Source: Luidia sarsii (Eukaryota > Echinodermata > Asteroidea > Paxillosida > Luidiidae). Taken from it: a stretch of DNA of 64,000 nucleotides. Every line of letters starts with the position of its first letter. Position 1 is the first letter of the stretch. The translations under genes were made by a program, and so were the position numbers. The notes under the pieces are model-generated. The model was not told the origin of the DNA. It did not search any database and saw only the letters and a list, made by a program, of their open reading frames with translations. This document shows positions 1 through 64,000 of this stretch, piece by piece. The DNA is taken from positions 695,764-759,763 of the forward strand of contig OX465113.1 of the NCBI GenBank assembly GCA_949987565.1. The letters are read 5' to 3'.

Positions 1-283
1 TATTGTTACTTATTTCAGGATGCAGTCAATGCCAATAGGAGGCCACGCCTAGTGCTAGCTAATTCCTGCATATATTAAATATCTTTAAGGGGCTACCCTG
101 CACAGTGAATTCCAGGGAGCTTTGCCAATACAAAAAGAGCTCCACTATTAAGGTGCAGTAGCAAAGGAAGTAAAGTGATCGCTACAAGACTGTTCATGCT
201 TAGATGATTTCCACGCCCAAGCATAACTCTGAAATTGGCCCCAGGTAATGACGTCATAGATGCATGCAGAGAGGGGAGCTTAC
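1..283. other. intron of the Tie-like gene, no feature seen
   Basis: Downstream of the last visible FN3 donor I see no hydrophobic membrane-spanning exon and no kinase motif. The rest of the receptor must lie to the left of the window. Confidence 0.5.
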
Positions 284-571
284 CAGCCTCTAGAGTTGTC
301 ACCATCATCTCCTCACTGTACGGTCCCATGCTGACCACAGTCCGAGCAGCAACCTTGAACGTGTACTCGGTGAAGGGAACCAGCTCGCCTATCGTGATCT
401 GTTCGTCTGTCGTTGAATCCTCCCTGGTGTCCGACCCCATCCCGGTGAAGGTGTAGTTGTAGCCCGTGATGACGCCACTACGGTTGCCACAGGCAGGCTG
501 CGCCCAGGAAAACGTTACATTCCGCTGCTGTGTCGAGGTAACTCCGGTCGTTGAGGGCGCTGACCTTGGAG
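284..571 (-). CDS. Tie-like exon 13: fibronectin III domain 3, last exon in window
   Basis: Acceptor AATTCTGAAG (weak pyrimidine tract) and donor GTAAGC, phases 1 and 1, 96 codons. It reads APRSAPSTTGVTSTQQRNVT, FSWAQPACG, and later ITIGELVPFTEYTFKVAART. This is FN3 and matches the third FN3 that precedes the membrane segment in Tie receptors. Bases 1-283 show no further exon. Confidence 0.8.
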
Positions 572-3500
572 CTTCAGAATTTCAACCAGGAAAGGAAAGG
601 AGTATTCAAATTAGAATCCTCAAAATATTTCAGAAACATTTTTCATAGAACAAGGACAGGTGCTTTCAAACATGGATGCGTTCAAATTTGCGTCTTGTAA
701 GTACGTATTATCATTACTTAATATATTACTTAATATAATTAATTATTGTAACTAGTTGCAGATCTGCCTCAGATCAATTTGTGTGTGATTTGTGCAGTGA
801 TAAGGACCAGGGTTTCTTCATCACTGAAATTGCATTTTCGTTAAAAAGGAAAAACACGTGGGGTCTGACCCGAGACATAAACGCGCCTTGGTAACTTTGG
901 TGTGAGACTTAGACTGCAGAGCAGCTGCTGTAAGCCTGTAGGCCTAACTGTAGTCAAAATTATCAAAATCAGAAATTGTTGAAAGGATTCAGAGGGCTAT
1001 ACAGTTACCGCAGCGCAACGCTTGGATTTCTAAGGAATAACTTAAGAAGATTTTATTGGAGATGTTGGATAACTGAGACGAAGCGGGGCCCAAGCAAGCC
1101 TGGGTCCTGAAAAGGCCATTTTACTTACAGCTTAAAATACTGTCAACTTACCTGCCATTTCAGTCGTGAAATTGGTATCTTGTGTAGGACCACTGACGCC
1201 GTCCACACTTGCACTGACTTTGACTCTGTAGGTAGAGTGAGGAAACAGATCCGCTATGGTCGTATAGTTCTGGTTACCGATGCACTCGCAGTGCTGGACA
1301 TACGTGGGGCTCTGGATAGGTTGGCAGGCGTCTTTGTTAGTCAGGGCGTACTGGACACCGTAGTGGTCGGAGCAGAACACCTGTGTCCACTGTAGAGCGA
1401 TGCTGTCTGGCGCCTCGGATGTGCCCGTCACAGATGTAACAGTAGTGGGAGCTGGCAATCAATCAATTAACAAATTGGAACTCCAAATCAGGTGGCGAAT
1501 TCAGGCAATCGATTTTGATTTAAAATAAAGAACGGGAAGGACAACTGACCGAATAATTTTTTGGGGAAATGGAATCAGCAAAGACAATTTGACATTGCTT
1601 TTCGCTTCTTTTAAGTTATCTCTCTTATTTTGACTTAAATCGCTAAAGTTTTAGAGTAATTTTTGTTTAATGGTAATGTTTAAAAAAAAACATGGATTTA
1701 AGGTCGTTAAAAAATGAGTCAATTGGATATTATAAAACCCTGGACATTATTCCTCAACATAAATATAATTTCTATGACTGCTGTTTCAACGGTATTGTAA
1801 TGTAATGATATCTATATTATACGACAGCTACAGAAGTGCGTGCCACGTAACAGGCCGTGTATAGAAGGGAATCAAAGGAATGTTTTAGAATGTTAATCTC
1901 GTGAATCAATTACCGTTTCCTCGGGGAGTTCGCAAGGCAGATTTGGAAGTACTCGGACCCAGGGTGGCGTTGTACAGAGGGTGGATGTACACGTTGTACT
2001 CTGCACACTTCTGGAGACCTTCTATACTGTAGGAGGTATCGGACTGGTCAACATCTAGGGTGACATTCTGCGGCTCAACAATCACATCGTGCTTGCCAGT
2101 CTTCGTCAGTTCGTATTTCAATTTGTGCCCAGAAACGCAAGGATCGGGCTGCCAGCTTGTGTCAAACCGAGGCAACTCGCGATCGTCGTCCATGATCGCT
2201 ACCGTCAAACCCAGAGTTGGAAGCTCGGCTGTCATGTGAAAGAAAGATAACAAGTCAATCCGATAGAGGAGTACTATAAATGGCTCACTAAATCCAAAAT
2301 CTGATGGGGACTTGGGACATAAGTAAATCAACAACTATGGACCATCATTGAATGATACGAAAGGAAATGTGAGGGAGCAAGATTGAATCATTGTACCTGT
2401 GAAATAAATCAAGAGCACACTATGTGCACAAGCGAGTCAAACCTGGCACAATTGGACGTCTGTGTGGCTTTTGAAAAGAGAACTTTGTTTCAAACTTGGA
2501 CACAAAATTGTGGTATCTAGATTGGGAGGGCCCGTCGCATAGCAACACCACTGGCGCTCCGAAGGGGTTAGTTAAGGTAAAGGTATACGTTCTTTCAGGG
2601 TAGGAAGATGACGTCATGAATATTATCGACACATTAACAGTAAGTGGGCTTCATGAATTTGGATTTGAACCAAACTATGTATTGCCTCGTGATGGAACTA
2701 AACGTGTTTCTATTGGTATCATGGTATTATTGTGAAAATGTGTTCATACTGTTGTATAAAGCAATTATGCGTAACTTACTTGAGCACTGGCAGTTAACCC
2801 CAAAGAATGTCGCTGTACACGCTGAAGAAGACAAACAAAAATCACCTCAAATGATATAGTGATATAGCCTCACCACAAGGATAAAAGAAAATCACTGAAA
2901 AGCTATAGGATAGGATACCTTATAGTTTAAAGTTGAGAACACACTAGTGCAGACACTTAAAACATCACCTTATAGACCGATTTGGCTGCTGGGAATAGTG
3001 TTCTGTAAACCATCTAAGGTCTGTACAAACTTACCAGTGCTAATATTTCTGCACTTCCTTCCACATCCTTCCAATCAATTTGCTTCATTTTGTGATTTAG
3101 TTTTGGTATCAGATATTGTATGATTATACTTACACCCTGCCGTACATTCGCCGGTGTCTTTCAAGCAGGTGTCTTGCTGCTCACAGTTGCACGTCTGCTT
3201 GCAGTCAGCACCAAATTTACCCATATCGCATTCTGACAAAAAAAAACTATCTCAATAAAACCTCAAGCCACACCCAGGTCAGTAGGGCGATTCATCGACC
3301 CCATGCTGACTCCATGTCAGAGGTTGATGAATACAACCAAATGAAGGAAGGCTTAGGGATGCCTTTCGATCCCGAGAGAAAAGGGAAAGGGGAAGGAAAA
3401 CCACTATACGCTTACGTTTAAAACGAATGCTGTGAATGTTAATCCCAGTCCCTCAAAGCTCTTCCATTTTGAGGTAATAAGCTCAAAGTTATCAACTACT

Positions 3501-6500
3501 TTCAAACAACGCATTTCAGGGCTTTAGGAAAGAAAGAAAAATTCATTGTGTTTGAGAAAGGTCATGCTAGGATCGAAACGTTAGGCCCTCCTTTTTTAAA
3601 AATAAATTGTGATAACAAAAAATAATTAATGAAGTTAGCATAAATAAGTACTTTTTCAAGATTGAAATTCATTGAAAAAATGGAAAAGAAAATGTTCACT
3701 GGACTAGTATAATATCAGCAATGATAAAGAACTCCAAGTTTCCCGGTTAATATCGACAAAGCACAATCCGTATGTTCAGGCATTTGTGTGATGGAGACGA
3801 AGCCTGAGCCCAAGCCTGATCCGGGAATTCGCAAAGGGCCATAGAGAAAGAGAGAGGGGTAAGAAGAAAAAAAGGGGCAGTCACTTTGAGGACATTGTCC
3901 CTTCACCTCACCTTCCGTACAGTTCAGCTCCGTGTAACCAGCAGCGCAGGAACATCCGTACGGGTCTGGGAGGCAGAGGAGTCTACCTCGGCACGCATCG
4001 CCATGCGGGTCCGTCTGGTTCGGACAGTTGTGGCTGGCTGTCTTGCCGAAGACATTCCTACCGTGAACTATCACACCAAGTCCAAGCCAAGATGTCAATT
4101 AAGTCAATAATCCCATTTCATGGCAATAGATTTGGCACATACTAACCTAACACTCAATATGCCTTCACTGTCTTTCTCACTGCGGAAAGGCCAAGCCAGG
4201 ATCGAAACGTCAGATCCTTTTTGAGTGAGATTGGCATTTTATTAATTTCAGTAAGTAAACAATTATTGTTTACATTTCTTTGCATTTGAAAAGTTGTTCA
4301 AAAGTTTCTTTATTTCTTTGACTTTTTCAAAATTACTTTGCATTTACGTACATTATCTGTGCAGCATTTTAGTAATGTTTACATCACATAGTTTGGTTAC
4401 CTTTCACTTTTAGTTTCTGCCTTTGAGAAAGGTTCGGCAAGGATCGAGACATCGGGTTCTCTAAACGTTTCACGACTGCATTTGGGTCATTTCGATCAGA
4501 TCAGTGACCGCTTGCAATATTTATTAATCAATTAACATTCTGTCTCTTTACATTGTTTTCTTTAGCGAAATGTTTGTCAACCATTTTCTGACATGACAAT
4601 CCATATAAGTTGATGAGATGATCGTGTTCTCACCGAGTTGGCAGCTGTCCCCACTAAAGCCCGGGGGACAAACGCATGCACCTGTCCGGTCGTGGCACAC
4701 ACCCCCATTGTAGCAGCGACGACAGGTGTCTTGGCAGGAAGGTGGGCCCCACATGCCGTCCGCGCAATCTGCAAAATATCCTTGGTGTTATTAACATGGC
4801 GCGGTGGTAGGCCTACGATTTGGATGCGCTTATTCTTCACTGGATATCAACAATACAGGGGGTTTTTTTGGGGGGGGGGAAACGCCTATCAAAAGGTTGG
4901 GTAGCTCAGTTAGTCGCATAATTTTATACTCTGAGATTTTTTATTCAACTGAAAATAGCAAACGATATCCATACATGGAACAGCATGGTGGAAGTGTATT
5001 GTTTCGTTACATTTGATGTCATTTTGCCTTTGGGAAAGGTCCTTAATCCCTCTACATTTTCGTTTAAGTACAAAAAGTAGTGCTGAGTAGAAAAAAACAA
5101 CAGGTTAAAGAATGACATGCCTCTGACAATGAGTCTGGAAATGCCGTGAAGACGAAGCAACTCATGACCCTCCACAAAGCAGGTGTAGACTCCAGCATCA
5201 GTTGCAGAGACGTTGACAAGAGTCACACTGAGGTTTCCATTCCAGTCCGTCAAGACATCGCCTCCGTCTCGTCTCCACCGGTACTCGTCACTCGGCGGGC
5301 TCAGGGCCTTCATCTGCAAGACGACCGTGTCTCCAGCGCTTGCCACGTACGTCCGCTCGGCGGGACTTACGTGGACGGAGCTGACTGCAGGACACGAGGA
5401 GAGATCACATGGCACTGATGAATCTCAGACAGTCCTGACAATCAAAGCTTCCTTAGAATTGTTGCCGAGAATGAAGATTAAAACCTGCGTTCACACTGGA
5501 CTTATTCATGTCAAACTACTGCGACTTTGCTGAAGATTGACAAACTTAAATCCAGTGGGAACTCCTGGCAAACTAAAATCCTCGTTAAATTTCCGCCGGC
5601 CTTAATGTAACGCTAACACACGTGTTCGCGGAAACCTTCCGCTCAGCCACCGTAGATCAACAGCACCCACATTAAATTGTATGACATTTTACCAGCTGTT
5701 CACGGCAAATAAGCTTTCCATCAGTATCCGAAGGTTTGCGGTGACACCATGTTTAAGGTCTCTTAAAGGAGAGGTGTGGTTCTGAAAAGAACCTGAGTGG
5801 TAACCCGACGTTTCGACCAGTATGCTCTGGCCGTCATCAGGAGAACCGCCAGAGCATACTGGTCGAAACGTTGAGTTACCATTCATACATGGTGTCACCG
5901 CAAACCTTCCTATATCGATTCACCCACCATGAAAAGCCTTAAGTCTTATTCTTTCCATCAGTTTAAAAGGTAAGGTCGGTACGTGGATACGCTAAGTATA
6001 TTTACACTGGCGGTGAAAGAACAAGCCTAATGGGAACACGGCTTCTGATGAGTTGAGTATTTCCTGCTCCCTTCATGGTTTCACTTACCACTTTCAGGTA
6101 GAACGACAGACTGAACAGTCTCGGTTTCGTCATAGTTGGTTGCCCTAGCAAAGAGTAGCCCCGTTCGGTTGAGAGCACCAGACTCCGGTAAGGAAAGTAC
6201 CCGGACTGCACAGCCCAGCGATGGGTCGTACATGGCTAGAGCTCCGGTTGGGAGTGCATCCTCGGCTGCACCTGTCGTCCCCTGACGACCAAACGAGACA
6301 CCTGCTGTGACGTCCCCTGGTCCTTTGTAGGCTGCAATGATAGCATCCCCATTGCCTGTGACAGGGAGGACGGCGGGGTTCACAACCAGAGTAATGTCCA
6401 TGCTCCACCCTGTACAAGAAATCAAAAGACAGCAACTTATTCAGAAGACAGCAACTTATTCAGAAATACAAATCTGTATCGCATTACTGCCCGTATGACT

Positions 6501-9500
6501 AAATATACCATTTTCACTAAATTTCATTTTTTTTTTTCTAAATATTTCACAAAAGATCCCAGGTATCAGAAATTCAACAATTAAAACTACCAACTCCATT
6601 TCTTTGATTATTCGGATTTGTTTAATAGAAATTCCCTCCCAGCCACCAGAGGGCGTTCGTTATAACTCTGCAATTTAGAAGGCCTTAAGATTCAATCCTA
6701 GCAGGACCTTTCTAAAACGACCTTTCATTGAGAGAGGTTGTGCTAGATCGAAACGTCAGGACCCTGCATATTTGTGAGATTTGAATGTTGACATTTACAT
6801 CAATAATCCATTTGCATAGTTAATTTTGTGTACTTTTTCCTCCGCATTTATTTTCAGCTTCAAGTAAATTTCTGCTGACGTCTGTATTATTAATCTCATT
6901 GAATATTGCAAGTGTACAAGGTCTTGTTGCGGTGTCGTGCTCACCTCCTCCGATAGAAGTCATTTCAGAGTCCTTGACTTCATCGACGTAGACTTCGCTC
7001 AGGTGGAGAGGATTGAGCGAAGGTAATTCCACACTCACATATTCGGCCATAAAGACGGCATCCAACTTAAATTCAAGGTCTTCTCCGCTATTTGCTTGAT
7101 CAAAAGTGACTGGTGATCCAATCTCTTCATTGTCTGTGCGAAGTGAGTTCAAACCGGCCCTCACAACGGCTCCTGCTAACCTGGCGTCTGTAAATCATTG
7201 AGTAAAAAATATGTTATGTCTACCTTGTATTAACACACGGTGGTCAAGCATGGCCAATAACCTCGGACATAGAAAGCGTGTGGAGAACTGAGAAATGTGG
7301 TATCTTAGGAAGATGTAGAAGATCCCCTTGGCAGATAAAGTATGTAGTGAGTACCGGGTAACAGAAAGCGGGTAGGTGAAATAAAAGCCAAACCAATTGA
7401 AATTCCATCCCGAGAAAAGGTGAGAGAGTGGGGGAAAGTGAAAAAAAAAAAAACTTCACAGTTATTTAGTAGGGTGTAGGTGCCGAACAAGATTTATTCT
7501 CTGAAATTCCTGCATTGTCCTATTCGTGACTGTTTACAATGTCGTCTCATCTCGGTTTGCCTCAAGCTTTGTTTTGTTTTAGTATCGCTAAGTGTACATG
7601 TTCTTTTGGGGGTAGTTTTCCTTCATGGATATTGCTTTCAATGTCATTACTTTCAAAATGTCTACTTTTTCCTGTAACGGATAATCATATTAAAACACGC
7701 AATGCGGTTTGAAAGCCAATTTTGTGGGTGTTAAAATAATGAGAACCTGAAATAGAGAATGATGTTTCAAATGGTAACAGTTAGAAATCATGTCTATTCT
7801 CATCATTGCGTATAGCCCTTCAACTGGGATTATTGTTGCTATTATATTCCACAGACAGTTTTACAACTGTTAGGGAGCTCTATAATTACACGCGTAGGTC
7901 TATGTATCTACATTGCATTTGCTTCGGTTGTTTTAAGAAAAGATCCGCCTTACCGTATGTGTCCTGTCTATTTACGACGATAACTTTTCGCAAGCAGTAT
8001 ATTTCACGCAGATCCGCCAACCACCATGCGTTGGTTTCTCGCACTAAAAGAAAATGTCATATGAACCATTAAACAATCAATAATAAGACTTCAGGCTTTG
8101 CTGACTCCAACATTAGCTAACAATTTTGGGGGCCTGTTGTCTCCTGTTGGGTTTAGCAGTGTACAGCACTAAAAACTGTGTTGATGATTGTTGGGGTCAG
8201 CATGGTTGTCTCTGGCCTGGCAGTCACACAATGAAGACAGTCAAAAAAATCTATAGAAAAGCCCCAAAACAAAGGGCCTAAAGGGAAAGACCCCAAAGAA
8301 ACGGCTCAAGAGAAAAGGCTCAAGAGAAAAGGCACAAAAGAAAAATCCCAACAGAAAAGGCCTAACAATTGCCTGTTACTTGAGTGTTAGTCTTTGTTGG
8401 GATCAACACTGTACAATACAGTTGGATTTTGTTGGGCCTGGCATTGTATGCAAAGTTACTGCAATATTACCATCATTGCAGGACCCTGCTGAACCCAACA
8501 GTATCCACTGTTGGATACTGTTGGGATCAGCAGGCTTCACACTTTCATGCTTGTTGGATACTGTTGGGATCAGCAGGATAGAGGTAGGCTAACAGTGAGG
8601 GGGGTAGGGTTAATTAAGAGACCTTTACATGGCGTCATCGCAAACCCTCCTATTATCATTAACCAATCAATATTTGCTCACAGCTCCTGAAATAACGGTT
8701 GCCCTGACCTTCCGTTCACAACACATTCAGGCACAACACGTCTACATTCTCGTTGATCTCTATGCCAGGCAAACGTTAGCGGTGAATGTAATAACCTTTT
8801 TCTTCCCAATTCGAAAAATAGCACACAAAAAAATGTGACTGGATCGGGACTTGAACCCGAGACCTCTGGTCTTGCGTACCATTGCCCTAGCCACCTGAGC
8901 TATCCAGCCGTTTCCATGGCATTACAATGAGTGGCTTACGCTATGTTCAAGTCCCAAAATTACCTGAGAAAAAATATATCGACAGCGTCAACTGAAAAAT
9001 TATTTTTAGGAATGAAAGGCTTAGACAGTCTGCCAAATCAAAGGCACAGCATTAAGGCTATTCAGTTTACTGCATTGTTCTATACCTCCTCACTCCCTGT
9101 CCTGTCCTGTCCTGTCCCGTCCTGTCATGTCCTGTCCCGTCCCGTCCTGTCCTGTCCCGTACTGTCCTGTCCTGTCCTGTCCTGCCCTGTCCTGTCCTGT
9201 CCTGTCCTGTCCTGTCCTGTCCCGTCCCGTCCCGTCCCGTCCTGTCATGTCCTGTCCCGTCCCGTCCCGTCCCATCCTGTCCCGTCCTGTCCTGTCCCGC
9301 CCGTCCTGTCAGTCCTGCCCTGTCCCGTACTATCGTGTCCTGCCCTGTCCTATCGTGTCCTGTCCCTTCCTGTCCTGTCCCATCCTGTCCTGTCCCGTCC
9401 TGTCCTGTCCTGTCCTGTCCTGTCCTGTCCTGTCCCGTCCTGTCCTGTCCCGTCCCGTCCCGTCCCGCCCGTCCTGTCAGTCCTGCCCTGTCCCGTACTA

Positions 9501-11934
9501 TCGTGTCCTGCCCCGTCCTATCGTGTCCTGTCCCTTCCTGTCCTGTCCCATCCTGTCCTGTCCCGTCCTGTCCTGTCCTGTCCCGTCCCGTCCCGTCATG
9601 TCCTGTCCTGTCCTGTCTTGTCCTGTCTTGCCCTGTCCTGTCCCGTGTTGCCTATGTCGAATGTTTCAAGTGTGTGAGTATACACACGAGTAGAATCTCC
9701 TGATACAGTGAGATACTAACATGATAGTGCAAATGTTAGAAAATTGCCTTCAGCATGATTCTCCAGCAAAGGCCATTAAAAGTAAACATGACATACTGGT
9801 ATGAGAAAACGTGTTGCGATCGTCATCCGCCGCTTCCTCAGCATAATATGTCTTTTTTAATTTACTATCGTAGAAGTTACTGCTCTGGCTCACTGCTGTG
9901 CTCGTCATATTAAGGCTAAATCCTACAAAAATAAAATAAGAAAGCAGGTAATTTGTACGTCGAAATAATTTAATTATTAAATTTGAGTATACACAAATCA
10001 TCTTGCAAAATGCTTATAGGCCTACTGGCTAAATGACAAAAAATGCAAATGTCAGGCTCTCAAAATTGATTAGAAATACTACATTATTGAAATATAAATT
10101 TCTAGACAGGTTCTGACGCTTTGATCCTAGCAGGACGTTTCTGAAAGGCAAAAACCTTCCGGAAATGTCATGCTATGCGATCGAAATGTCAATCCGACTG
10201 AATGATTGAGATGAGGTGTTGGGTCTCTTAAAACCCCTACACAACATTGGTAAGATCGAAAAGCAGAAAATGTTCACAGATTTACATGAAACTTATACAG
10301 TTTGAAGATGGTTATAGTAGAAACCTCTCACTGAAATATTTCTGCCTAAAATGTTGTATTTTTAGAGAAAAGAGTAAAAGAAATCGTTTACGTCTCACTG
10401 AGATCTAAACTATTTTTCAGAACAATGCTGCATTTTCGCGAAGCAAATGAAGCGGTTTTCACGATTTTCTCGAGACTCGGTTGGCGGATTGGGCTGAAAT
10501 TTTCCGTGTGCTACTTCATGTATATGTTGGATCAGACTACATGTGGATGCTATTCTTTGACCTCGACCAATGTTGTGTTGGGGCTTTAAGCCACAAGGCA
10601 CACAAAGGGCAAAATACATGAACGTTGAATTAAAACATTTCTTAGTAGCAAACCCAATTAGTGTCCATTTCTATGACGGGTTTTATCTTCTTACAAAAGG
10701 TTTTCTATGTAGCGATAGAAACCAAACGCCTGCCGATCCAAACTTATCCAAGCTCTCCTGCCAATAGATCTAGAAGAGATGTCATTCCTGTGTCGTTGGA
10801 CATGCAGTAATTCCCATAGCTCGCATTGTGGGCGCCTTTCACAGATTATACATTGTAAAAACGAACTGCACCTCATGCACTTCTGCAATGGCACATATTT
10901 GTCCCAGAATCATGAACACTTGAGGCACCTACTGTACTTCATGCACATGAAATACTGTAGCTCAAGCACATGTGGCATTGTAATCGCTTGAGCAAAAGTC
11001 GGATGAGGTGCACGAAGTGCTTCATGTACAAGAACATCTCCCTATTTACTGTACCTCAAGCACATGGAGTGGAAGTGAGCATCACCTCGTGCGCATGTAT
11101 CGTGCACAATGTGCCTTAAAATACTTCATCCATGTGCATGATGTGTGCACCGTTTTTACAGTGTACCAAATTAAATCTCAACGAATTAGATGGCATCACG
11201 TTGTAATTCTCGCAAGACCTATCTCAAAACCAGAACGCATTATCGAAATAAAGTCACATAGCGGGTTCTATTTACCGAGTTTGGATGCTATGGCTTCATC
11301 GATTCTAATCAACAGTTTTGAAAAATGGCAAAGAGAACGTTGACTGGACCGGGACTTGAACCCAAATCCGCTGGCTTTGCGTACCGGTCTCTGGTGCGCA
11401 AAACCAGACTTGTCTCGAGTTCATGTCCCGGTCCAGACAAAGTTTTAGTTGCCATTTTTCGAAATAGAAATTAAAAGTTCCCCGTCAGTTTTTCCTTTAT
11501 TTGTTTGACCTAATTTTGTATTACGTAACATTACTTCTTGTAAACGGATCAAACAAAGAAGTACAAAATGGTTTTCCGTTTACAAAAGCTTTTATACAGG
11601 CTGTTACTGGCGTATCAGTTTTAAACCATATTTTTTTGTATAGCTGGCAATTCGCGATTTCATCTTCCAAGAAATGTGAGGGGCCTGACATTTCGTTTCG
11701 AGCAGGACATTTCCCAAAATTAATGCTGAATAAAAGATCCTTGGAGCATATTGTCATACCATGGTCAGACCCTCTTAGGTTTAGTCATTCAAGTTAGTAA
11801 GCATTCTGCAACATTCTAGACCTATCCATCAAGTAGAATAATGTGACAATACCTTGGTCAGAAGCCAGACATACTACCAGCAGTGATATTACGGCCAGGT
11901 TGGAACACACCGAAGAACCACCGCCAGACGCCAT
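284..11934 (-). CDS. Tie-like receptor tyrosine kinase, ectodomain part (13 exons, 3' end beyond window)
   Basis: Probable invertebrate orthologue of Tie1/Tie2, a single-pass cell-surface receptor. Exons from 5' to 3': 11853-11934, 9797-9922, 7954-8043, 6945-7187, 6089-6409, 5121-5384, 4634-4768, 3912-4067, 3134-3232, 2780-2821, 1914-2228, 1152-1451, 284-571. These sum to 2461 nt, about 820 residues. Every intron is phase 1 and every junction stays in frame. Predicted order: signal peptide (1-27), fucolectin domain (28 to about 180), Ig-like segment (181-287), Ig domain (288-375), EGF-like modules (376-519), three FN3 domains (520-820). Diagnostic matches to vertebrate Tie are DAGVYTC followed by SRLIVR, then WGP and CPPGFSG, then CLPDPYGCSCA with NCTE. 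The second Ig domain of vertebrate Tie was not found, and the transmembrane and kinase exons should lie left of base 1. The lectin domain is unlike vertebrate Tie. I am confident of the family, less so of strict orthology. Confidence 0.85.
1152..1451 (-). CDS. Tie-like exon 12: fibronectin III domain 2
   Basis: Acceptor GATTGCCAG and donor GTAAGT, phases 1 and 1, 100 codons. It starts APTTVTSVTGTSEAPDSIAL and continues QWTQVFC, later NYTTIADLFPHSTYRVKVSA. The W, the L.P.T.Y.V.V.A strand and the length are typical FN3. Confidence 0.8.
1914..2228 (-). CDS. Tie-like exon 11: fibronectin III domain 1
   Basis: Acceptor TTTCACATGACAG and donor GTAATT, phases 1 and 1, 105 codons. FN3 landmarks are TSWQPDPC, HKLKYELT and SYSIEGLQKCAEYNVYIHPL. 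Direct splicing from exon 10 gives ...CQCSTELPTLGLTV... in frame. Vertebrate Tie has an Ig domain at this junction, and I could not identify one here. Confidence 0.75.
2229..2779. other. intron where a second Ig exon would be expected
   Basis: A minus-strand open stretch at 2420-2632 contains PERTYTFTLTNPFG, which resembles an Ig strand. Its only upstream AG would start the exon in the wrong phase, and an in-frame stop lies just before it. I do not call an exon here. Confidence 0.4.
2780..2821 (-). CDS. Tie-like exon 10: very short EGF-like continuation
   Basis: A 42-nt exon between a strong pyrimidine tract ending CTTCTTCAG and a consensus GTAAGT donor, phases 1 and 1. It encodes SCTATFFGVNCQCS, the FG..C.C pattern of an EGF/laminin repeat. 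Joined to exon 9 it lengthens the third module or starts a fourth. Being tiny, it needs transcript support, but both splice sites and the phase are good. Confidence 0.6.
3134..3232 (-). CDS. Tie-like exon 9: third EGF-like module, first part
   Basis: A T-rich tract ending GTCAG precedes it and GTAAGTA follows, phases 1 and 1, 33 codons. It reads ECDMGKFGADCKQTCNCEQQ, then DTCLKDTGECTAG. This matches Tie2 module three, C..G.YG.DCK..C.C......C....G.C. It was recovered from splice sites and phase. Confidence 0.8.
3548..3592 (+). repeat. GGTCCTGCTAGGATCGAAACG family copy
   Basis: Short diverged copy with TTTGAGAAAGGTC, GGATCGAAACG and GGCCCTC. It is one of about twenty copies of a hammerhead-like repeat in the first 42 kb. 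Confidence 0.6.
3912..4067 (-). CDS. Tie-like exon 8: second EGF-like module with the Tie signature
   Basis: The in-frame acceptor is GTGTGATAG at 4068-4070; a nearby alternative, ACGGTAG, breaks the frame. Donor GTGAGG, phase 1. The exon reads VHGRNVFGKTASHNCPNQTD and later LLCLPDPYGCSCAAGYTELN, ending CTE. CLPDPYGCSCA is nearly identical to the second EGF module of Tie2 and is the strongest single piece of evidence for the family. Confidence 0.85.
4178..4220 (+). repeat. GGTCCTGCTAGGATCGAAACG family copy, diverged
   Basis: It keeps GGAAAGGCC, CAGGATCGAAACGTCAG and a pyrimidine tail. It lies in the Tie-like intron between exons 7 and 8. Confidence 0.5.
4418..4466 (+). repeat. GGTCCTGCTAGGATCGAAACG family copy, diverged
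   Basis: It contains GCCTTTGAGAAAGGTT, then GGATCGAGACATCGGG. It lies in the same intron as the previous copy and is more decayed. Confidence 0.5.
4634..4768 (-). CDS. Tie-like exon 7: first EGF-like module
   Basis: Acceptor ATTTTGCAG and donor GTGAGA, phases 1 and 1, 45 codons. It encodes DCADGMWGPPSCQDTCRRC followed by YNGGVCHDRTGACVCPPGF and SGDSC. The WGP...C...C....GGVCH...G.C.CPPGF.G..C layout is the first EGF/laminin-type repeat of Tie1/2. Seven or eight cysteines have the expected spacing. Confidence 0.85.
5121..5384 (-). CDS. Tie-like exon 6: Ig domain just before the EGF modules
   Basis: Acceptor TCCTGCAG. The Ig signature is clear: YRWRRDG, then LSVTLVNVSATDAGVYTCFV, ending SRLIVR. 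Vertebrate Tie2 has the same DAGVY and TRLIVR pattern directly ahead of its first EGF module. The donor that keeps the frame is AGAG followed by GCATGT, a GC-AG intron. With it the protein reads ...SRLIVRDCADGMWGP..., as in Tie. Confidence 0.8.
5778..5793 (-). promoter_or_regulatory. histone-type 3' stem-loop sequence
   Basis: On the minus strand it reads GGTTCTTTTCAGAACC, which fits the metazoan histone mRNA 3' stem-loop consensus GGYYCTTYTNAGRRCC exactly. It lies just downstream of the hammerhead-like core and is followed by ACAC. No histone gene is nearby. Confidence 0.6.
5803..5840 (-). ncRNA. hammerhead-ribozyme-like core
   Basis: Read on the minus strand: CTGATGA (5840-5834), one C, then a stem GGCCAG / CTGGTC with a six-base loop, then GAAAC (5814-5810) and GTC. 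CUGANGA, helix II and GAAA in this order are the conserved core of hammerhead ribozymes. One unpaired base between CTGATGA and helix II departs from the classical form. The palindrome ACGT could form a very short helix III, perhaps in a dimer. Activity is not shown. Confidence 0.5.
6089..6409 (-). CDS. Tie-like exon 5: Ig-like segment
   Basis: Acceptor TTGTACAG and donor GTAAGT, phases 1 and 1, 107 codons. It begins GWSMDITLVVNPAVLPVTG and includes AMYDPSLGCAVRVLSLP. The spacing and beta-strand-like pattern fit the first Ig domain of Tie receptors. Only one cysteine is seen, so no standard Ig disulphide can form. The Ig assignment rests on position more than on motif; the exon itself is well supported. 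Confidence 0.65.
6681..6769. repeat. hammerhead-like repeat, inverted pair
   Basis: A minus-oriented half (ATCCTAGCAGGACCTTTCT) faces a plus-oriented half (GAGAGAGGTTGTGCTAGATC followed by GAAACGTC). Head-to-head pairing is a recurring arrangement of this family. Confidence 0.55.
6945..7187 (-). CDS. Tie-like exon 4: end of the fucolectin domain
   Basis: Acceptor ATTTACAG and donor GTGAGC, phases 1 and 1, 81 codons. It starts ARLAGAVVRAGLNSLRTDN and later reads AEYVSVELPSLNPLHLSEVY. This fits the fucolectin end, where R..GA.VR.G is followed by G.YV.V.LPG...LTLCEVEV. The family's usual Cys before EV is a Ser here (HLSEV). After the domain comes an acidic linker leading to the Ig-like segment. 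Confidence 0.8.
7244..7953. other. intron sequence without recognised features
   Basis: AT-rich intron of the Tie-like gene with a poly(A) run near 7441-7453. I see no exon or repeat family in it. Confidence 0.4.
7954..8043 (-). CDS. Tie-like exon 3: middle of the fucolectin domain
   Basis: A 90-nt exon between CTTTTAG and GTAAGG, phases 1 and 1, too short for ordinary open-frame listings. It reads NAWWLADLREIYCLRKVIV followed by VNRQDTY. That matches the fucolectin core WW.VDLG..Y.V..V.I.NR. I found it by looking for the segment missing between exons 2 and 4. Its phases join both neighbours without a frame break, giving ...NRQDTYDARLAGAVVRAG..., which is how the family continues. Confidence 0.8.
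8484..8534. repeat. hairpin with about 23-bp arms
   Basis: CCTGCTGAACCCAACAGTAT is followed after a few bases by its near-complement ATACTGTTGGGATCAGCAGG. The right arm is repeated once more at about 8553-8579, so a small direct repeat is combined with the hairpin. Confidence 0.6.
8630..8656 (+). repeat. terminal fragment of the 5732-type element
   Basis: CATGGCGTCATCGCAAACC differs by two bases from the right end of the 5732-5907 element. No hammerhead core remains. Confidence 0.5.
8837..8909 (-). tRNA. tRNA-like sequence with full cloverleaf (SINE head or pseudogene)
   Basis: On the minus strand 73 nt fold into a seven-pair acceptor stem (one G-U), a four-pair D stem, an anticodon arm with loop ACGCAAG and a perfect five-pair T stem around TTCAAGT. 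A box (TAGCTCAGGTGG) and B box (GGTTCAAGTCC) are both present. Reading GCA as anticodon would give Cys. However, position 33 is C rather than U and the first anticodon-stem pair is A-G. Degenerate relatives occur at eight or nine places here, so a SINE-type origin is likelier than a working tRNA. Confidence 0.5.
9094..9646. repeat. CCTGT/CCCGT pentanucleotide array
   Basis: About 550 bp of the unit CCTGT with CCCGT, CCTGC and CATGT variants, inside the Tie-like intron between exons 2 and 3. A segment of about 100 bp starting CCCGCCCGTCCTGTCAG occurs twice, offset by 168 bp (at about 9297 and 9465), so the array grew partly by block duplication. Long open frames here are by-products of a stop-free unit. 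Confidence 0.9.
9797..9922 (-). CDS. Tie-like exon 2: start of the fucolectin domain
   Basis: It is bordered by a pyrimidine-rich TTTTTGTAG acceptor and a GTATGT donor, phases 1 and 1. It encodes FSLNMTSTAVSQSSNFYDS, then YYAEEAADDDRNT and FSHT. This is the usual opening of F-type lectin / fucolectin domains, which run A.QSS...A..AVDG.R.T...S. The acidic DDDRNT stretch falls where family members bind calcium. Confidence 0.75.
10110..10200. repeat. hammerhead-like repeat, inverted pair
   Basis: A minus-type half (TTTGATCCTAGCAGGACG) is followed by a decayed plus-type half (GCGATCGAAATGTCAATC). Confidence 0.5.
11342..11438. repeat. head-to-head pair of tRNA-like 3' halves
   Basis: The left half on the minus strand ends in the B-box type GGGACTTGAACCC. 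The right half on the plus strand ends GAGTTCATGTCCCGGTCCAG. Together they make a long imperfect hairpin. The arrangement recurs at 24316-24414. Confidence 0.6.
11853..11934 (-). CDS. Tie-like exon 1: start codon and signal peptide
   Basis: The ATG at 11934-11932 opens a reading that starts MASGGGSSVCSN. A hydrophobic core LAVISLLVVCLAS follows and the exon ends ...DQ at a GTATTG donor, phase 1. The 27 residues form a typical cleavable signal peptide. The last G joins the first two bases of the next exon to make Gly. The 5' untranslated region and promoter were not located. Confidence 0.75.
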
Positions 11935-13844
11935 AACCGTTGCCTTCTTATTACGTCACTATTTCCTCTCCGCCGATTTAAAGTTCTGAAAAACCAGTAC
12001 CAACTTGGCGAGATTTAGTGAACATACGGCTTTACACTCCGCTTCTGTGTGTAGACTATAACTGCCTTGATGAGATGGTGTTTCGTTATGCTGGTGACCT
12101 TTGGACCCGGGTCATAAATGTATACAGTTATTGACACCATTATTGGTATAAGCTTTGTGTGCACGTACAGTGCATATAATTATCGTTATAAGCACAATTC
12201 CTCGAACTGCTTCCTGGTTCCTAGACATTCAAAAAAGTGGTGGTTTATTTCCGCGTTGTACAAACGCAAACTGCCCACCAACTTATGTGAGTAAATGTTA
12301 AACAAAATAGAGGATGTGCACGGCCTCTCGAGTAGTATCATAATAACATATACTAGCTGTCTGCATTAGGGAAACTTGGTCCTGCTACGACCCTCTCGAT
12401 CCCTCCATCGAATCGGATACGATCCGATTAGCAAGACTGGTATTGGCCTGGAATGGACTGTCAGCAATTGCATAAGCCACAGCCTTTTTCGTTGCTGTCT
12501 TGTAGCAAGAACTGAAGTTGAAATCCTCATAATTATTATATGACAACGCGATCCTCTTACTTTGCAATGCAAGATCCCTGAACGCTAACAAGAAAATGGG
12601 AGGCAGTTTTTAATAATTATACTCATTTGGACTGTCACTCAGTGAAGGCCGTTGAGTGAGATGAATTTCCAGTTCACGAGAAAATGAATTGTAAAAATGT
12701 GATCATCTCAGACCATCTGAGATCCATTCATCAGCAAGATAGCTTAATTTAACGACTGCCTTTGCTTGGATCGATAAAACCACCCTTGTCCCCTTTCCAC
12801 CCACTGACCAATTGTTGACTTTGTGCAAAGGAAGGAAAAATAAAAGTTCGCCCATAAAACAAACCCCATACAAATACAATCGTTCAAATAAACATCACTC
12901 TTTTCTGCGCACACAGATATATATTATGTGCTCTTTCACTTGCACTACCTCAGGCGGACACTGAAGGCGTGTTTACAACCTATTTTGGGTAATGACGTCA
13001 TGGTGATCGGGACGAGGTTATTTTGGGATTAGTGTTGGATTACAACAGAGGATTAGAGTGATTAATCTGGTAATATACTAATAACCAGATGGGGATTCCA
13101 GGCCGATGTTTCCAACACGAGGACACTACCTGCTATACTACCAGTAACTACATGGGTTACCAGCTCCTTATACGAACAAGGAAATATGGAGTGATTCTCC
13201 AGCTCAAATAAAAACAAAACCCCCAAAGCGAAACGATAATAAAGATGTACGACATCCTGCCTTTGCCTTCCAACTAAGATAGAAGAAACGATACAAGCCC
13301 TTTAAAATGTTTGAAAAGCCAACCCCCTCCCAACCCAAGTAATTAAAAACAATGGCAAACAATTACAAAGAAACAATCAAGTGGAATTCAGAAAAGAAAA
13401 CGGCAACAGCCAATTGGGGTGATCGGGAAGTAGCTTTAGCAAGGTACAGCGCAGGTAGGTTATGCATGTGTGTGTCGATTACCAGTCTCCACGTGGTACG
13501 AGTGTATTTGCATAGCTTTTATCTATGGAGATACAAACACTGGTAGAGTCAATAATTATTGGAGATAAGCAGTTAGGGTGTAGCCACCGACACAGTGAAA
13601 AAGAGGCAAAGGTTCTGTGAGTTGGTAGGGGGGGGGGTTTCTTTAAAGATTTGGTTCCCACTTTATGGAATCCCTGAACTGCTGTTGCTGATCCCTGAAC
13701 TGCTGTATCCAGGAAACAGTTAAATACGGCAGTTTTAATTAAAGGCAGTTAAATGCTTTTGACTGGCGCCTCCACCTTAGGAAAGATAGGCCTATAGTTG
13801 ACTATCAATTGTTGGGAAGGCAAGGCATCCACCAGTAAGCCTAG

Positions 13845-13925
13845 GGCTGGATAGCTCAGGGGTAGAGCACTGGTACGTACAGCCATGGTACAACCAGGGG
13901 TAACAGTTTCAAATCCCGATCTAAT
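13845..13925 (+). repeat. tRNA-derived SINE head
   Basis: GGCTGGATAGCTCAGGGGTA is an A-box-type start. The B-box relative GTTTCAAATCCCGATC lies about 60 bp on. Extra bases in the middle prevent a clean cloverleaf. Confidence 0.55.
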
Positions 13926-15231
13926 ACTAGTGTCCGTTTTATTTTTAATTTTCATAACAAAATAATTATACGGTACAATCATGGAGGAAGGAAAATAGTA
14001 CAATACATGATTGGAATTTTGATGTTTAAATCGCGGTATCGTAAAGCCAGGAGGGGAAGGATTAATGGTATAAGACAGGTTGTTTTTTTCAAGTGAAGAT
14101 GGAAAACCTTGGGAGGGGAGATAGAGGGTCAAACCGTCTGATCTAGTTCGAGGGATTTCATAGGAATAGCGTTAAACGATAACCGTAGGTTTGCGGGACG
14201 GATTGCGAGTTCATAACAAGGGAAAATCCCCAGTCGATGTTCAAAGTTTAGCAAACACAACCAAGATAAGGGTTTTTCATGCTGACATGACCTAACAGAT
14301 AAGAGTTCGATTGGGTCTAAAAGTCAGCGCCATGAATTGTACCAATATTGCACGATTAGCCCGCCGGTTGTCATGGGGATCGCTTTGCCAGTTCGGAAAG
14401 GTTTCAATCCGTACCTTGTGGAGTGTGGACGCTTACGGACATTTACATGTAAATGTACACTCCAAGCCGCACATAATTGTGACCCGGCACAGCATAATGA
14501 GAAATAACCCCGCTTTTGAGATTTTGAAGTTTTCTAATAATGTGAAAGAGTATACCATTAGCTTTCAAATGACATCAAAATATAATATCCTCTAATACTT
14601 AAAATTTCCGGGGAAAAAAAGAAAAAGAAAGAAAATTGATTTGTAATCGAATTGTGAAGATACTTTAACTTTAGGCGTTGTTTACTCAAAAAGGGGTTTT
14701 GTGGGATATTCCTCATGTCGTTGTGCCGGATCACAATTTTGAGGGAACGCAAAGAGAACGGTGGGGATAGAGGAAAATTATCAGGGATGGGTTTGACAGC
14801 CTGATCATCCATCGTAACTGACTTTTATGATTAGCAACTATCGTAGTTGTCAAGCAAACAGATCATGGGACGGGCAACATCGTCGTTTTGATCAATCTTC
14901 TCCGTGATTTCCATTACCCAGCGCCTTGCGATTGGTCGCAAATAAAGATGAGTTTCATGAAATCCAACACGGGCCATAACTATCCGTAATCCAATCCAAA
15001 GCGAAGATGTAAAACAAACGGACAAACCTACAGTAAAAATGTGAAAACTACGATTACCCTACTGACAAATAGTGGCAAGATCAGGACAACATCCTAACGT
15101 ATAACCAGCTGTTTATAATAAGCACTACAATTCATCCAAAAGGGTGGGCAAAAGTCGATGGACTTTTATAAAATAATTTGAAAGTTTGCATAATAAAGGT
15201 TTGCACGGTGTACAAAGTTGAGTACAAAGTG

Positions 15232-15370
15232 GAGTGTTTGCGGTGACACCATGTAAGTCATTCTCCTCTGAGACGAACTGCATGTGACTCTGAAAATTCT
15301 GAAAAGACAGTTCCCTGTCAACGGGCAGAGTACACGCTGCACGAAACGTTGAGTTTCTGCCTCCTTTCAT
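15232..15370. repeat. 5732-type element, degenerate
   Basis: It starts GTTTGCGGTGACACCATG. Further on it has GGGCAGAGTACACGCTGCAC followed by GAAACGTTGAG, but CTGATGA has decayed to CTGTCAA and the stem-loop is broken. Confidence 0.55.
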
Positions 15371-15785
15371 GGCCACACATCGACTTGTATGCTGTCACTG
15401 AAAACATTCCACTCCGTGACTGTTATAGGCAAGCAACGCCAACAGAGGCCATGGAAATGCGTTCCGGTATTTTACTTACAAAAAATGTCGTGCATGTCAG
15501 ACGCAATTACTTGTCACATCAAGTTCTTGTCAGCATACGAATGAAATACAAATTGAAAGTTACTCTGAATTTGTTAGGGACATCACTTCAATCTGCCAAA
15601 TCGGTTTCGGATTGGAGTGTCATTTTTCAAGAAAACTTCCTTTTGTCCAACCTCATCCGCTTCTATTTTTTACTCTTTTTCCTTTGATCTCTCCACTGCA
15701 TGTTACCCCGCCCATACCCTCTGCCCTTCCCTCTGATCTCATCCTAGTCTGTACCAGTTTTCCTGCGTTGTATTTTCTGTTATCT

Positions 15786-15828
15786 TTTCAGAAAGGTCCT
15801 GATAGGACCGAAACGTCACGCCCTCTAT
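15786..15828 (+). repeat. hammerhead-like repeat copy
   Basis: CAGAAAGGTCCTGATAGGAC is followed by CGAAACGTCACGCCCTC. The stem here is fully Watson-Crick (GGTCC/GGACC), where most copies have a G-U pair. Confidence 0.55.
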
Positions 15829-16688
15829 AATGCTTGCGTGAAACTTCCAACCATCTAAAACAGCGCCCTCTCTCCGTTTGGACGAGATAGTCGGTGCCCT
15901 ATAAACAATGCTACTTCCATTGTAACAAGCCACTCAAAAAGAGGTCAGGGAACAAGTACACAGCAATGTTGACAAAATTACCGAATATGGCGTAGAGAAG
16001 GAAATGCTGAAGAGACTTTGCTTCGCAAGTTGAACAAAGACAGGGAAACATTCCTCTCCAGTCACGTCAGTTGCAAGAGCTTGGGGTAAGTTGAAGGAAA
16101 CTGTAGATTTACAGACCTGCTTGATTCTTGGTGCACCCGTAACGGTGATATTTGTATGTGTACATGTGTAGTACTGGGAGTACTACTACTTACTAGTATT
16201 ATGTAGTAACTAGTATTACATCGAGTGGGATCGTACCACTACCACGGTACTGAACGAATGTTACCATGCACATACTGTATGTAGTGTAGCTACAAGTGAC
16301 ACACTAAGGGTCCCGTTATTAAGTATTGTACTACTAGTACTACTCAAACTACTCAATATTGTACGATCATAGTCTCAACTCAAGGGACAGGGTACGATGT
16401 AAGGGTCGAAATGACCTCGGAATGTGTCAGACTTGCTTTTTGTACGCAACGCACTGTCAGTGTCACTGTCACTGTCAGCAGTGAGCAGTTTCCAACAGTT
16501 CGGCTTTAAATTAATATGAGAACAGTCACACGACACAGCATCTCTGAATGAAAGTAGGTGTGTGATCCCTGGAGATACTATGTATGTATACAGCTGTTAA
16601 TGGTTGGATTGCAATTTTTGTTTATATTTGCTTCAAATGGCTTTTGGAGGATGGTTGGAGGATTGAGGCAAGAATAATGCTTTGCCTA

Positions 16689-16806
16689 AGTCCCACTTAC
16701 TGGGCCGCTAGTAGCTCCCCTTAAACGAGTTTGGAGATTATCTAGTGCGACAGATAATCTCCAAACTCGTTTAAGGGGAGCTACTAGCGGCCCAGTAAGT
16801 GGGACT
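16689..16806. repeat. perfect 55-bp hairpin with 8-nt loop
   Basis: Left arm 16689-16743 and right arm 16752-16806 are exact reverse complements. They start AGTCCCACTTACTGGGCCGC and are joined by an eight-base loop AGTGCGAC. The arms show no mismatch, so the structure is recent or maintained. Confidence 0.85.
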
Positions 16807-16833
16807 AGCTTTGCCCAATCTTCTTTTTGTTTT

Positions 16834-17016
16834 CGCAGTGGCTGTTGTTACGGCAGTCGTCCATGTGGTTCCCTGACTTCACAGTATTTGTCAGGATGTT
16901 TAGCTCTTGGAACCAGACTATCAGCTAATAGACTGGTTCAACCAGCCTGCAATGCTGACGAAATACAATCAAGTCAGGGAACCACACGGACGACTGCTGT
17001 AACAACAGCCACTGCG
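16834..17016. mobile_element. 183-bp MITE with 9-bp target duplications, copy 1
   Basis: Imperfect terminal inverted repeats of about 45 bp start CGCAGTGGCTGTTGTTACGG. The element is flanked by direct repeats TTTTGTTTT at 16825-16833 and 17017-17025. A second 183-bp copy in reverse orientation sits at 40337-40519 with a different 9-bp duplication. A 9-bp duplication with long inverted repeats suggests a Mutator-like origin (inference). Confidence 0.8.
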
Positions 17017-17101
17017 TTTTGTTTTATATAGCCACACTTCAGCCCTCAGGTCGTCAAATTATTGTTAAACAATGTCTGCCTACAACCAGTGATTCAATGT
17101 A

Positions 17102-17165
17102 GATACAGGCAACTCAAGTGGGATTCAAACCCACTACTTCTGCTCCTAGTCCTAGTGCAGTGCTT
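17102..17165 (-). repeat. tRNA-like SINE fragment
   Basis: The minus strand carries the B-box type GTGGGTTTGAATCCCAC, a hairpin typical of a T arm. The 5' half is not recognisable. Confidence 0.5.
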
Positions 17166-17317
17166 ATAATACATCGAGCAGGACAAACCCTCATTGAATA
17201 ACATTCTCCTTGAAGCAAACATTGTGCTATATCTGTATCTATCATGTCTGTGTTGCAACACAGTACCTGCCTTTAGGGGATACATTATTCAAATCCGCCA
17301 CAAGACCTCAACTAACT

Positions 17318-17389
17318 CGGTGGTCAAGTGGTCAAAACATTTGCATTAGAAAGCAGGAGTCGTGGGTTCGAATCCCGCCCGAGCTGCCT
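17318..17389 (+). repeat. tRNA-like sequence, probably SINE head
   Basis: GGTGGTCAAGTGGTCAAAAC (A-box region) is followed by a T arm CGTGGGTTCGAATCCCGC and CCGAG, which pairs with CTCGG at the start. The acceptor stem has only about five pairs, so a real tRNA gene is unlikely. Confidence 0.5.
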
Positions 17390-18294
17390 GAATTCTTTTC
17401 AAACAGTGAGATTGACATTAATGACGTAATCATGTATTTTTAGTTTTTTACATACATGTACCCGGTACCTGCCAAATTTACATTCTCCTTTTACTCTTAT
17501 AATAACTTTAAACATAACATGGTTTTAAAAATATGTACATAAAATTGACATTTAAGCCCTGAGTCAATGAAAAAGTGAGAGAGGGAAAGAGTGTGAAATT
17601 AGCTTATACAAAATCAAAACAGATTGTCTCCTGAAACACGTACAACTGTACGTATACTGTGTCATGTATACTGTTTACATGTAATGTCACATCTGATGCT
17701 TCCTGTGGATTGCAAGTTTTGCAACAGCATGAAATGGAAACATGTTTCATGCACTTTAAGCGTAGTATTATTGAATCTGCCTGTTGCCCAACATGTGCCC
17801 TTCCTCGTGACAGATTTGACAGTTGCCAAGCAACTGTTGCACTGGAGATTCCTCTAGGATGTCTTCATCAAATTGACCTTAATTACGTGTGTGCATTACT
17901 TGGAGTTGGATTCATTGCTAGAGAAGATGAAGTGTGTGGGTGATGCTAGCTATGGGACTGTTCTGTCTAATTTGCAATCCATCCATCTCGTCATCTACGT
18001 ACATACAGACATTTATATGTATCAATCCATCTGCCAATCCATTCATCTTTCTGTCTGTCCGTCCATCTGTCCATCCCTAATTCTATCCATAATTGCATGA
18101 AGTGATGAAGTGCATATTGATTGGAGTTTCACCAATTTATTTTAAAGAGAATCAGCATCATAAAGATCATTACCATTTACCAGATTACAGAACAAAACTA
18201 GCACTTGCAAAATATGCAAAACTTGAGTAATATGCAAAAATGTTGCTAACTGCTAATTTAAATCTAAAATGACCAAAGTGCAAACATCAATAAT

Positions 18295-18515
18295 TAGGGC
18301 CTGGCATTTAAATCCTAGCAGGACTTTTCTCAGTAAATTCTCAAAAGTTAGAGGGCCTGACGTTTTGATCCTAGCATGACCTTTCTCAAAAGACTTTGCC
18401 TTTGAGAAAGGTCCTGCTAGGATCGAAACGTCAGGCCCTCTAAATTTTGAGATTTATGTTTTGCAAGTCATTTTAGTCAGTGAGCAGTTTGCAACAGTTT
18501 TTGTATTAACTTCAA
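18295..18515. repeat. hammerhead-like repeat, cluster of inverted copies
   Basis: Two minus-type halves are followed by a well-preserved plus copy: TTTGAGAAAGGTCCTGCTAG, GATCGAAACGTCAGGCCCTC, and a tail ending GTGAGCAGTTTGCAACAG. The tail is shared by most long copies and marks the element's 3' part. Confidence 0.7.
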
Positions 18516-18624
18516 AGGGAAAATGGCGGTCATTCTGTCTTTGAAAAGGACTTGCAAATCTTGATAGGCACTTGTAGCTGTACTTTCTCTGTAACCATTC
18601 TATGTTTTACAAGAAGGCAATACA

Positions 18625-18690
18625 TACACGTACATGTACATGTACATGTACAATGTACATGTACATGTACACCTGCACGTACAGTACGTA
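18625..18690. repeat. ACATGT simple repeat
   Basis: A run of the self-complementary hexamer ACATGT. Similar tracts occur at 19728-19850, 20555-20945 and 23100-23600. Confidence 0.8.
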
Positions 18691-19218
18691 CACACTGTCA
18701 AGAGCAATTTACAGTCTGTGATTAAATCACATCACACTCCCAGTGCAGTGACGTTTATTTCCTCAAACCTCCAGTGGGGGTGACTTGACTTTAGGGAGGT
18801 CAAAGGGTCATTGACGCACTCATATTTACTGTATGCTTGCATACATGTACCGTACCCTTATATGTACACGTGTTGTACACAGACTTGTACACAATAGAAA
18901 ATGTACACTTTTGAAGGAAACCTAGATCTATAGTTAGTGCACTGTGTGCAACCCATTCAATCGAAATGAAGAATTGTACACTAAAGCACAAACCTTTTTT
19001 GTACATATTATGTAAATTTTTCATACTGTTATTTATCTGTACATAAGATAGTTTGAATTAGTGAATCTGAAAGGATGAAGTCTAACCAGTTGAAAAGAGT
19101 CGAGAAACAACGACTAAATGTCAAATAAATGAAGAAATACATACATATTTTGCAGATAAAATATGAAAAACTGACTGGGAACTTTTGAAAGTTGACAAAC
19201 GGCAACTTAGAAAACTTT

Positions 19219-19300
19219 GGCTGGACTGGGACTTGAACCAGATACATGTACCTCTGTTTTTGCATTATCAGTGCTCTTATGTACCTGAGCTACCAAGCCC
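19219..19300 (-). repeat. tRNA-derived SINE head
   Basis: The minus strand starts GGGCTTGGTAGCTCAGGTAC (A box) and ends with GGTTCAAGTCCCAGTCCAG (B box). An extra ACATGT motif has expanded inside it. Confidence 0.55.
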
Positions 19301-20259
19301 TTAGATAGATGGTGGCCTTCCCAAAAAGTCAATCAGAAGCATTTAACAATTGATTGCATAGGCCTATACCAACACAATGTAGCCTGTCTGAATTTGTCGA
19401 CAAAAATGAGTTTTTGTTTTTTTCTGTACTAGATATTCATTCATTATTCATGACATTTATTTGTGATCTTACTTCTCCCTTAATTGTACATGTAAGGAAA
19501 TAGCCTTCAATTTAGCTTGAAAAATTCCTTCAAAAGAAGATTCAAAATTTTGAACGTAAGTTTATTTCAGAATTCTGATAACTGAGAGAGGTCACTCAGT
19601 TGTTCAACTGACGTGTACAAATAGTACAGAACTTCATCTGTTCATCTGTAAAACTGTATCTCAATGTCATCTGTCACCTGCTAATCCCAATCGATAATGA
19701 ATAATGTAGTCCAGTTTTACGTAAATTGTACATGTACATGTACATGGGCATGCAGGCCTACATGTACAGTAGGCCTACATGTTGTACAAGGGATGTACGT
19801 GCGGTATAATGAAGCTTAAGCATACACGTACATGTACTGTACTAGTTTGTTGTTAATTTTATGCACCTAATATCAATTACACAGTCTTATCTTCTGTGAA
19901 TAAAGGACAAAGTGTAACCAGGTGCACACCACAGATGGTCCAGTACGGCATTGTTTAAACGGCACTGGTCAAGTTCAGATGAATAAAAAATACACTAGAT
20001 GTGTAATAATACTCATTGTTCTCTTGTATGGGCTGTTTATGGTCAATAAAAAAATATGAGTTGTACAGTTTGTAGCCTATAGATAATGAATGTATGAATA
20101 AATGAAGTAGATCTGGTTTGATGGCAGTTAGTGAGAAAGCATGGTGATCATGCACATGTATACACTGAAGTGACCGAACATGGTGATGCACATACATGTA
20201 CTATTTACTTTGGAGTTCTGCTTACATTACATACAGTAAAAAAAAAAGCAAAAATGTTA

Positions 20260-20352
20260 CAAACTGCTTACTAACTAAAATGACCAAGATGCTAATTGTT
20301 AAAGATTAGAAGGTCCTGACGTTTCAATCCTAGCAGGACCTTTTTTCAAAGG
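20260..20352 (-). repeat. hammerhead-like repeat copy
   Basis: In plus orientation it shows GGTCCTGACGTTTCAATCC and TAGCAGGACC, with the TGCTAATTG tail to its left. Confidence 0.55.
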
Positions 20353-20554
20353 CCTCTTTTCAGTTTGCTGAGCACTGCTCAAGTTTTCTTTTCTATAGCT
20401 GCTTGGGCTTGATAAAAGGTGATGTTCGGCGCTAAAGCAATTAGTTTGTCGTTGCTGTCATATGTGAATGTATGAGATGTAAATTCTAAGTGTGCCCACA
20501 GGGCGTTGTTTTTGTAGAGCTGACCTAAGGTTTGTAGGAATGTCAGTTACGTGT

Positions 20555-20945
20555 ACATGTACACTTGTACGGTATGTACATGTTCATGTTCAATACATGA
20601 ATACTATTCAATGCATTTTCACACGATCATGTACATGTGTGTGCATACACTTTAATATTGCACTGTACTGTACATGTACATATGTACATGTACAATTTAC
20701 CCCTGTACATGTACATGTCAATGCGACACTGTAGGCCTATTTGATTACCAACTGGTATGATAATGTGTACACTTGTATGTACATATGTACGTGTAGTATA
20801 CATGAAAGTACAGAATGAAGTTCAATGTACTTTGTGGGCTACTACTGTATGTTCGTGTACTGTACATATTGTGTACGCACACTGTACATGTATACACAGT
20901 GTACATTTGTACATGTACATGTACATGTACATTGAGTACATACAC
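20555..20945. repeat. ACATGT-rich tract
   Basis: Interrupted runs of TACATG and its variants upstream of the TESK-like start. Cysteine- and valine-rich frames seen here are translation of the repeat. Confidence 0.7.
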
Positions 20946-21146
20946 TTGTTTTCATTACCGGTAATTTATTTCCACGCACGCATATGTACATTATGTGTTC
21001 ATTTTATCACAAATGGATGACATTGAAAGTTGCTAATATTGCTTTTTTTCTGCACATTTGTTTGAGTATGTGTTATCCTGTTATCCTCTGCTATCCCCTG
21101 TTATCCTCACCAGTTACACGACATACAGAGATGAAGCCGTCACTAG

Positions 21147-21740
21147 ATGATAGAATGTCATCAAGACACACAAGAGCATCTCCCCATCCCTCTCACCGCT
21201 AGCGACAAGCTCATTGCGATGTCACAGAGACAGCAGTCTCTCTCCAAAAAGCCCATGCCTCTGCGAGTGGATACAGGCAGTCGCCGGCTTGAGCAGGGTA
21301 CCAGCTTATCCCGCAGCTTCACCGAGGATGGGGAGGACTGCCGGGCAATCCGGTCAACCGTGACTGAGGTCTCGGCTGGGTGCACGTGTCCGGCATTGCC
21401 CGAAATCTCCTCCACCGGTTCATGCCTGGCTTCTAATGATGGCTCGGTGTGTCTCGCCTCGCAGCCATCGGGACGAGATCAAGGTCACAGCCACTCCGTG
21501 CCTGGGAAGTTGGCCCTCTCCAGACACGACACGGTCGGCTACACAGACTGCGATGGTCAAGGGCAGGTTTGGTGTGACGGTAAGGCACGGACTCACCCCT
21601 GGATGACCGAGGACTCCTTGAGACCCCTCAGCCCAGGGTCATCGGTCACCACTGTCAAGTCACTCCTCTCCAGTGTGGCCAGGTTGGAGGACTTTGAGAG
21701 GGAACTTATCGGAAGGGGATTCTTCTCCGAGGTTTACAAG
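21147..21740 (+). CDS. TESK-like exon 1: N-terminal region and glycine loop
   Basis: The ATG at 21147 is the first in frame after a TAG at 21144, and a TGA lies in frame upstream, so coding cannot extend further 5'. A later Met (21219, MSQRQQSL) is an alternative start. The Ser/Thr-rich N-terminal part has no recognised domain. It ends TVKSLLSSVARLEDFEREL then IGRGFFSEVYK, which aligns with SSLARVDDF...GAGFFSEVYK of TESK1. Donor GTGAGA, phase 0. Confidence 0.85.
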
Positions 21741-24700
21741 GTGAGATTTTCAGATAAGACACTTGAAGGTTTGCATGATGGATTGTTTGCACACAAGATT
21801 GCATTAATATCCACTGACCACTATCCAGAAACCAACATAAATGACATTGACCTTGAAGAGCAAGGAATTCTCAAGTTGAAGGACAGGAAACTTAAAGTTT
21901 GACAACAAATTGCTGTGGCACAGCTTCTTCTATCCCGGACGACTGATAATGGTGATGGATCATTTTGTACAGTAACCAAGTAACTTTCTGGAATCCCCCA
22001 GCAAATCTTCAATCAAATCATGTAGGCCTACGGCTGTGCAATTGTAGACATTCCTCAAGTTATGAATCTTCTTGAGGAATGGACAAGGAGTTTTTAAGTC
22101 CTCACTACACATTAACACTGTGTGAACCACTCAGAGCCAAAACAACATGCTGTGGGAGTACATGTTTCACTTCATTCTCGTCTGTACATGTACATGTATA
22201 TGTTATAAGCATTATTTGCACACACACAAAAATAACTTGTTGGCAGAAATAGGCCTAGATGTATCTTTGAGATCTTCTGACAAGATTGTGAATTCTGAGC
22301 ATTACAGTGTGTATTGTAGGCTACATTTACTCAGTTGTAGACATAATGTGTATCTTTACATGTACATGTACACTGTATACATCTATTTCAAAGAGCTGTC
22401 TATGTGGGCATTGTGATGCTGTCATGCGGAAAAGAAAGGACTAGAAATGTGGCCGTGACCTCAACGCATTTACACCCGCGCAGCAGCGTTACCATCCCTG
22501 GATGATTATCAGCCCTCTGCTATTAAGTGAACGTGGTGTTATGTATTCATGCCAAAGGGCTTTTAAAGGGTACATGTACATGTACGCAATACCTAGGCCT
22601 GTAGGCTATAGTGTGTACATTACTGTACTTCAGGGTTTTCCCTTCATACAGAATGTGAGATGCTCCATCTCATACTTTTAATTGACCATTTCAGGTGTTT
22701 GTCTTTCAAATCACCCTCTCCCATTGACCCCAGGGGTGGATTTCACAAAGCCTTACGATGCATCGTAACTCAACTTACGATGCATAGTTGTGATAGGCTG
22801 TATGGTTTCTGTGCATCGCTCTTTGTCTTGCGATGGATCGTACATGTAAGTTACAATGGGTTTGGTGACATGGACTTCAGAACTCATCTACTGAACCAGT
22901 TATCAGTTGCCATCAGACTCACAATTGCAGTGCAAATCCTGGTGCACTTGTGTAGCAAGTTGGGGCTCAAAGTTAGCGAGCCTTACTACATGTTGTACAT
23001 TGATTTTTCTGTCAAGTAGAATGTATGCAGTTCTATGGGCAAACCCCCCATTAAATTGCTTTTAAATACATATATACACAAAAAGCTGACAGAGACACTA
23101 TACTGCACTGAGTACATGTACATGTACAGTACATGTACAGTACCTTACATGTAGAGTGTACAGTTATGTACAGTACATATTACATACATGTACATGTACA
23201 TGTACATGTACATGTGTAAACTGTGTGTAAACTGCTCTTTGGAGAACTTTGGAGTTGGGAGCATGTACTTTTATAGGCCTACATGTACATGTACGTACAT
23301 GTACAGTACATGTACATGTAGGCCTACATTATGTACATGTACATGTACATGTACATGTACATGTACGTACATGTACAGTACATGTACATGAAGGCCTACA
23401 TTATGTACATGTACATGTACAATGTACATGTACATGTACGTACATGTACAGTGCATGTACATGTAGGCCTACATTATGTACATGTACATGTACATGTACA
23501 TGTACATGTACGTACATGTACAGTACATGTACATGTAGGCCTACATTATGTACATGTACATGTACAATGTACATGTATACATGTACATGTACATCCATGG
23601 GCATTGTTGTTCTATTCCACTGATACTCCAGGGATTTTGGCTAACAGCCAAAAGTCAGTTCTAGAACCAAACAAACTTTCCATGTTTATCTGCATGTACA
23701 TGTACATGTACATTACTATGTATACGTATGTATGTATGTGTACACAGGCAGGGACAGGATCAGGAAGAGGACTGTTTGACAAAGATATTTATCCGAGTAT
23801 TTCATTTCCTCAACTTTTCATTTGGAAATGGTGAATTAATTTCTATTCTAATAGTAATACAGTACAGGACAGTGTAAATATAGTAGGGGCCTTCCGGTAC
23901 ATGTACATGTATATGTACATGTAGCATTTACATTTACTTCTGAAGGCATTGTGGTTATAATATCCTTTCAAATCATAAATTTGGTTTCAAAAGCAAGATG
24001 AACACAGCTTGGTCTGGCTTATTTTTAAAAAAAAATGTATCAAGGACATCTTAGTCCACATACACATGTAGGCCTACATGTAGAAGTAGGTACACCTGTG
24101 CCCTCTTAGTAGTACAGTAATTCAATTTGTATTGACACTGTTTTGGTCTGCAGGTGCAACACAAACAGACAGGTCAGGTTCTGGTGCTGAAGATGAACAA
24201 TTCTCAGTCCAGCATTGCCAGTGTTATCCAGGAGATACAGTTACTGAAGAAGCTGCAACATCCCAACATCATCAAGTGAGATTGAATTATTATTTTTTAA
24301 ATACCAAAGAAATTTGACTGGATCAGGCTGCAAACCAAGACCTCTTGTTTTAAGTACATGTACTAGCACTAAAGATTGAACCAGAGGTCTTGGGTTCGAG
24401 TCCCGGTCCAATCAGATTTTCTTGGCTTTTTCAGTATTTTCAACAACAAAAAAGCCAGGGGTTAAAAACAACTTTAGGCCTTACCATACTTTAACAAGCA
24501 AGGAAAACAGTGCATTCACATTTATCGACAGATGATAGCACTTCAAAAAGGAAATGGAAAGATAACAAGAAATAAGCTACATGTACTAGCTCCAAGGAAA
24601 TCATTACATAGGATTGCTTTTTCAGTACGTGAACCTGAGGGGGAAAGGCATTGTTGTTTTAGACCATGCAGGGATATTTGTTCCCTTGTTCATAAGATTA

Positions 24701-27700
24701 ATTGTGAGTACTTCAATGGTCGGTACCTACATGTAGTTGCCTATGGTTTCAATTGGCAGGGGTTGACAGACAAGTTGGAACTCAAGACCTGAAAGACATC
24801 TTTGTGTCCCCAAGCATTCGTAGTCTCCTCTTACTTGTGTCGCAGAATTTTAGATGAGAGTGGATTCTAGGACCTAGGAATAAATTTTGTCAGGAACTCT
24901 AAAGCCAAATAAAATGCACCTAGGCCTTTTGATGTATTTAGGTCTTGGAAGATACAGAAGCTTTCTTATTGCAATGCTGTTATCTTAAAGGTCAAATTTT
25001 CGATTGTTGTTTAATCCGGGTACATGTATGTTGTGCCATCATCTTCTCAAATTTCTGTAAGTTGTATTTCAGCGAATAACCTTGCTTTCATTTCCTGAAA
25101 CCCAAAAGCATTTTTTCCCATTCTTGTTCAAATGTCAAGGTTTTTTTTAACATCAAGAAATTATAAAAAAATTACCAAAAAATAGTATGCAAACCTCGAA
25201 ATATACTTTGCAGGGGCTGAGATCATAATCCTACATGCACATGAACATGTACATGTACATGAATGTACATGTACTGTACCAGGATCTTTCTCAGTGGTTC
25301 AACATGTAGTGAATTGATGAAATATAGCTCTGACGTTACTGGATTTTAATTGTCAAGTGCTATAAATATCTAGGAGGTCCTGCTAGCATGGCTAGGTTCA
25401 AAACGTCAGGTGCACTAAATTTTGAGATAAATGTATATGAGATAGATATCTTTTGTTAATTACAAAAACTGTTGCAAACTGCTCACTGACTAAAAGGACC
25501 TGCAATACATAAATCTCCAAAAATTAGAGGGCCGCCTGACGTTTCGATCCTATCAGGACCTTTCTCAAAGCCTTTCTCAGAGCCTTTGAGAAAGGTCCTG
25601 CTAGGATCGAAATGCCAGGCCCTCTAATTTTTGAGATTTTTGAGTTTTCCTAATCTTGCATTTTCTCTCCTTGCAGGTTACTCGGAGTGTGCGTTCATGA
25701 AGCAAAGATCCACGGTCTTATTGAGGTAAAGTTGATATTCTATCTTTCAGATACAGGCATTATGGGTTGGCCACTATTTAAACTCTACATGATGACATTA
25801 TGGCAGGCAATAAACCCACTTATTCCACACCATTGCCAATCAGTGACTTCAGAGGTATTTGCCTTGGCTTTACTGCCCTTGTAAAGTGAAAAGTAAAGCA
25901 TTCAGATTTTGTAAAGTCATTGCCTGGACAGTGTCCAACTCTGAATTGTATATTTAGAACAAAAAAGTAATGTCTTTGGGAAAAGATTTATCATTTCAAA
26001 GTGTACTAATTACCATTGGTTGGTCTAGTTGGGCTTAAACCAAAACAGGTTTATGTACAGCTCCTGCATTTTGGAATTTGAAGCCTTTATTTGCCCATGT
26101 TCTTTTCTTGTAAATACCAGCCAATTAAGTGTTTTGCAAAAGAAAACAAATTAAGAAATGAGTCCTACACCCGTTCTTGTCTCAGGCAAAGACCCTGGTT
26201 TGCTAGAGACAACGGTACATGTACAGTACACATGTTTTCCTGCAGTTTTTGTTTGTCTACCTTATCTCAACCCACAAAATTGAACCCCATTCTGATTCTT
26301 TCTTGATAACCAAAAGTCCAAGGTGTTTAAAAGGTATTATTATTTGCTATAGTTGTAAATTGTACTCAAAATTTGGAGTACATATTAATTATGTATGATG
26401 TACCAGTACAGTGTGCATGTAAACAAAGAAGAAGATATGTATTTTGCATGTACATGTACATGTACCAGGGTACCAGTGCACCGGAGCCAAATGATGAAGA
26501 TTAGGGTCATATTGAACTATAACCAGCGGACGATGAACTTAATCAGTAACGATCAAAATAAAAAAAGAGCATCTACTTTATGCCTACAGTTACTGTAGAG
26601 CCTACATGTACATGTACACTGTGCCTTTTCAGTACTGTACATGTACCTTGGGTGAGTGAATTCCATCAATCATCTCTCTGTGTGCCAAATACCGATCTGT
26701 ACTCCATCATCCGTGTCATTGCGAGAGATTCAGTGGGAAAAAACCCAACAACAAACCTTTCCCTTTTCAGTTTGTTCTGTAGTGAAAACATAAAATTAAT
26801 ACACACACATGTGTACATGTGTAAATTAACAAATGTACACAAAAACATGCACGTACTATGTCCTGCATGTGTACAGTACATTCGTCAAAGTGGAATATGT
26901 GTAATGTATTTTGCAAAATAGTATATAAAACAATTCTCAAAATTTATTGGGCCTGGCGTTTTGATCCTAGCAGGACCTTTCTCAAAGGCAGAGTGACATG
27001 GACAAAACAGATACAAAAACAATTTGCAAAGTGTTCACTGACTCAATTAAACCCAAATTAAATTCTCAAAAATTAAGACGTAAGAGGGACCTTGTTTTTG
27101 TCCACCCTTTTTGGGGGTCCTGTTTCTTTGGTGTGTATTGTGCTGTATTTCGCAGTGCATAAAGTTAATCAAATACCCAAACATCTGGTATCGATGGTCC
27201 GTTAAACACCAAGGAGAAATTACTCTAACGCCTGCATCCACAGACCAGAGACCAAGGACCACCTCCCCCCCTCCCTCCCTCCCCCCTCCCCATCTTCGTC
27301 CTGCTGAAGAAAATGACAGCAAGTTGCCCCTTACCATCTGCTAATGACATGCTATGGTGCTGATTAGGTATAAGATATAACCAGAGGCCTGGCCGGCTGG
27401 GCGATGATACATGCATACCAATCATCGACATCTGATTGCAATCATTGGCATGTATTTACACAGTGAAAGGTTATCGTTATTCAGCTACACTAGGATGCCC
27501 CAAGCCATCATATGCCAGTTCATGCTAATTCAAATATAGCTCCAAGGAGTCCAAGGAAAACTCTTTGTACAAAGACACTTCATGTCTATGCACATGTAGC
27601 AGGTAATTTGGATTAAGATCCCTTTAGCGCTGACTTTGTAACCTCGGGGAAACTTAAAATGTACTTTGCATTTCTCATTATTAGGTCCATATACGTGCCT

Positions 27701-30700
27701 TAAACCGATCTCAACTTCCCAGGGAGTACACTATGAAAACACTGCATACACATGGGCTTGTAGCATCAGCTGCTGGTGTCTGAAACTATAGGAAGGTTGC
27801 CAAAACAAACTCAAAGCCTTTGGAACACATTTACTCCCGGAGTCCTTACATAAAAGAGGCATTAGATAATTTGATTTTAAATGTACATGTTAAGTATCTT
27901 GCTAAAGGACAAGAACATCTCTAAAACATGGCTGGACCTGGACCTGCCACTTTGGAAGGCAAGTTTAGGGAGAAGGTTAAAGTTTGCACATCCCCTCTGT
28001 GCCGTTAGCTCACAAAAGAAGCTTTATTGGCACAGTATAGTGTACTGTGCATACAGTACAACCACATACAAATTGACACTGAGCCACACATGTACACATG
28101 CACACGCAATACATGTACATAATGTACTTGTACATGTACACTGTACCTACAAAGTGTGTGTATCAAAGCTACAATGTAAGCAAACAAATTCCATTGAATC
28201 ATGAAAATTTACGGGGAAGAAGTCACCGTTTCAAAACACACTTTTGATAATCTTTAACAGGTTTAATCACAAAATACAAGTACAGTGTACATGTATGTAT
28301 GTACATTTTGTACATGTGTATGTCTAAACTTTTATTGTACAGAACTGTACTACATACACATGTATACATGTATAACAGGTGCAAGAACTTTGCATACCAC
28401 TACATGTACAGGTACACACCTGTACAATAGTCATCCATGGGCAATTGATACATGTACACTGTAAATACATGTACCATCTTCCCCATAGCTCATCAATGCC
28501 TTACATTTTCAGAGGCTACATTAATAATGTACATGTCGTTTCTCAGCAATTATATTTTAAAATTTAGTGGGCCTGACGTTTCGATCCTAGCAGGACCTTC
28601 AAAGGTCCTGCTAGGATCGAAACGTCAGGCCCACTAAATTTTGAGATTTGCATTTTTGTAATTTTAGTCAGTAAACAGTTTGCAACATTTTTGTATATCA
28701 ATTAGTCATATCAGACTGGCATTATCTCATGCCATTGGGTTGATAATTTAATCTCCAGACAAAATATTGGTGTGTCATGTCGGATAAATAAAAGATAATA
28801 CATCATGCAATGAATGTTTGTAGGCTAATGAATAGATATGTAAAAGATCTGTACCTAGGAACCAGCTGAACCAGCAACTGTGTATACATGTATGTACACC
28901 TGCACATGTATACATACATTTACATATAATTAATTTATAAATGTCGAAATTGAATTTATAAAAAGCTCTTTTAGATAAGCAAGTAATTTAGGGTCTTCAT
29001 GTGTTTTTGTTTTAGGTTTTTTTTACTGCATCTTTCTGACCCGTCTTATTCTTATTGAACATGTCCATGCACCTGTTTAAAGACAAATTTTCTGTCATAA
29101 TAGGTTAGAAAACGAACTGGATGGTTTTGAATACCGAGATAAGTAGATTTACGTGAAGATGTATCCTAGAAGGAAGCCGGTACCAGCCAGTCCTCACTGC
29201 TTTACCATTTTGTGCACACGTTGCTTCCACATGACACCAGCATGACACCCTTTATTCCCTGTTACCCTCACACATCTACTAGGTAGTACCAAGAAGCTAT
29301 CAGGCAAGCTTCCTGATACCTCCTTGCAACTACCACATCTGACCAAAAGAAGAATTAATTTTGGTGAGCTGTGAAATGTGGTTAAGAAGACGATGAAGAT
29401 CCCATGGACAGATCAAGTATGTAGCGGGGATGCACACTGTTCAGTACTGGTACATGTAAGTGTACTTTGAAGTGTGGACATGAACAGAAAGCTGATGAGT
29501 AAAAAGAGAACCAACCATTTGAAAATCCTTAGTCAAATCATGTGAAAGGTTGGTTTGGGGAACCTGCCTTGGCTGCCTTTGACAGGAAAAAGTCGAGGAA
29601 CAGAGGAGCAGAGGAAAGACGCCCAGCTGGATGCCCAGCCTGAAAGATTGGTTACAAGAAAGAGGAGTAACACATCAGGAGGTGGGCCTGCTGGAGGAAG
29701 ACAAAAACTTGTGCCATGATATGATGTTTCCGACGTCAAGAAATACTGTATGCCACCTAGAAAGAGAGAGTGAGAGAGAGAGAGAGGGAGAGAGAGAGAG
29801 AGTGAGAGAGAGTGAGAGAGAGAGGGTGAGAGAGAGAGAGAGAGAGAAGGAGAGAGAGAGAAAGAGGGAGAGAGAGAGAGGGAGTGAGAGGGAGGGAGAG
29901 AGGGATGGAGAGAGAGAGAAAGAGAGGGGGTAGAGAGAGGGAGAGATGGGGGTCAGAAAGAGGGAGACAGAGAGAGAGAGAGAGAGAGAGAAGAGAGAGG
30001 GAGAGAGACAAGGAGAGAGAGCGGGGGGGGGGGGGGGGATGGATGGAGAGAGAGGGGAGGAAGAGGGGAGAGAGAGAGAGAGACATAGAGGGGGGTAGAA
30101 AGAGGTAGAAATGTGGGTTAGAAAGAGGGAGAGAGAGAGGGGGAGAGGTGGTGAAAATGAGTGACCGGGAGAGAGTCAGAGATGGCGATGGGGTCATAAA
30201 GGGAGAGGGAGAGATACTCATACTGTCCTGTGTCCAAACAACAGTATTACTTCCTTTCCTTCTTCCAGTAGTAAATATCATCTGCCTATCTGTAGATAGC
30301 TTGCTTGGTGAACCATTCCAAGGGGATCAAGTGTCAAACATTTGTCCACCTCTCTGTTGCTGTCATGTGTTGCCGACAAGTCAGGAATTCTACATATGTT
30401 GTACTACAGGATGGTGCTCAAGCTTGAATACATAGGAGATGCTTGAGTTTATGCATCATCCACTGGTCATTTCATCATCAATAGCAATACCTCATCAATT
30501 GCAATTCATGATACAAACAGCAATGAATGAAGGGATTAGTATGGCTACATTACTTAGTTTCCACATGCATTGTAATTGGTGTTCAGCTGTTTACATGCAG
30601 ATAATTATATGACTTGAATTAGAAGGAAGTTCAGAGTCCTATTCTCGTTTCAATCCTTAAAATTTAGTGGGCCAGACGTTTCGATCCTAGCAGGACCTTT

Positions 30701-33700
30701 CTCAAAGGCAGTGTATATCACCTAGTTTCAATCCTGTTCTTATTCGGGCAAGCTCCATCAAAGACATGCATTGTGCCTTTGGATTGTTTTGACCTTTTGC
30801 CCAGGCTCCTAACCAGAAGGATAGTTTGGTTTTGATCAAACATGCTGGCATCCTAACAGGAAATTATTTGATATTTGAGATGTTTGAGAATCAGGATAGT
30901 GGGGATATTGCTATCTACACATGCTGTGCATTGTGTCACAAACCTACATGGGTGTGTATTTATTACAGAGGAAACCCATAAATATATATGACACAAATGT
31001 GCATTGAAGGCTTGTACAACATTGGTAAAGGTCAAAAGATTGCCACAGTTTGTGTGTTGAACCATTAAACATGAAAAAAAAATCCTACGAAGGTTTTAGC
31101 TCAAATTGTGATCAGAGAAAGTAGAAAAGGGTAGAAAAACGTCAAGGTTTTTGGAACATTCTGTAGTGTAAGAAATAGTTTATTACTTGTGAGTAATAAA
31201 CTATTTGTCGATGTTTGAGTGAAGATTTCTAGGGAAGTACAGCATCCCAGACCGTAAGATTTCAACATGAGGATTCTATCATGACCATCTACAAACTGTG
31301 TAAATTAGAAGTAAATCTGTGGACATTGATGTTTTCCGATCTTGGGCCTTTAAGACCTTACATGTATATTTGTATAAGCGATTGGTTCTTTAAGAGCCAT
31401 CCCACTCAACAAAAGAGCGAGTTTCATGGTCTTAAATCTACTCGCAGTGTATGCATACCTACGTTGTAAAGGCAGTTTAGTCATAATCAGACCCAAGCTC
31501 TTTACAAGGAAAAACACCCACATATGTGTCTTCTTAGTACACTTATATCAAGAATGGCATTTTTATAGGCCTACTCTCTAAAGCCGGCCTAACCGATGAT
31601 GAGAAAACAAGCATTCCTTTAAGCTTGCATGCTGTTATGCTGTTACAGTTACGTACACGTAGTTACTGCCAAGATGCTCATAAAGAATGACTTGTGACAG
31701 TTGTGGTCTTGAATAGTTTCCCATATTTATAGGACTTTGCCCTTCTGCTTGGTAGAGTTTAGGTCAGAGAGGAATGTGTCCCAGGAAAATATCAACTCAG
31801 TCTCTCCTTGCAGCTAAAACAAACGGGAGCAACTTAACTATTTATTTGATTTAAAAAAGAGGATAGGAAGTTTGACTGGACTGAGACTGGGTTTAAAAAT
31901 GGGGGGGGGGGTATTTCAATTTTCCCATCACTTTTATTTTGAGTATGGAAATCTGCCTGTCTGTCTTTTGACAGCTTTCTAAAGAAACTTGACATACTCT
32001 GTCTTTTTGTTGAACATTTTGAGCTGAATCTTTGAACAAGTTTTACTTTGTTGCGTGCTAGCGGCTTGGTGTACAATATCCTGTCCCAACCCAGTGGGAT
32101 CCGGATGTGTCTGGTTTCAGTCAGGACATAGCCTTGTGTCCTGGACCAATGAGGAGGCTCCCTTCTGGCCTACATTCCCTCACCATTTCCTGCTGGTTTC
32201 CCCTTGTTATTCATGATACACAAATCTGCAGATAAAGTCTGAACTCAAGGACATCCCTTGGCCAAATGAAGGGAGATACTACTGGCAGTGACATGGACAC
32301 TGAATTGGTCCATTCCTCTTCCCTCAAAAGATTACAAAAAAACGATCTACAGTAGGAGTGGGCTGAAGCAAACAGACAAACAAGCAAACATTCATGTAAA
32401 CAAGCATACAAGCAAGCGAGCAAGGCAGCAACCAAGCAAGTACACTCTAAGCTAATAAGCAAGCAAGGTGTAGCTTACAAGCAAGCATTATGGGAGCTAA
32501 CAAGAAAGCAAGCTTACAAGCAAGCAAGCTAACAAGCAAGCAACCTAACAGGCAAGCAAGCTAAAAAGCAAGCAAGCAAGCATGCAAGCTGGCAATCAAG
32601 CAAGCGAGTAAGCAAGGGAGTGAGCTTGCAAGCAAGAAATCTAACAACAAGCAAACGACTGCCTGACTGTACCAGTAAATGTACACTGTACGTGCATGTT
32701 TGCAGTTTGCACTTTGCCTAGTGTATGCTGTACAAGGACAAACTACTTGGAGCTACCTGTACATGTCCATGGCTCAGTCAATAAACCTAGGACTTCACAT
32801 TGAAACAAGATGGGCCGTCACAATGTGAATAGAATGTACATACAAGGAGTACATGCACACAGACACTGTTACTAGCCTCTAAGTAGGGATAAGCCACCAC
32901 TCCATAGGATGGTGGAGAGACTTAAGAAACAGGCTATTGATAATTTGCATCAATAATTGGTTTTGTCTTCTTCTTTTTCTCTTACAGTACATCAATGGTG
33001 GAGACCTAAGCAGCTTACTGTTGGACAATAAGGTTCACCTATCATGGCTTTTACGGATGGGATTGGCCAAGGACATAGCATCAGGCTTGAGTTATCTCCA
33101 CCTTCACGCTGTCATTCACCGAGACCTTACGTCCATGGTAAGGGCTCCTAGGTCCAAAACTGTGTTTATAAGACAAGCTATTCCTTGAGGCAGCCTCCAC
33201 CCACAGTGCTCCAACCCATCAACTGATCAAAGTGATTTACACAAGACTTGCAAACTCCTTACTGACTAAAATGAGCAGAATGTAAATCTCAAAAGTATGA
33301 TGAGACTGATAGAGTCGGACGTTTTGATACTAGCAGGACCTTTCTCAAAGGCAGTATCGTATAGAGAAGAAAACTAAAAGGATAGCCCAGATGAAATACA
33401 TGCACACATACTGCATACCAGATGTACATGTACATGCACACTTGTTGAAATTTGACCCAGTTAATTACCTTAAACCCACTTACACCTGTAAAATGCATAT
33501 TAATGATAAGTACAAGTGCTTCAACTGTTTTGTATCTACAATGGGTTAAAGATCAGCAGCTAGCCTGCTCCTGTAACTTAATTGGATTCTGTAGAAGGCA
33601 GCTCAGAAAACAAGAAGCCTTTTATTTGGGCTCTGGTTTCTTGTTACACCGGGGAAACTTTGTACAATAGGCTGTTATTCAACCCTGTTGAGGTGGAACA

Positions 33701-36700
33701 CAAGTAGAAGCTGAAAGTTATCTTTAGCTTACACACTCAGGTTTTTTTTGTGGCCCACAGAAAATTTTACAAAATGCATACAGGCAAAGTAAAGTGCAAA
33801 CATCTGTGAATATGTGTGCTTGTATTTTTTGTTCTGCCTTTGAGAAAAGTCTTGCTAAGATCAATACATCATGATCCTCTTCAGCTTTGATTGCTGTCTA
33901 TTTGTTGATAAAATATTAATTTAAGAGGTCTAATCCTGAGTGTTGGACTGAAAGCTTGATCATAATTATGGGGGAAAAAAGATAACGACCAGTATGTGTT
34001 TGTAACATTCTCCCCATCCTCATTTGGCTTTTGTCCTACTGCAACATTTACTTCTTCTTATCTCATTTATCCAGTCAGTATTTTTTGCCGAGTCGCTTAC
34101 TTGGTTAAAGCCAAAACTAAATGTACTACTTGGCCAGCTGACAAATGTTTGTTGAATTTCCAAACCTGAACCAAAAGGAAGTAAGCTGCATGCACTGTCA
34201 CTGACTGTAGCTACATGTAGTATGCATTGGATCAAGGAGGTATTAGAAGAGCTCCTTGATTGGATCAGGCTATGATGAAACATTTTCACAACAAAATTTG
34301 ACCATGTATAGTGTGATCTTGATTTCGAGTTTTATCATAGATTATTCTGCTGTCCCATGTACAGTAGTTCTCCATAATGATATCGTGAGAAAAACCCACT
34401 AAAGAAAAAAGTTTATATACTTTTTGTTTATTTTCTTTGTTTTGTGTTTAGAACTGCCTTGTGAGAAAGAATAGCAACGGATCAATGCATGCATTGGTGG
34501 CTGACCTGGGACTTGCTGCTAGGATACCAAGGTACGTAGGTCAGGGGTCACCTTGTGTGAGGTCAATTCTTAGGCTCCTAGCAATTGGTAAGCTAGCAGT
34601 AATAAATCAATAGGGACAATTCAAGTGTATTTCTATTTTCATTCTCTAGTTTTCGGGAAACAACTGCAAAGATTTGCCTGCAAGACCAAAGTTAGGTTTT
34701 TCTTGTCCGTCATTGTTTACTGAAACAAAAAGGAAAAATAGAGATTATTTGTGTGGGAAAATCTAAGGTATTTTAAATGATTCTAAAGTCATAAAAAAAG
34801 AAGGAGTTGGAAACTTCTTGCTGCAAGAATTGATTGAAATACATAAATCTCAAAAATATTAAGGTGTTTGACATTTTGATCAAGACAGGACTTCTCAAGG
34901 GCATCAAGAGTGGATTTCCTTGATTTGTTTCGGCAGTGAATTTGGTCAGAACCTTGATAAAGAAAACCCCTTTCTTTTACCTCTTACAGAGAGATGTCAG
35001 AGAAGCTAGAAACAGTTGGTACTCCATTTTGGGTGTCACCAGAGAATCTCAAGGGTCAATTCTACAATGAAAAGGTAAAAATCTGCTTCTTAACAATTGA
35101 AATGCTACATACATGTAGCCTCAATGTATCCCAATACTGTTCAGTTAAAACTTAAGCATTGACATTATCACTGTCACTTTGAATCTAAATAATCTGAGAT
35201 GAATAGGAGTGGGTGGTTCTGAAAATAGTTTACAGTATTTACTTGACATTCCAGAGGGAATGTTTAGCTGGCTCCCAGAGACCACATCAGAGAAGAGAAG
35301 AGACGAGTTGGGTTAGATAATGCAAATATGGTGGCTGAAGACGGAAGGTTCTGGAAATCATTCCCACATAGTGCCATCATAACAATGCACTCGTTATCAA
35401 AGTGGAAATCCTGAGATCATGTTTTGATCACAATTGCTATCATTGAACTGCTTATGTCCAGGATGTGGTTGCACCATATGCTTAATTTCTTCTTTGGTAG
35501 ACCGTCGATTCAACAATATTATTTATGCCTTCTTCTTTGGTAGATTTGATTGTGGCTGTACAGTCGTATCTTAGATGTACTGGACATAGGCGATGGGATA
35601 CACATATCTTCTTTGCCCAATTTCATAGAGTTGCTTAATCGAGAAAACCTGCTAAGCGTGACAAATATTCCTTGGCTCAAACAAGATTATTAGCTTTTTT
35701 TCCAAGTGATACTGATTGTGATGCATTGGGATAAATTGGTGATTCGCAAAAATTACAAGTGGAAATTCAGCTGGCAATCTTGGCCCAATTTCATAGAGTT
35801 GCTGAAGCATGAAAATTTGCTAAGCAGGAAAAGTCTTGTGTTAACGGGATTGCAAACCACACTGCGATGAAGTGTCAAGAGCTTTGGACTTGTATTCCAC
35901 TCTTCTTTACTTAGCATTAAACGTTAGTGAAGTTTTGGTTGGCAAAGTGATCTTGTGAATTGTGATAACTTGTACTTTTTTAAGGCAAAATTTGATGCTT
36001 CAGCATTTCTGTGAAATTTGGCCCTGTTTCAATGAGCAATGCATTTCAGCAGATTTTTGGTGCTTAAGCGACTCTATGAAATTGGCCCCTGGTTGTAGCG
36101 TGATGTTCAGTCAAGTTACGAGTCTCTCATTCTCATCCCTGTTTGGGAAATCTTTGACTTCATTCTCTCCTGTGTGTATTTCTAGACGGATTTGTTCTCC
36201 TTTGGTATCATCTTGTGTGAGATCATTGCACGGATCACGGCCAATCCTGATGAACTTCCTCGGCTACACGTACGTTCTGCAGAATAGACGGATTGTGCGA
36301 CCACTGTTTACATGCCATCACGTGACTTATAGTGGGTATTTTTTCATCCCATTCCGCACAGAGCAGCAATGGAAATGTACAAAGAAGAATGTGGACGATG
36401 TCTTCTTTGCTCATTTCCACTTCTGTACTGCATCAAATGAGATGCAAAAACCCCACTGATGGCATGTAAACATTGGTCACGCAATCCGTCTTTTCTTTTC
36501 TTTTTTCTTTTTTCATTGCACTTCATACTTTACATGTAAATCTCAGGCAACCAGTCTCTTATAAACCCGGCGGTCGATTTCATCAAACTCATCGTAACTT
36601 AAGATCAATTGCAAGGCAGTGGAGATGCACAGAAACCATAGGAGAATTACGAGAATTATCCATCGTAAGTTGAGTTACGATGCATCGTAAGGCTTTGTGA

Positions 36701-39392
36701 AATCCACCCCAGCAAAGATAGTCGACTATATGAGTTTGTAAAGACTGCAACCTGGAGATAATAGTCTGCCGATGTGTTAAACCAGAGGTCTCGGGTTCAA
36801 ATCCCAGTTCAGGGAAGTCTTCTTTGCCATTTATCAATTTGTTTTAAAGTATTTCCTTTACTTTTTTCATTTACAATAACCAGTTTTGAATTTCATGGTT
36901 TTAATGATAAATTCTCAGAAATTCCATCCCTTTCAACCTTCCATTTCAATTTCTTAGGATGGTTGAATACCTGGAGTGTTGAAGTTATAAAAAGTTACTT
37001 TTCCAAAATTTTCTTTATTCTCAAAAGTTAACTTTTCTCAAAGAAAGGTCCTGCTAGGATCGAAACATCAGGCCCTCTAACTTTCGAGATTCGTGTATTG
37101 TAGGTCATTTTAGTCAGTGAGTAGTTTGCAACAGTTGTTGTATTAACTTCATTTTCTTTTTTCCTTTCAGAATTTTGGCTTGGATGTTGAAGCATTCCGC
37201 ATGATGAGTGGCAACTGTCCTGAGACACTGCTCCTGCTAGCTTTTAGCTGTTGTGATGTAAGTGTGAGGGGACCCCTAGTGGTTACCAACTCTTTTCAGA
37301 GATAAGACTTGAATGTTTTCTTGGTGGAAATACTAAGTGGAAGGTTTGCAGTGACACCATGTAACACTTCGCTTTCGAGTTACAAGTTAAAGTGGCAAAT
37401 GTGCTCTGCCCTGCCCTGCCCTGCCCTGCCCTGTCCTGTCCTGTCCTTCCCTGCACTGCTCTGTCCTGTCCTGTCCTTCCCTGCCCTGCCCTGCCCTGTC
37501 CTGACCTGCCCTGACCTGCTCTGTCCTGTCCTGTCCTGTCCTGCCCTCCTCTGCCCTGACCTGTCCTGCCCTGCCCTGTCCTGTCCTGTCCTGCCGTGCC
37601 CTGTCCTGCCCTGCCCTGTCCTGTCCTGCCCTGCCCTGCCCTGACCTGTCCTGCCCTGACCTATCCTGCCCTGTCCTGTCCTGCCCTGACCTGCCCTGCC
37701 CTGCCCTGCCCTGCCCTGCCCTGCCCTGCCCTGACCTGTCCTGCCCTGCCCTGACCTGCCCTGCCCTGCCCTGCCCTGCCCTGCCCTGCCCTGACCTGTC
37801 CTGCCCTGCCCTGCCCTGCCCTGTCCTGCCCTATCCTGTCCTGCCCTGCCCTGCCCTGCCCTGCCCTGTCCTGCCCTGTCCTGCCCTGACCTGCCCTGCC
37901 CTGCCCTGCCCTGCCCTGCCCTGCCCTGCCCTGCCCTGCCCTGACTCAAAAGAAGCTCCATCCCATTTACTGCCTAGCAGAACACTACTCATTAACTGCT
38001 TTGTTTTTTTACCCCTACATGTAACTCATGAGACAGATGGAGCCATGCAAGCGGCCAGCTTTCACCGAAGTGGTCCTCAGCATCAGAAACATCGAGACAG
38101 ACTTTGCCCGGCAGACAAAACGGCCCCCGTTGCTATCAGGTAAAAACAGACTACTCTAATGTCTTCAGTTGCAACCCATCTTTGATATTCCATTAAGACT
38201 CAATATTCCTGATAGAGAAAACAATTCCAGACAGCTGATCCAGTATGGCCACGCACTACAGTAGACCAATGATGAAATTACTAGACTCGGGCCACAGTTT
38301 TTTGACACCAATTAGTGGGAAAAGTCTGTTGAAAGTTGTGTCTGGCTCACCGGAGGGGGAATAAGTGCTTCTAATTTGCTCCTTAAAACATACTTGGTCA
38401 ACTCCAATGAAACACTGAGTAGCCAACAGAGAGTAAAATGAGTTTTCCAGACCACTATCCATGTACATGTACGTGTAGGTTCCGCATTGAGTTGGATGAT
38501 CAGATCAGAGAGGGCCTACATTTCAACTCTAGAAGGACCTCACTAGGCAGATTCTGCCTTTGAGAAAGGTCCTGCTGGGATCGAAATGTCAGGCCCTTTT
38601 ATATTTTCTATAGAATTATATGGTGGTCATTTTAGTGAGTTACCAAATTTCAAAATTTTTGTTTATTACTCAAGGTGATTGTATTGGCAACATTAAGACT
38701 AGTCTTTTCATTAATTTATCATCCATCTGACTTTCTTCTCCTAAGGACGTTTGAGATCTCAATCCACAGTCATCAGTTATGAGGAAGCACCCCTGCCTGA
38801 GGCCAAGTCCCGCCTCATGCGATCCCCGCGCAACTCTGTCGTCCGCAGCCACTCCGACTCCGGATCCCGACCCCGCCACCTGCCCAGCGTCTCCAAGAAG
38901 TGGGTGAACCCCTTTGACACGCCCCACCTGAAGAACGGCCAGACCAAATTGACGGCGCAGACGTCCACCGCCCTCTTTGAGCTGCCGGAGGAGATTCTGG
39001 AGAGTCTTCAGGCTATGTGCATGGAAGACGAAGACGAAGAAGATGAAGACGACTCAGAAGAAACCAGCCAATCCATGAGAAAGAGATCTAAGTCACTGCC
39101 TAATTCACCGACCATACACAGAGTTGGACGCAAGTTTGATGAGAACACCAATTATCTGGAAGTGGGAGGGGACCTTGGCAAAGAGCTGTCAGTAGCTGAT
39201 CGTCGGAAGACTCTATCACCAGGCTTTGTGCCGCCCAACTGGCTGGAAGGATGGAGAACGAGGAGCAAGACAGCCTCAGATTTGACACAGTGTGACTCGG
39301 GATTGGGCTTGCTTTGCGATGAGCATTTGGGACAGCCTGAAGGAGAGATTCGCAGACAAGCTAACATCATCGAGACACTTGAAGACGCTTGA
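21147..39392 (+). CDS. TESK-like dual-specificity kinase (10 exons, complete)
   Basis: Probable orthologue of TESK1/TESK2, cytoplasmic LIMK/TESK-family kinases that phosphorylate cofilin on Ser3 and so control actin turnover. Exons: 21147-21740, 24154-24275, 25677-25725, 32988-33137, 34452-34531, 34990-35074, 36186-36269, 37171-37257, 38037-38139, 38746-39392. The total is 2001 nt, 666 residues plus stop, with every junction in frame. Kinase landmarks are GRGFFSEVYK (glycine loop), VLVLKMN (ATP-binding Lys), IHRDLTSMN (catalytic loop), VADLGLA (DLG in place of DFG), WVSPEN and [13 protein letters not shown]. The tail keeps WVNPFDTP and RSKSLPNSP, as in TESK1. It differs in an N-terminal region of about 190 residues. 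It lies about 9 kb from the Tie-like gene, in the opposite direction. Confidence 0.9.
22732..22875 (+). mobile_element. MITE-like element (TTTCACAAAGCC family) copy 1
   Basis: It starts GGGGTGGATTTCACAAAGCC and contains TTACGATGCATCGTAACTCA. Related copies are at 36570-36716 (reversed) and 39433-39582. The ends are imperfect inverted repeats (GGATTTCACAAAGCC versus GGTCAATTTCATGAAACCC in copy 3). Confidence 0.6.
23100..23600. repeat. ACATGT array with 72-bp higher-order period
   Basis: Runs of the palindromic hexamer are punctuated by AGGCCTACATTATGTACATG at 23321, 23393, 23466 and 23538, intervals of 72-73 bp. It is a minisatellite built from a microsatellite. Both strands give the same Cys/Val/His/Met-rich spurious frames. 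Confidence 0.85.
24154..24275 (+). CDS. TESK-like exon 2: beta3 lysine and alpha-C helix
   Basis: Acceptor GTCTGCAG and donor GTGAGA, phase 0 to 2. It encodes VQHKQTGQVLVLKMNNSQSS, then IQEIQLLKKLQHPNII. The Lys in LVLKMN is the ATP-anchoring residue, and the Glu in IQEIQLL is its likely salt-bridge partner. Confidence 0.85.
24316..24414. repeat. head-to-head pair of tRNA-like 3' halves
   Basis: A minus half (GACTGGATCAGGCTGCAAAC) faces a plus half ending GGTCTTGGGTTCGAGTCCCG. It lies just after TESK-like exon 2 and has the same architecture as 11342-11438. Confidence 0.6.
25375..25430 (+). repeat. hammerhead-like repeat copy, diverged
   Basis: GGAGGTCCTGCTAGCATGGC, then TTCAAAACGTCAGGTGC. 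An insertion breaks the stem. Confidence 0.5.
25465..25645. repeat. hammerhead-like repeat, inverted pair
   Basis: The minus copy (GCCTGACGTTTCGATCCTAT, CAGGACC) and the plus copy (CCTTTGAGAAAGGTCCTGCT, AGGATCGAAATGCC) sit head to head. The pair ends about 30 bp before the exon 3 acceptor. Confidence 0.7.
25677..25725 (+). CDS. TESK-like exon 3: beta4-beta5 and hinge
   Basis: A 49-nt exon between TCCTTGCAG and GTAAAG, phase 2 to 0, encoding LLGVCVHEAKIHGLIE. TESK1/2 have LRFMGVCVHQGQLHALTE at the same place. Confidence 0.85.
26930..27065 (-). repeat. hammerhead-like repeat copy
   Basis: GGGCCTGGCGTTTTGATCCT, AGCAGGACCTTTCTCAAAGG and the shared AATTTGCAAAGTGTTCACTG tail. Confidence 0.6.
28555..28700. 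repeat. hammerhead-like repeat, near-perfect inverted pair
   Basis: GTGGGCCTGACGTTTCGATC...AGGACCTT meets AAGGTCCT...GATCGAAACGTCAGGCCCAC with almost no spacer, giving about 36-bp arms. The shared tail follows. Confidence 0.75.
29757..30215. repeat. AG/GGAGA purine tract
   Basis: About 460 bp of GAGAGA with GGG interruptions and a G-run near 30025-30038, in TESK-like intron 3. All purines are on the plus (transcribed RNA) strand. Confidence 0.9.
30655..30715 (-). repeat. hammerhead-like repeat copy
   Basis: GTGGGCCAGACGTTTCGATC followed by CTAGCAGGACCTTTCTCAAA, a well-kept half copy. Confidence 0.6.
32370..32645. repeat. GCAA/AAGC tetranucleotide tract
   Basis: Degenerate CAAGCAAG and CTAACAAG repeats in TESK-like intron 3, just ahead of exon 4. 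Confidence 0.8.
32988..33137 (+). CDS. TESK-like exon 4: hinge to catalytic loop
   Basis: Acceptor TCTCTTACAG and donor GTAAGG, phase 0 to 0, 50 codons. It reads YINGGDLSSLLLDNKVHL and later LSYLHLHAVIHRDLTSM. HRDLTS is the family-specific catalytic loop. The residue before the metal-binding Asn is Met, where TESK1/2 have Lys. Confidence 0.9.
33241..33352 (-). repeat. hammerhead-like repeat copy
   Basis: GTCGGACGTTTTGATACTAG and CAGGACCTTTCTCAAAGGCA, with the tail (GCAAACTCCTTACTGACT) to the left, in TESK-like intron 4. Confidence 0.6.
33832..33880 (+). repeat. hammerhead-like repeat copy, decayed
   Basis: GCCTTTGAGAAAAGTCTTGC, then TAAGATCAATACATC; the GAAAC element is lost. Confidence 0.45.
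34452..34531 (+). CDS. TESK-like exon 5: catalytic Asn and DLG motif
   Basis: Acceptor TTTGTGTTTAG and donor GTACGT, phase 0 to 2. It encodes NCLVRKNSNGSMHALVADLG followed by LAARIP. The metal-binding Asp is kept. DFG has become DLG, a conservative change seen in some active kinases. Confidence 0.85.
34843..34903 (-). repeat. hammerhead-like repeat copy, decayed
   Basis: TTTGACATTTTGATCAAGAC, then AGGACTTCTCAAGGGC. The outline is kept but the core is lost. Confidence 0.45.
34990..35074 (+). CDS. TESK-like exon 6: activation segment
   Basis: Acceptor CCTCTTACAG and donor GTAAAA, phase 2 to 0. It encodes REMSEKLETVGTPFWVSPEN, then LKGQFYNEK. The WMAPE of TESK is WVSPE here. EKLETVGTPFW aligns with EKLAVVGSPFW. 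Confidence 0.85.
35611..36090. mobile_element. MITE-like cluster with ATTTCATAGAGTTGC ends
   Basis: GCCCAATTTCATAGAGTTGC occurs at about 35615 and 35782, and its inverted counterpart CGACTCTATGAAATTGGCCC ends at about 36088. A fragment sits near 41877. This looks like one or two inverted-repeat elements in TESK-like intron 6, with no coding capacity. Confidence 0.6.
36186..36269 (+). CDS. TESK-like exon 7: alpha-F helix
   Basis: Acceptor TATTTCTAG and donor GTACGT, phase 0 to 0. It encodes [20 protein letters not shown] then PDELPRLH, matching [27 protein letters not shown] in TESK2. Confidence 0.9.
36570..36716 (-). mobile_element. MITE-like element (TTTCACAAAGCC family) copy 2
   Basis: The reverse complement of the copy 1 layout, ending GGCTTTGTGAAATCCACCCC. 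It lies in TESK-like intron 7. Confidence 0.6.
36776..36814 (+). repeat. tRNA-like 3' half
   Basis: AACCAGAGGTCTCGGGTTCA followed by AATCCCAGTTCAG, matching the right half of the other SINE pieces. Confidence 0.5.
37034..37150 (+). repeat. hammerhead-like repeat copy with tail
   Basis: AGAAAGGTCCTGCTAGGATC, then GAAACATCAGGCCCTC and the tail AGTTTGCAACAGTTGTTGTA. It ends about 20 bp before the exon 8 acceptor, so it is next to, or part of, that pyrimidine tract region. Confidence 0.65.
37171..37257 (+). CDS. TESK-like exon 8: C-lobe
   Basis: Acceptor TTCCTTTCAG and donor GTAAGT, phase 0 to 0. It encodes NFGLDVEAFRMMSGNCPETL then LLLAFSCCD, clearly the TESK NFGLD..AF....G.CP..FL.L...CC segment. 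Confidence 0.9.
37340..37384 (+). repeat. terminal fragment of the 5732-type element
   Basis: AGGTTTGCAGTGACACCATG followed by TAACACTTCG. It directly borders the pentanucleotide array. Confidence 0.5.
37403..37944. repeat. CCCTG pentanucleotide array (GGGCA on minus strand)
   Basis: About 540 bp of CCCTG with TCCTG and ACCTG variants between TESK-like exons 8 and 9. The minus strand carries long series of GGG separated by two bases, a classic G-quadruplex pattern. The open frames on both strands come from the stop-free unit. Confidence 0.9.
38037..38139 (+). CDS. TESK-like exon 9: end of kinase domain
   Basis: Acceptor ATGAGACAG (purine-rich, weak) and donor GTAAAA, phase 0 to 1. It encodes MEPCKRPAFTEVVLSIRNIE, with the conserved CKRP..F. 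The frame joins its neighbours exactly. Confidence 0.85.
38505..38650. repeat. hammerhead-like repeat, inverted pair
   Basis: A decayed minus half is followed by GCCTTTGAGAAAGGTCCTGC, TGGGATCGAAATGTCAGG and a remnant of the tail, just before TESK-like exon 10. Confidence 0.6.
38746..39392 (+). CDS. TESK-like exon 10: C-terminal tail and stop
   Basis: Acceptor TTCTCCTAAG, phase 1, with the TGA at 39390-39392. The tail has several basophilic-kinase-type serines (RSQST, RSPRNS, RSHSDS), then KKWVNPFDTPHLKNG, an acidic run (EDEDEEDEDDSEE) and RSKSLPNSPTIHR. The VNPF and RSLPSSP motifs are shared with the TESK1 tail. RSHSDS and RSKSLP could be 14-3-3 sites (inference). Confidence 0.85.
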
Positions 39393-39432
39393 TCACAGCA
39401 GGGTGCTTGGCTGCAAGACAGAGATTGGCTGA

Positions 39433-39582
39433 ACAGGGGTGGATTTCACAAAGCCTTACGATGCATCGTAACTCAATTTATGATGGACAACCCATCGTGA
39501 GTGTTTACAGGCCGTATGGTTTCTGTCCCCCTTATCGTGTTCCGATTGATCTTAAGTTATGATGGGTTTCATGAAATTGACC
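39433..39582 (+). mobile_element. MITE-like element (TTTCACAAAGCC family) copy 3
   Basis: It starts GGGGTGGATTTCACAAAGCC about 40 bp after the TESK-like stop codon, so it probably lies in the 3' untranslated region. Confidence 0.6.
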
Positions 39583-40336
39583 AATGAACCCCTAAAATGA
39601 CGAGAGATTGTGGCACCTCATGCATCCATTGTGTCTTCAGTACAGAAGCAGATAGCCAGGAACCTATATGGTTTGTTATTTTACATCTTACGGTGTGTAT
39701 CTAGACTTTTATATGCATTTCTATAAAAATAACAATTAGATGCGGATTGTCAGCTTTTTAGCTGACAGAGTGAAAGGTATTGCTTGTGTGGTTGAAATAG
39801 ACAGCTGTGAAGCAATGCGATTTCACTGCTAGGGAGAATAAGTGTCTTCCATCTTGGTCCCTGTCTAAATCCATTGGCTACAGATAGAAATACACAAGGT
39901 CTCTGAAATGAGGTCTGCATTATGTAACATTCCTAGATCTTGAAGGTTTCAGCGTTTTGCCGTTTATTGTCAGATCTTTTATGTAAATCATGGGCGATAC
40001 CGGTATATCAACCAACATAAACATGCACATAAGTATATGCATTAGAATGAACTGCATAGGTACATCTACATGTACAGTATGTGGCCTTTCCATGGAGTGC
40101 TAACCAATTTTCACTGGGAACTCGTTCGGAGTTTGAGTTGTTACAATGCACCTGGCCCACTGAATCCAGGCACCACTATTGTCCAAGTTTTAAACAAAGA
40201 CTTTTTTCAACCTACCACAAAACAACATAGCATGACAAAAGTCACATTCTGATTGTACCAGATACACAAAGTGTACTCTTACTGATTTATTTTACAGCTA
40301 TTTATTCTTCTCGATTGTTCAGCAAGTTTTTAAAAT

Positions 40337-40519
40337 CACAGTGGCTGTTGTTACGGCAGTCGTCCGTGTTGTTCCCTGACTTGATTGTATTTCGTCCGCA
40401 TTGCAGGCCGGTTGAACCAGTCTATTAGCTGATAGTCTGGTTCCAAGAGCTAAACATCCTGACAAATACTGTGAAGTCAGGGAACCACACGGACGACTGC
40501 CGTAACAACAGCCACTGCA
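40337..40519. mobile_element. 183-bp MITE with 9-bp target duplications, copy 2
   Basis: Reverse-oriented relative of 16834-17016, with the same length and inverted ends (CAGTGGCTGTTGTTACGGCA). It is flanked by TTTTAAAAT at 40328-40336 and 40520-40528. Confidence 0.8.
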
Positions 40520-41551
40520 TTTTAAAATAGCACATTAATCAGAGACCTCCGTACGGCAGTCATGGGAACTGACAATTTGCCCGATGTGAAGTAGTTAAGT
40601 TTACTCTTCTTTCAAGTCTAGTGACCCACGATTCAGGTATACTCCCAGTCCTTGGGATCTAGACATTCCTTGCTACCATTATCACCACCCCTCCAGACTG
40701 ATTCACTCACCCGGCAATGGCATTCATCCTGGAGGTGGTTCCTGCTGATGTCATGCATATTCATGAAAACTCTTTACTCTGATTGGCCAGTGTCAGAGTA
40801 TAGAGCATACATGAATACGCATAAACATGATGCGATGACATTGGCCAATCAGACTAAGGGACCAGCAGAATAGCGTTTGTGGGAAGAATGCCGTTGCCGG
40901 ATGAACATAACCTGCAAAAGGTAAAACACTTCCATGTACATGTCTCATTTGAACAATGTTATTAGGATCAGATCAACCATTTATTAAACAGGTGTAACAC
41001 AAATCTCCACATTTTTTCCCTTTTTCCCCCTTTTGGACTACTGTGGGTTTTTTTTAATATTGCATCAGTATGTTTTTTGAAGCATTTTACTATCTCTTGC
41101 CAAAATAAACCTATTCTATGTTGCATGCTTGAATTTATAGGAACATATTACATATATAGTAGAAGTGTATTCAAGTTACACAAGTACATACCTCACCAAC
41201 TGTGGAACACACTCAACATTATTTAATATACTGCATGTACATGTACTTACATATATATATATAAATATATATATATATACGTTTGTTTGGGGTTTTTTTC
41301 TTCAAAGTACACTTTAAGTTTCCTCAAGTTGTCTTGAGAAGTTATCACAGAAATTTGGATTCTTAGATTTTTGCAGCTTTCTTTTCAGCAAGTACCATAA
41401 ACTTACTAATTAGCTTTTTTTTCTCGTGTCAGATGGTTTTGGAAGTACAGATAACTTTGAAAACTTAATTCTTACAATCCAGTCCCCATGTAGCCTGAAA
41501 CTTTCGTGGCAATAATGACCAAAATGAAAATTATTTGAAAATGAAATGTAG

Positions 41552-41645
41552 AGTGGCTGATGTTTCGATTCTAGCAGGACCTTTCTCAAAGGTAGAATGC
41601 CTTTGAGAAAGGTCCTCCTAGGATCGAAATGTCAGCACTCTGTAC
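41552..41645. repeat. hammerhead-like repeat, inverted pair
   Basis: GCTGATGTTTCGATTCTAGC...CCTTTCTCAAAGG faces CCTTTGAGAAAGGTCCTCCT...GATCGAAATGTCAGC. This is the last copy before the satellite region. Confidence 0.65.
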
Positions 41646-43812
41646 ATTGTTTAGATAACGTCTAACGTATATTTGGACGCAGACAGAAAAGCAAATGTGC
41701 AATGAATGATTCCACTTGCTTAGTGATGGAGGCAAATATGTAGCATAACCCCCAAGGTATTACCAGTGTAAAGTTTCTCTGGGTGTTTCACCAAGCAATG
41801 ATTGATGACGTCCTCTTAAAAAATAAACCGGCTAAGAGAAAGTTGGCAACAGTTCTACTGCCAAGCTACAGTCCTGGGGCATCTCATAGAGCTGCAACAT
41901 TTTCTTAAGCTAAACATTTCATGATTCATAGGTTCACCTTGGCAGGCAAAGCTTCATCTTTGTTTCTGCAAAGAAAAAGAAAAGTGGAAAACAAGTTAAA
42001 GCAAATTGACATCCCATTACGATGTGGTTTGTAATCCTGTTTACACAAGGACTGCATGCTGATGAGATTCCCATACTGAAGTGACTTCTTGAAAATGTCC
42101 CCTGCTAGTTATTAGAAAGTTATAGAGACACCAGTTTGTACCCGGCTAGAGGGAGGCAAGGTGATGCTCTTAGTCTTAGTTATGTTGTCATTTTCCCAAC
42201 CCCCACATTCTTTGACTTGTGATGACAATCCCATTCAAAGCTCCTTGAGTCTGTGTTAGACTCCTGAGCTTCCTTCCCTCAAACCAGTCTGCTGAGGCCG
42301 AGAGATTTCTTCATTATCATCCCACCAAAACAATTCAGGCTTTTGAGATCACAGTGCTAATAAGCAATCCTTTATTTAATCAAAAAGCAGCAATTTAATA
42401 GTTGATACTTTCGTTCAGTGTGAAACAGAAGCTGTCCGTGTCTTTGGTTTTTTTTTTATTACAAGCCAGCCTCTGGGTAGTGTAAGTAAACATCACTTTA
42501 CTATGCAAGTAGGGGCAGGTGTAGGATGTACTTTAATAAGTAGGTGAACACTTCATGGGTGGATGCTAAGGAGCCCCGAGGCATTCTTTAAATAGACTTC
42601 ACCGCTAAAGCCCGACTGCCTTGTTTCTTCGTCTACCTCATAGGGTTCTTGGTCATGTCATCAAAGACGGCCCAATGAAATAATGGCCAAGATTCAAGGT
42701 CCAGAAGAGACTAATCAGTAAGCCTTCATATTGTCACTAAATAAGCGGAATTTTGTCACTGCTGGTGTTCGTTCAAAAAAGACATTATGGAGATTATTTT
42801 TTGTACCATACTAAGAGAAAATGTTGTAATTCCATATAATAGTGCGAGTCAGTGGGCATAGAGTGTGGCTATGCTGCACAAGTCCTGTATTTCTATCAGA
42901 AAAAGAAGTTTAATAGATTTATGCAAATTAGTGTTTGAATTTCTATAGCTATTATGTTACAATTTAACAGTCAAGAACTGGGTTGCCACAGTATTTTGCA
43001 ATTTTGTTGCCTGAAGTGAAATGTATCTTTCTTTTTTTTGCAATATTAATGTCGGTTCTACTTGTGTATTGTTTGTATGTAAGATTGGAGTATATGTACA
43101 TTATGTGTAAACGAGACTTGTCCTGTATTTTCTACTGAATATAATCAAAGGGGTAAAGATGTTTCATTTTTGTCATTTCATAATTTGTTTTATAAATTAT
43201 ACAAATCTATGCATAGTGTCTACAGGAAGGATTTGGGTCTCGAGCAAAGAGTTATATTTGACATCATTTCACGTTTCTGTTGATCAGAGAAATTTAGATT
43301 CAGGTATGAATATTACTTGTTCTCAAGTGAGCAAGCTGTAGATGGTTGTCAGTTGTACAGAAAAAAACTCAATTAGTTCCATCAATTAATGATCAACTCT
43401 TCAAATAATTTCAAACCCTAGCTGAAACAGGTGGAACCCCTGTCAGGAAGTGATGATGAAGAATTGCTTTGTGGGAAGTTCAACACCACAGTTACTTAAA
43501 TACTTAAGTTACTTAAGTTACGCTTTTTCAGATGTTCATGTATACGTATCTTTAAGAAGAGGAAAGATGTGAGACCACATTTTGGGGAAATTCCTGATGT
43601 AACACCAACTAGGAGTTGGTACTTTATATTTGAATTTGAATGGTATTGCGAACAATTAATACAATGAGTTTTAAAAGCTTTGTAGCTTTGTACACATCTA
43701 TTTAACTTTTCCTCAGATTTAATTTCTATGTTTTGGCATGGTGAAAAGCCCTTACTTTCGCTTGAAAAAATCAGCATCATATATACATTAGAAGCAAGTC
43801 GGCAATCTTTAA

Positions 43813-43851
43813 AAAAACATGTTAAATTGCGTTAGCAATTAACATGTTTTT
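43813..43851. repeat. short hairpin
   Basis: AAAAACATGTTAAATTGC, a GTTA loop, then GCAATTAACATGTTTTT: about 17 pairs with one bulge. Confidence 0.6.
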
Positions 43852-43947
43852 GGTTAATTAATTTTCAAGTGTATACCAAAGCCTACAAATTGCAATCAAT
43901 GTCTGTAAGGAAATGTCACCTTTAGCAATAGGTGTATAATACGTCTT

Positions 43948-43983
43948 CTGATGATGGGCAGAGTACACACTACCCGAAACATT
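43948..43983 (+). ncRNA. hammerhead-ribozyme-like core
   Basis: CTGATGA (43948-43954), one T, a stem GGG/CCC closing a loop with CAGAGTACACACTA, then GAAAC (43976-43980) and ATT. As in the 5.8-kb copy, one base separates CTGATGA from helix II. An NUH-type cleavage triplet (AUU) is possible. Activity is unproven. Confidence 0.45.
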
Positions 43984-43991
43984 GAGTTACC

Positions 43992-44007
43992 GGCTCTTTT
44001 CAGAGCC
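43992..44007 (+). promoter_or_regulatory. canonical histone 3' stem-loop sequence
   Basis: GGCTCTTTTCAGAGCC is the common form of the metazoan replication-dependent histone mRNA 3' stem-loop bound by SLBP, and ACAC follows. It differs from the 5778-5793 copy by a paired T-A to C-G change in the stem. No histone gene is present. Confidence 0.7.
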
Positions 44008-44799
44008 ACACTCCTTCTTGAAAGAGAAGTGCTACATGGTGTCACCGCAAACCCTCCGCTGTGTATAATACTCTTAGGACGAAGATACTGCAGCTATTGG
44101 AAAGCAAACAAAGATGAGTACACAGCTGACTTTTAAGTGAATAGTTTCGCTATCTGTCTGATGGAAAAGATAAACTTAATTTGTCAGCTTTCATCCTCGA
44201 TCTACCCTGGATGAAAACAATCCTAAATGGCTTAAGTATCCTACCTAACTATGATTTGAATTTATAATCAGTTAACTAAGAGTTTTTTATTTCTTTGTTT
44301 GCGCCAAAATTTGATTTGATTTGATTTGACACTTCTTCCAGCCTCAGTTTGGATTATTACTCAGTTATAGAATAACCAGCCTTTGTTTTGTGTGAAACTT
44401 TGTGTGATTTGTATGAATTAAAGATGAAATTGTATTGATTTTGTAAGGATTATTTGTAAAACACATTTGTATCATAACAGCCATATGGAAACAAAATGTA
44501 TAATTATGTAATATTACAATCAAGTTGTAAAATTTGTACAGTGTATAAAACGGAAAAACACATTAAAATAATTTCAGTATAGTACTGTTTTGAATTGACT
44601 GAATAATTCTATTTTTCTCTAGTTTATATGCAGAAGAATTTAAAAAGAATTCAAATAAATAGCAATGCAGAAGGAAAGTTGTCTCAAGTCATTTGTTTTA
44701 TTTCTTACGCTTGGGGTTTTTATTTTCATTTATTAGAATGCTGCGTGGTGCTTGTTTTAAAAGTTCACTGAATAATTTCTAAAAGAAAATTAGCAAAGA

Positions 44800-44866
44800 C
44801 AATTTGACTGGGCCCAGGACTTGAAGCCAAAACATCTGGTTTAACATACCTGTGCAACCAGATAAT
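44800..44866 (-). repeat. tRNA-like SINE fragment
   Basis: GACTGGGCCCAGGACTTGAA...AACCAGAT is a decayed relative of the other tRNA-derived copies, the last before the tandem units. Confidence 0.45.
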
Positions 44867-45039
44867 TATCTGAAGTTTACAAATCATAAAAGGTAGGGGT
44901 GTCTGTATAGAAGAACCTTTTTTGAAGAGTCCTCATCTGGTAGGAAAAGTCAAGCCTTTATGATTTGGTACTCACCTTGAGGTGAGAAATGTCTTGATGA
45001 GGATAAGTAAATTGTAAATCGTTCGTCTGTTCATTTACC

Positions 45040-46430
45040 TGAGGATTGGTGAATGGGCCGCTCTACAAGCACGGTCATCGTCAGATCGTCATTCCCCTGC
45101 TTCCGGATCCTAGTGACATGACATTCTTGCAAGAAGTGGAGCCTGTCTTCACAGATGCATCTATGGTAATGTAAAATGATTAGAATTGAGTGTTAAAATG
45201 GACTCATTCTTTTTGGTTTGTAAATCAGAAGATTAAGACAGTCCGACATCCTCCTAAGAAGAAAATAAGAAAGGATTACACAGAGAGGTATACAACAAAA
45301 GAATGCTTTGTTTTTGTTGTTTTCTTTTTAGTTTTTTCATTTACCTGAGGATTGGTAAATAGATCACTCTACAAGCAGGGTCATCGTAGATCATCATCAC
45401 CTCCCCCCGTACTTCCGGATCCTAGCGACGTCTGCAGTTATAGAGTTCCTTGAATCTCTGTCTTAGAGGAAGTAGATGTTGTCTTCTCATGTATCTATGG
45501 CAACGTTAAAGGATGAGAAATGAGTGATACCATTGGCTGATTGAGTTTGGTTTTTATAAATAGCTGGTAGCACAGTACAATCCCCTAAAAGATAAGAGAA
45601 CAAAAGCTACCCCAGAAGGGTATACAGCAAACAACCTCTGTGTTTTGTTTTGTTCTCTTTTGTTTTGTCTGTTCATTTACCTGAGGATTGGTGAATGGAC
45701 CGCTCTACAAGCAGGGCATCGTAGATCACCATCCCCCCTGCTTCCGGATCCTAGCGACGTCAGCAATCAGAAATCCTTGGACTTCTTGCAGCTGGAATTA
45801 GTAGAAGTTGTCTTCACAGATGTGGCTATGGCAAAGAAAAAGTATATAGTGATAAAATGGACTCATTGTTTTTGGTTTTTGAATCAGAAGATGAAGACAG
45901 CCAGACATCCTCCTAAAAAGAAGAGAAGAAAGAATAACCAAGAAAAGTATGAACAAAAGAATGCTTCGTTTTGGTTGGTTTTATTTTGTTGATTTGTTTA
46001 ACTATTTTTCATTTACCTGAGGATTGATGAATGGACCGCTCTACAAGCAGGGCATCGTAGATCAGCTTCCCCCTGCTTCCGGATCCTAGCTACGTCAGCA
46101 ATCAGAATTCCTTGGACTTCTTGTAGGATGTGGAAGTCGTCTTCACAAAATAATGTATCATGGGAAAGTAAAATGATTAGAATTGAGTGATAGTATGGAC
46201 TCATTGTTTTTGGTTTATGAATCAGAAGATCAAGACAGTCTGACAACCCTCTAAAAAGAAAGTAAGAAAGGATTACACAGAAAGGTATGCAACAAAAGAC
46301 TTCTTTGTTTTGTTTTGTCAGTTCATTTACCTGAGGATTGGTGAATGGACCGCTCTAGAAGCAGAGCATCGTAGATCAGCATCCCCCCTGCTTCCGGATC
46401 CTAGTGATCATCAGCAACTTACTTTCTTCC
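45040..46430. repeat. module train 1 (5 copies of about 0.3 kb)
   Basis: Copies near 45064, 45362, 45700, 46030 and 46345. Each has GATTGGTGAATGGACCGCTC, CTACAAGCAGGGCATCGTAG, CTGCTTCCGGATCCTAG, then AAGATTAAGACAG with a lysine-rich segment. The fifth uses CTCTAGAAGCAGAGC and leads to the exon-like segment. Copies differ by a run of five or six Cs that shifts the frame. Confidence 0.85.
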
Positions 46431-46487
46431 CTTTCTCTTGCCTTGGATTTTTGGTGAACAAGAGTTGACCTAAATCTTTTTTTCTAG

Positions 46488-46539
46488 TTTGACAGAAAGC
46501 AATTTCATATGGTCACCCTCTCAATATTGTTAGCAGTTG
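46488..46539 (+). other. candidate 52-nt exon, copy 1
   Basis: Bordered by TTTTTTTCTAG and GTAAGTC, a near-ideal acceptor and donor. One frame reads FDRKQFHMVTLSILLAV, which could hold a start Met and hydrophobic stretch. It is identical in the three units (46488, 55875, 61866) although nearby intron bases differ. There is no homology I recognise. Confidence 0.4.
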
Positions 46540-46696
46540 GTAAGTCTATAATTAAGAAACACAAATCAGTTGAAATACAGGACGTTAAACAAAAACAGTA
46601 ACAAAAGGCAGCACTGGGAAAGATGTTATCTTTGAATGCAAATAAGGGAGGAATCAAACTTACCAACTGGAGAAAATGCTTGATTCTGGGAGGGGC

Positions 46697-49600
46697 AATT
46701 TTCTGAGGCAGTTTTCTGAGACAATTCTCAGAGATGGATTTCCGAGTTGTTTTTCGAGGACGATTTTTAGAGATGATTTTCGGAGATGATTTTCAGAGAT
46801 GATTTTCGGAGACGATTTTCGGAGACAATTTTCGGAGACGATTTTGAGAGACGATTTTGAGAGACGATTTTGAGAGACGATTTTGAGAGACGATTTTGAG
46901 AGACGATTTTGAGAGACGATTTTGAGAGACGATTTTGAGAGACGATTTTGAGAGACGATTTTGAGAGACGATTTTGAGAGACGATTTTGAGAGACGATTT
47001 TGAGAGACGATTTTGAGAGACGATTTTGAGAGACGATTTTGAGAGACGATTTTGAGAGACGATTTTGAGAGACGATTTTGAGAGACGATTTTGAGAGACG
47101 ATTTTGAGAGACGATTTTGAGAGACGATTTTGAGAGACGATTTTGAGAGACGATTTTGAGAGACGATTTTGAGAGACGATTTTGAGAGACGATTTTGAGA
47201 GACGATTTCCTAAGACAATTTTTGATGCCATTTTCAGGAGTGGTTTTCGCATGCAATTTTCGAAGACGATTTTGAGAGACGATTTTGAGAGACGATTTTG
47301 AGAGACGATTTTGAGAGATGATTTTTAGAGACGATTTTCAGAGATGATTTTCGGAGACGATTTTCGGAGACGATTTTGAGAGACGATTTTTGGATGCAAT
47401 TTTCAAAGACGATTTTCGGAGACGTTTTTGGAGACGTTTTTTAGAGAAATTTTTTTTTGAGATTTTTTCCAAGACGATTTTCGGAGACGATTTTGAGAGG
47501 CGATTTTGAGAGACGATTTTGAGAGACGATTTTGAGAGACGATTTTGAGAGACGATTTTGAGAGACGATTTTGAGAGACGATTTTGAGAGACGATTTTGA
47601 GAGACGATTTTGAGAGACGATTTCCTAAGACAATTTTTGATGCCATTTTCAGGAGTGGTTTTCGCATGCAATTTTCGAAGACGATTTTGAGAGACGATTT
47701 TGAGAGACGATTTTGAGAGACGATTTTGAGAGACGATTTTGAGAGATGATTTTTGGAGACGATTTTCAGAGACGATTTTCGGAGACGATTTTCGGAGACG
47801 ATTTTGAGAGACGATTTTTGGATGCAATTTTCAAAGACGATTTTCGGAGACGTTTTTTATGACGTTTTTTTGAGAAATTTTTTTTGGAGATTTTTTCCAA
47901 GACGATTTTCGGAGACGATTTTGAGAGACGATTTTTGGATGCGATTTTCGGAGACGATTTTCGGAGACGTTTTTTGGAGATGATTTTCAGCAATTATTTT
48001 CCGAGACGTTTTTTGGAGACGTTTTTTGGAGACGATTTTGAGAAACGATTTTGAGAAATGATTTTGAGAAACGATTTTGAGAAATGATTTTGAAAAACGA
48101 TTTTGAGAAACGATTTTGAGACGATTTTCTAAGACAATTAGTCGATGCCATTTTGAGCAGCAGTTGTCGAAGACGATTTTCGGAGCATTTTTTAAAGATG
48201 ATTTTCAGAGATTTTTTTTTGGAGACGATTTTCGGCGAAGATTTTTGAAGATGATTTTCAAAGACGATTTTCAGAGATGATTTTCGGAGACGATTTTCGG
48301 AGACGATTTTGAGAAACAATTTTGAGAAACGATTTTGAGAAACGATTTTGAGAAACGATTTTGAGACGATTTCCTAAGACGATTTTCGGGGACGATTTTC
48401 ATAGACGATTTCGTAAGACAATTCTTTTGCTGCCATTTTCAGGAGCGGTTTTCGCATGCAATTTTCTAAGACGATTTTGAGAGACGATTTTCGGAGAAAA
48501 TTTCCTAAGACAATTTTTCGATGCCATTTTCAGGAGACTTTTTGGAGATGATTTTCAGAGATTTTTTCCGAGACGATTTTCGGAGATGATTTTCGAAGAC
48601 GATTTTCGGAGACGATTTTGAGAGACGATTTTTTGATGCGATTTCGAAGACGATTTTCGGAGACGTTTTTGGAGATGTTTTTTAGAGATGATTTTGAGAG
48701 ATTTTTTCGGAGAAGATTTTGAGAGACGATTTTCGGAGAAGATTTTTGAAGACGATTTTTGGATGCGATTTTCAAAGACGATTTTCAGAGACTTTTTTTG
48801 AGATGATTTTCAGAGATTTTTTCAGAGACGATTTTGAGAGACGATTTTCGGAGACGATTTTGAGAGACAATTTTTGGATGCGATTTTTGAAGACGATTAT
48901 TAGAGACGATTTTCGGAGACGTTTTTCGGAGACGATTTTTGGAGCATTTTTTAGAGATGATTTTCAGAGATTATTTTTGGAGACGATTTTTGGAGACGAT
49001 TTTTGGAGACGATTTTGAGACGATTTTCTAAGATAATTTTTCGATTCCATTTTCAGCAGCGGTTGTCAAAGTTGATTTTCAGAGACGATTTTCGAGGACG
49101 ATTTTCGTAGACGATTTCGTAAAACAATTTTTCGAGGCCATTTTCAGGAGCGGTTTTCGCATGCAATTTTCGAAGATGATTTTGAGAGACAATTTTCGGA
49201 GACGATTTCCTAAGACAATTTTTCGATGCCATTTTCAGGAGCGGTTTTCGCATGCAATTTTCAAAGACGATTTTGAGAGACGATTTTCGGAGACGTTTTT
49301 CGGAGACGATTTTCGGAGCATTTTTTAGAGATGAATTTCAGAGATTATTTTCGGAGACGAATTTGAGAAACGATTTTGAGACGATTTTCTAAGACAATTT
49401 TTCGATGCCATTTTCAGCAGCGGTTGTCGAAGACCGATTTTCGGAGACGATTTGCGAAGATTTTCGGAGACGATTTTTGGAGACGATTTTCGGAGAGGAT
49501 TTTGAGAAACGATTTTGAGACGATTTCCTTAGACAATTTTTCGATGCCATTTTCAGCAGTGGTTTTCAAAGACGATTTTCGGAGACGATTTGCGGAAACG

Positions 49601-50095
49601 ATTTTCGGAGACGATTTTCGGAGACGATTTTCGGAGACGATTTTCAGAGACGATTTTCAGAGACGATTTTCGGGGACGATTTCGTAAGACAATTTTTGTA
49701 GATGATTTTGTAAAACAATTTTTCGAGGCCATTTTCAGGAGCGGTTTTTGCATGCAATTTTCGAAGATGATTTTGAGAGACGATTTTCGGAGACGATTTC
49801 CTCAGACAATTTTTCGATGCCATTTTCAGGAGCGGTTTTCACATGCAATTTTCAAAGACGATTTTGAGAGACGATTTTTGGGGACGATTTTGAAAGAAGA
49901 TTTTTGGATGCGATTTTCGGAGACGATTTTCGGAGACGATTTTCGGATACGTTTTTTAGAGATGATTTTTAGAGATTATTTTCGGAGACAATTTTTGGAG
50001 ACGATTTCCTAAGACAATTTTCGGAGACGATTTTCGGAGAAGATTTTTAAAGACGATTTTCAAAGACGATTTTCAGAGATTTTCGGAGACGATTT
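46697..50095. repeat. 13-bp satellite array 1
   Basis: Unit GATTTTGAGAGAC and the variant GATTTTCGGAGAC. Positions 46840-47203 are exactly 28 uniform copies. Elsewhere the array is diverged and interrupted by an 80-bp motif with TCGATGCCATTTTCAGGAGC and GGTTTTCGCATGCAATTTTC. The minus strand lacks stops in all frames of the pure unit, so long Ser/Lys-rich frames appear without coding. Confidence 0.9.
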
Positions 50096-53000
50096 TGAGG
50101 ATTGGTGAATGGGCCGCTCTACAAGCACGGTCATCGTCAGATCGTCATCCCCCTGCTTCCGGATCCTTGTGACATGACATTCTTGCAAGAAGTGGAGGCT
50201 GTCTTCACAGATGTATCTATGGTAATGTAAAATGATTAGAATTGAGTGTTAAAATGGACTCATTCTTTTTGGTTTATGAATCAGAAGATTAAGACAGTCC
50301 GACATCCTCCTCAGAAGAAAATAAGAAAGGATTACACAGAGAGGTATACAACAAAAGAATGCTTTGTTTTTGTTGTTTTCTTTTTAGTTTTTTCATTTAC
50401 CTGAGGATTGGTAAATTGACCGCTCTACAAGCAGGGTCATCGTAGATCATCATCACCTCCCCCCCTACTTCCGGATCCTAGCGACGTCTGCAGTTATAGA
50501 GTTCCTTGAATCTCTATCTTAGAGGAAGTAGATGTTGTCTTCTCATGTACCTATGGCAACGCTAAAGGATGAGAAATGAGTGATACCATTGGCTGATTGA
50601 GTTTGGTTTTTATAAATAGCTGGTAACACAGTACAATCCCCTAAAAGATAAGAGAACAAAAGCTAACCCAGAAGGGTATACAGCAAACAACCTCTGTGTT
50701 TTGTTTTGTTCTCTTTTGTTTTGTCTGTTCATTTACCTGAGGATTGGTGAATGGACCGCTCTACAAGCAGGGCATCGTAGATCAGCATCCCCCCTGCTTC
50801 CGGATCCTAGCGACGTCAGCAATCAGAATTCTTTGGACTTCTTGCAAGAAGTGGAAGTTGTCTTCACAGATGTTTCTATGGCAACTCTAAAGGATGAGAA
50901 ATGAGTGATACCATTGGCTGATTGGGTTTGCTTTTTATCAATAGCTGGTAACACAGTACAATCCTCTAAAAGATAAAAGAACAAAAGCTAACCCAGAAAG
51001 GTATACAGCAAACAACCTCTGTGTTTTGTTTTGTTCTCTTTTGTTTTGTCTGTTCATTTACCAGAGAATTGGTGAATGGACCGCTCTACAAGCAGGGCAT
51101 CGTAGATCTAGATCAGCATCCCCCCTGCTTCCGGATCCTAGCGACGTCAGCAATCAGAATTCTTTGGACTTCTTGCAAGAAGTGGAAGTTGTCTTCACAG
51201 ATGTTTCTATGGCAACTATCAATGATAAGAATTGAGATAGAATGGACTTATTGATTTTGGTTCATGATTCAGAAGATTAAGACAATCAGACAACCCCCTA
51301 AAAAGAAAAGGAAAAAGAATTATCCAGAAAGTTTTTAACAATTTTTTTGTTTTGTTTTGTTTTCTTCTGTTTTGTCTGTTTATTTTTTAGTCTTTTATAT
51401 ACCTGATCATCATCAAATAGTCATCCCCCCTGCTTCCGGATCCTAGTGACGTCGGTAGTCGGAGTTCTTGGGGTCGTCTTCTCAAATGTATCTATGGCAA
51501 CAAATAGAGAAAAAAAATATCTGTGACATATAATGGATAGAACTGGCTTATTTTTTCTTTATTCAATAGTTTGCTTTGTTTTATTCAGGTTTTTCTTTCC
51601 ATTTGGGCCTACTTGAGGATTGGTGAATGGACAGCTCTACAAGCAGGGCATCATAGATCAGCATCCCCCCTGCTTCCAGATCCTAGTGACATCTGCAATC
51701 AGAATTCCTTGGACTTCTTGCAAGAAGTGAAGGATGTCTTCACAAATGTATCTATGTGAAAGTAAAATGATTAGAATTGAGTGATACAATGGAGTCACTG
51801 TTTTGGTTTATGAATCAGAAGATTAAGACAGTCTGACAATCTTCTAAAAAGAAAATAAGAATGAATTACACAGAAAGGTATACAACAAAACAATGCTTTG
51901 TTTTTGTTTTTTTAGATTTTTCATTTACCTGAGGATTGGTGAATGGACCGCTCTACAAGCAGGGCATCGTAGATCACCATCTTCCCTGCATCCGGATCCT
52001 AGCAATGTCTGTACAGTAGTTAGAGTTCCTTGAATCTCATCTGTCTTGGTAAAGTAGATGTTGTCTTCTCATTTATCTAAGGCACAATGCAAAAGGACAA
52101 CAAAATGAGTGATACAATGGGCTCATTGTTTTGCTTTTTATAATTAGTTGGTAACACACCTTAAAAGGGAAAAGAACAAAGGGTAACTCAGAAAGGTATA
52201 CAAAGAACAAATTCTTTGTTTTGTCAGTTCATTTACCTGAGGACTGGTGAATGGACCGCTCTACAAGCAGGGCATCGTAGATCAGCTTCCTCCTGCCTCT
52301 GGATCCTAGTGACGTCAGCAATCAGAATTCTTTGGACTTCTTGCAAGAAGTGGAAGTTGTCTTCACAGATGTTTCTATGGCAACGCTATAGGATGAGAAA
52401 TGAGTGATACCATTGGCTGATTGGGTTCACTTTTTATAAATAGCTGGTAGCACAGTACAATCCCCTAAAAGATAAAAGAACAAAAGCTAACCCAGAAAGG
52501 TATACAGCAAACAACCTCTGTGTTTTGTTTTGTTCTCTTTTGTTTTGTCTGTTCATTTACCTGAGGATTGGTGAATGGACCACTCTACAAGCAGGGCATC
52601 GTAAATCAGCATCCCCCTGCTTCTGGATCCTAGCGACGTCAGCAATCAGAATTCTTTGGACTTCTTGCAAGAAGTGGAAGTTGTCTTCACAGATCTTTCT
52701 ATGGCAACGCTATAGGATGAGAAATGAGTGATACAATTGGCTGATTGGGTTCACTTTTTATAAATAGCTGGTAGCACAGTACAATCCCCTAAAAGATAAA
52801 AGAACAAAAGCTAACCCAGAAAGGTATACAGCAAACAACCTCTGTGTTTTGTTTTGTTCTCTTTTGTTTTGTCTGTTCATTTACCTGAGGATTGGTGAAT
52901 GGACCGCTCTACAAGCAGGGCATCGTAGATCAGCATCCCCCCTGCTTCCGGATCCTAGCAACGTCTGTAGTTAGAGTTCCTCGAATCTCATCTGTCTTGG

Positions 53001-55805
53001 TAAAGTAGATGTTGTCTTCTCATTTATCTAAGGCGCAATGAAAAAGGACAACAAAATGAGTGATACAATGGGCTCATGATTGTTTTGCTTTTTATAATTA
53101 GTTGGTAACACACCTGAAAAAAAGAAAAAGAACAAAGGGTAACTCAGAAAGGTATACAACGAACAAATTCTTTGTTTTGTCTGTTCATTTACCTGAGGAT
53201 TGGTGAATGGACCGCTCTACAAGCAGGGCATCGTAGATCGCCATCCCCCCTGCTTCCGGATCCTAGCGACGTCATCAGCAATCAGAAATCCTGGACTTCT
53301 TGCAGCCGGAATTAGTGGAGGTTGTCTTCACAGATGTGTGACAGTGTCTATGGCAAAGAAAAAGTATATAGTAATAAAATGGACTCATTGTTTTTGGTTT
53401 TTGAATCAGAAGATGAAGACAGCCAGACATCCTCCTAAAAAGAAGAGAAGAAAGAATAACCAAGAAAAGTATGAACAAATGAATGCTTCGTTTTGGATGG
53501 TTTTTTTTGTTGATTTGTTTAACTATTTTTCATTTACCTGAGGATTGATGAATGGACCGCTCTACAAGCAGGGCATCGTAGATCAGCTTCCCCCTGCTTC
53601 CGGATCCTAGCAACGTCAGCAATCAGAATTCTTTGGACTTCTTGCAAGAAGTGGAAGTTGTCTTCACAGATGTTTATATGGCAACAATCAATGATAAGAA
53701 TTGAGATGGAATGGACTCATTGATTTTGGTTTATGATTCAGAAGATTAAGACAATCAGACAACCCCCTAAAAAGAAAAGGAAAAAGAATTATCCCGAAAG
53801 TTTTGAACAATTTTTTTGTTTTGTTTTGTTTTCTTCTGTTTTGTCTGTTTATTTTTTAGTCTTTTATATACCTGATCATCATCAGATAGTCATCCCCCTG
53901 CTTCCGGATCCTAGTGACGTCGGTAGTCAGAGTTTGTGGGGTCGTCTTCTCAAATGTATCTATGGCAACAAATAGAGAAAAAAAATACCTGTGAGATATA
54001 ATGGATAGAACTGGCTTTTTTTTTCTTTTTTCAATAGTTTCCTTTGTTTTATTCAGGTTTTTCTTTTCATTTGGGACTACTTGAGGATTGGTGAATGGAC
54101 TCCTCTACAAGCAGGGCATCATAGATCAGCATCCCCCCTGCTTCCGGATCCTAGTGACATCTGCAATCAGAATTCCTTGGACTTCTTGCAAGAAGTGAAG
54201 GATGTCTTCACAAATGTATCTATGTGAAAGAAAAAATTATTAGAATTGAGTGATACAATGGAGTCATTGTTTTGGTTTATGAATCAGAAGATTAAGACAG
54301 TCTGACAATCTTCTAAAAAGAAAATAAGAATGGATTAAACACAAAGGTATACAACAAAAGATTGCTTTGTTTTTGTTTTTTTAGATTTTTCATTTACCTG
54401 ATGATTGGTGAATGGACCGCTCTACAAGCAGGGCATCATAGATCAGCTTCCCCCTGCCTCCGGATCCTAGCGACGTCAGCAATCAGAATTTCTTGAACTT
54501 CTTGTAGCGTAGAGGTCGTCTACACAAAATAATGTATCTATGGGAAAATAAAATGATTAGAATTGAGTGATAGAATAAACTGATTATTTTGGGTTAATTA
54601 TGAATTAGAAGATCAAGACAGTCTGACGAACCTCCTAAAAAGAAAGTAAGAAAGGATTACACAGAAAGTTATACAACAAACGACTTCTTTGTGTTGTTTT
54701 GTCTATTCATTTACCTGAGGATTGGTGAATGGACCGCTCTACAAGCAGGGAATCGTAGATCGACATCCCCCCTGCTTCCGGATCCTAGCAACATCAGCAA
54801 TCAGAATTCCTTGGACTTCTTGCAAGAAGTGAAGGATGTCTTCACAAATGTATCTATGTGAAAGTAAAATGATTAGAATTGAGTGATACAATAGAGTCAT
54901 TGTTTTGGGTTTATGAATCAGAAGATTAAGACAGCCAGACATCTCACTAAAAAGAAGAGAAGAAAGAATTATGCACAAAGGTATACAACGAACGACTTCA
55001 TTATTTTCTTTTGATTTATTTGGTTTTGTCTGTTCATTTACCTGAGGATTGGTGAATGGACCGCTCTACAATCAGGGCATCGTAGATCAGCATCCCCCTG
55101 CTTCCGGATCCTAGCGGCGCCTACAGTTAGAGTTCCTTGGGCTTCAGTCTTGGAAGAAGTAAATGTTGTCTTCTCACATTTCTAAGGCAACGCAAAAGGA
55201 TGAGAACTGAGTGATGCAATCATGACAATTAGCTGATTGGTTTTGCTTTTCATAATTAGTTGTTAACCTTACCCCTTAAAGGGAAAAAAGAACAAAGGCT
55301 AACTAACCCAGAATGATATACAATAAATGAATTCTGGGTTTCATTTTGTTTTGTTTTGTTTTGTTTTGGGTTTTTTTGTTTTGTTTTGTTTTGTCAGTTC
55401 ACTTACTGGAGAATTGGTGAATGGACTGCTCTACAAGCAGGGCATCGTAGATCAGCTTCCCCCTGCTTCCGGATCCTAGCTACGTCAGCAATCAGAATTC
55501 CTTGGACTTCTTGTAGGATGTGGAAGTCGTCTTCACAAAATAATGTATCATGGGAAAGTAAAATGATTAGAATTGAGTGACAGAATGGACTCATTGTTTT
55601 TGGTTTATGAATCAGAAGATCAAGACAGTCTGACAACCCTCTAAAAAGAAAGTAAGAAAGGATTACACAGGAAGGTATGCAACAAAAGACTTCTTTGTTT
55701 TGTTTTGTTAGTTCATTTACCTGAGGATTGGTGAATGGACCGCTCTAGAAGCAGAGCATCGTAAATCAGCATCCCTCCTGCTTCCGGATCCTAGTGATCA
55801 GCAAC
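50096..55805. repeat. module train 2 (19 copies)
   Basis: Copies near 50115, 50417, 50756, 51084, 51370 (short), 51635, 51953, 52257, 52587, 52910, 53214, 53560, 53870 (short), 54102, 54419, 54737, 55070, 55430 and 55740. The two short copies keep only CATCATCAGATAGTCATC and the CTGCTTCCGGATCCTAG core. Subtypes recur in the same order as in train 3. Confidence 0.85.
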
Positions 55806-55874
55806 TTATTTTCTTCCCTTTCTCTAGCCTTGGATTTTTGGTGAACAAGAGTTGACCTAAATCTTTTTTCCTAG

Positions 55875-55926
55875 TTTGACAGAAAGCAATTTCATATGGT
55901 CACCCTCTCAATATTGTTAGCAGTTG
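55875..55926 (+). other. candidate 52-nt exon, copy 2
   Basis: Same sequence as 46488-46539, with CTTTTTTCCTAG before and GTAAGTC after. About 90 bp on, GATGTTAG followed by CTTTGAATGCAGATAAGG offers an in-phase second exon, as in copy 3. Confidence 0.4.
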
Positions 55927-56086
55927 GTAAGTCTATAATTAAGAAACACAAATCAGTTGAAAGACAGGACATTAATCAAAAACAGTAACAAAAGGCAGCA
56001 CTGGGAAAGATGTTAGCTTTGAATGCAGATAAGGGAGGAATCAAACTTACCAAGAGGAGAAAATGCTTGATAATTATTGGGAGGGG

Positions 56087-57929
56087 CAATTTTCTGAGAC
56101 AATTCTCAGAGACGGATTTCCAAGTTGTTTTTCAAGGACGATTTTCAGAGCTGATTTTCGGAGATGATTTTCGGAGACAATTTTGAGAGACGATTTTTTG
56201 ATGCGATTTTCGAAGACGATTTTCAGAGATGTTTTTTGGAGATGATTTTCGGAGACGATTTTCGGAGACAATTTTGAGAGACGATTTTTTGATGCAATTT
56301 TCGAAGACGATTTTCAGAGATGTTTTTTGGAGATGATATTCGGAGACGATTTTCGGAGACAATTTTGAGAGACGATTTTTTGATGCGATTTTCGAAGACG
56401 ATTTTCAGAGATGTTTTTTGGAGATGATTTTCGGAGACGATTTTCGAAGACGATTTTCGGAGACGTTTTTGGAGATGTTTTTTGCAGATGATTTTCAGAG
56501 ATTTTTTCTGAGACGATTTTGAGAAACGATTTTCGGAGATGATTTTCGGAGACGATTTTTGGATGCGATTTTCAAAGACGATTTTCGGTGACTTTTTTGG
56601 AGATGATTTTCGGAGACGATTTTCAGAGACAATTTTGAGAGACGATTTTTTGATGCGATTTTCGAAGATGATTTTCAGAGATGTTTTTTGGAGATGATTT
56701 TCGGAGACGATTTTCAAAGACGATTTTCGGAGACGTTTTTGGAGATGTTTTTTGCAGATGATTTTCAGAGATTTTTTTTGAGACGATTTTGAGAAACGAT
56801 TTTCGGAGACGATTTTCGGAGACGATTTTGAGAGACGATTTTGAGAGACGATTTTGAGAGACGATTTTGAGAGACGATTTTGAGAGACGATTTTGAGAGA
56901 CGATTTTGAGAGACGATTTTGAGAGACGATTTTGAGAGACGATTTTGAGAGACGATTTTGAGAGACGATTTTGAGAGACGATTTTGAGAGACGATTTTGA
57001 GAGACGATTTTGAGAGACGATTTTGAGAGACGATTTTGAGAGACGATTTTGAGAGACGATTTTGAGAGACGATTTTGAGAGACGATTTTGAGAGACGATT
57101 TTGAGAGACGATTTTGAGAGACGATTTTGAGAGACGATTTTTTGATGCGATTTTCGAAGACGATTTTCAGAGATGATTTTTGAAGACGATTTTCGGAGAC
57201 GATTTTCGGAGACTTTTTTGGAGATGATTTTCAGATGCGATTTTTGAAGACGATTATTGGAGACGATTTTCGGAGACGATTATTGGAGAAGATTTTCGGA
57301 GACGATTTTCGGAGCATTTTTTAGAGATGATTTTAGAAGATTATTTTCGGAGACGATTTTGAGAGACGATTTTCGGAGACGAATTTTGGAGAAGATTTTT
57401 GAAGACGATTTTCAGAGATGATTTTCGGAGACGATTTTTGGAGACGAGTTTTGGAGACGATTTTTGGAGACGATTTTGAGAAACGATTTTGGGACGATTT
57501 TCTAAGACAATTTTTCAATGCCATTTTCAGCAGCGGTTGTCGAAGACGAATTTTGGAGACGATTTGCGGAGACGATTTTCAGAGATGATTTTCGGGGACG
57601 ATTTTCGTAGACGATTTTGTAAGACAATTTTCGTATACGATTTCTTAAAACAATTTTTCGAGGCCATTTTCAGGAGCGGTTTTCGCATGAAATTTTCGAA
57701 GATGATTTTGAGAGACGATTTTTGGAGACGATTTTGATAGACGATTTTTGGATGCAATTTTTGGATGCGATTTTCGAAGACGATTTTCGGAGACGATTTT
57801 CAGATACGTTTTTTAGAGATTATTTTCGGAGACAATTTTTGGAGACGATTTCCTAAGACAATTTTCGGAGACGATTTTCGGAGAAGATTTTTGAAGACGA
57901 TTTTCAGAGATGATTTTCGGAGACGATTT
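56087..57929. repeat. 13-bp satellite array 2
   Basis: Same unit as array 1. Positions 56824-57135 are exactly 24 uniform copies of GATTTTGAGAGAC, and the rest is diverged. It runs straight into module sequence at 57930. Confidence 0.9.
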
Positions 57930-60900
57930 TGAGGATTGGTGAATGGGCCGCTCTGCAAGCACGGTCATCGTCAGATCGTCATCCCCCTGCTTCCGGATCC
58001 TTGTGACATGACATTCTTGCAAGAAGTGGAGGCTGTCTTCACAGATGTATCTATGGTAATGTAAAATGATAAGAATTGAGTGTTAAAATGGACTCATTCT
58101 TTTTGGTTCATGAATCAGAAGATTAAGACAGTCCGACATCCTCCTAAGGAGAAAATAAGAAAGGATTACACAGAGAGGTATACAACAAAAGAATGCTTTG
58201 TTTTTGTTGTTTTCTTTTTAGTTTTTTCATTTACCTGAGGATTCGTAAATTGACCGCTCTACAAGCAGGGCATCGTAGATCGCCAACCCCCCTGCCTCCG
58301 GATCCTAGCGACGTCTGCAGTTATAGAGTTCCTTGCATCTCTGTCTTAGAGGAAGTAGATGTTGTCTTCTCATGTATCTATGGCAACGCTAAAGGATGAG
58401 AAATGAGTGATACCATTGGCTGATTGGGTTTGCTTTTTATAAATAGCTGGTAACACAGTACAATCCCCTCAAAGATAAAAGAACAAAAGCTAACCCAGAA
58501 GGGTATACAGCAAACAACCTCTGTGTTTTGTTTTGTTCTCTTTTGTTTTGTCTGTTCATTTACCTGAGGATTGGTGAATGGACCGCTCTACAAGCAGGGC
58601 ATCGTAGATCAGCATCCCCCCTGCTTCCGGATCCTAGCGACGTCAGCAATCAGAATTCTTTGGACTTCTTGCAAGAAGTGGAAGTTGTCTTCACAGATGT
58701 TTCTATGGCAACGCTAAAGGATGAGAAATGAGTGATACAATTGGCTGATTTGGTTTGGTTTTTATAAATAGCTGGTAACACAGTACAATCCCCTAAAAGA
58801 TAAAAGAACAAAAGCTAACCCAGAAAGGTATACAGCAAATTAAACAACCTCTGTGTTTTGTTTTGTTCTCTTTTGTTTTGTCTGTTCATTTACCTGAGGA
58901 TTGGTGAATGGACCGCTCTATAAGCAGGGCATCGAAGATCAGCATCCCCCTTGCTTCCGGATCCTAGCAACGTCTGTAGTTAGAGTTCCTTGAATCTCAT
59001 CTGTCTTGGTAAAATAGATGTTGTCTTCTCATTTATCTAAGGCGCAATGCAAAAGGACAACAAAATGAGTGATACAATGGGCTCATTGTTTTGCTTTTTA
59101 TAATTAGTTGGTAACACACCTAAAAAGGGAAAAGAACAAAGGGAAACTCAGAAAGGTATACAACGAACAAATTCTTTGTTTTGGCAGTTCACTTACCTGA
59201 GAACTGGTGAATGGACCGCTCTACAAGTAGGGCATCGTAGATCGCCATCCCCCCTGCTTCCGGATCCTAGCGACGTCAGCAATCAGAAATCCTGGACTTC
59301 TTGCAGCCGGAATTAGTAGAGGTTGTCTTCACAGATGTGTCTATGGCAAAGAAAAAGTATATAGTGATAAAATGGACTCATTGTTTTTGGTTTTTGAATC
59401 AGAAGATGAAGACAGCCAGACATCCTCCTAAAAAGAAGAGAAAAAAGAATAACCAAGAAAAGCATGAACAAAAGAATGCTTCGTTTTGGTTGGTTTTATT
59501 TTGTTGATTTGTTTAACTATATTTTTCATTTATCTGAGGATTGATGAATGGACCGCTCTACAAGCAGGGCATCGTAGATCAGCTTCCCCCTGCTTCCGGA
59601 TCCTAGCGACGTCAGCAATCAGAATTCTTTGGACTTCTTGCAAGAAGTGGAAGTTGTCTTCACAGATGTTTCTATGGCAACTATCAATGATAAGAATTGA
59701 GATAGAATGGACTTATTGATTTTGGTTCATGATTCAGAAGATTAAGACAATCAGACAACCCCCTAAAAAGAAAAGGAAAAAGAATTATCCCGAAAGTTTT
59801 GAACAATTGTTTTGTTTTGTTTTGTTTTCTTCTGTTTTGTCTGTTTATTTTTTAGTCTTTTATATACCTGATCATCATCAGATAGTCATCCCCCTGCTTC
59901 CGGATCCTAGTGACGTCGGTAGTCAGAGTTCTTGGGGTCGTCTTCTCAAATGTATCTATGGCAACAAATAGAAAAAAAATATATCTGTGAGATATAATTG
60001 ATAGAACTGGCTTATTTTATCTTTATTCAATAGTTTGCTTTGTTTTATTCAGATTTTTCTTTTCATTTGGGCCTACTTGAGGATTGGTGAATGGACCGCT
60101 CTACAAGCAGGGCATCATAGATCAGCACCCCCCTGCTTCCGGATCCTAGTGAAATCTGCAATCAGAATTCCTTGGACTTCTTGCAAGAAGTGAAGGATGT
60201 CTTCACAAATGTATCTATGTGAAAGTAAAATTATTAGAATTGAGTGATACAATGGAGTCATTGTTTTGGTTTATGAATCAGAAGATTAAGACAGTCTGAC
60301 AATCTTCTAAAAAGAAAATAAGAATGGATTAAACACAAAGGTATACAACATCAGAATGCTTTGTTTTTGTTTTTTTAGATTTTTCATTTACCTGATGATT
60401 GGTGAATGGACTGCTCTACAAGCAGGGCATCATAGATCAGCTTCCCCCTGCTTCCGGATCCTAGCGACGTCAGCAATCAGAATTTCTTGGACTTCTTGTA
60501 GGATGTGGAAGTCGTCTTCACAAATATTGTATCATGGGAAAGTAAAATGATTAGAATTGAGTGATAGAATGGACTCATTGTTTTTGGTTCATAAATTAGA
60601 AGATCAAGACAGTCTGACGAACCTCCTAAAAAGAAAGTAAGAAAGGATTACACAGAAAGTCATACAACCAACATCTTCTTTGTTTTGTTTTGTCTGTTCA
60701 TTTACCTGAGGATTGGTGAATGGACCGCTCTACAAGCAGGGCATCGTAGATCAGCATCCCCCCAGCTTCCGGATCCTAGTGAAATCTGCAATCAGAATTC
60801 CTTGGACTTCTTGCAAGAAGTGAAGGATGTCTTCACAAATGTATCTATGGCAACTATCAATGATAAGAATTGAGATAGAATGGACTCATTGTTTTGGGTT

Positions 60901-61790
60901 TATGAATCAGAAGATTAAGACAGCCAGACATCTCCCTAAAAAGAAGAGAAGAAAGAATTATGCACAAAGGTATACAATTAACGACTTCATTATTTTCTTT
61001 TGATTTATTTGGTTTTATCTGTTCATTTACCTGAGGATTGGTGAATGGACCGCTCTACAAGCAGGGCATCGTAGATCAGCATCCCCCCTGCTTCCAGATC
61101 CTAGTGGCGCCTACAGTTAGAGTTCCTTGGGCTTCAGTCTTAGAAGAAGTAAATCTTGTCTTCTCACATTTCTAAGGCAACACAAAAGGATGAGAACTGA
61201 GTGATACAATCATGACAATTGGCTCATTGGTTTTGCTTTTCATAATTAGTTGGTAACCTTACCCCTTAAAGGGAAAAAAAGAACAAAGGCTAACTAACCC
61301 AGAATGATATACAATAAATGAATTCTGGGTTTCATTTTGTTTTGTTTTGTTTTGTTTTGGGTTTTTTTGTTTTGTTTTGTTTTGTCAGTTCACTTACCGG
61401 AGAATTGGTGAATGGACTGCTCTACAAGCAGGGCATCATAGATCAGCTTCCCCCTGCTTTCGGATCCTAGCTACGTCAGCAATCAGAATTCCTTGGACTT
61501 CTTGTAGGATGTGGAAGTCGTCTTCACAAAATAATGTATCATGGGAAAGTAAAATGATTAGAATTGAGTGATAGAATGGACTCATTGTTTTTGGTTTATG
61601 AATCAGAAGATCAAGACAGTCTGACAACCCTCTAAAAAGAAAGTAAGAAAGGATTACACAGGAAGGTATGCAACAAAAGACTTCTTTGTTTTGTTTTATT
61701 AGTTCATTTACCTGAGGATTGGTGAATGGACCGCTCTACAAGCAGGGCATCGTAAATCAGCATCCCTCCTGCTTCCGGATCCTAGTGATC
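57930..61790. repeat. module train 3 (13 copies)
   Basis: Copies near 57950, 58255, 58585, 58918, 59218, 59560, 59870 (short), 60100, 60415, 60727, 61053, 61430 and 61735. The type at 59218 (also 45700 and 53214) has GCAGCCGGAATTAGT or a near variant. In it a plus frame stays open through the lysine-rich segment (KTARHPPKKKR). Confidence 0.85.
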
Positions 61791-61865
61791 AGCAACTTAT
61801 TTTCTTCCCTTTCACTAGCCTTGGACTTTTGGTGAACAAGAGTTGACCTAAATCTTTTTTTCTAG

Positions 61866-61917
61866 TTTGACAGAAAGCAATTTCATATGGTCACCCTCTC
61901 AATATTGTTAGCAGTTG
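61866..61917 (+). other. candidate 52-nt exon, copy 3
   Basis: Identical to copies 1 and 2, TTTTTTTCTAG before and GTAAGTC after. Splicing in phase 1 to 62008 would read MVTLSILLAVALNADKGGIK then LTKRRKC before entering the array frame. That would be a short secreted-type product, but I have no independent support. Confidence 0.35.
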
Positions 61918-62077
61918 GTAAGTCTATAATTAAGAAACACAAATCAGTTGAAAGACAGGACATTAATCAAAAACAGTAACAAAAGGCAGCACTGGGAAAG
62001 ATGTTAGCTTTGAATGCAGATAAGGGAGGAATCAAACTTACCAAGAGGAGAAAATGCTTGATAATTATTGGGAGGGG

Positions 62078-64000
62078 CAATTTTCTGAGACAATTCTCAG
62101 AGACGGATTTCCGAGTTGTTTTTCAAGGACGATTTTCAGAGATGATTTTCGGAGACGATTTTGAGAGACGATTTTCGGAGACAATTTAAGAGACGATTTT
62201 AAGAGACGATTTGAGACGATTTCCTAAGACAATTTTTCCATGCCATTTCAGCAGCGGTTGTCGTAGACGATTTTCGGAGAAGATTTTCTGAGAAAATTTT
62301 CAGAGACGATTTTTGGATGCGATTTTAGAAGATGACTTTCGGAGACGATTTTCGGAGACAATTTTTGGAGACGATTTTTGGAGACGATTTTCGGAGCATT
62401 TTTTAGAGATGATTTTCAGAGATTATTTTCGGAGATGATTTTGGAGGAGATTTTTGAAGACGATTTTCAAAGACGATTTTCAGAGATGATTTTCGTAGAC
62501 GATTTTCGGAGACGATTTTGAGACGATTTCATAAGACAATTTTTCGATGCCATTTTTCAGCAGCGGTTCTTGAAGACAATTTTCGGAGACGATTTTCGGG
62601 GACGGTTTCGGAGACGATTTTCGGAGACGATTTTCAGAGACGATTTTCGGGGACGATTTTCGGAGACGATTTTCGGAGACGATTTCGTAAGAAAATATTT
62701 CGAGGCCATTTTCAGGAGCGGTTTTCGCATGCAATTTTCAAAGCCGATTTTGAGAGACGATTTTTGGATAAGATTTTTAGAGACGATTTTCGGAGACAAT
62801 TTTTGTAGACGATTTTTTGGAGAAGATTTTTGAAGATGATTTTCAAAGACGTTTTTCAGAGATGATTTTCGGAGACGATTTTTGGAGACGATTTTTGGAG
62901 ACGATTTTTGGAGATGATTTTTGGAGACGATTTTTGGAGATGATTTTCGGAGACGTTTTTGGAGACTTTTTTTTTAAGATGATTTTCAGAGATTTTTTCC
63001 GATACGATTTTCGGAGATGATTTTCGGAGACGATTTTCGGAGACGATTTTGAGAGATGATTGTTTGATGCGATTTTCGAAGACGATTTTCAAAGATGTTT
63101 TTTGGAGATGATTTTCGGAGACGATTTTCGGAGACAATTTTGAGAGACGATTTTGAGAGACGATTTTTGGATGCGATTTCGAAGACGATTTTCGGAGACG
63201 TTTTTGGGGATGTTTTTTGGAGATGATTTTCAGAGATTTTTTCGGAGACGATTTTGAGAGACGATTTTCAAAGATGTTTTTTGGAGATGATTTTCGGAGA
63301 CGATTTTCGGAGACAATTTTGAGAGACGATTTTTGGATACGATTTCGAAGACGATTTTCGGAGACGATTTTGAGAGACGATTGTTTGATGCGATTTTCGA
63401 AGACGATTTTCGAAGATGTTTTTTGGAGATGATTTTCGGAGACGATTTTCGGAGACGATTTTCGGAGACAATTTTGAGAGACGATTTTTGGATGCGATTT
63501 CGAAGACGATTTTCGGAGACGATTTTGAGAGACGATTGTTTGATGCGATTTTCGAAGACGATTTTCGAAGATGTTTTTTGGAGATGATTTTCGGAGACGA
63601 TTTTCGGAGACGATTTTCGGAGACAATTTTGAGAGACGATTTTTGGATGCGATTTCGAAGACGATTTTAGGAGACGTTTTTGGGGATGTTTTTTGGAGAT
63701 GATTTTCAGAGATTTTTTCGGAGACGATTTTGAGAGACGATTTTCGGAGACGATTTTTGAAGACGATTTTCGGAGACGATTTTCGGAGACAATTTTTGGA
63801 TGCGATTTTCAAAGACGATTTTCGGTGACTTAATTGGAGATGATTTTCAGATGCGATTTTTGAAGACGATTATTGGAAACGATTTTCGGAGACGATTTTC
63901 GGAGACGTTTTTCGGAGCATTTTTTAGAGATGATTTTAGGAGACGATTTTGGGACGATTTTCTAAGACAATTTTTCGATGCCATTTTCAGCAGCGGTTGT
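62078..64000. repeat. 13-bp satellite array 3 (incomplete)
   Basis: Mostly the GATTTTCGGAGAC variant, with a block of about 165-170 bp (GATGCGATTTCGAAGACGAT...) repeated at 63170-63660. It lacks the long uniform runs of arrays 1 and 2. A 318-codon minus frame at 62856-63812 is a by-product of the stop-free unit. Confidence 0.85.

Follow-up and report, generated by a model that had tools for sequence, protein, structure and literature searches.

The described systems closest to the repeat analysed here are the pseudo-LTRs (pLTRs) of Penelope-like retroelements, the small hammerhead ribozymes and the 3' ends of replication-dependent histone mRNAs. The Penelope copies of Adineta vaga have head-to-head inverted pLTRs, an optional tail of 31 bp and duplications of 8-10 bp, together with a TATA box and an ORF that begins inside the pLTR (PMC3846280). 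In an Anolis Penelope element, according to the accessible part of PMC11167929, the ORF begins at stem II of the hammerhead and reverse transcription is initiated 111-118 nt inside it, with an optional 30-40 bp tail located between two start sites; the same part reports that the Anolis hammerhead gave no cleavage without protein and no reads ending at the cut site. Minimal hammerheads that lack helix III are the published Penelope-like form (PMC6155905), while retrozymes have type I hammerheads of the classical form, arranged as short tandem repeats (PMC7229834). A 2007 paper, in its accessible part, described replication-dependent histone genes as the sole genes then known whose mRNAs lack poly(A) tails (PMC1924863), and in the mouse H2a pre-mRNA the purine core pairing with U7 snRNA reads AAAGAG (PMC7026596). 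No report combining the histone stem-loop or SLBP with transposons stood among the papers listed by a search of the open-access literature with few subscription papers included.

The window, that is, the whole stretch of 64,000 nucleotides of Luidia sarsii that was analysed (assembly GCA_949987565.1, contig OX465113.1, positions 695,764 to 759,763), holds two copies of this repeat, named here A44 and B5 (Table 1). A sequence-only reading had noticed in both of them CTGATGA, a stem, GAAAC and a histone-type stem-loop in the same order, and this was confirmed at the sites concerned, whereas the purine core, a third, decayed copy, two bare ends and the target duplications had been missed. A44 is a complete insertion, bounded by an 11-nt direct repeat (the target duplication), and as a single half it gives no RNA fold signal (z -0.08). 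B5 contains nested inverted repeats, 41 nt at 90% and an outer 33 nt at 88% complementary, and its RNA fold reaches -121.8 kcal/mol (z -17.5). In the decayed copy, a duplication of TTTTCAGA breaks the stem-loop and the right hammerhead arm is gone. As to the surroundings, fibronectin III and immunoglobulin domains occur in open frames of the minus strand at 93-581 and 4945-5424, so that B5 may stand in an intron of a receptor-like gene; a GGGCA-type simple repeat (37361-37660, minus) abuts the end of one copy, as if seeded by the stem II letters CTGCCC; 46660-63869 holds long minisatellites, whose minus-strand open frames are of the KIVSQNRLSKSSL type; and two tRNA matches are present, at 8836-8909 (minus, 45.6 bits) and 17314-17386 (plus, 39.4 bits).

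Table 1. Coordinates of the repeat copies and their parts within the 64,000-nt window.
Feature	Position	Strand	Remarks
A44, single pseudo-LTR half-unit with short 3' end	43943..44060	+	118 nt; aligned with 39 other halves
A44 target duplication, left, GTGTATAATAC	43932..43942	.	direct repeat
A44 target duplication, right, GTGTATAATAC	44061..44071	.	direct repeat
A44 hammerhead-like core	43945..43986	+	motif and alignment; stem I CTT/GAG
A44 CTGATGA	43948-43954	+	
A44 extra T	43955	+	
A44 stem II	43956-43961 with 43970-43975	+	imperfect hairpin, one C-A mismatch
A44 GAAAC	43976-43980	+	predicted cut after 43983
A44 histone-type stem-loop GGCTCTTTTCAGAGCC	43992..44007	+	11 nt past GAAAC
A44 purine core GAAAGAGA	44020..44027	+	histone-downstream-element-like; AAAGA 13 nt after stem-loop
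A44 conserved end CATGGTGTCACCGCAAAC	44035..44052	+	18-mer match
B5, head-to-head inverted pair of halves	5726..5950	-	225 nt; tail on 5950 side
B5 target duplication, 12 nt	5714..5725	.	direct repeat; ACTGATGGAAAG on minus strand
B5 target duplication, 12 nt	5951..5962	.	direct repeat; ACTGATGGAAAG on minus strand
B5 hammerhead-like core	5804..5843	-	CTGATGA 5834-5840, GAAAC 5810-5814, predicted cut after 5807
B5 histone-type stem-loop GGTTCTTTTCAGAACC	5778..5793	-	RF00032
B5 purine core TTAAGAGA	5759..5766	-	AAGAG 13 nt after stem-loop
B5 conserved end, right half	5734..5751	-	18-mer match
B5 conserved end, inverted left half	5888..5905	+	18-mer match
Third, decayed inverted-pair copy	about 15236-15415	-	left end scores only E 0.078
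Bare conserved end	8628..8645	+	18-mer match, 2 mismatches
Bare conserved end	37344..37361	-	18-mer match, 1 mismatch; beside GGGCA-type simple repeat

Both copies belong to a large family. The 18-mer of the conserved end, singled out already by the sequence-only reading, was found in 10,594 exact copies in the 471-Mb genome (5299 forward and 5295 reverse), against none in either direction for the reversed 18-mer; the insertions are fewer than this number, since inverted pairs carry two 18-mers each. For closer study, 133 sites with up to three mismatches to the 18-mer (100 of them exact), in 78 loci, were taken from one end of contig C1; the sample is non-random, and the conserved end lies 3' of the stem-loop in all sampled sites because the sites were found by that end. 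The common order in the subfamilies b, g, a and d is as follows: CTC, CTGA(T/A/C)GA, hairpin, GAAACGT(C/T), GAG, spacer, stem-loop, purine core and CATGGTGTCACCGCAAAC, the last, optional part of the unit being a tail past the conserved end. The alignment A2 consists of 40 rows, namely A44, B5 and 38 of the 41 halves extracted from the 133 sites, with the misparsed rows L035m617, L040m723 and L079m761 left out. In public collections, the 18-mer occurred in two bacterial contigs and no viral one and a 17-mer variant in six viral contigs, all with flanks that look unrelated; the joined pattern gave no matches there, and a literature search with the letters of the repeat returned nothing relevant.

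The anatomy of the insertions points to a retroelement, as the sequence-only reading had proposed and as the target duplications around both window copies support. A flanking direct repeat of at least 10 nt was found in 13 of 33 inverted pairs (32 from the sampled loci plus B5), compared with 19 of 1056 mismatched pairings. In each of these 13 pairs the repeats stand 8-17 nt from the conserved end on one side and 38-51 nt on the other, so that the optional tail, of about 40 nt, is one-sided. The target duplications are variable in length, mostly 8-13 nt. Among the single halves, 9 of 41 rows have a flanking repeat of at least 8 nt, a count which has no separate null and includes one tandem (L036) and one repeat that falls inside the tail (L080). 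With six real reference halves as targets, 129 of the 133 sites could be aligned, and 56 of the 129 begin in the opening 10 nt of the hammerhead. Of the 725 pairwise alignments starting at the conserved end, 708 lose downstream homology 30-59 nt beyond it; 16 in-register alignments reach more than 75 nt past it and look like other repeats. The core of the b type contains an ATG, which in L033m704 is separated from the short end by 114 nt; neither the a type nor the g type has an ATG there. Upstream of the hammerhead, the motif TATAAG occurs in the longer copies (L039 and L051), and L082 has ACATAAG.

The units resemble Penelope pLTRs (PMC3846280, and PMC11167929 in its accessible part) in the inverted head-to-head pairs, the one-sided optional tail, the short variable duplications and a TATA motif upstream in long copies. 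They may also share a hammerhead at the ORF start: in the b type the 114 nt from ATG to short end compare with the 111-118 nt of the Anolis element, and 28 of 35 halves keep the frame between CTGA and the stem-loop. They differ from the pLTRs in the published descriptions, so far as these are accessible, in having a histone stem-loop and a purine core within the unit, and from Penelope elements in that the sampled copies have no attached enzyme ORF. Like retrozymes (PMC7229834, accessible part), the sampled copies would be hammerhead-bearing, non-autonomous retroelements of an animal, but the units are single or inverted and bear a tail, with tandems only in L036 and L054 among the loci read. 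No shared body adjoining the tail was recognised in the 133 sites, no ORF after the tail is common to the copies, and no enzyme ORF or autonomous partner was found beside the sampled units, which counts against the main reading. Matches to GIY-YIG are abundant in the genome (at least 150 scored of 1354 candidates, with open frames up to 962 aa), and the loci inspected belong mostly to one family with other ends and without the stem-loop. Nevertheless, judged by anatomy and not by enzyme, A44 and B5 are very probably pLTRs of an abundant Penelope-like family.

Some observations were made on the neighbouring elements. The 3' end of the GIY-YIG family (L101-L118, L123, L124) has CTTTGAGAAAGGTCCTGCTAGGATCGAAACGTCAGGCC, a hammerhead-like motif, and no histone stem-loop, and two pairs of its matches are about 3190 bp apart. 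Upstream of the unit in L051, on the minus strand, there is a second, unrelated motif CTGATGA-A-stem-GAAACGTC, also with one extra nucleotide, and a frame ending in REAIEICKQDTVPQEIGYHLSDI, about 230 nt before a TATAAG; this frame end may resemble the C-terminus of GIY-YIG retroelement proteins.

In the hammerhead-like core, the conservation of CTGA, A9 and GAAAC is partly by construction, because the motif by which the rows of A2 were picked prescribes CTGA and A9 and some letters of GAAAC. The core has the form CUGANGA...GAAA...UH, and the positions left free fit hammerhead behaviour: N7 is T in 23, C in 10 and A in 7 rows, and H17 is C in 27, T in 11, A in 1 and G in 1 (n=40). Paired cells make up 88.0% of stem I and 94.0% of stem II, the stem II pair 15-32 being C-G in 20, G-C in 11 and A-U in 6 of 39 rows, and pairing over the whole structure amounts to 94.1% vs 46.7% for the best slid control. 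Both the covariation score (0.227 vs 0.128) and the number of cells with both sides changed (29 vs 10.8) exceed all 500 shuffles; however, there is no excess in the pairs with both sides changed (2 vs 2.9 in shuffles) or in the further pair types (14 vs 16.0), and these two results count against the main reading. Compared with the minimal Penelope hammerheads in the accessible part of PMC6155905, the core shares CTGANGA, stem II, GAAAC, GTH and stem I, as well as the missing helix III, in whose place stands an uninterrupted ACGU by which two molecules could pair with each other, and differs by a stem I of only 3 bp and by one extra nucleotide before stem II. Within the window, the hammerhead-like pattern with a stem of at least 3 bp is expected 0.44 times per shuffled window, and it is therefore weak evidence alone and convincing only at the family level, where N7, H17 and the covariation of stem II bear out the hammerhead-type core seen by the sequence-only reading.

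For the histone-type part, the window itself is already informative. The paired histone-type 16-mer occurs twice in it vs never in 300 shuffles, and the stem-loops of A44 and B5 are a single compensated pair apart, as had been noticed before; a looser scan (16-mer, up to three mismatches) gave 3 matches vs 2.3 expected, so that only exact matches are informative. The Rfam model RF00032 scored 31.5 bits on A44 (43987-44031; E 2.6e-7 in a 401-nt stretch, 4227 families) and 26.4 bits on B5 (5753-5798; E 2e-5 in a 401-nt stretch), both under the curated cut-off of 34 bits, and both stem-loops were absent from the matches of a whole-window Rfam run at that cut-off. Covariance models, proposed by the sequence-only reading as a check, thus recognised the stem-loop of both copies, and the hammerhead families of Rfam gave no match at E<=10 in the A44 and B5 stretches and none in the loci scanned with Rfam.

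Across the family, the mean column conservation in A2 is 0.917 for the stem, 0.975 for the loop, 0.867 for AAGAGA and 0.979 for the conserved end, vs 0.517, 0.613 and 0.466 for the three spacers, and the stem-loop pair 61-72 switches between U-A (24) and C-G (11) in 38 distinct rows with letters. The histone part is thus conserved as a module, the stems and the purine core standing above their surroundings across subfamilies; the supposition of a structural constraint holds, the conservation of stem-loop and core above the flanks is found in the 40 aligned halves, and chance as the whole explanation of the stem-loop is ruled out by this conservation. Among 115 sites with at most one mismatch to the 18-mer, an exact stem-loop lies within 75 nt in 49 and one with up to two mismatches in 73, while the reversed pattern was never nearer than 5 mismatches; the 42 sites without a stem-loop at that tolerance count against the main reading. 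A purine core (AAGAG, AAAGA or AAGAT) is present in 35 of the 40 A2 halves; after an exact stem-loop AAGAG or AAAGA follows in 41 of 49 cases, 34 of these at 13-14 nt, as against 11 of 133 background stretches of 32 nt. A search for U7 of the same species gave no match, and its controls gave none either. Seven matches from 20 loci reach or exceed 34 bits, the best being 37.9 bits.

The host itself offers a comparison. In a genome-wide RF00032 search, 75 of 134,613 candidates were scored, with at least 76 matches, 75 of them over the cut-off; one bacterial control matched, below the cut-off. Among the 12 of 76 matches that were fetched, one (L130) is an H3 gene, its last 64 residues matching Histone H3.2 (E 3e-36), and one (L135) is the element. 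The H3 gene has GGCTCTTTTCAGAGCC-ACAC and a purine core at 13 nt, so that the stem-loop letters and the core spacing of the element equal those of one host H3 gene. The element also agrees with the replication-dependent histone mRNA 3' end in the stem-loop letters followed by ACAC (RF00032; PMC7026596 and PMC1924863, accessible parts), and in AAGAG or AAAGA at 13-14 nt, as in that host gene. The differences are that no histone gene stands ahead, that the mobile unit continues past the stem-loop and that the 5' flank, judged by eye, is GTTACC or CACTCA and not A-rich, which counts against the main reading, whereas the fetched host stretches have ACCAAAC or CCAATC, AAC-rich by the same judgement.

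Among the remaining RF00032 sites, L125-L129, L131 and L133 are other multicopy sequences ending in GGCCCTTTTCAGGGCC with AAAAAAGAGA at 14-16 nt, some with open frames stopping shortly before the stem-loop; three pairs of them lie 7.0-7.4 kb apart and face outward (C1, C3, C12), and they are possibly histone-type ends in another repeat family. Downstream of the site m386 in L055 there are tandem short repeats, each with GCTCTTTTCAGAGC and CTCAAAAGAGAAG, an array of the stem-loop and core amplified on their own.

Several other explanations may be set against the reading of the units as Penelope-like pLTRs with a hammerhead and a histone-type signal. A miniature DNA transposon (MITE) with terminal inverted repeats, which the outer inverted repeats of B5 would recall, is very improbable in view of single halves, A44 included, that were inserted with their own duplications and do not have terminal inverted repeats, and of duplications that are variable in length and stand at unequal distances around a one-sided tail; a plain DNA transposon is ruled out by the single halves with their own duplications and by the one-sided tails. 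A more serious rival, to which we give a substantial though lesser share of belief, takes the hammerhead-like core as a by-product of the palindromic unit that cuts no RNA. It is favoured by the lack of any match to the Rfam hammerhead families, by the reported behaviour of the Anolis hammerhead (PMC11167929, accessible part) and by the extra nucleotide after CTGANGA, which is C in 35 of 40 rows (column 12) and pairs with the catalytic G in the predicted fold. The extra nucleotide, the missing helix III of the Rfam models and the lack of an Rfam match also count against the main reading. An extra nucleotide at the same place is known from a viroid hammerhead. Against the by-product explanation stand an N7 that varies freely and an H17 that is not G in 39 of 40 rows. 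Moreover, among 46 interrupted halves the predicted cut is the exact starting point of 5, vs 0.8 expected if the starts were even, although the positions +10 and +16 hold 4 each; two more halves begin at the cut, apart from flanking letters matching by chance; L054 has two tandem junctions there, CTATA joined to GAGTTACC; and one half in L089 begins with GAGTCACC and has the duplication ACTGTTTTT. Such starts and junctions are no more than suggestive of cleavage; we hold it somewhat more likely than not that the hammerhead-like core is catalytic.

The stem-loop admits two further explanations. It may be the element's own protein-binding hairpin near the ORF start, resembling the histone signal by convergence and having no part in SLBP or U7 binding. 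The Anolis protein needs RNA within the first 172 nt of the ORF, a stretch that would include the stem-loop (PMC11167929, accessible part), and this idea also agrees with the extension of the insertions past the stem-loop and with a 5' flank unlike that of histone genes; but the loop and the purine core are conserved too, at the spacing of the host H3 gene, and another abundant GIY-YIG family of the same genome manages without the hairpin, so that we consider it unlikely. Rather unlikely as well, and the least favoured of the two, is a functionless relic, either an ancient capture of a histone 3' end or coding sequence kept in the pLTR halves. The stem-loop does lie within a possible reading frame (..LFR..), so that coding could account for some of its conservation, a point against the main reading. 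Of 35 halves, 28 preserve this frame between CTGA and the stem-loop, and many copies have a broken stem-loop, which is beyond two mismatches in the 42 sites given above. However, the codon pairs V..T and A..A change together, which keeps the base pair and not the amino acids, and L012 retains an exact stem-loop within an otherwise different interior.

The Penelope-like reading with both RNA signals therefore has to be stated with regard to what RNA is copied. The sequence-only reading had seen the stem-loop as the 3' end of the mobile RNA, a proposal that is not supported in this form, for A44 and B5 extend 53 and 52 nt beyond their own stem-loops, which is also a point against the main reading: the insertions continue at least about 50 nt further, so the copied RNA was not cut there. 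What survives of the RNA life cycle then proposed is a retroelement with a hammerhead-type core and a constrained stem-loop. In the mechanism that we favour, the hammerhead would cut after GUH in the element RNA; since a single molecule cannot form helix III, it would do so either as a dimer or together with the protein of the element. The stem-loop and purine core would act as a histone-type 3'-processing signal for SLBP and the U7 snRNP, so that some of the element RNA would acquire a defined, poly(A)-free end. The template for new DNA copies would be the fraction escaping this histone-type cut, given that the insertions extend across the signal as far as the site where reverse transcription starts (the short end or the tail), and an autonomous Penelope element may supply the enzyme for mobilisation. 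Two RNA fates are proposed, since the stem-loop cannot end the copied RNA: a processed RNA (message or short RNA) and a read-through RNA (template). This whole, namely Penelope-like pLTRs with hammerhead and histone-type processing and a copied read-through RNA, is on balance the best explanation. As to its parts, we hold the chances about even that some element RNA undergoes histone-type processing, and only tentatively propose that the retroelement took over the host histone 3'-end signal (the stem-loop and the U7-binding core at host spacing) into its pLTR beside the hammerhead, with a partly non-polyadenylated RNA of S-phase type and read-through RNA copied back.

For annotation, the present results are a warning that RF00032 matches need not be histone genes, one H3 gene and one element being among the 12 fetched. 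If the proposed reading is true, histone-type 3' ends would have a second user in this retroelement, which carries the signal in thousands of copies; its retrotransposition would be tied to the S phase and to the U7/SLBP machinery, and the numerous natural variants in the genome could serve to work out the rules by which histone 3' ends are formed; the adjoining hammerhead and histone signal would be an RNA-processing circuit open to direct testing.
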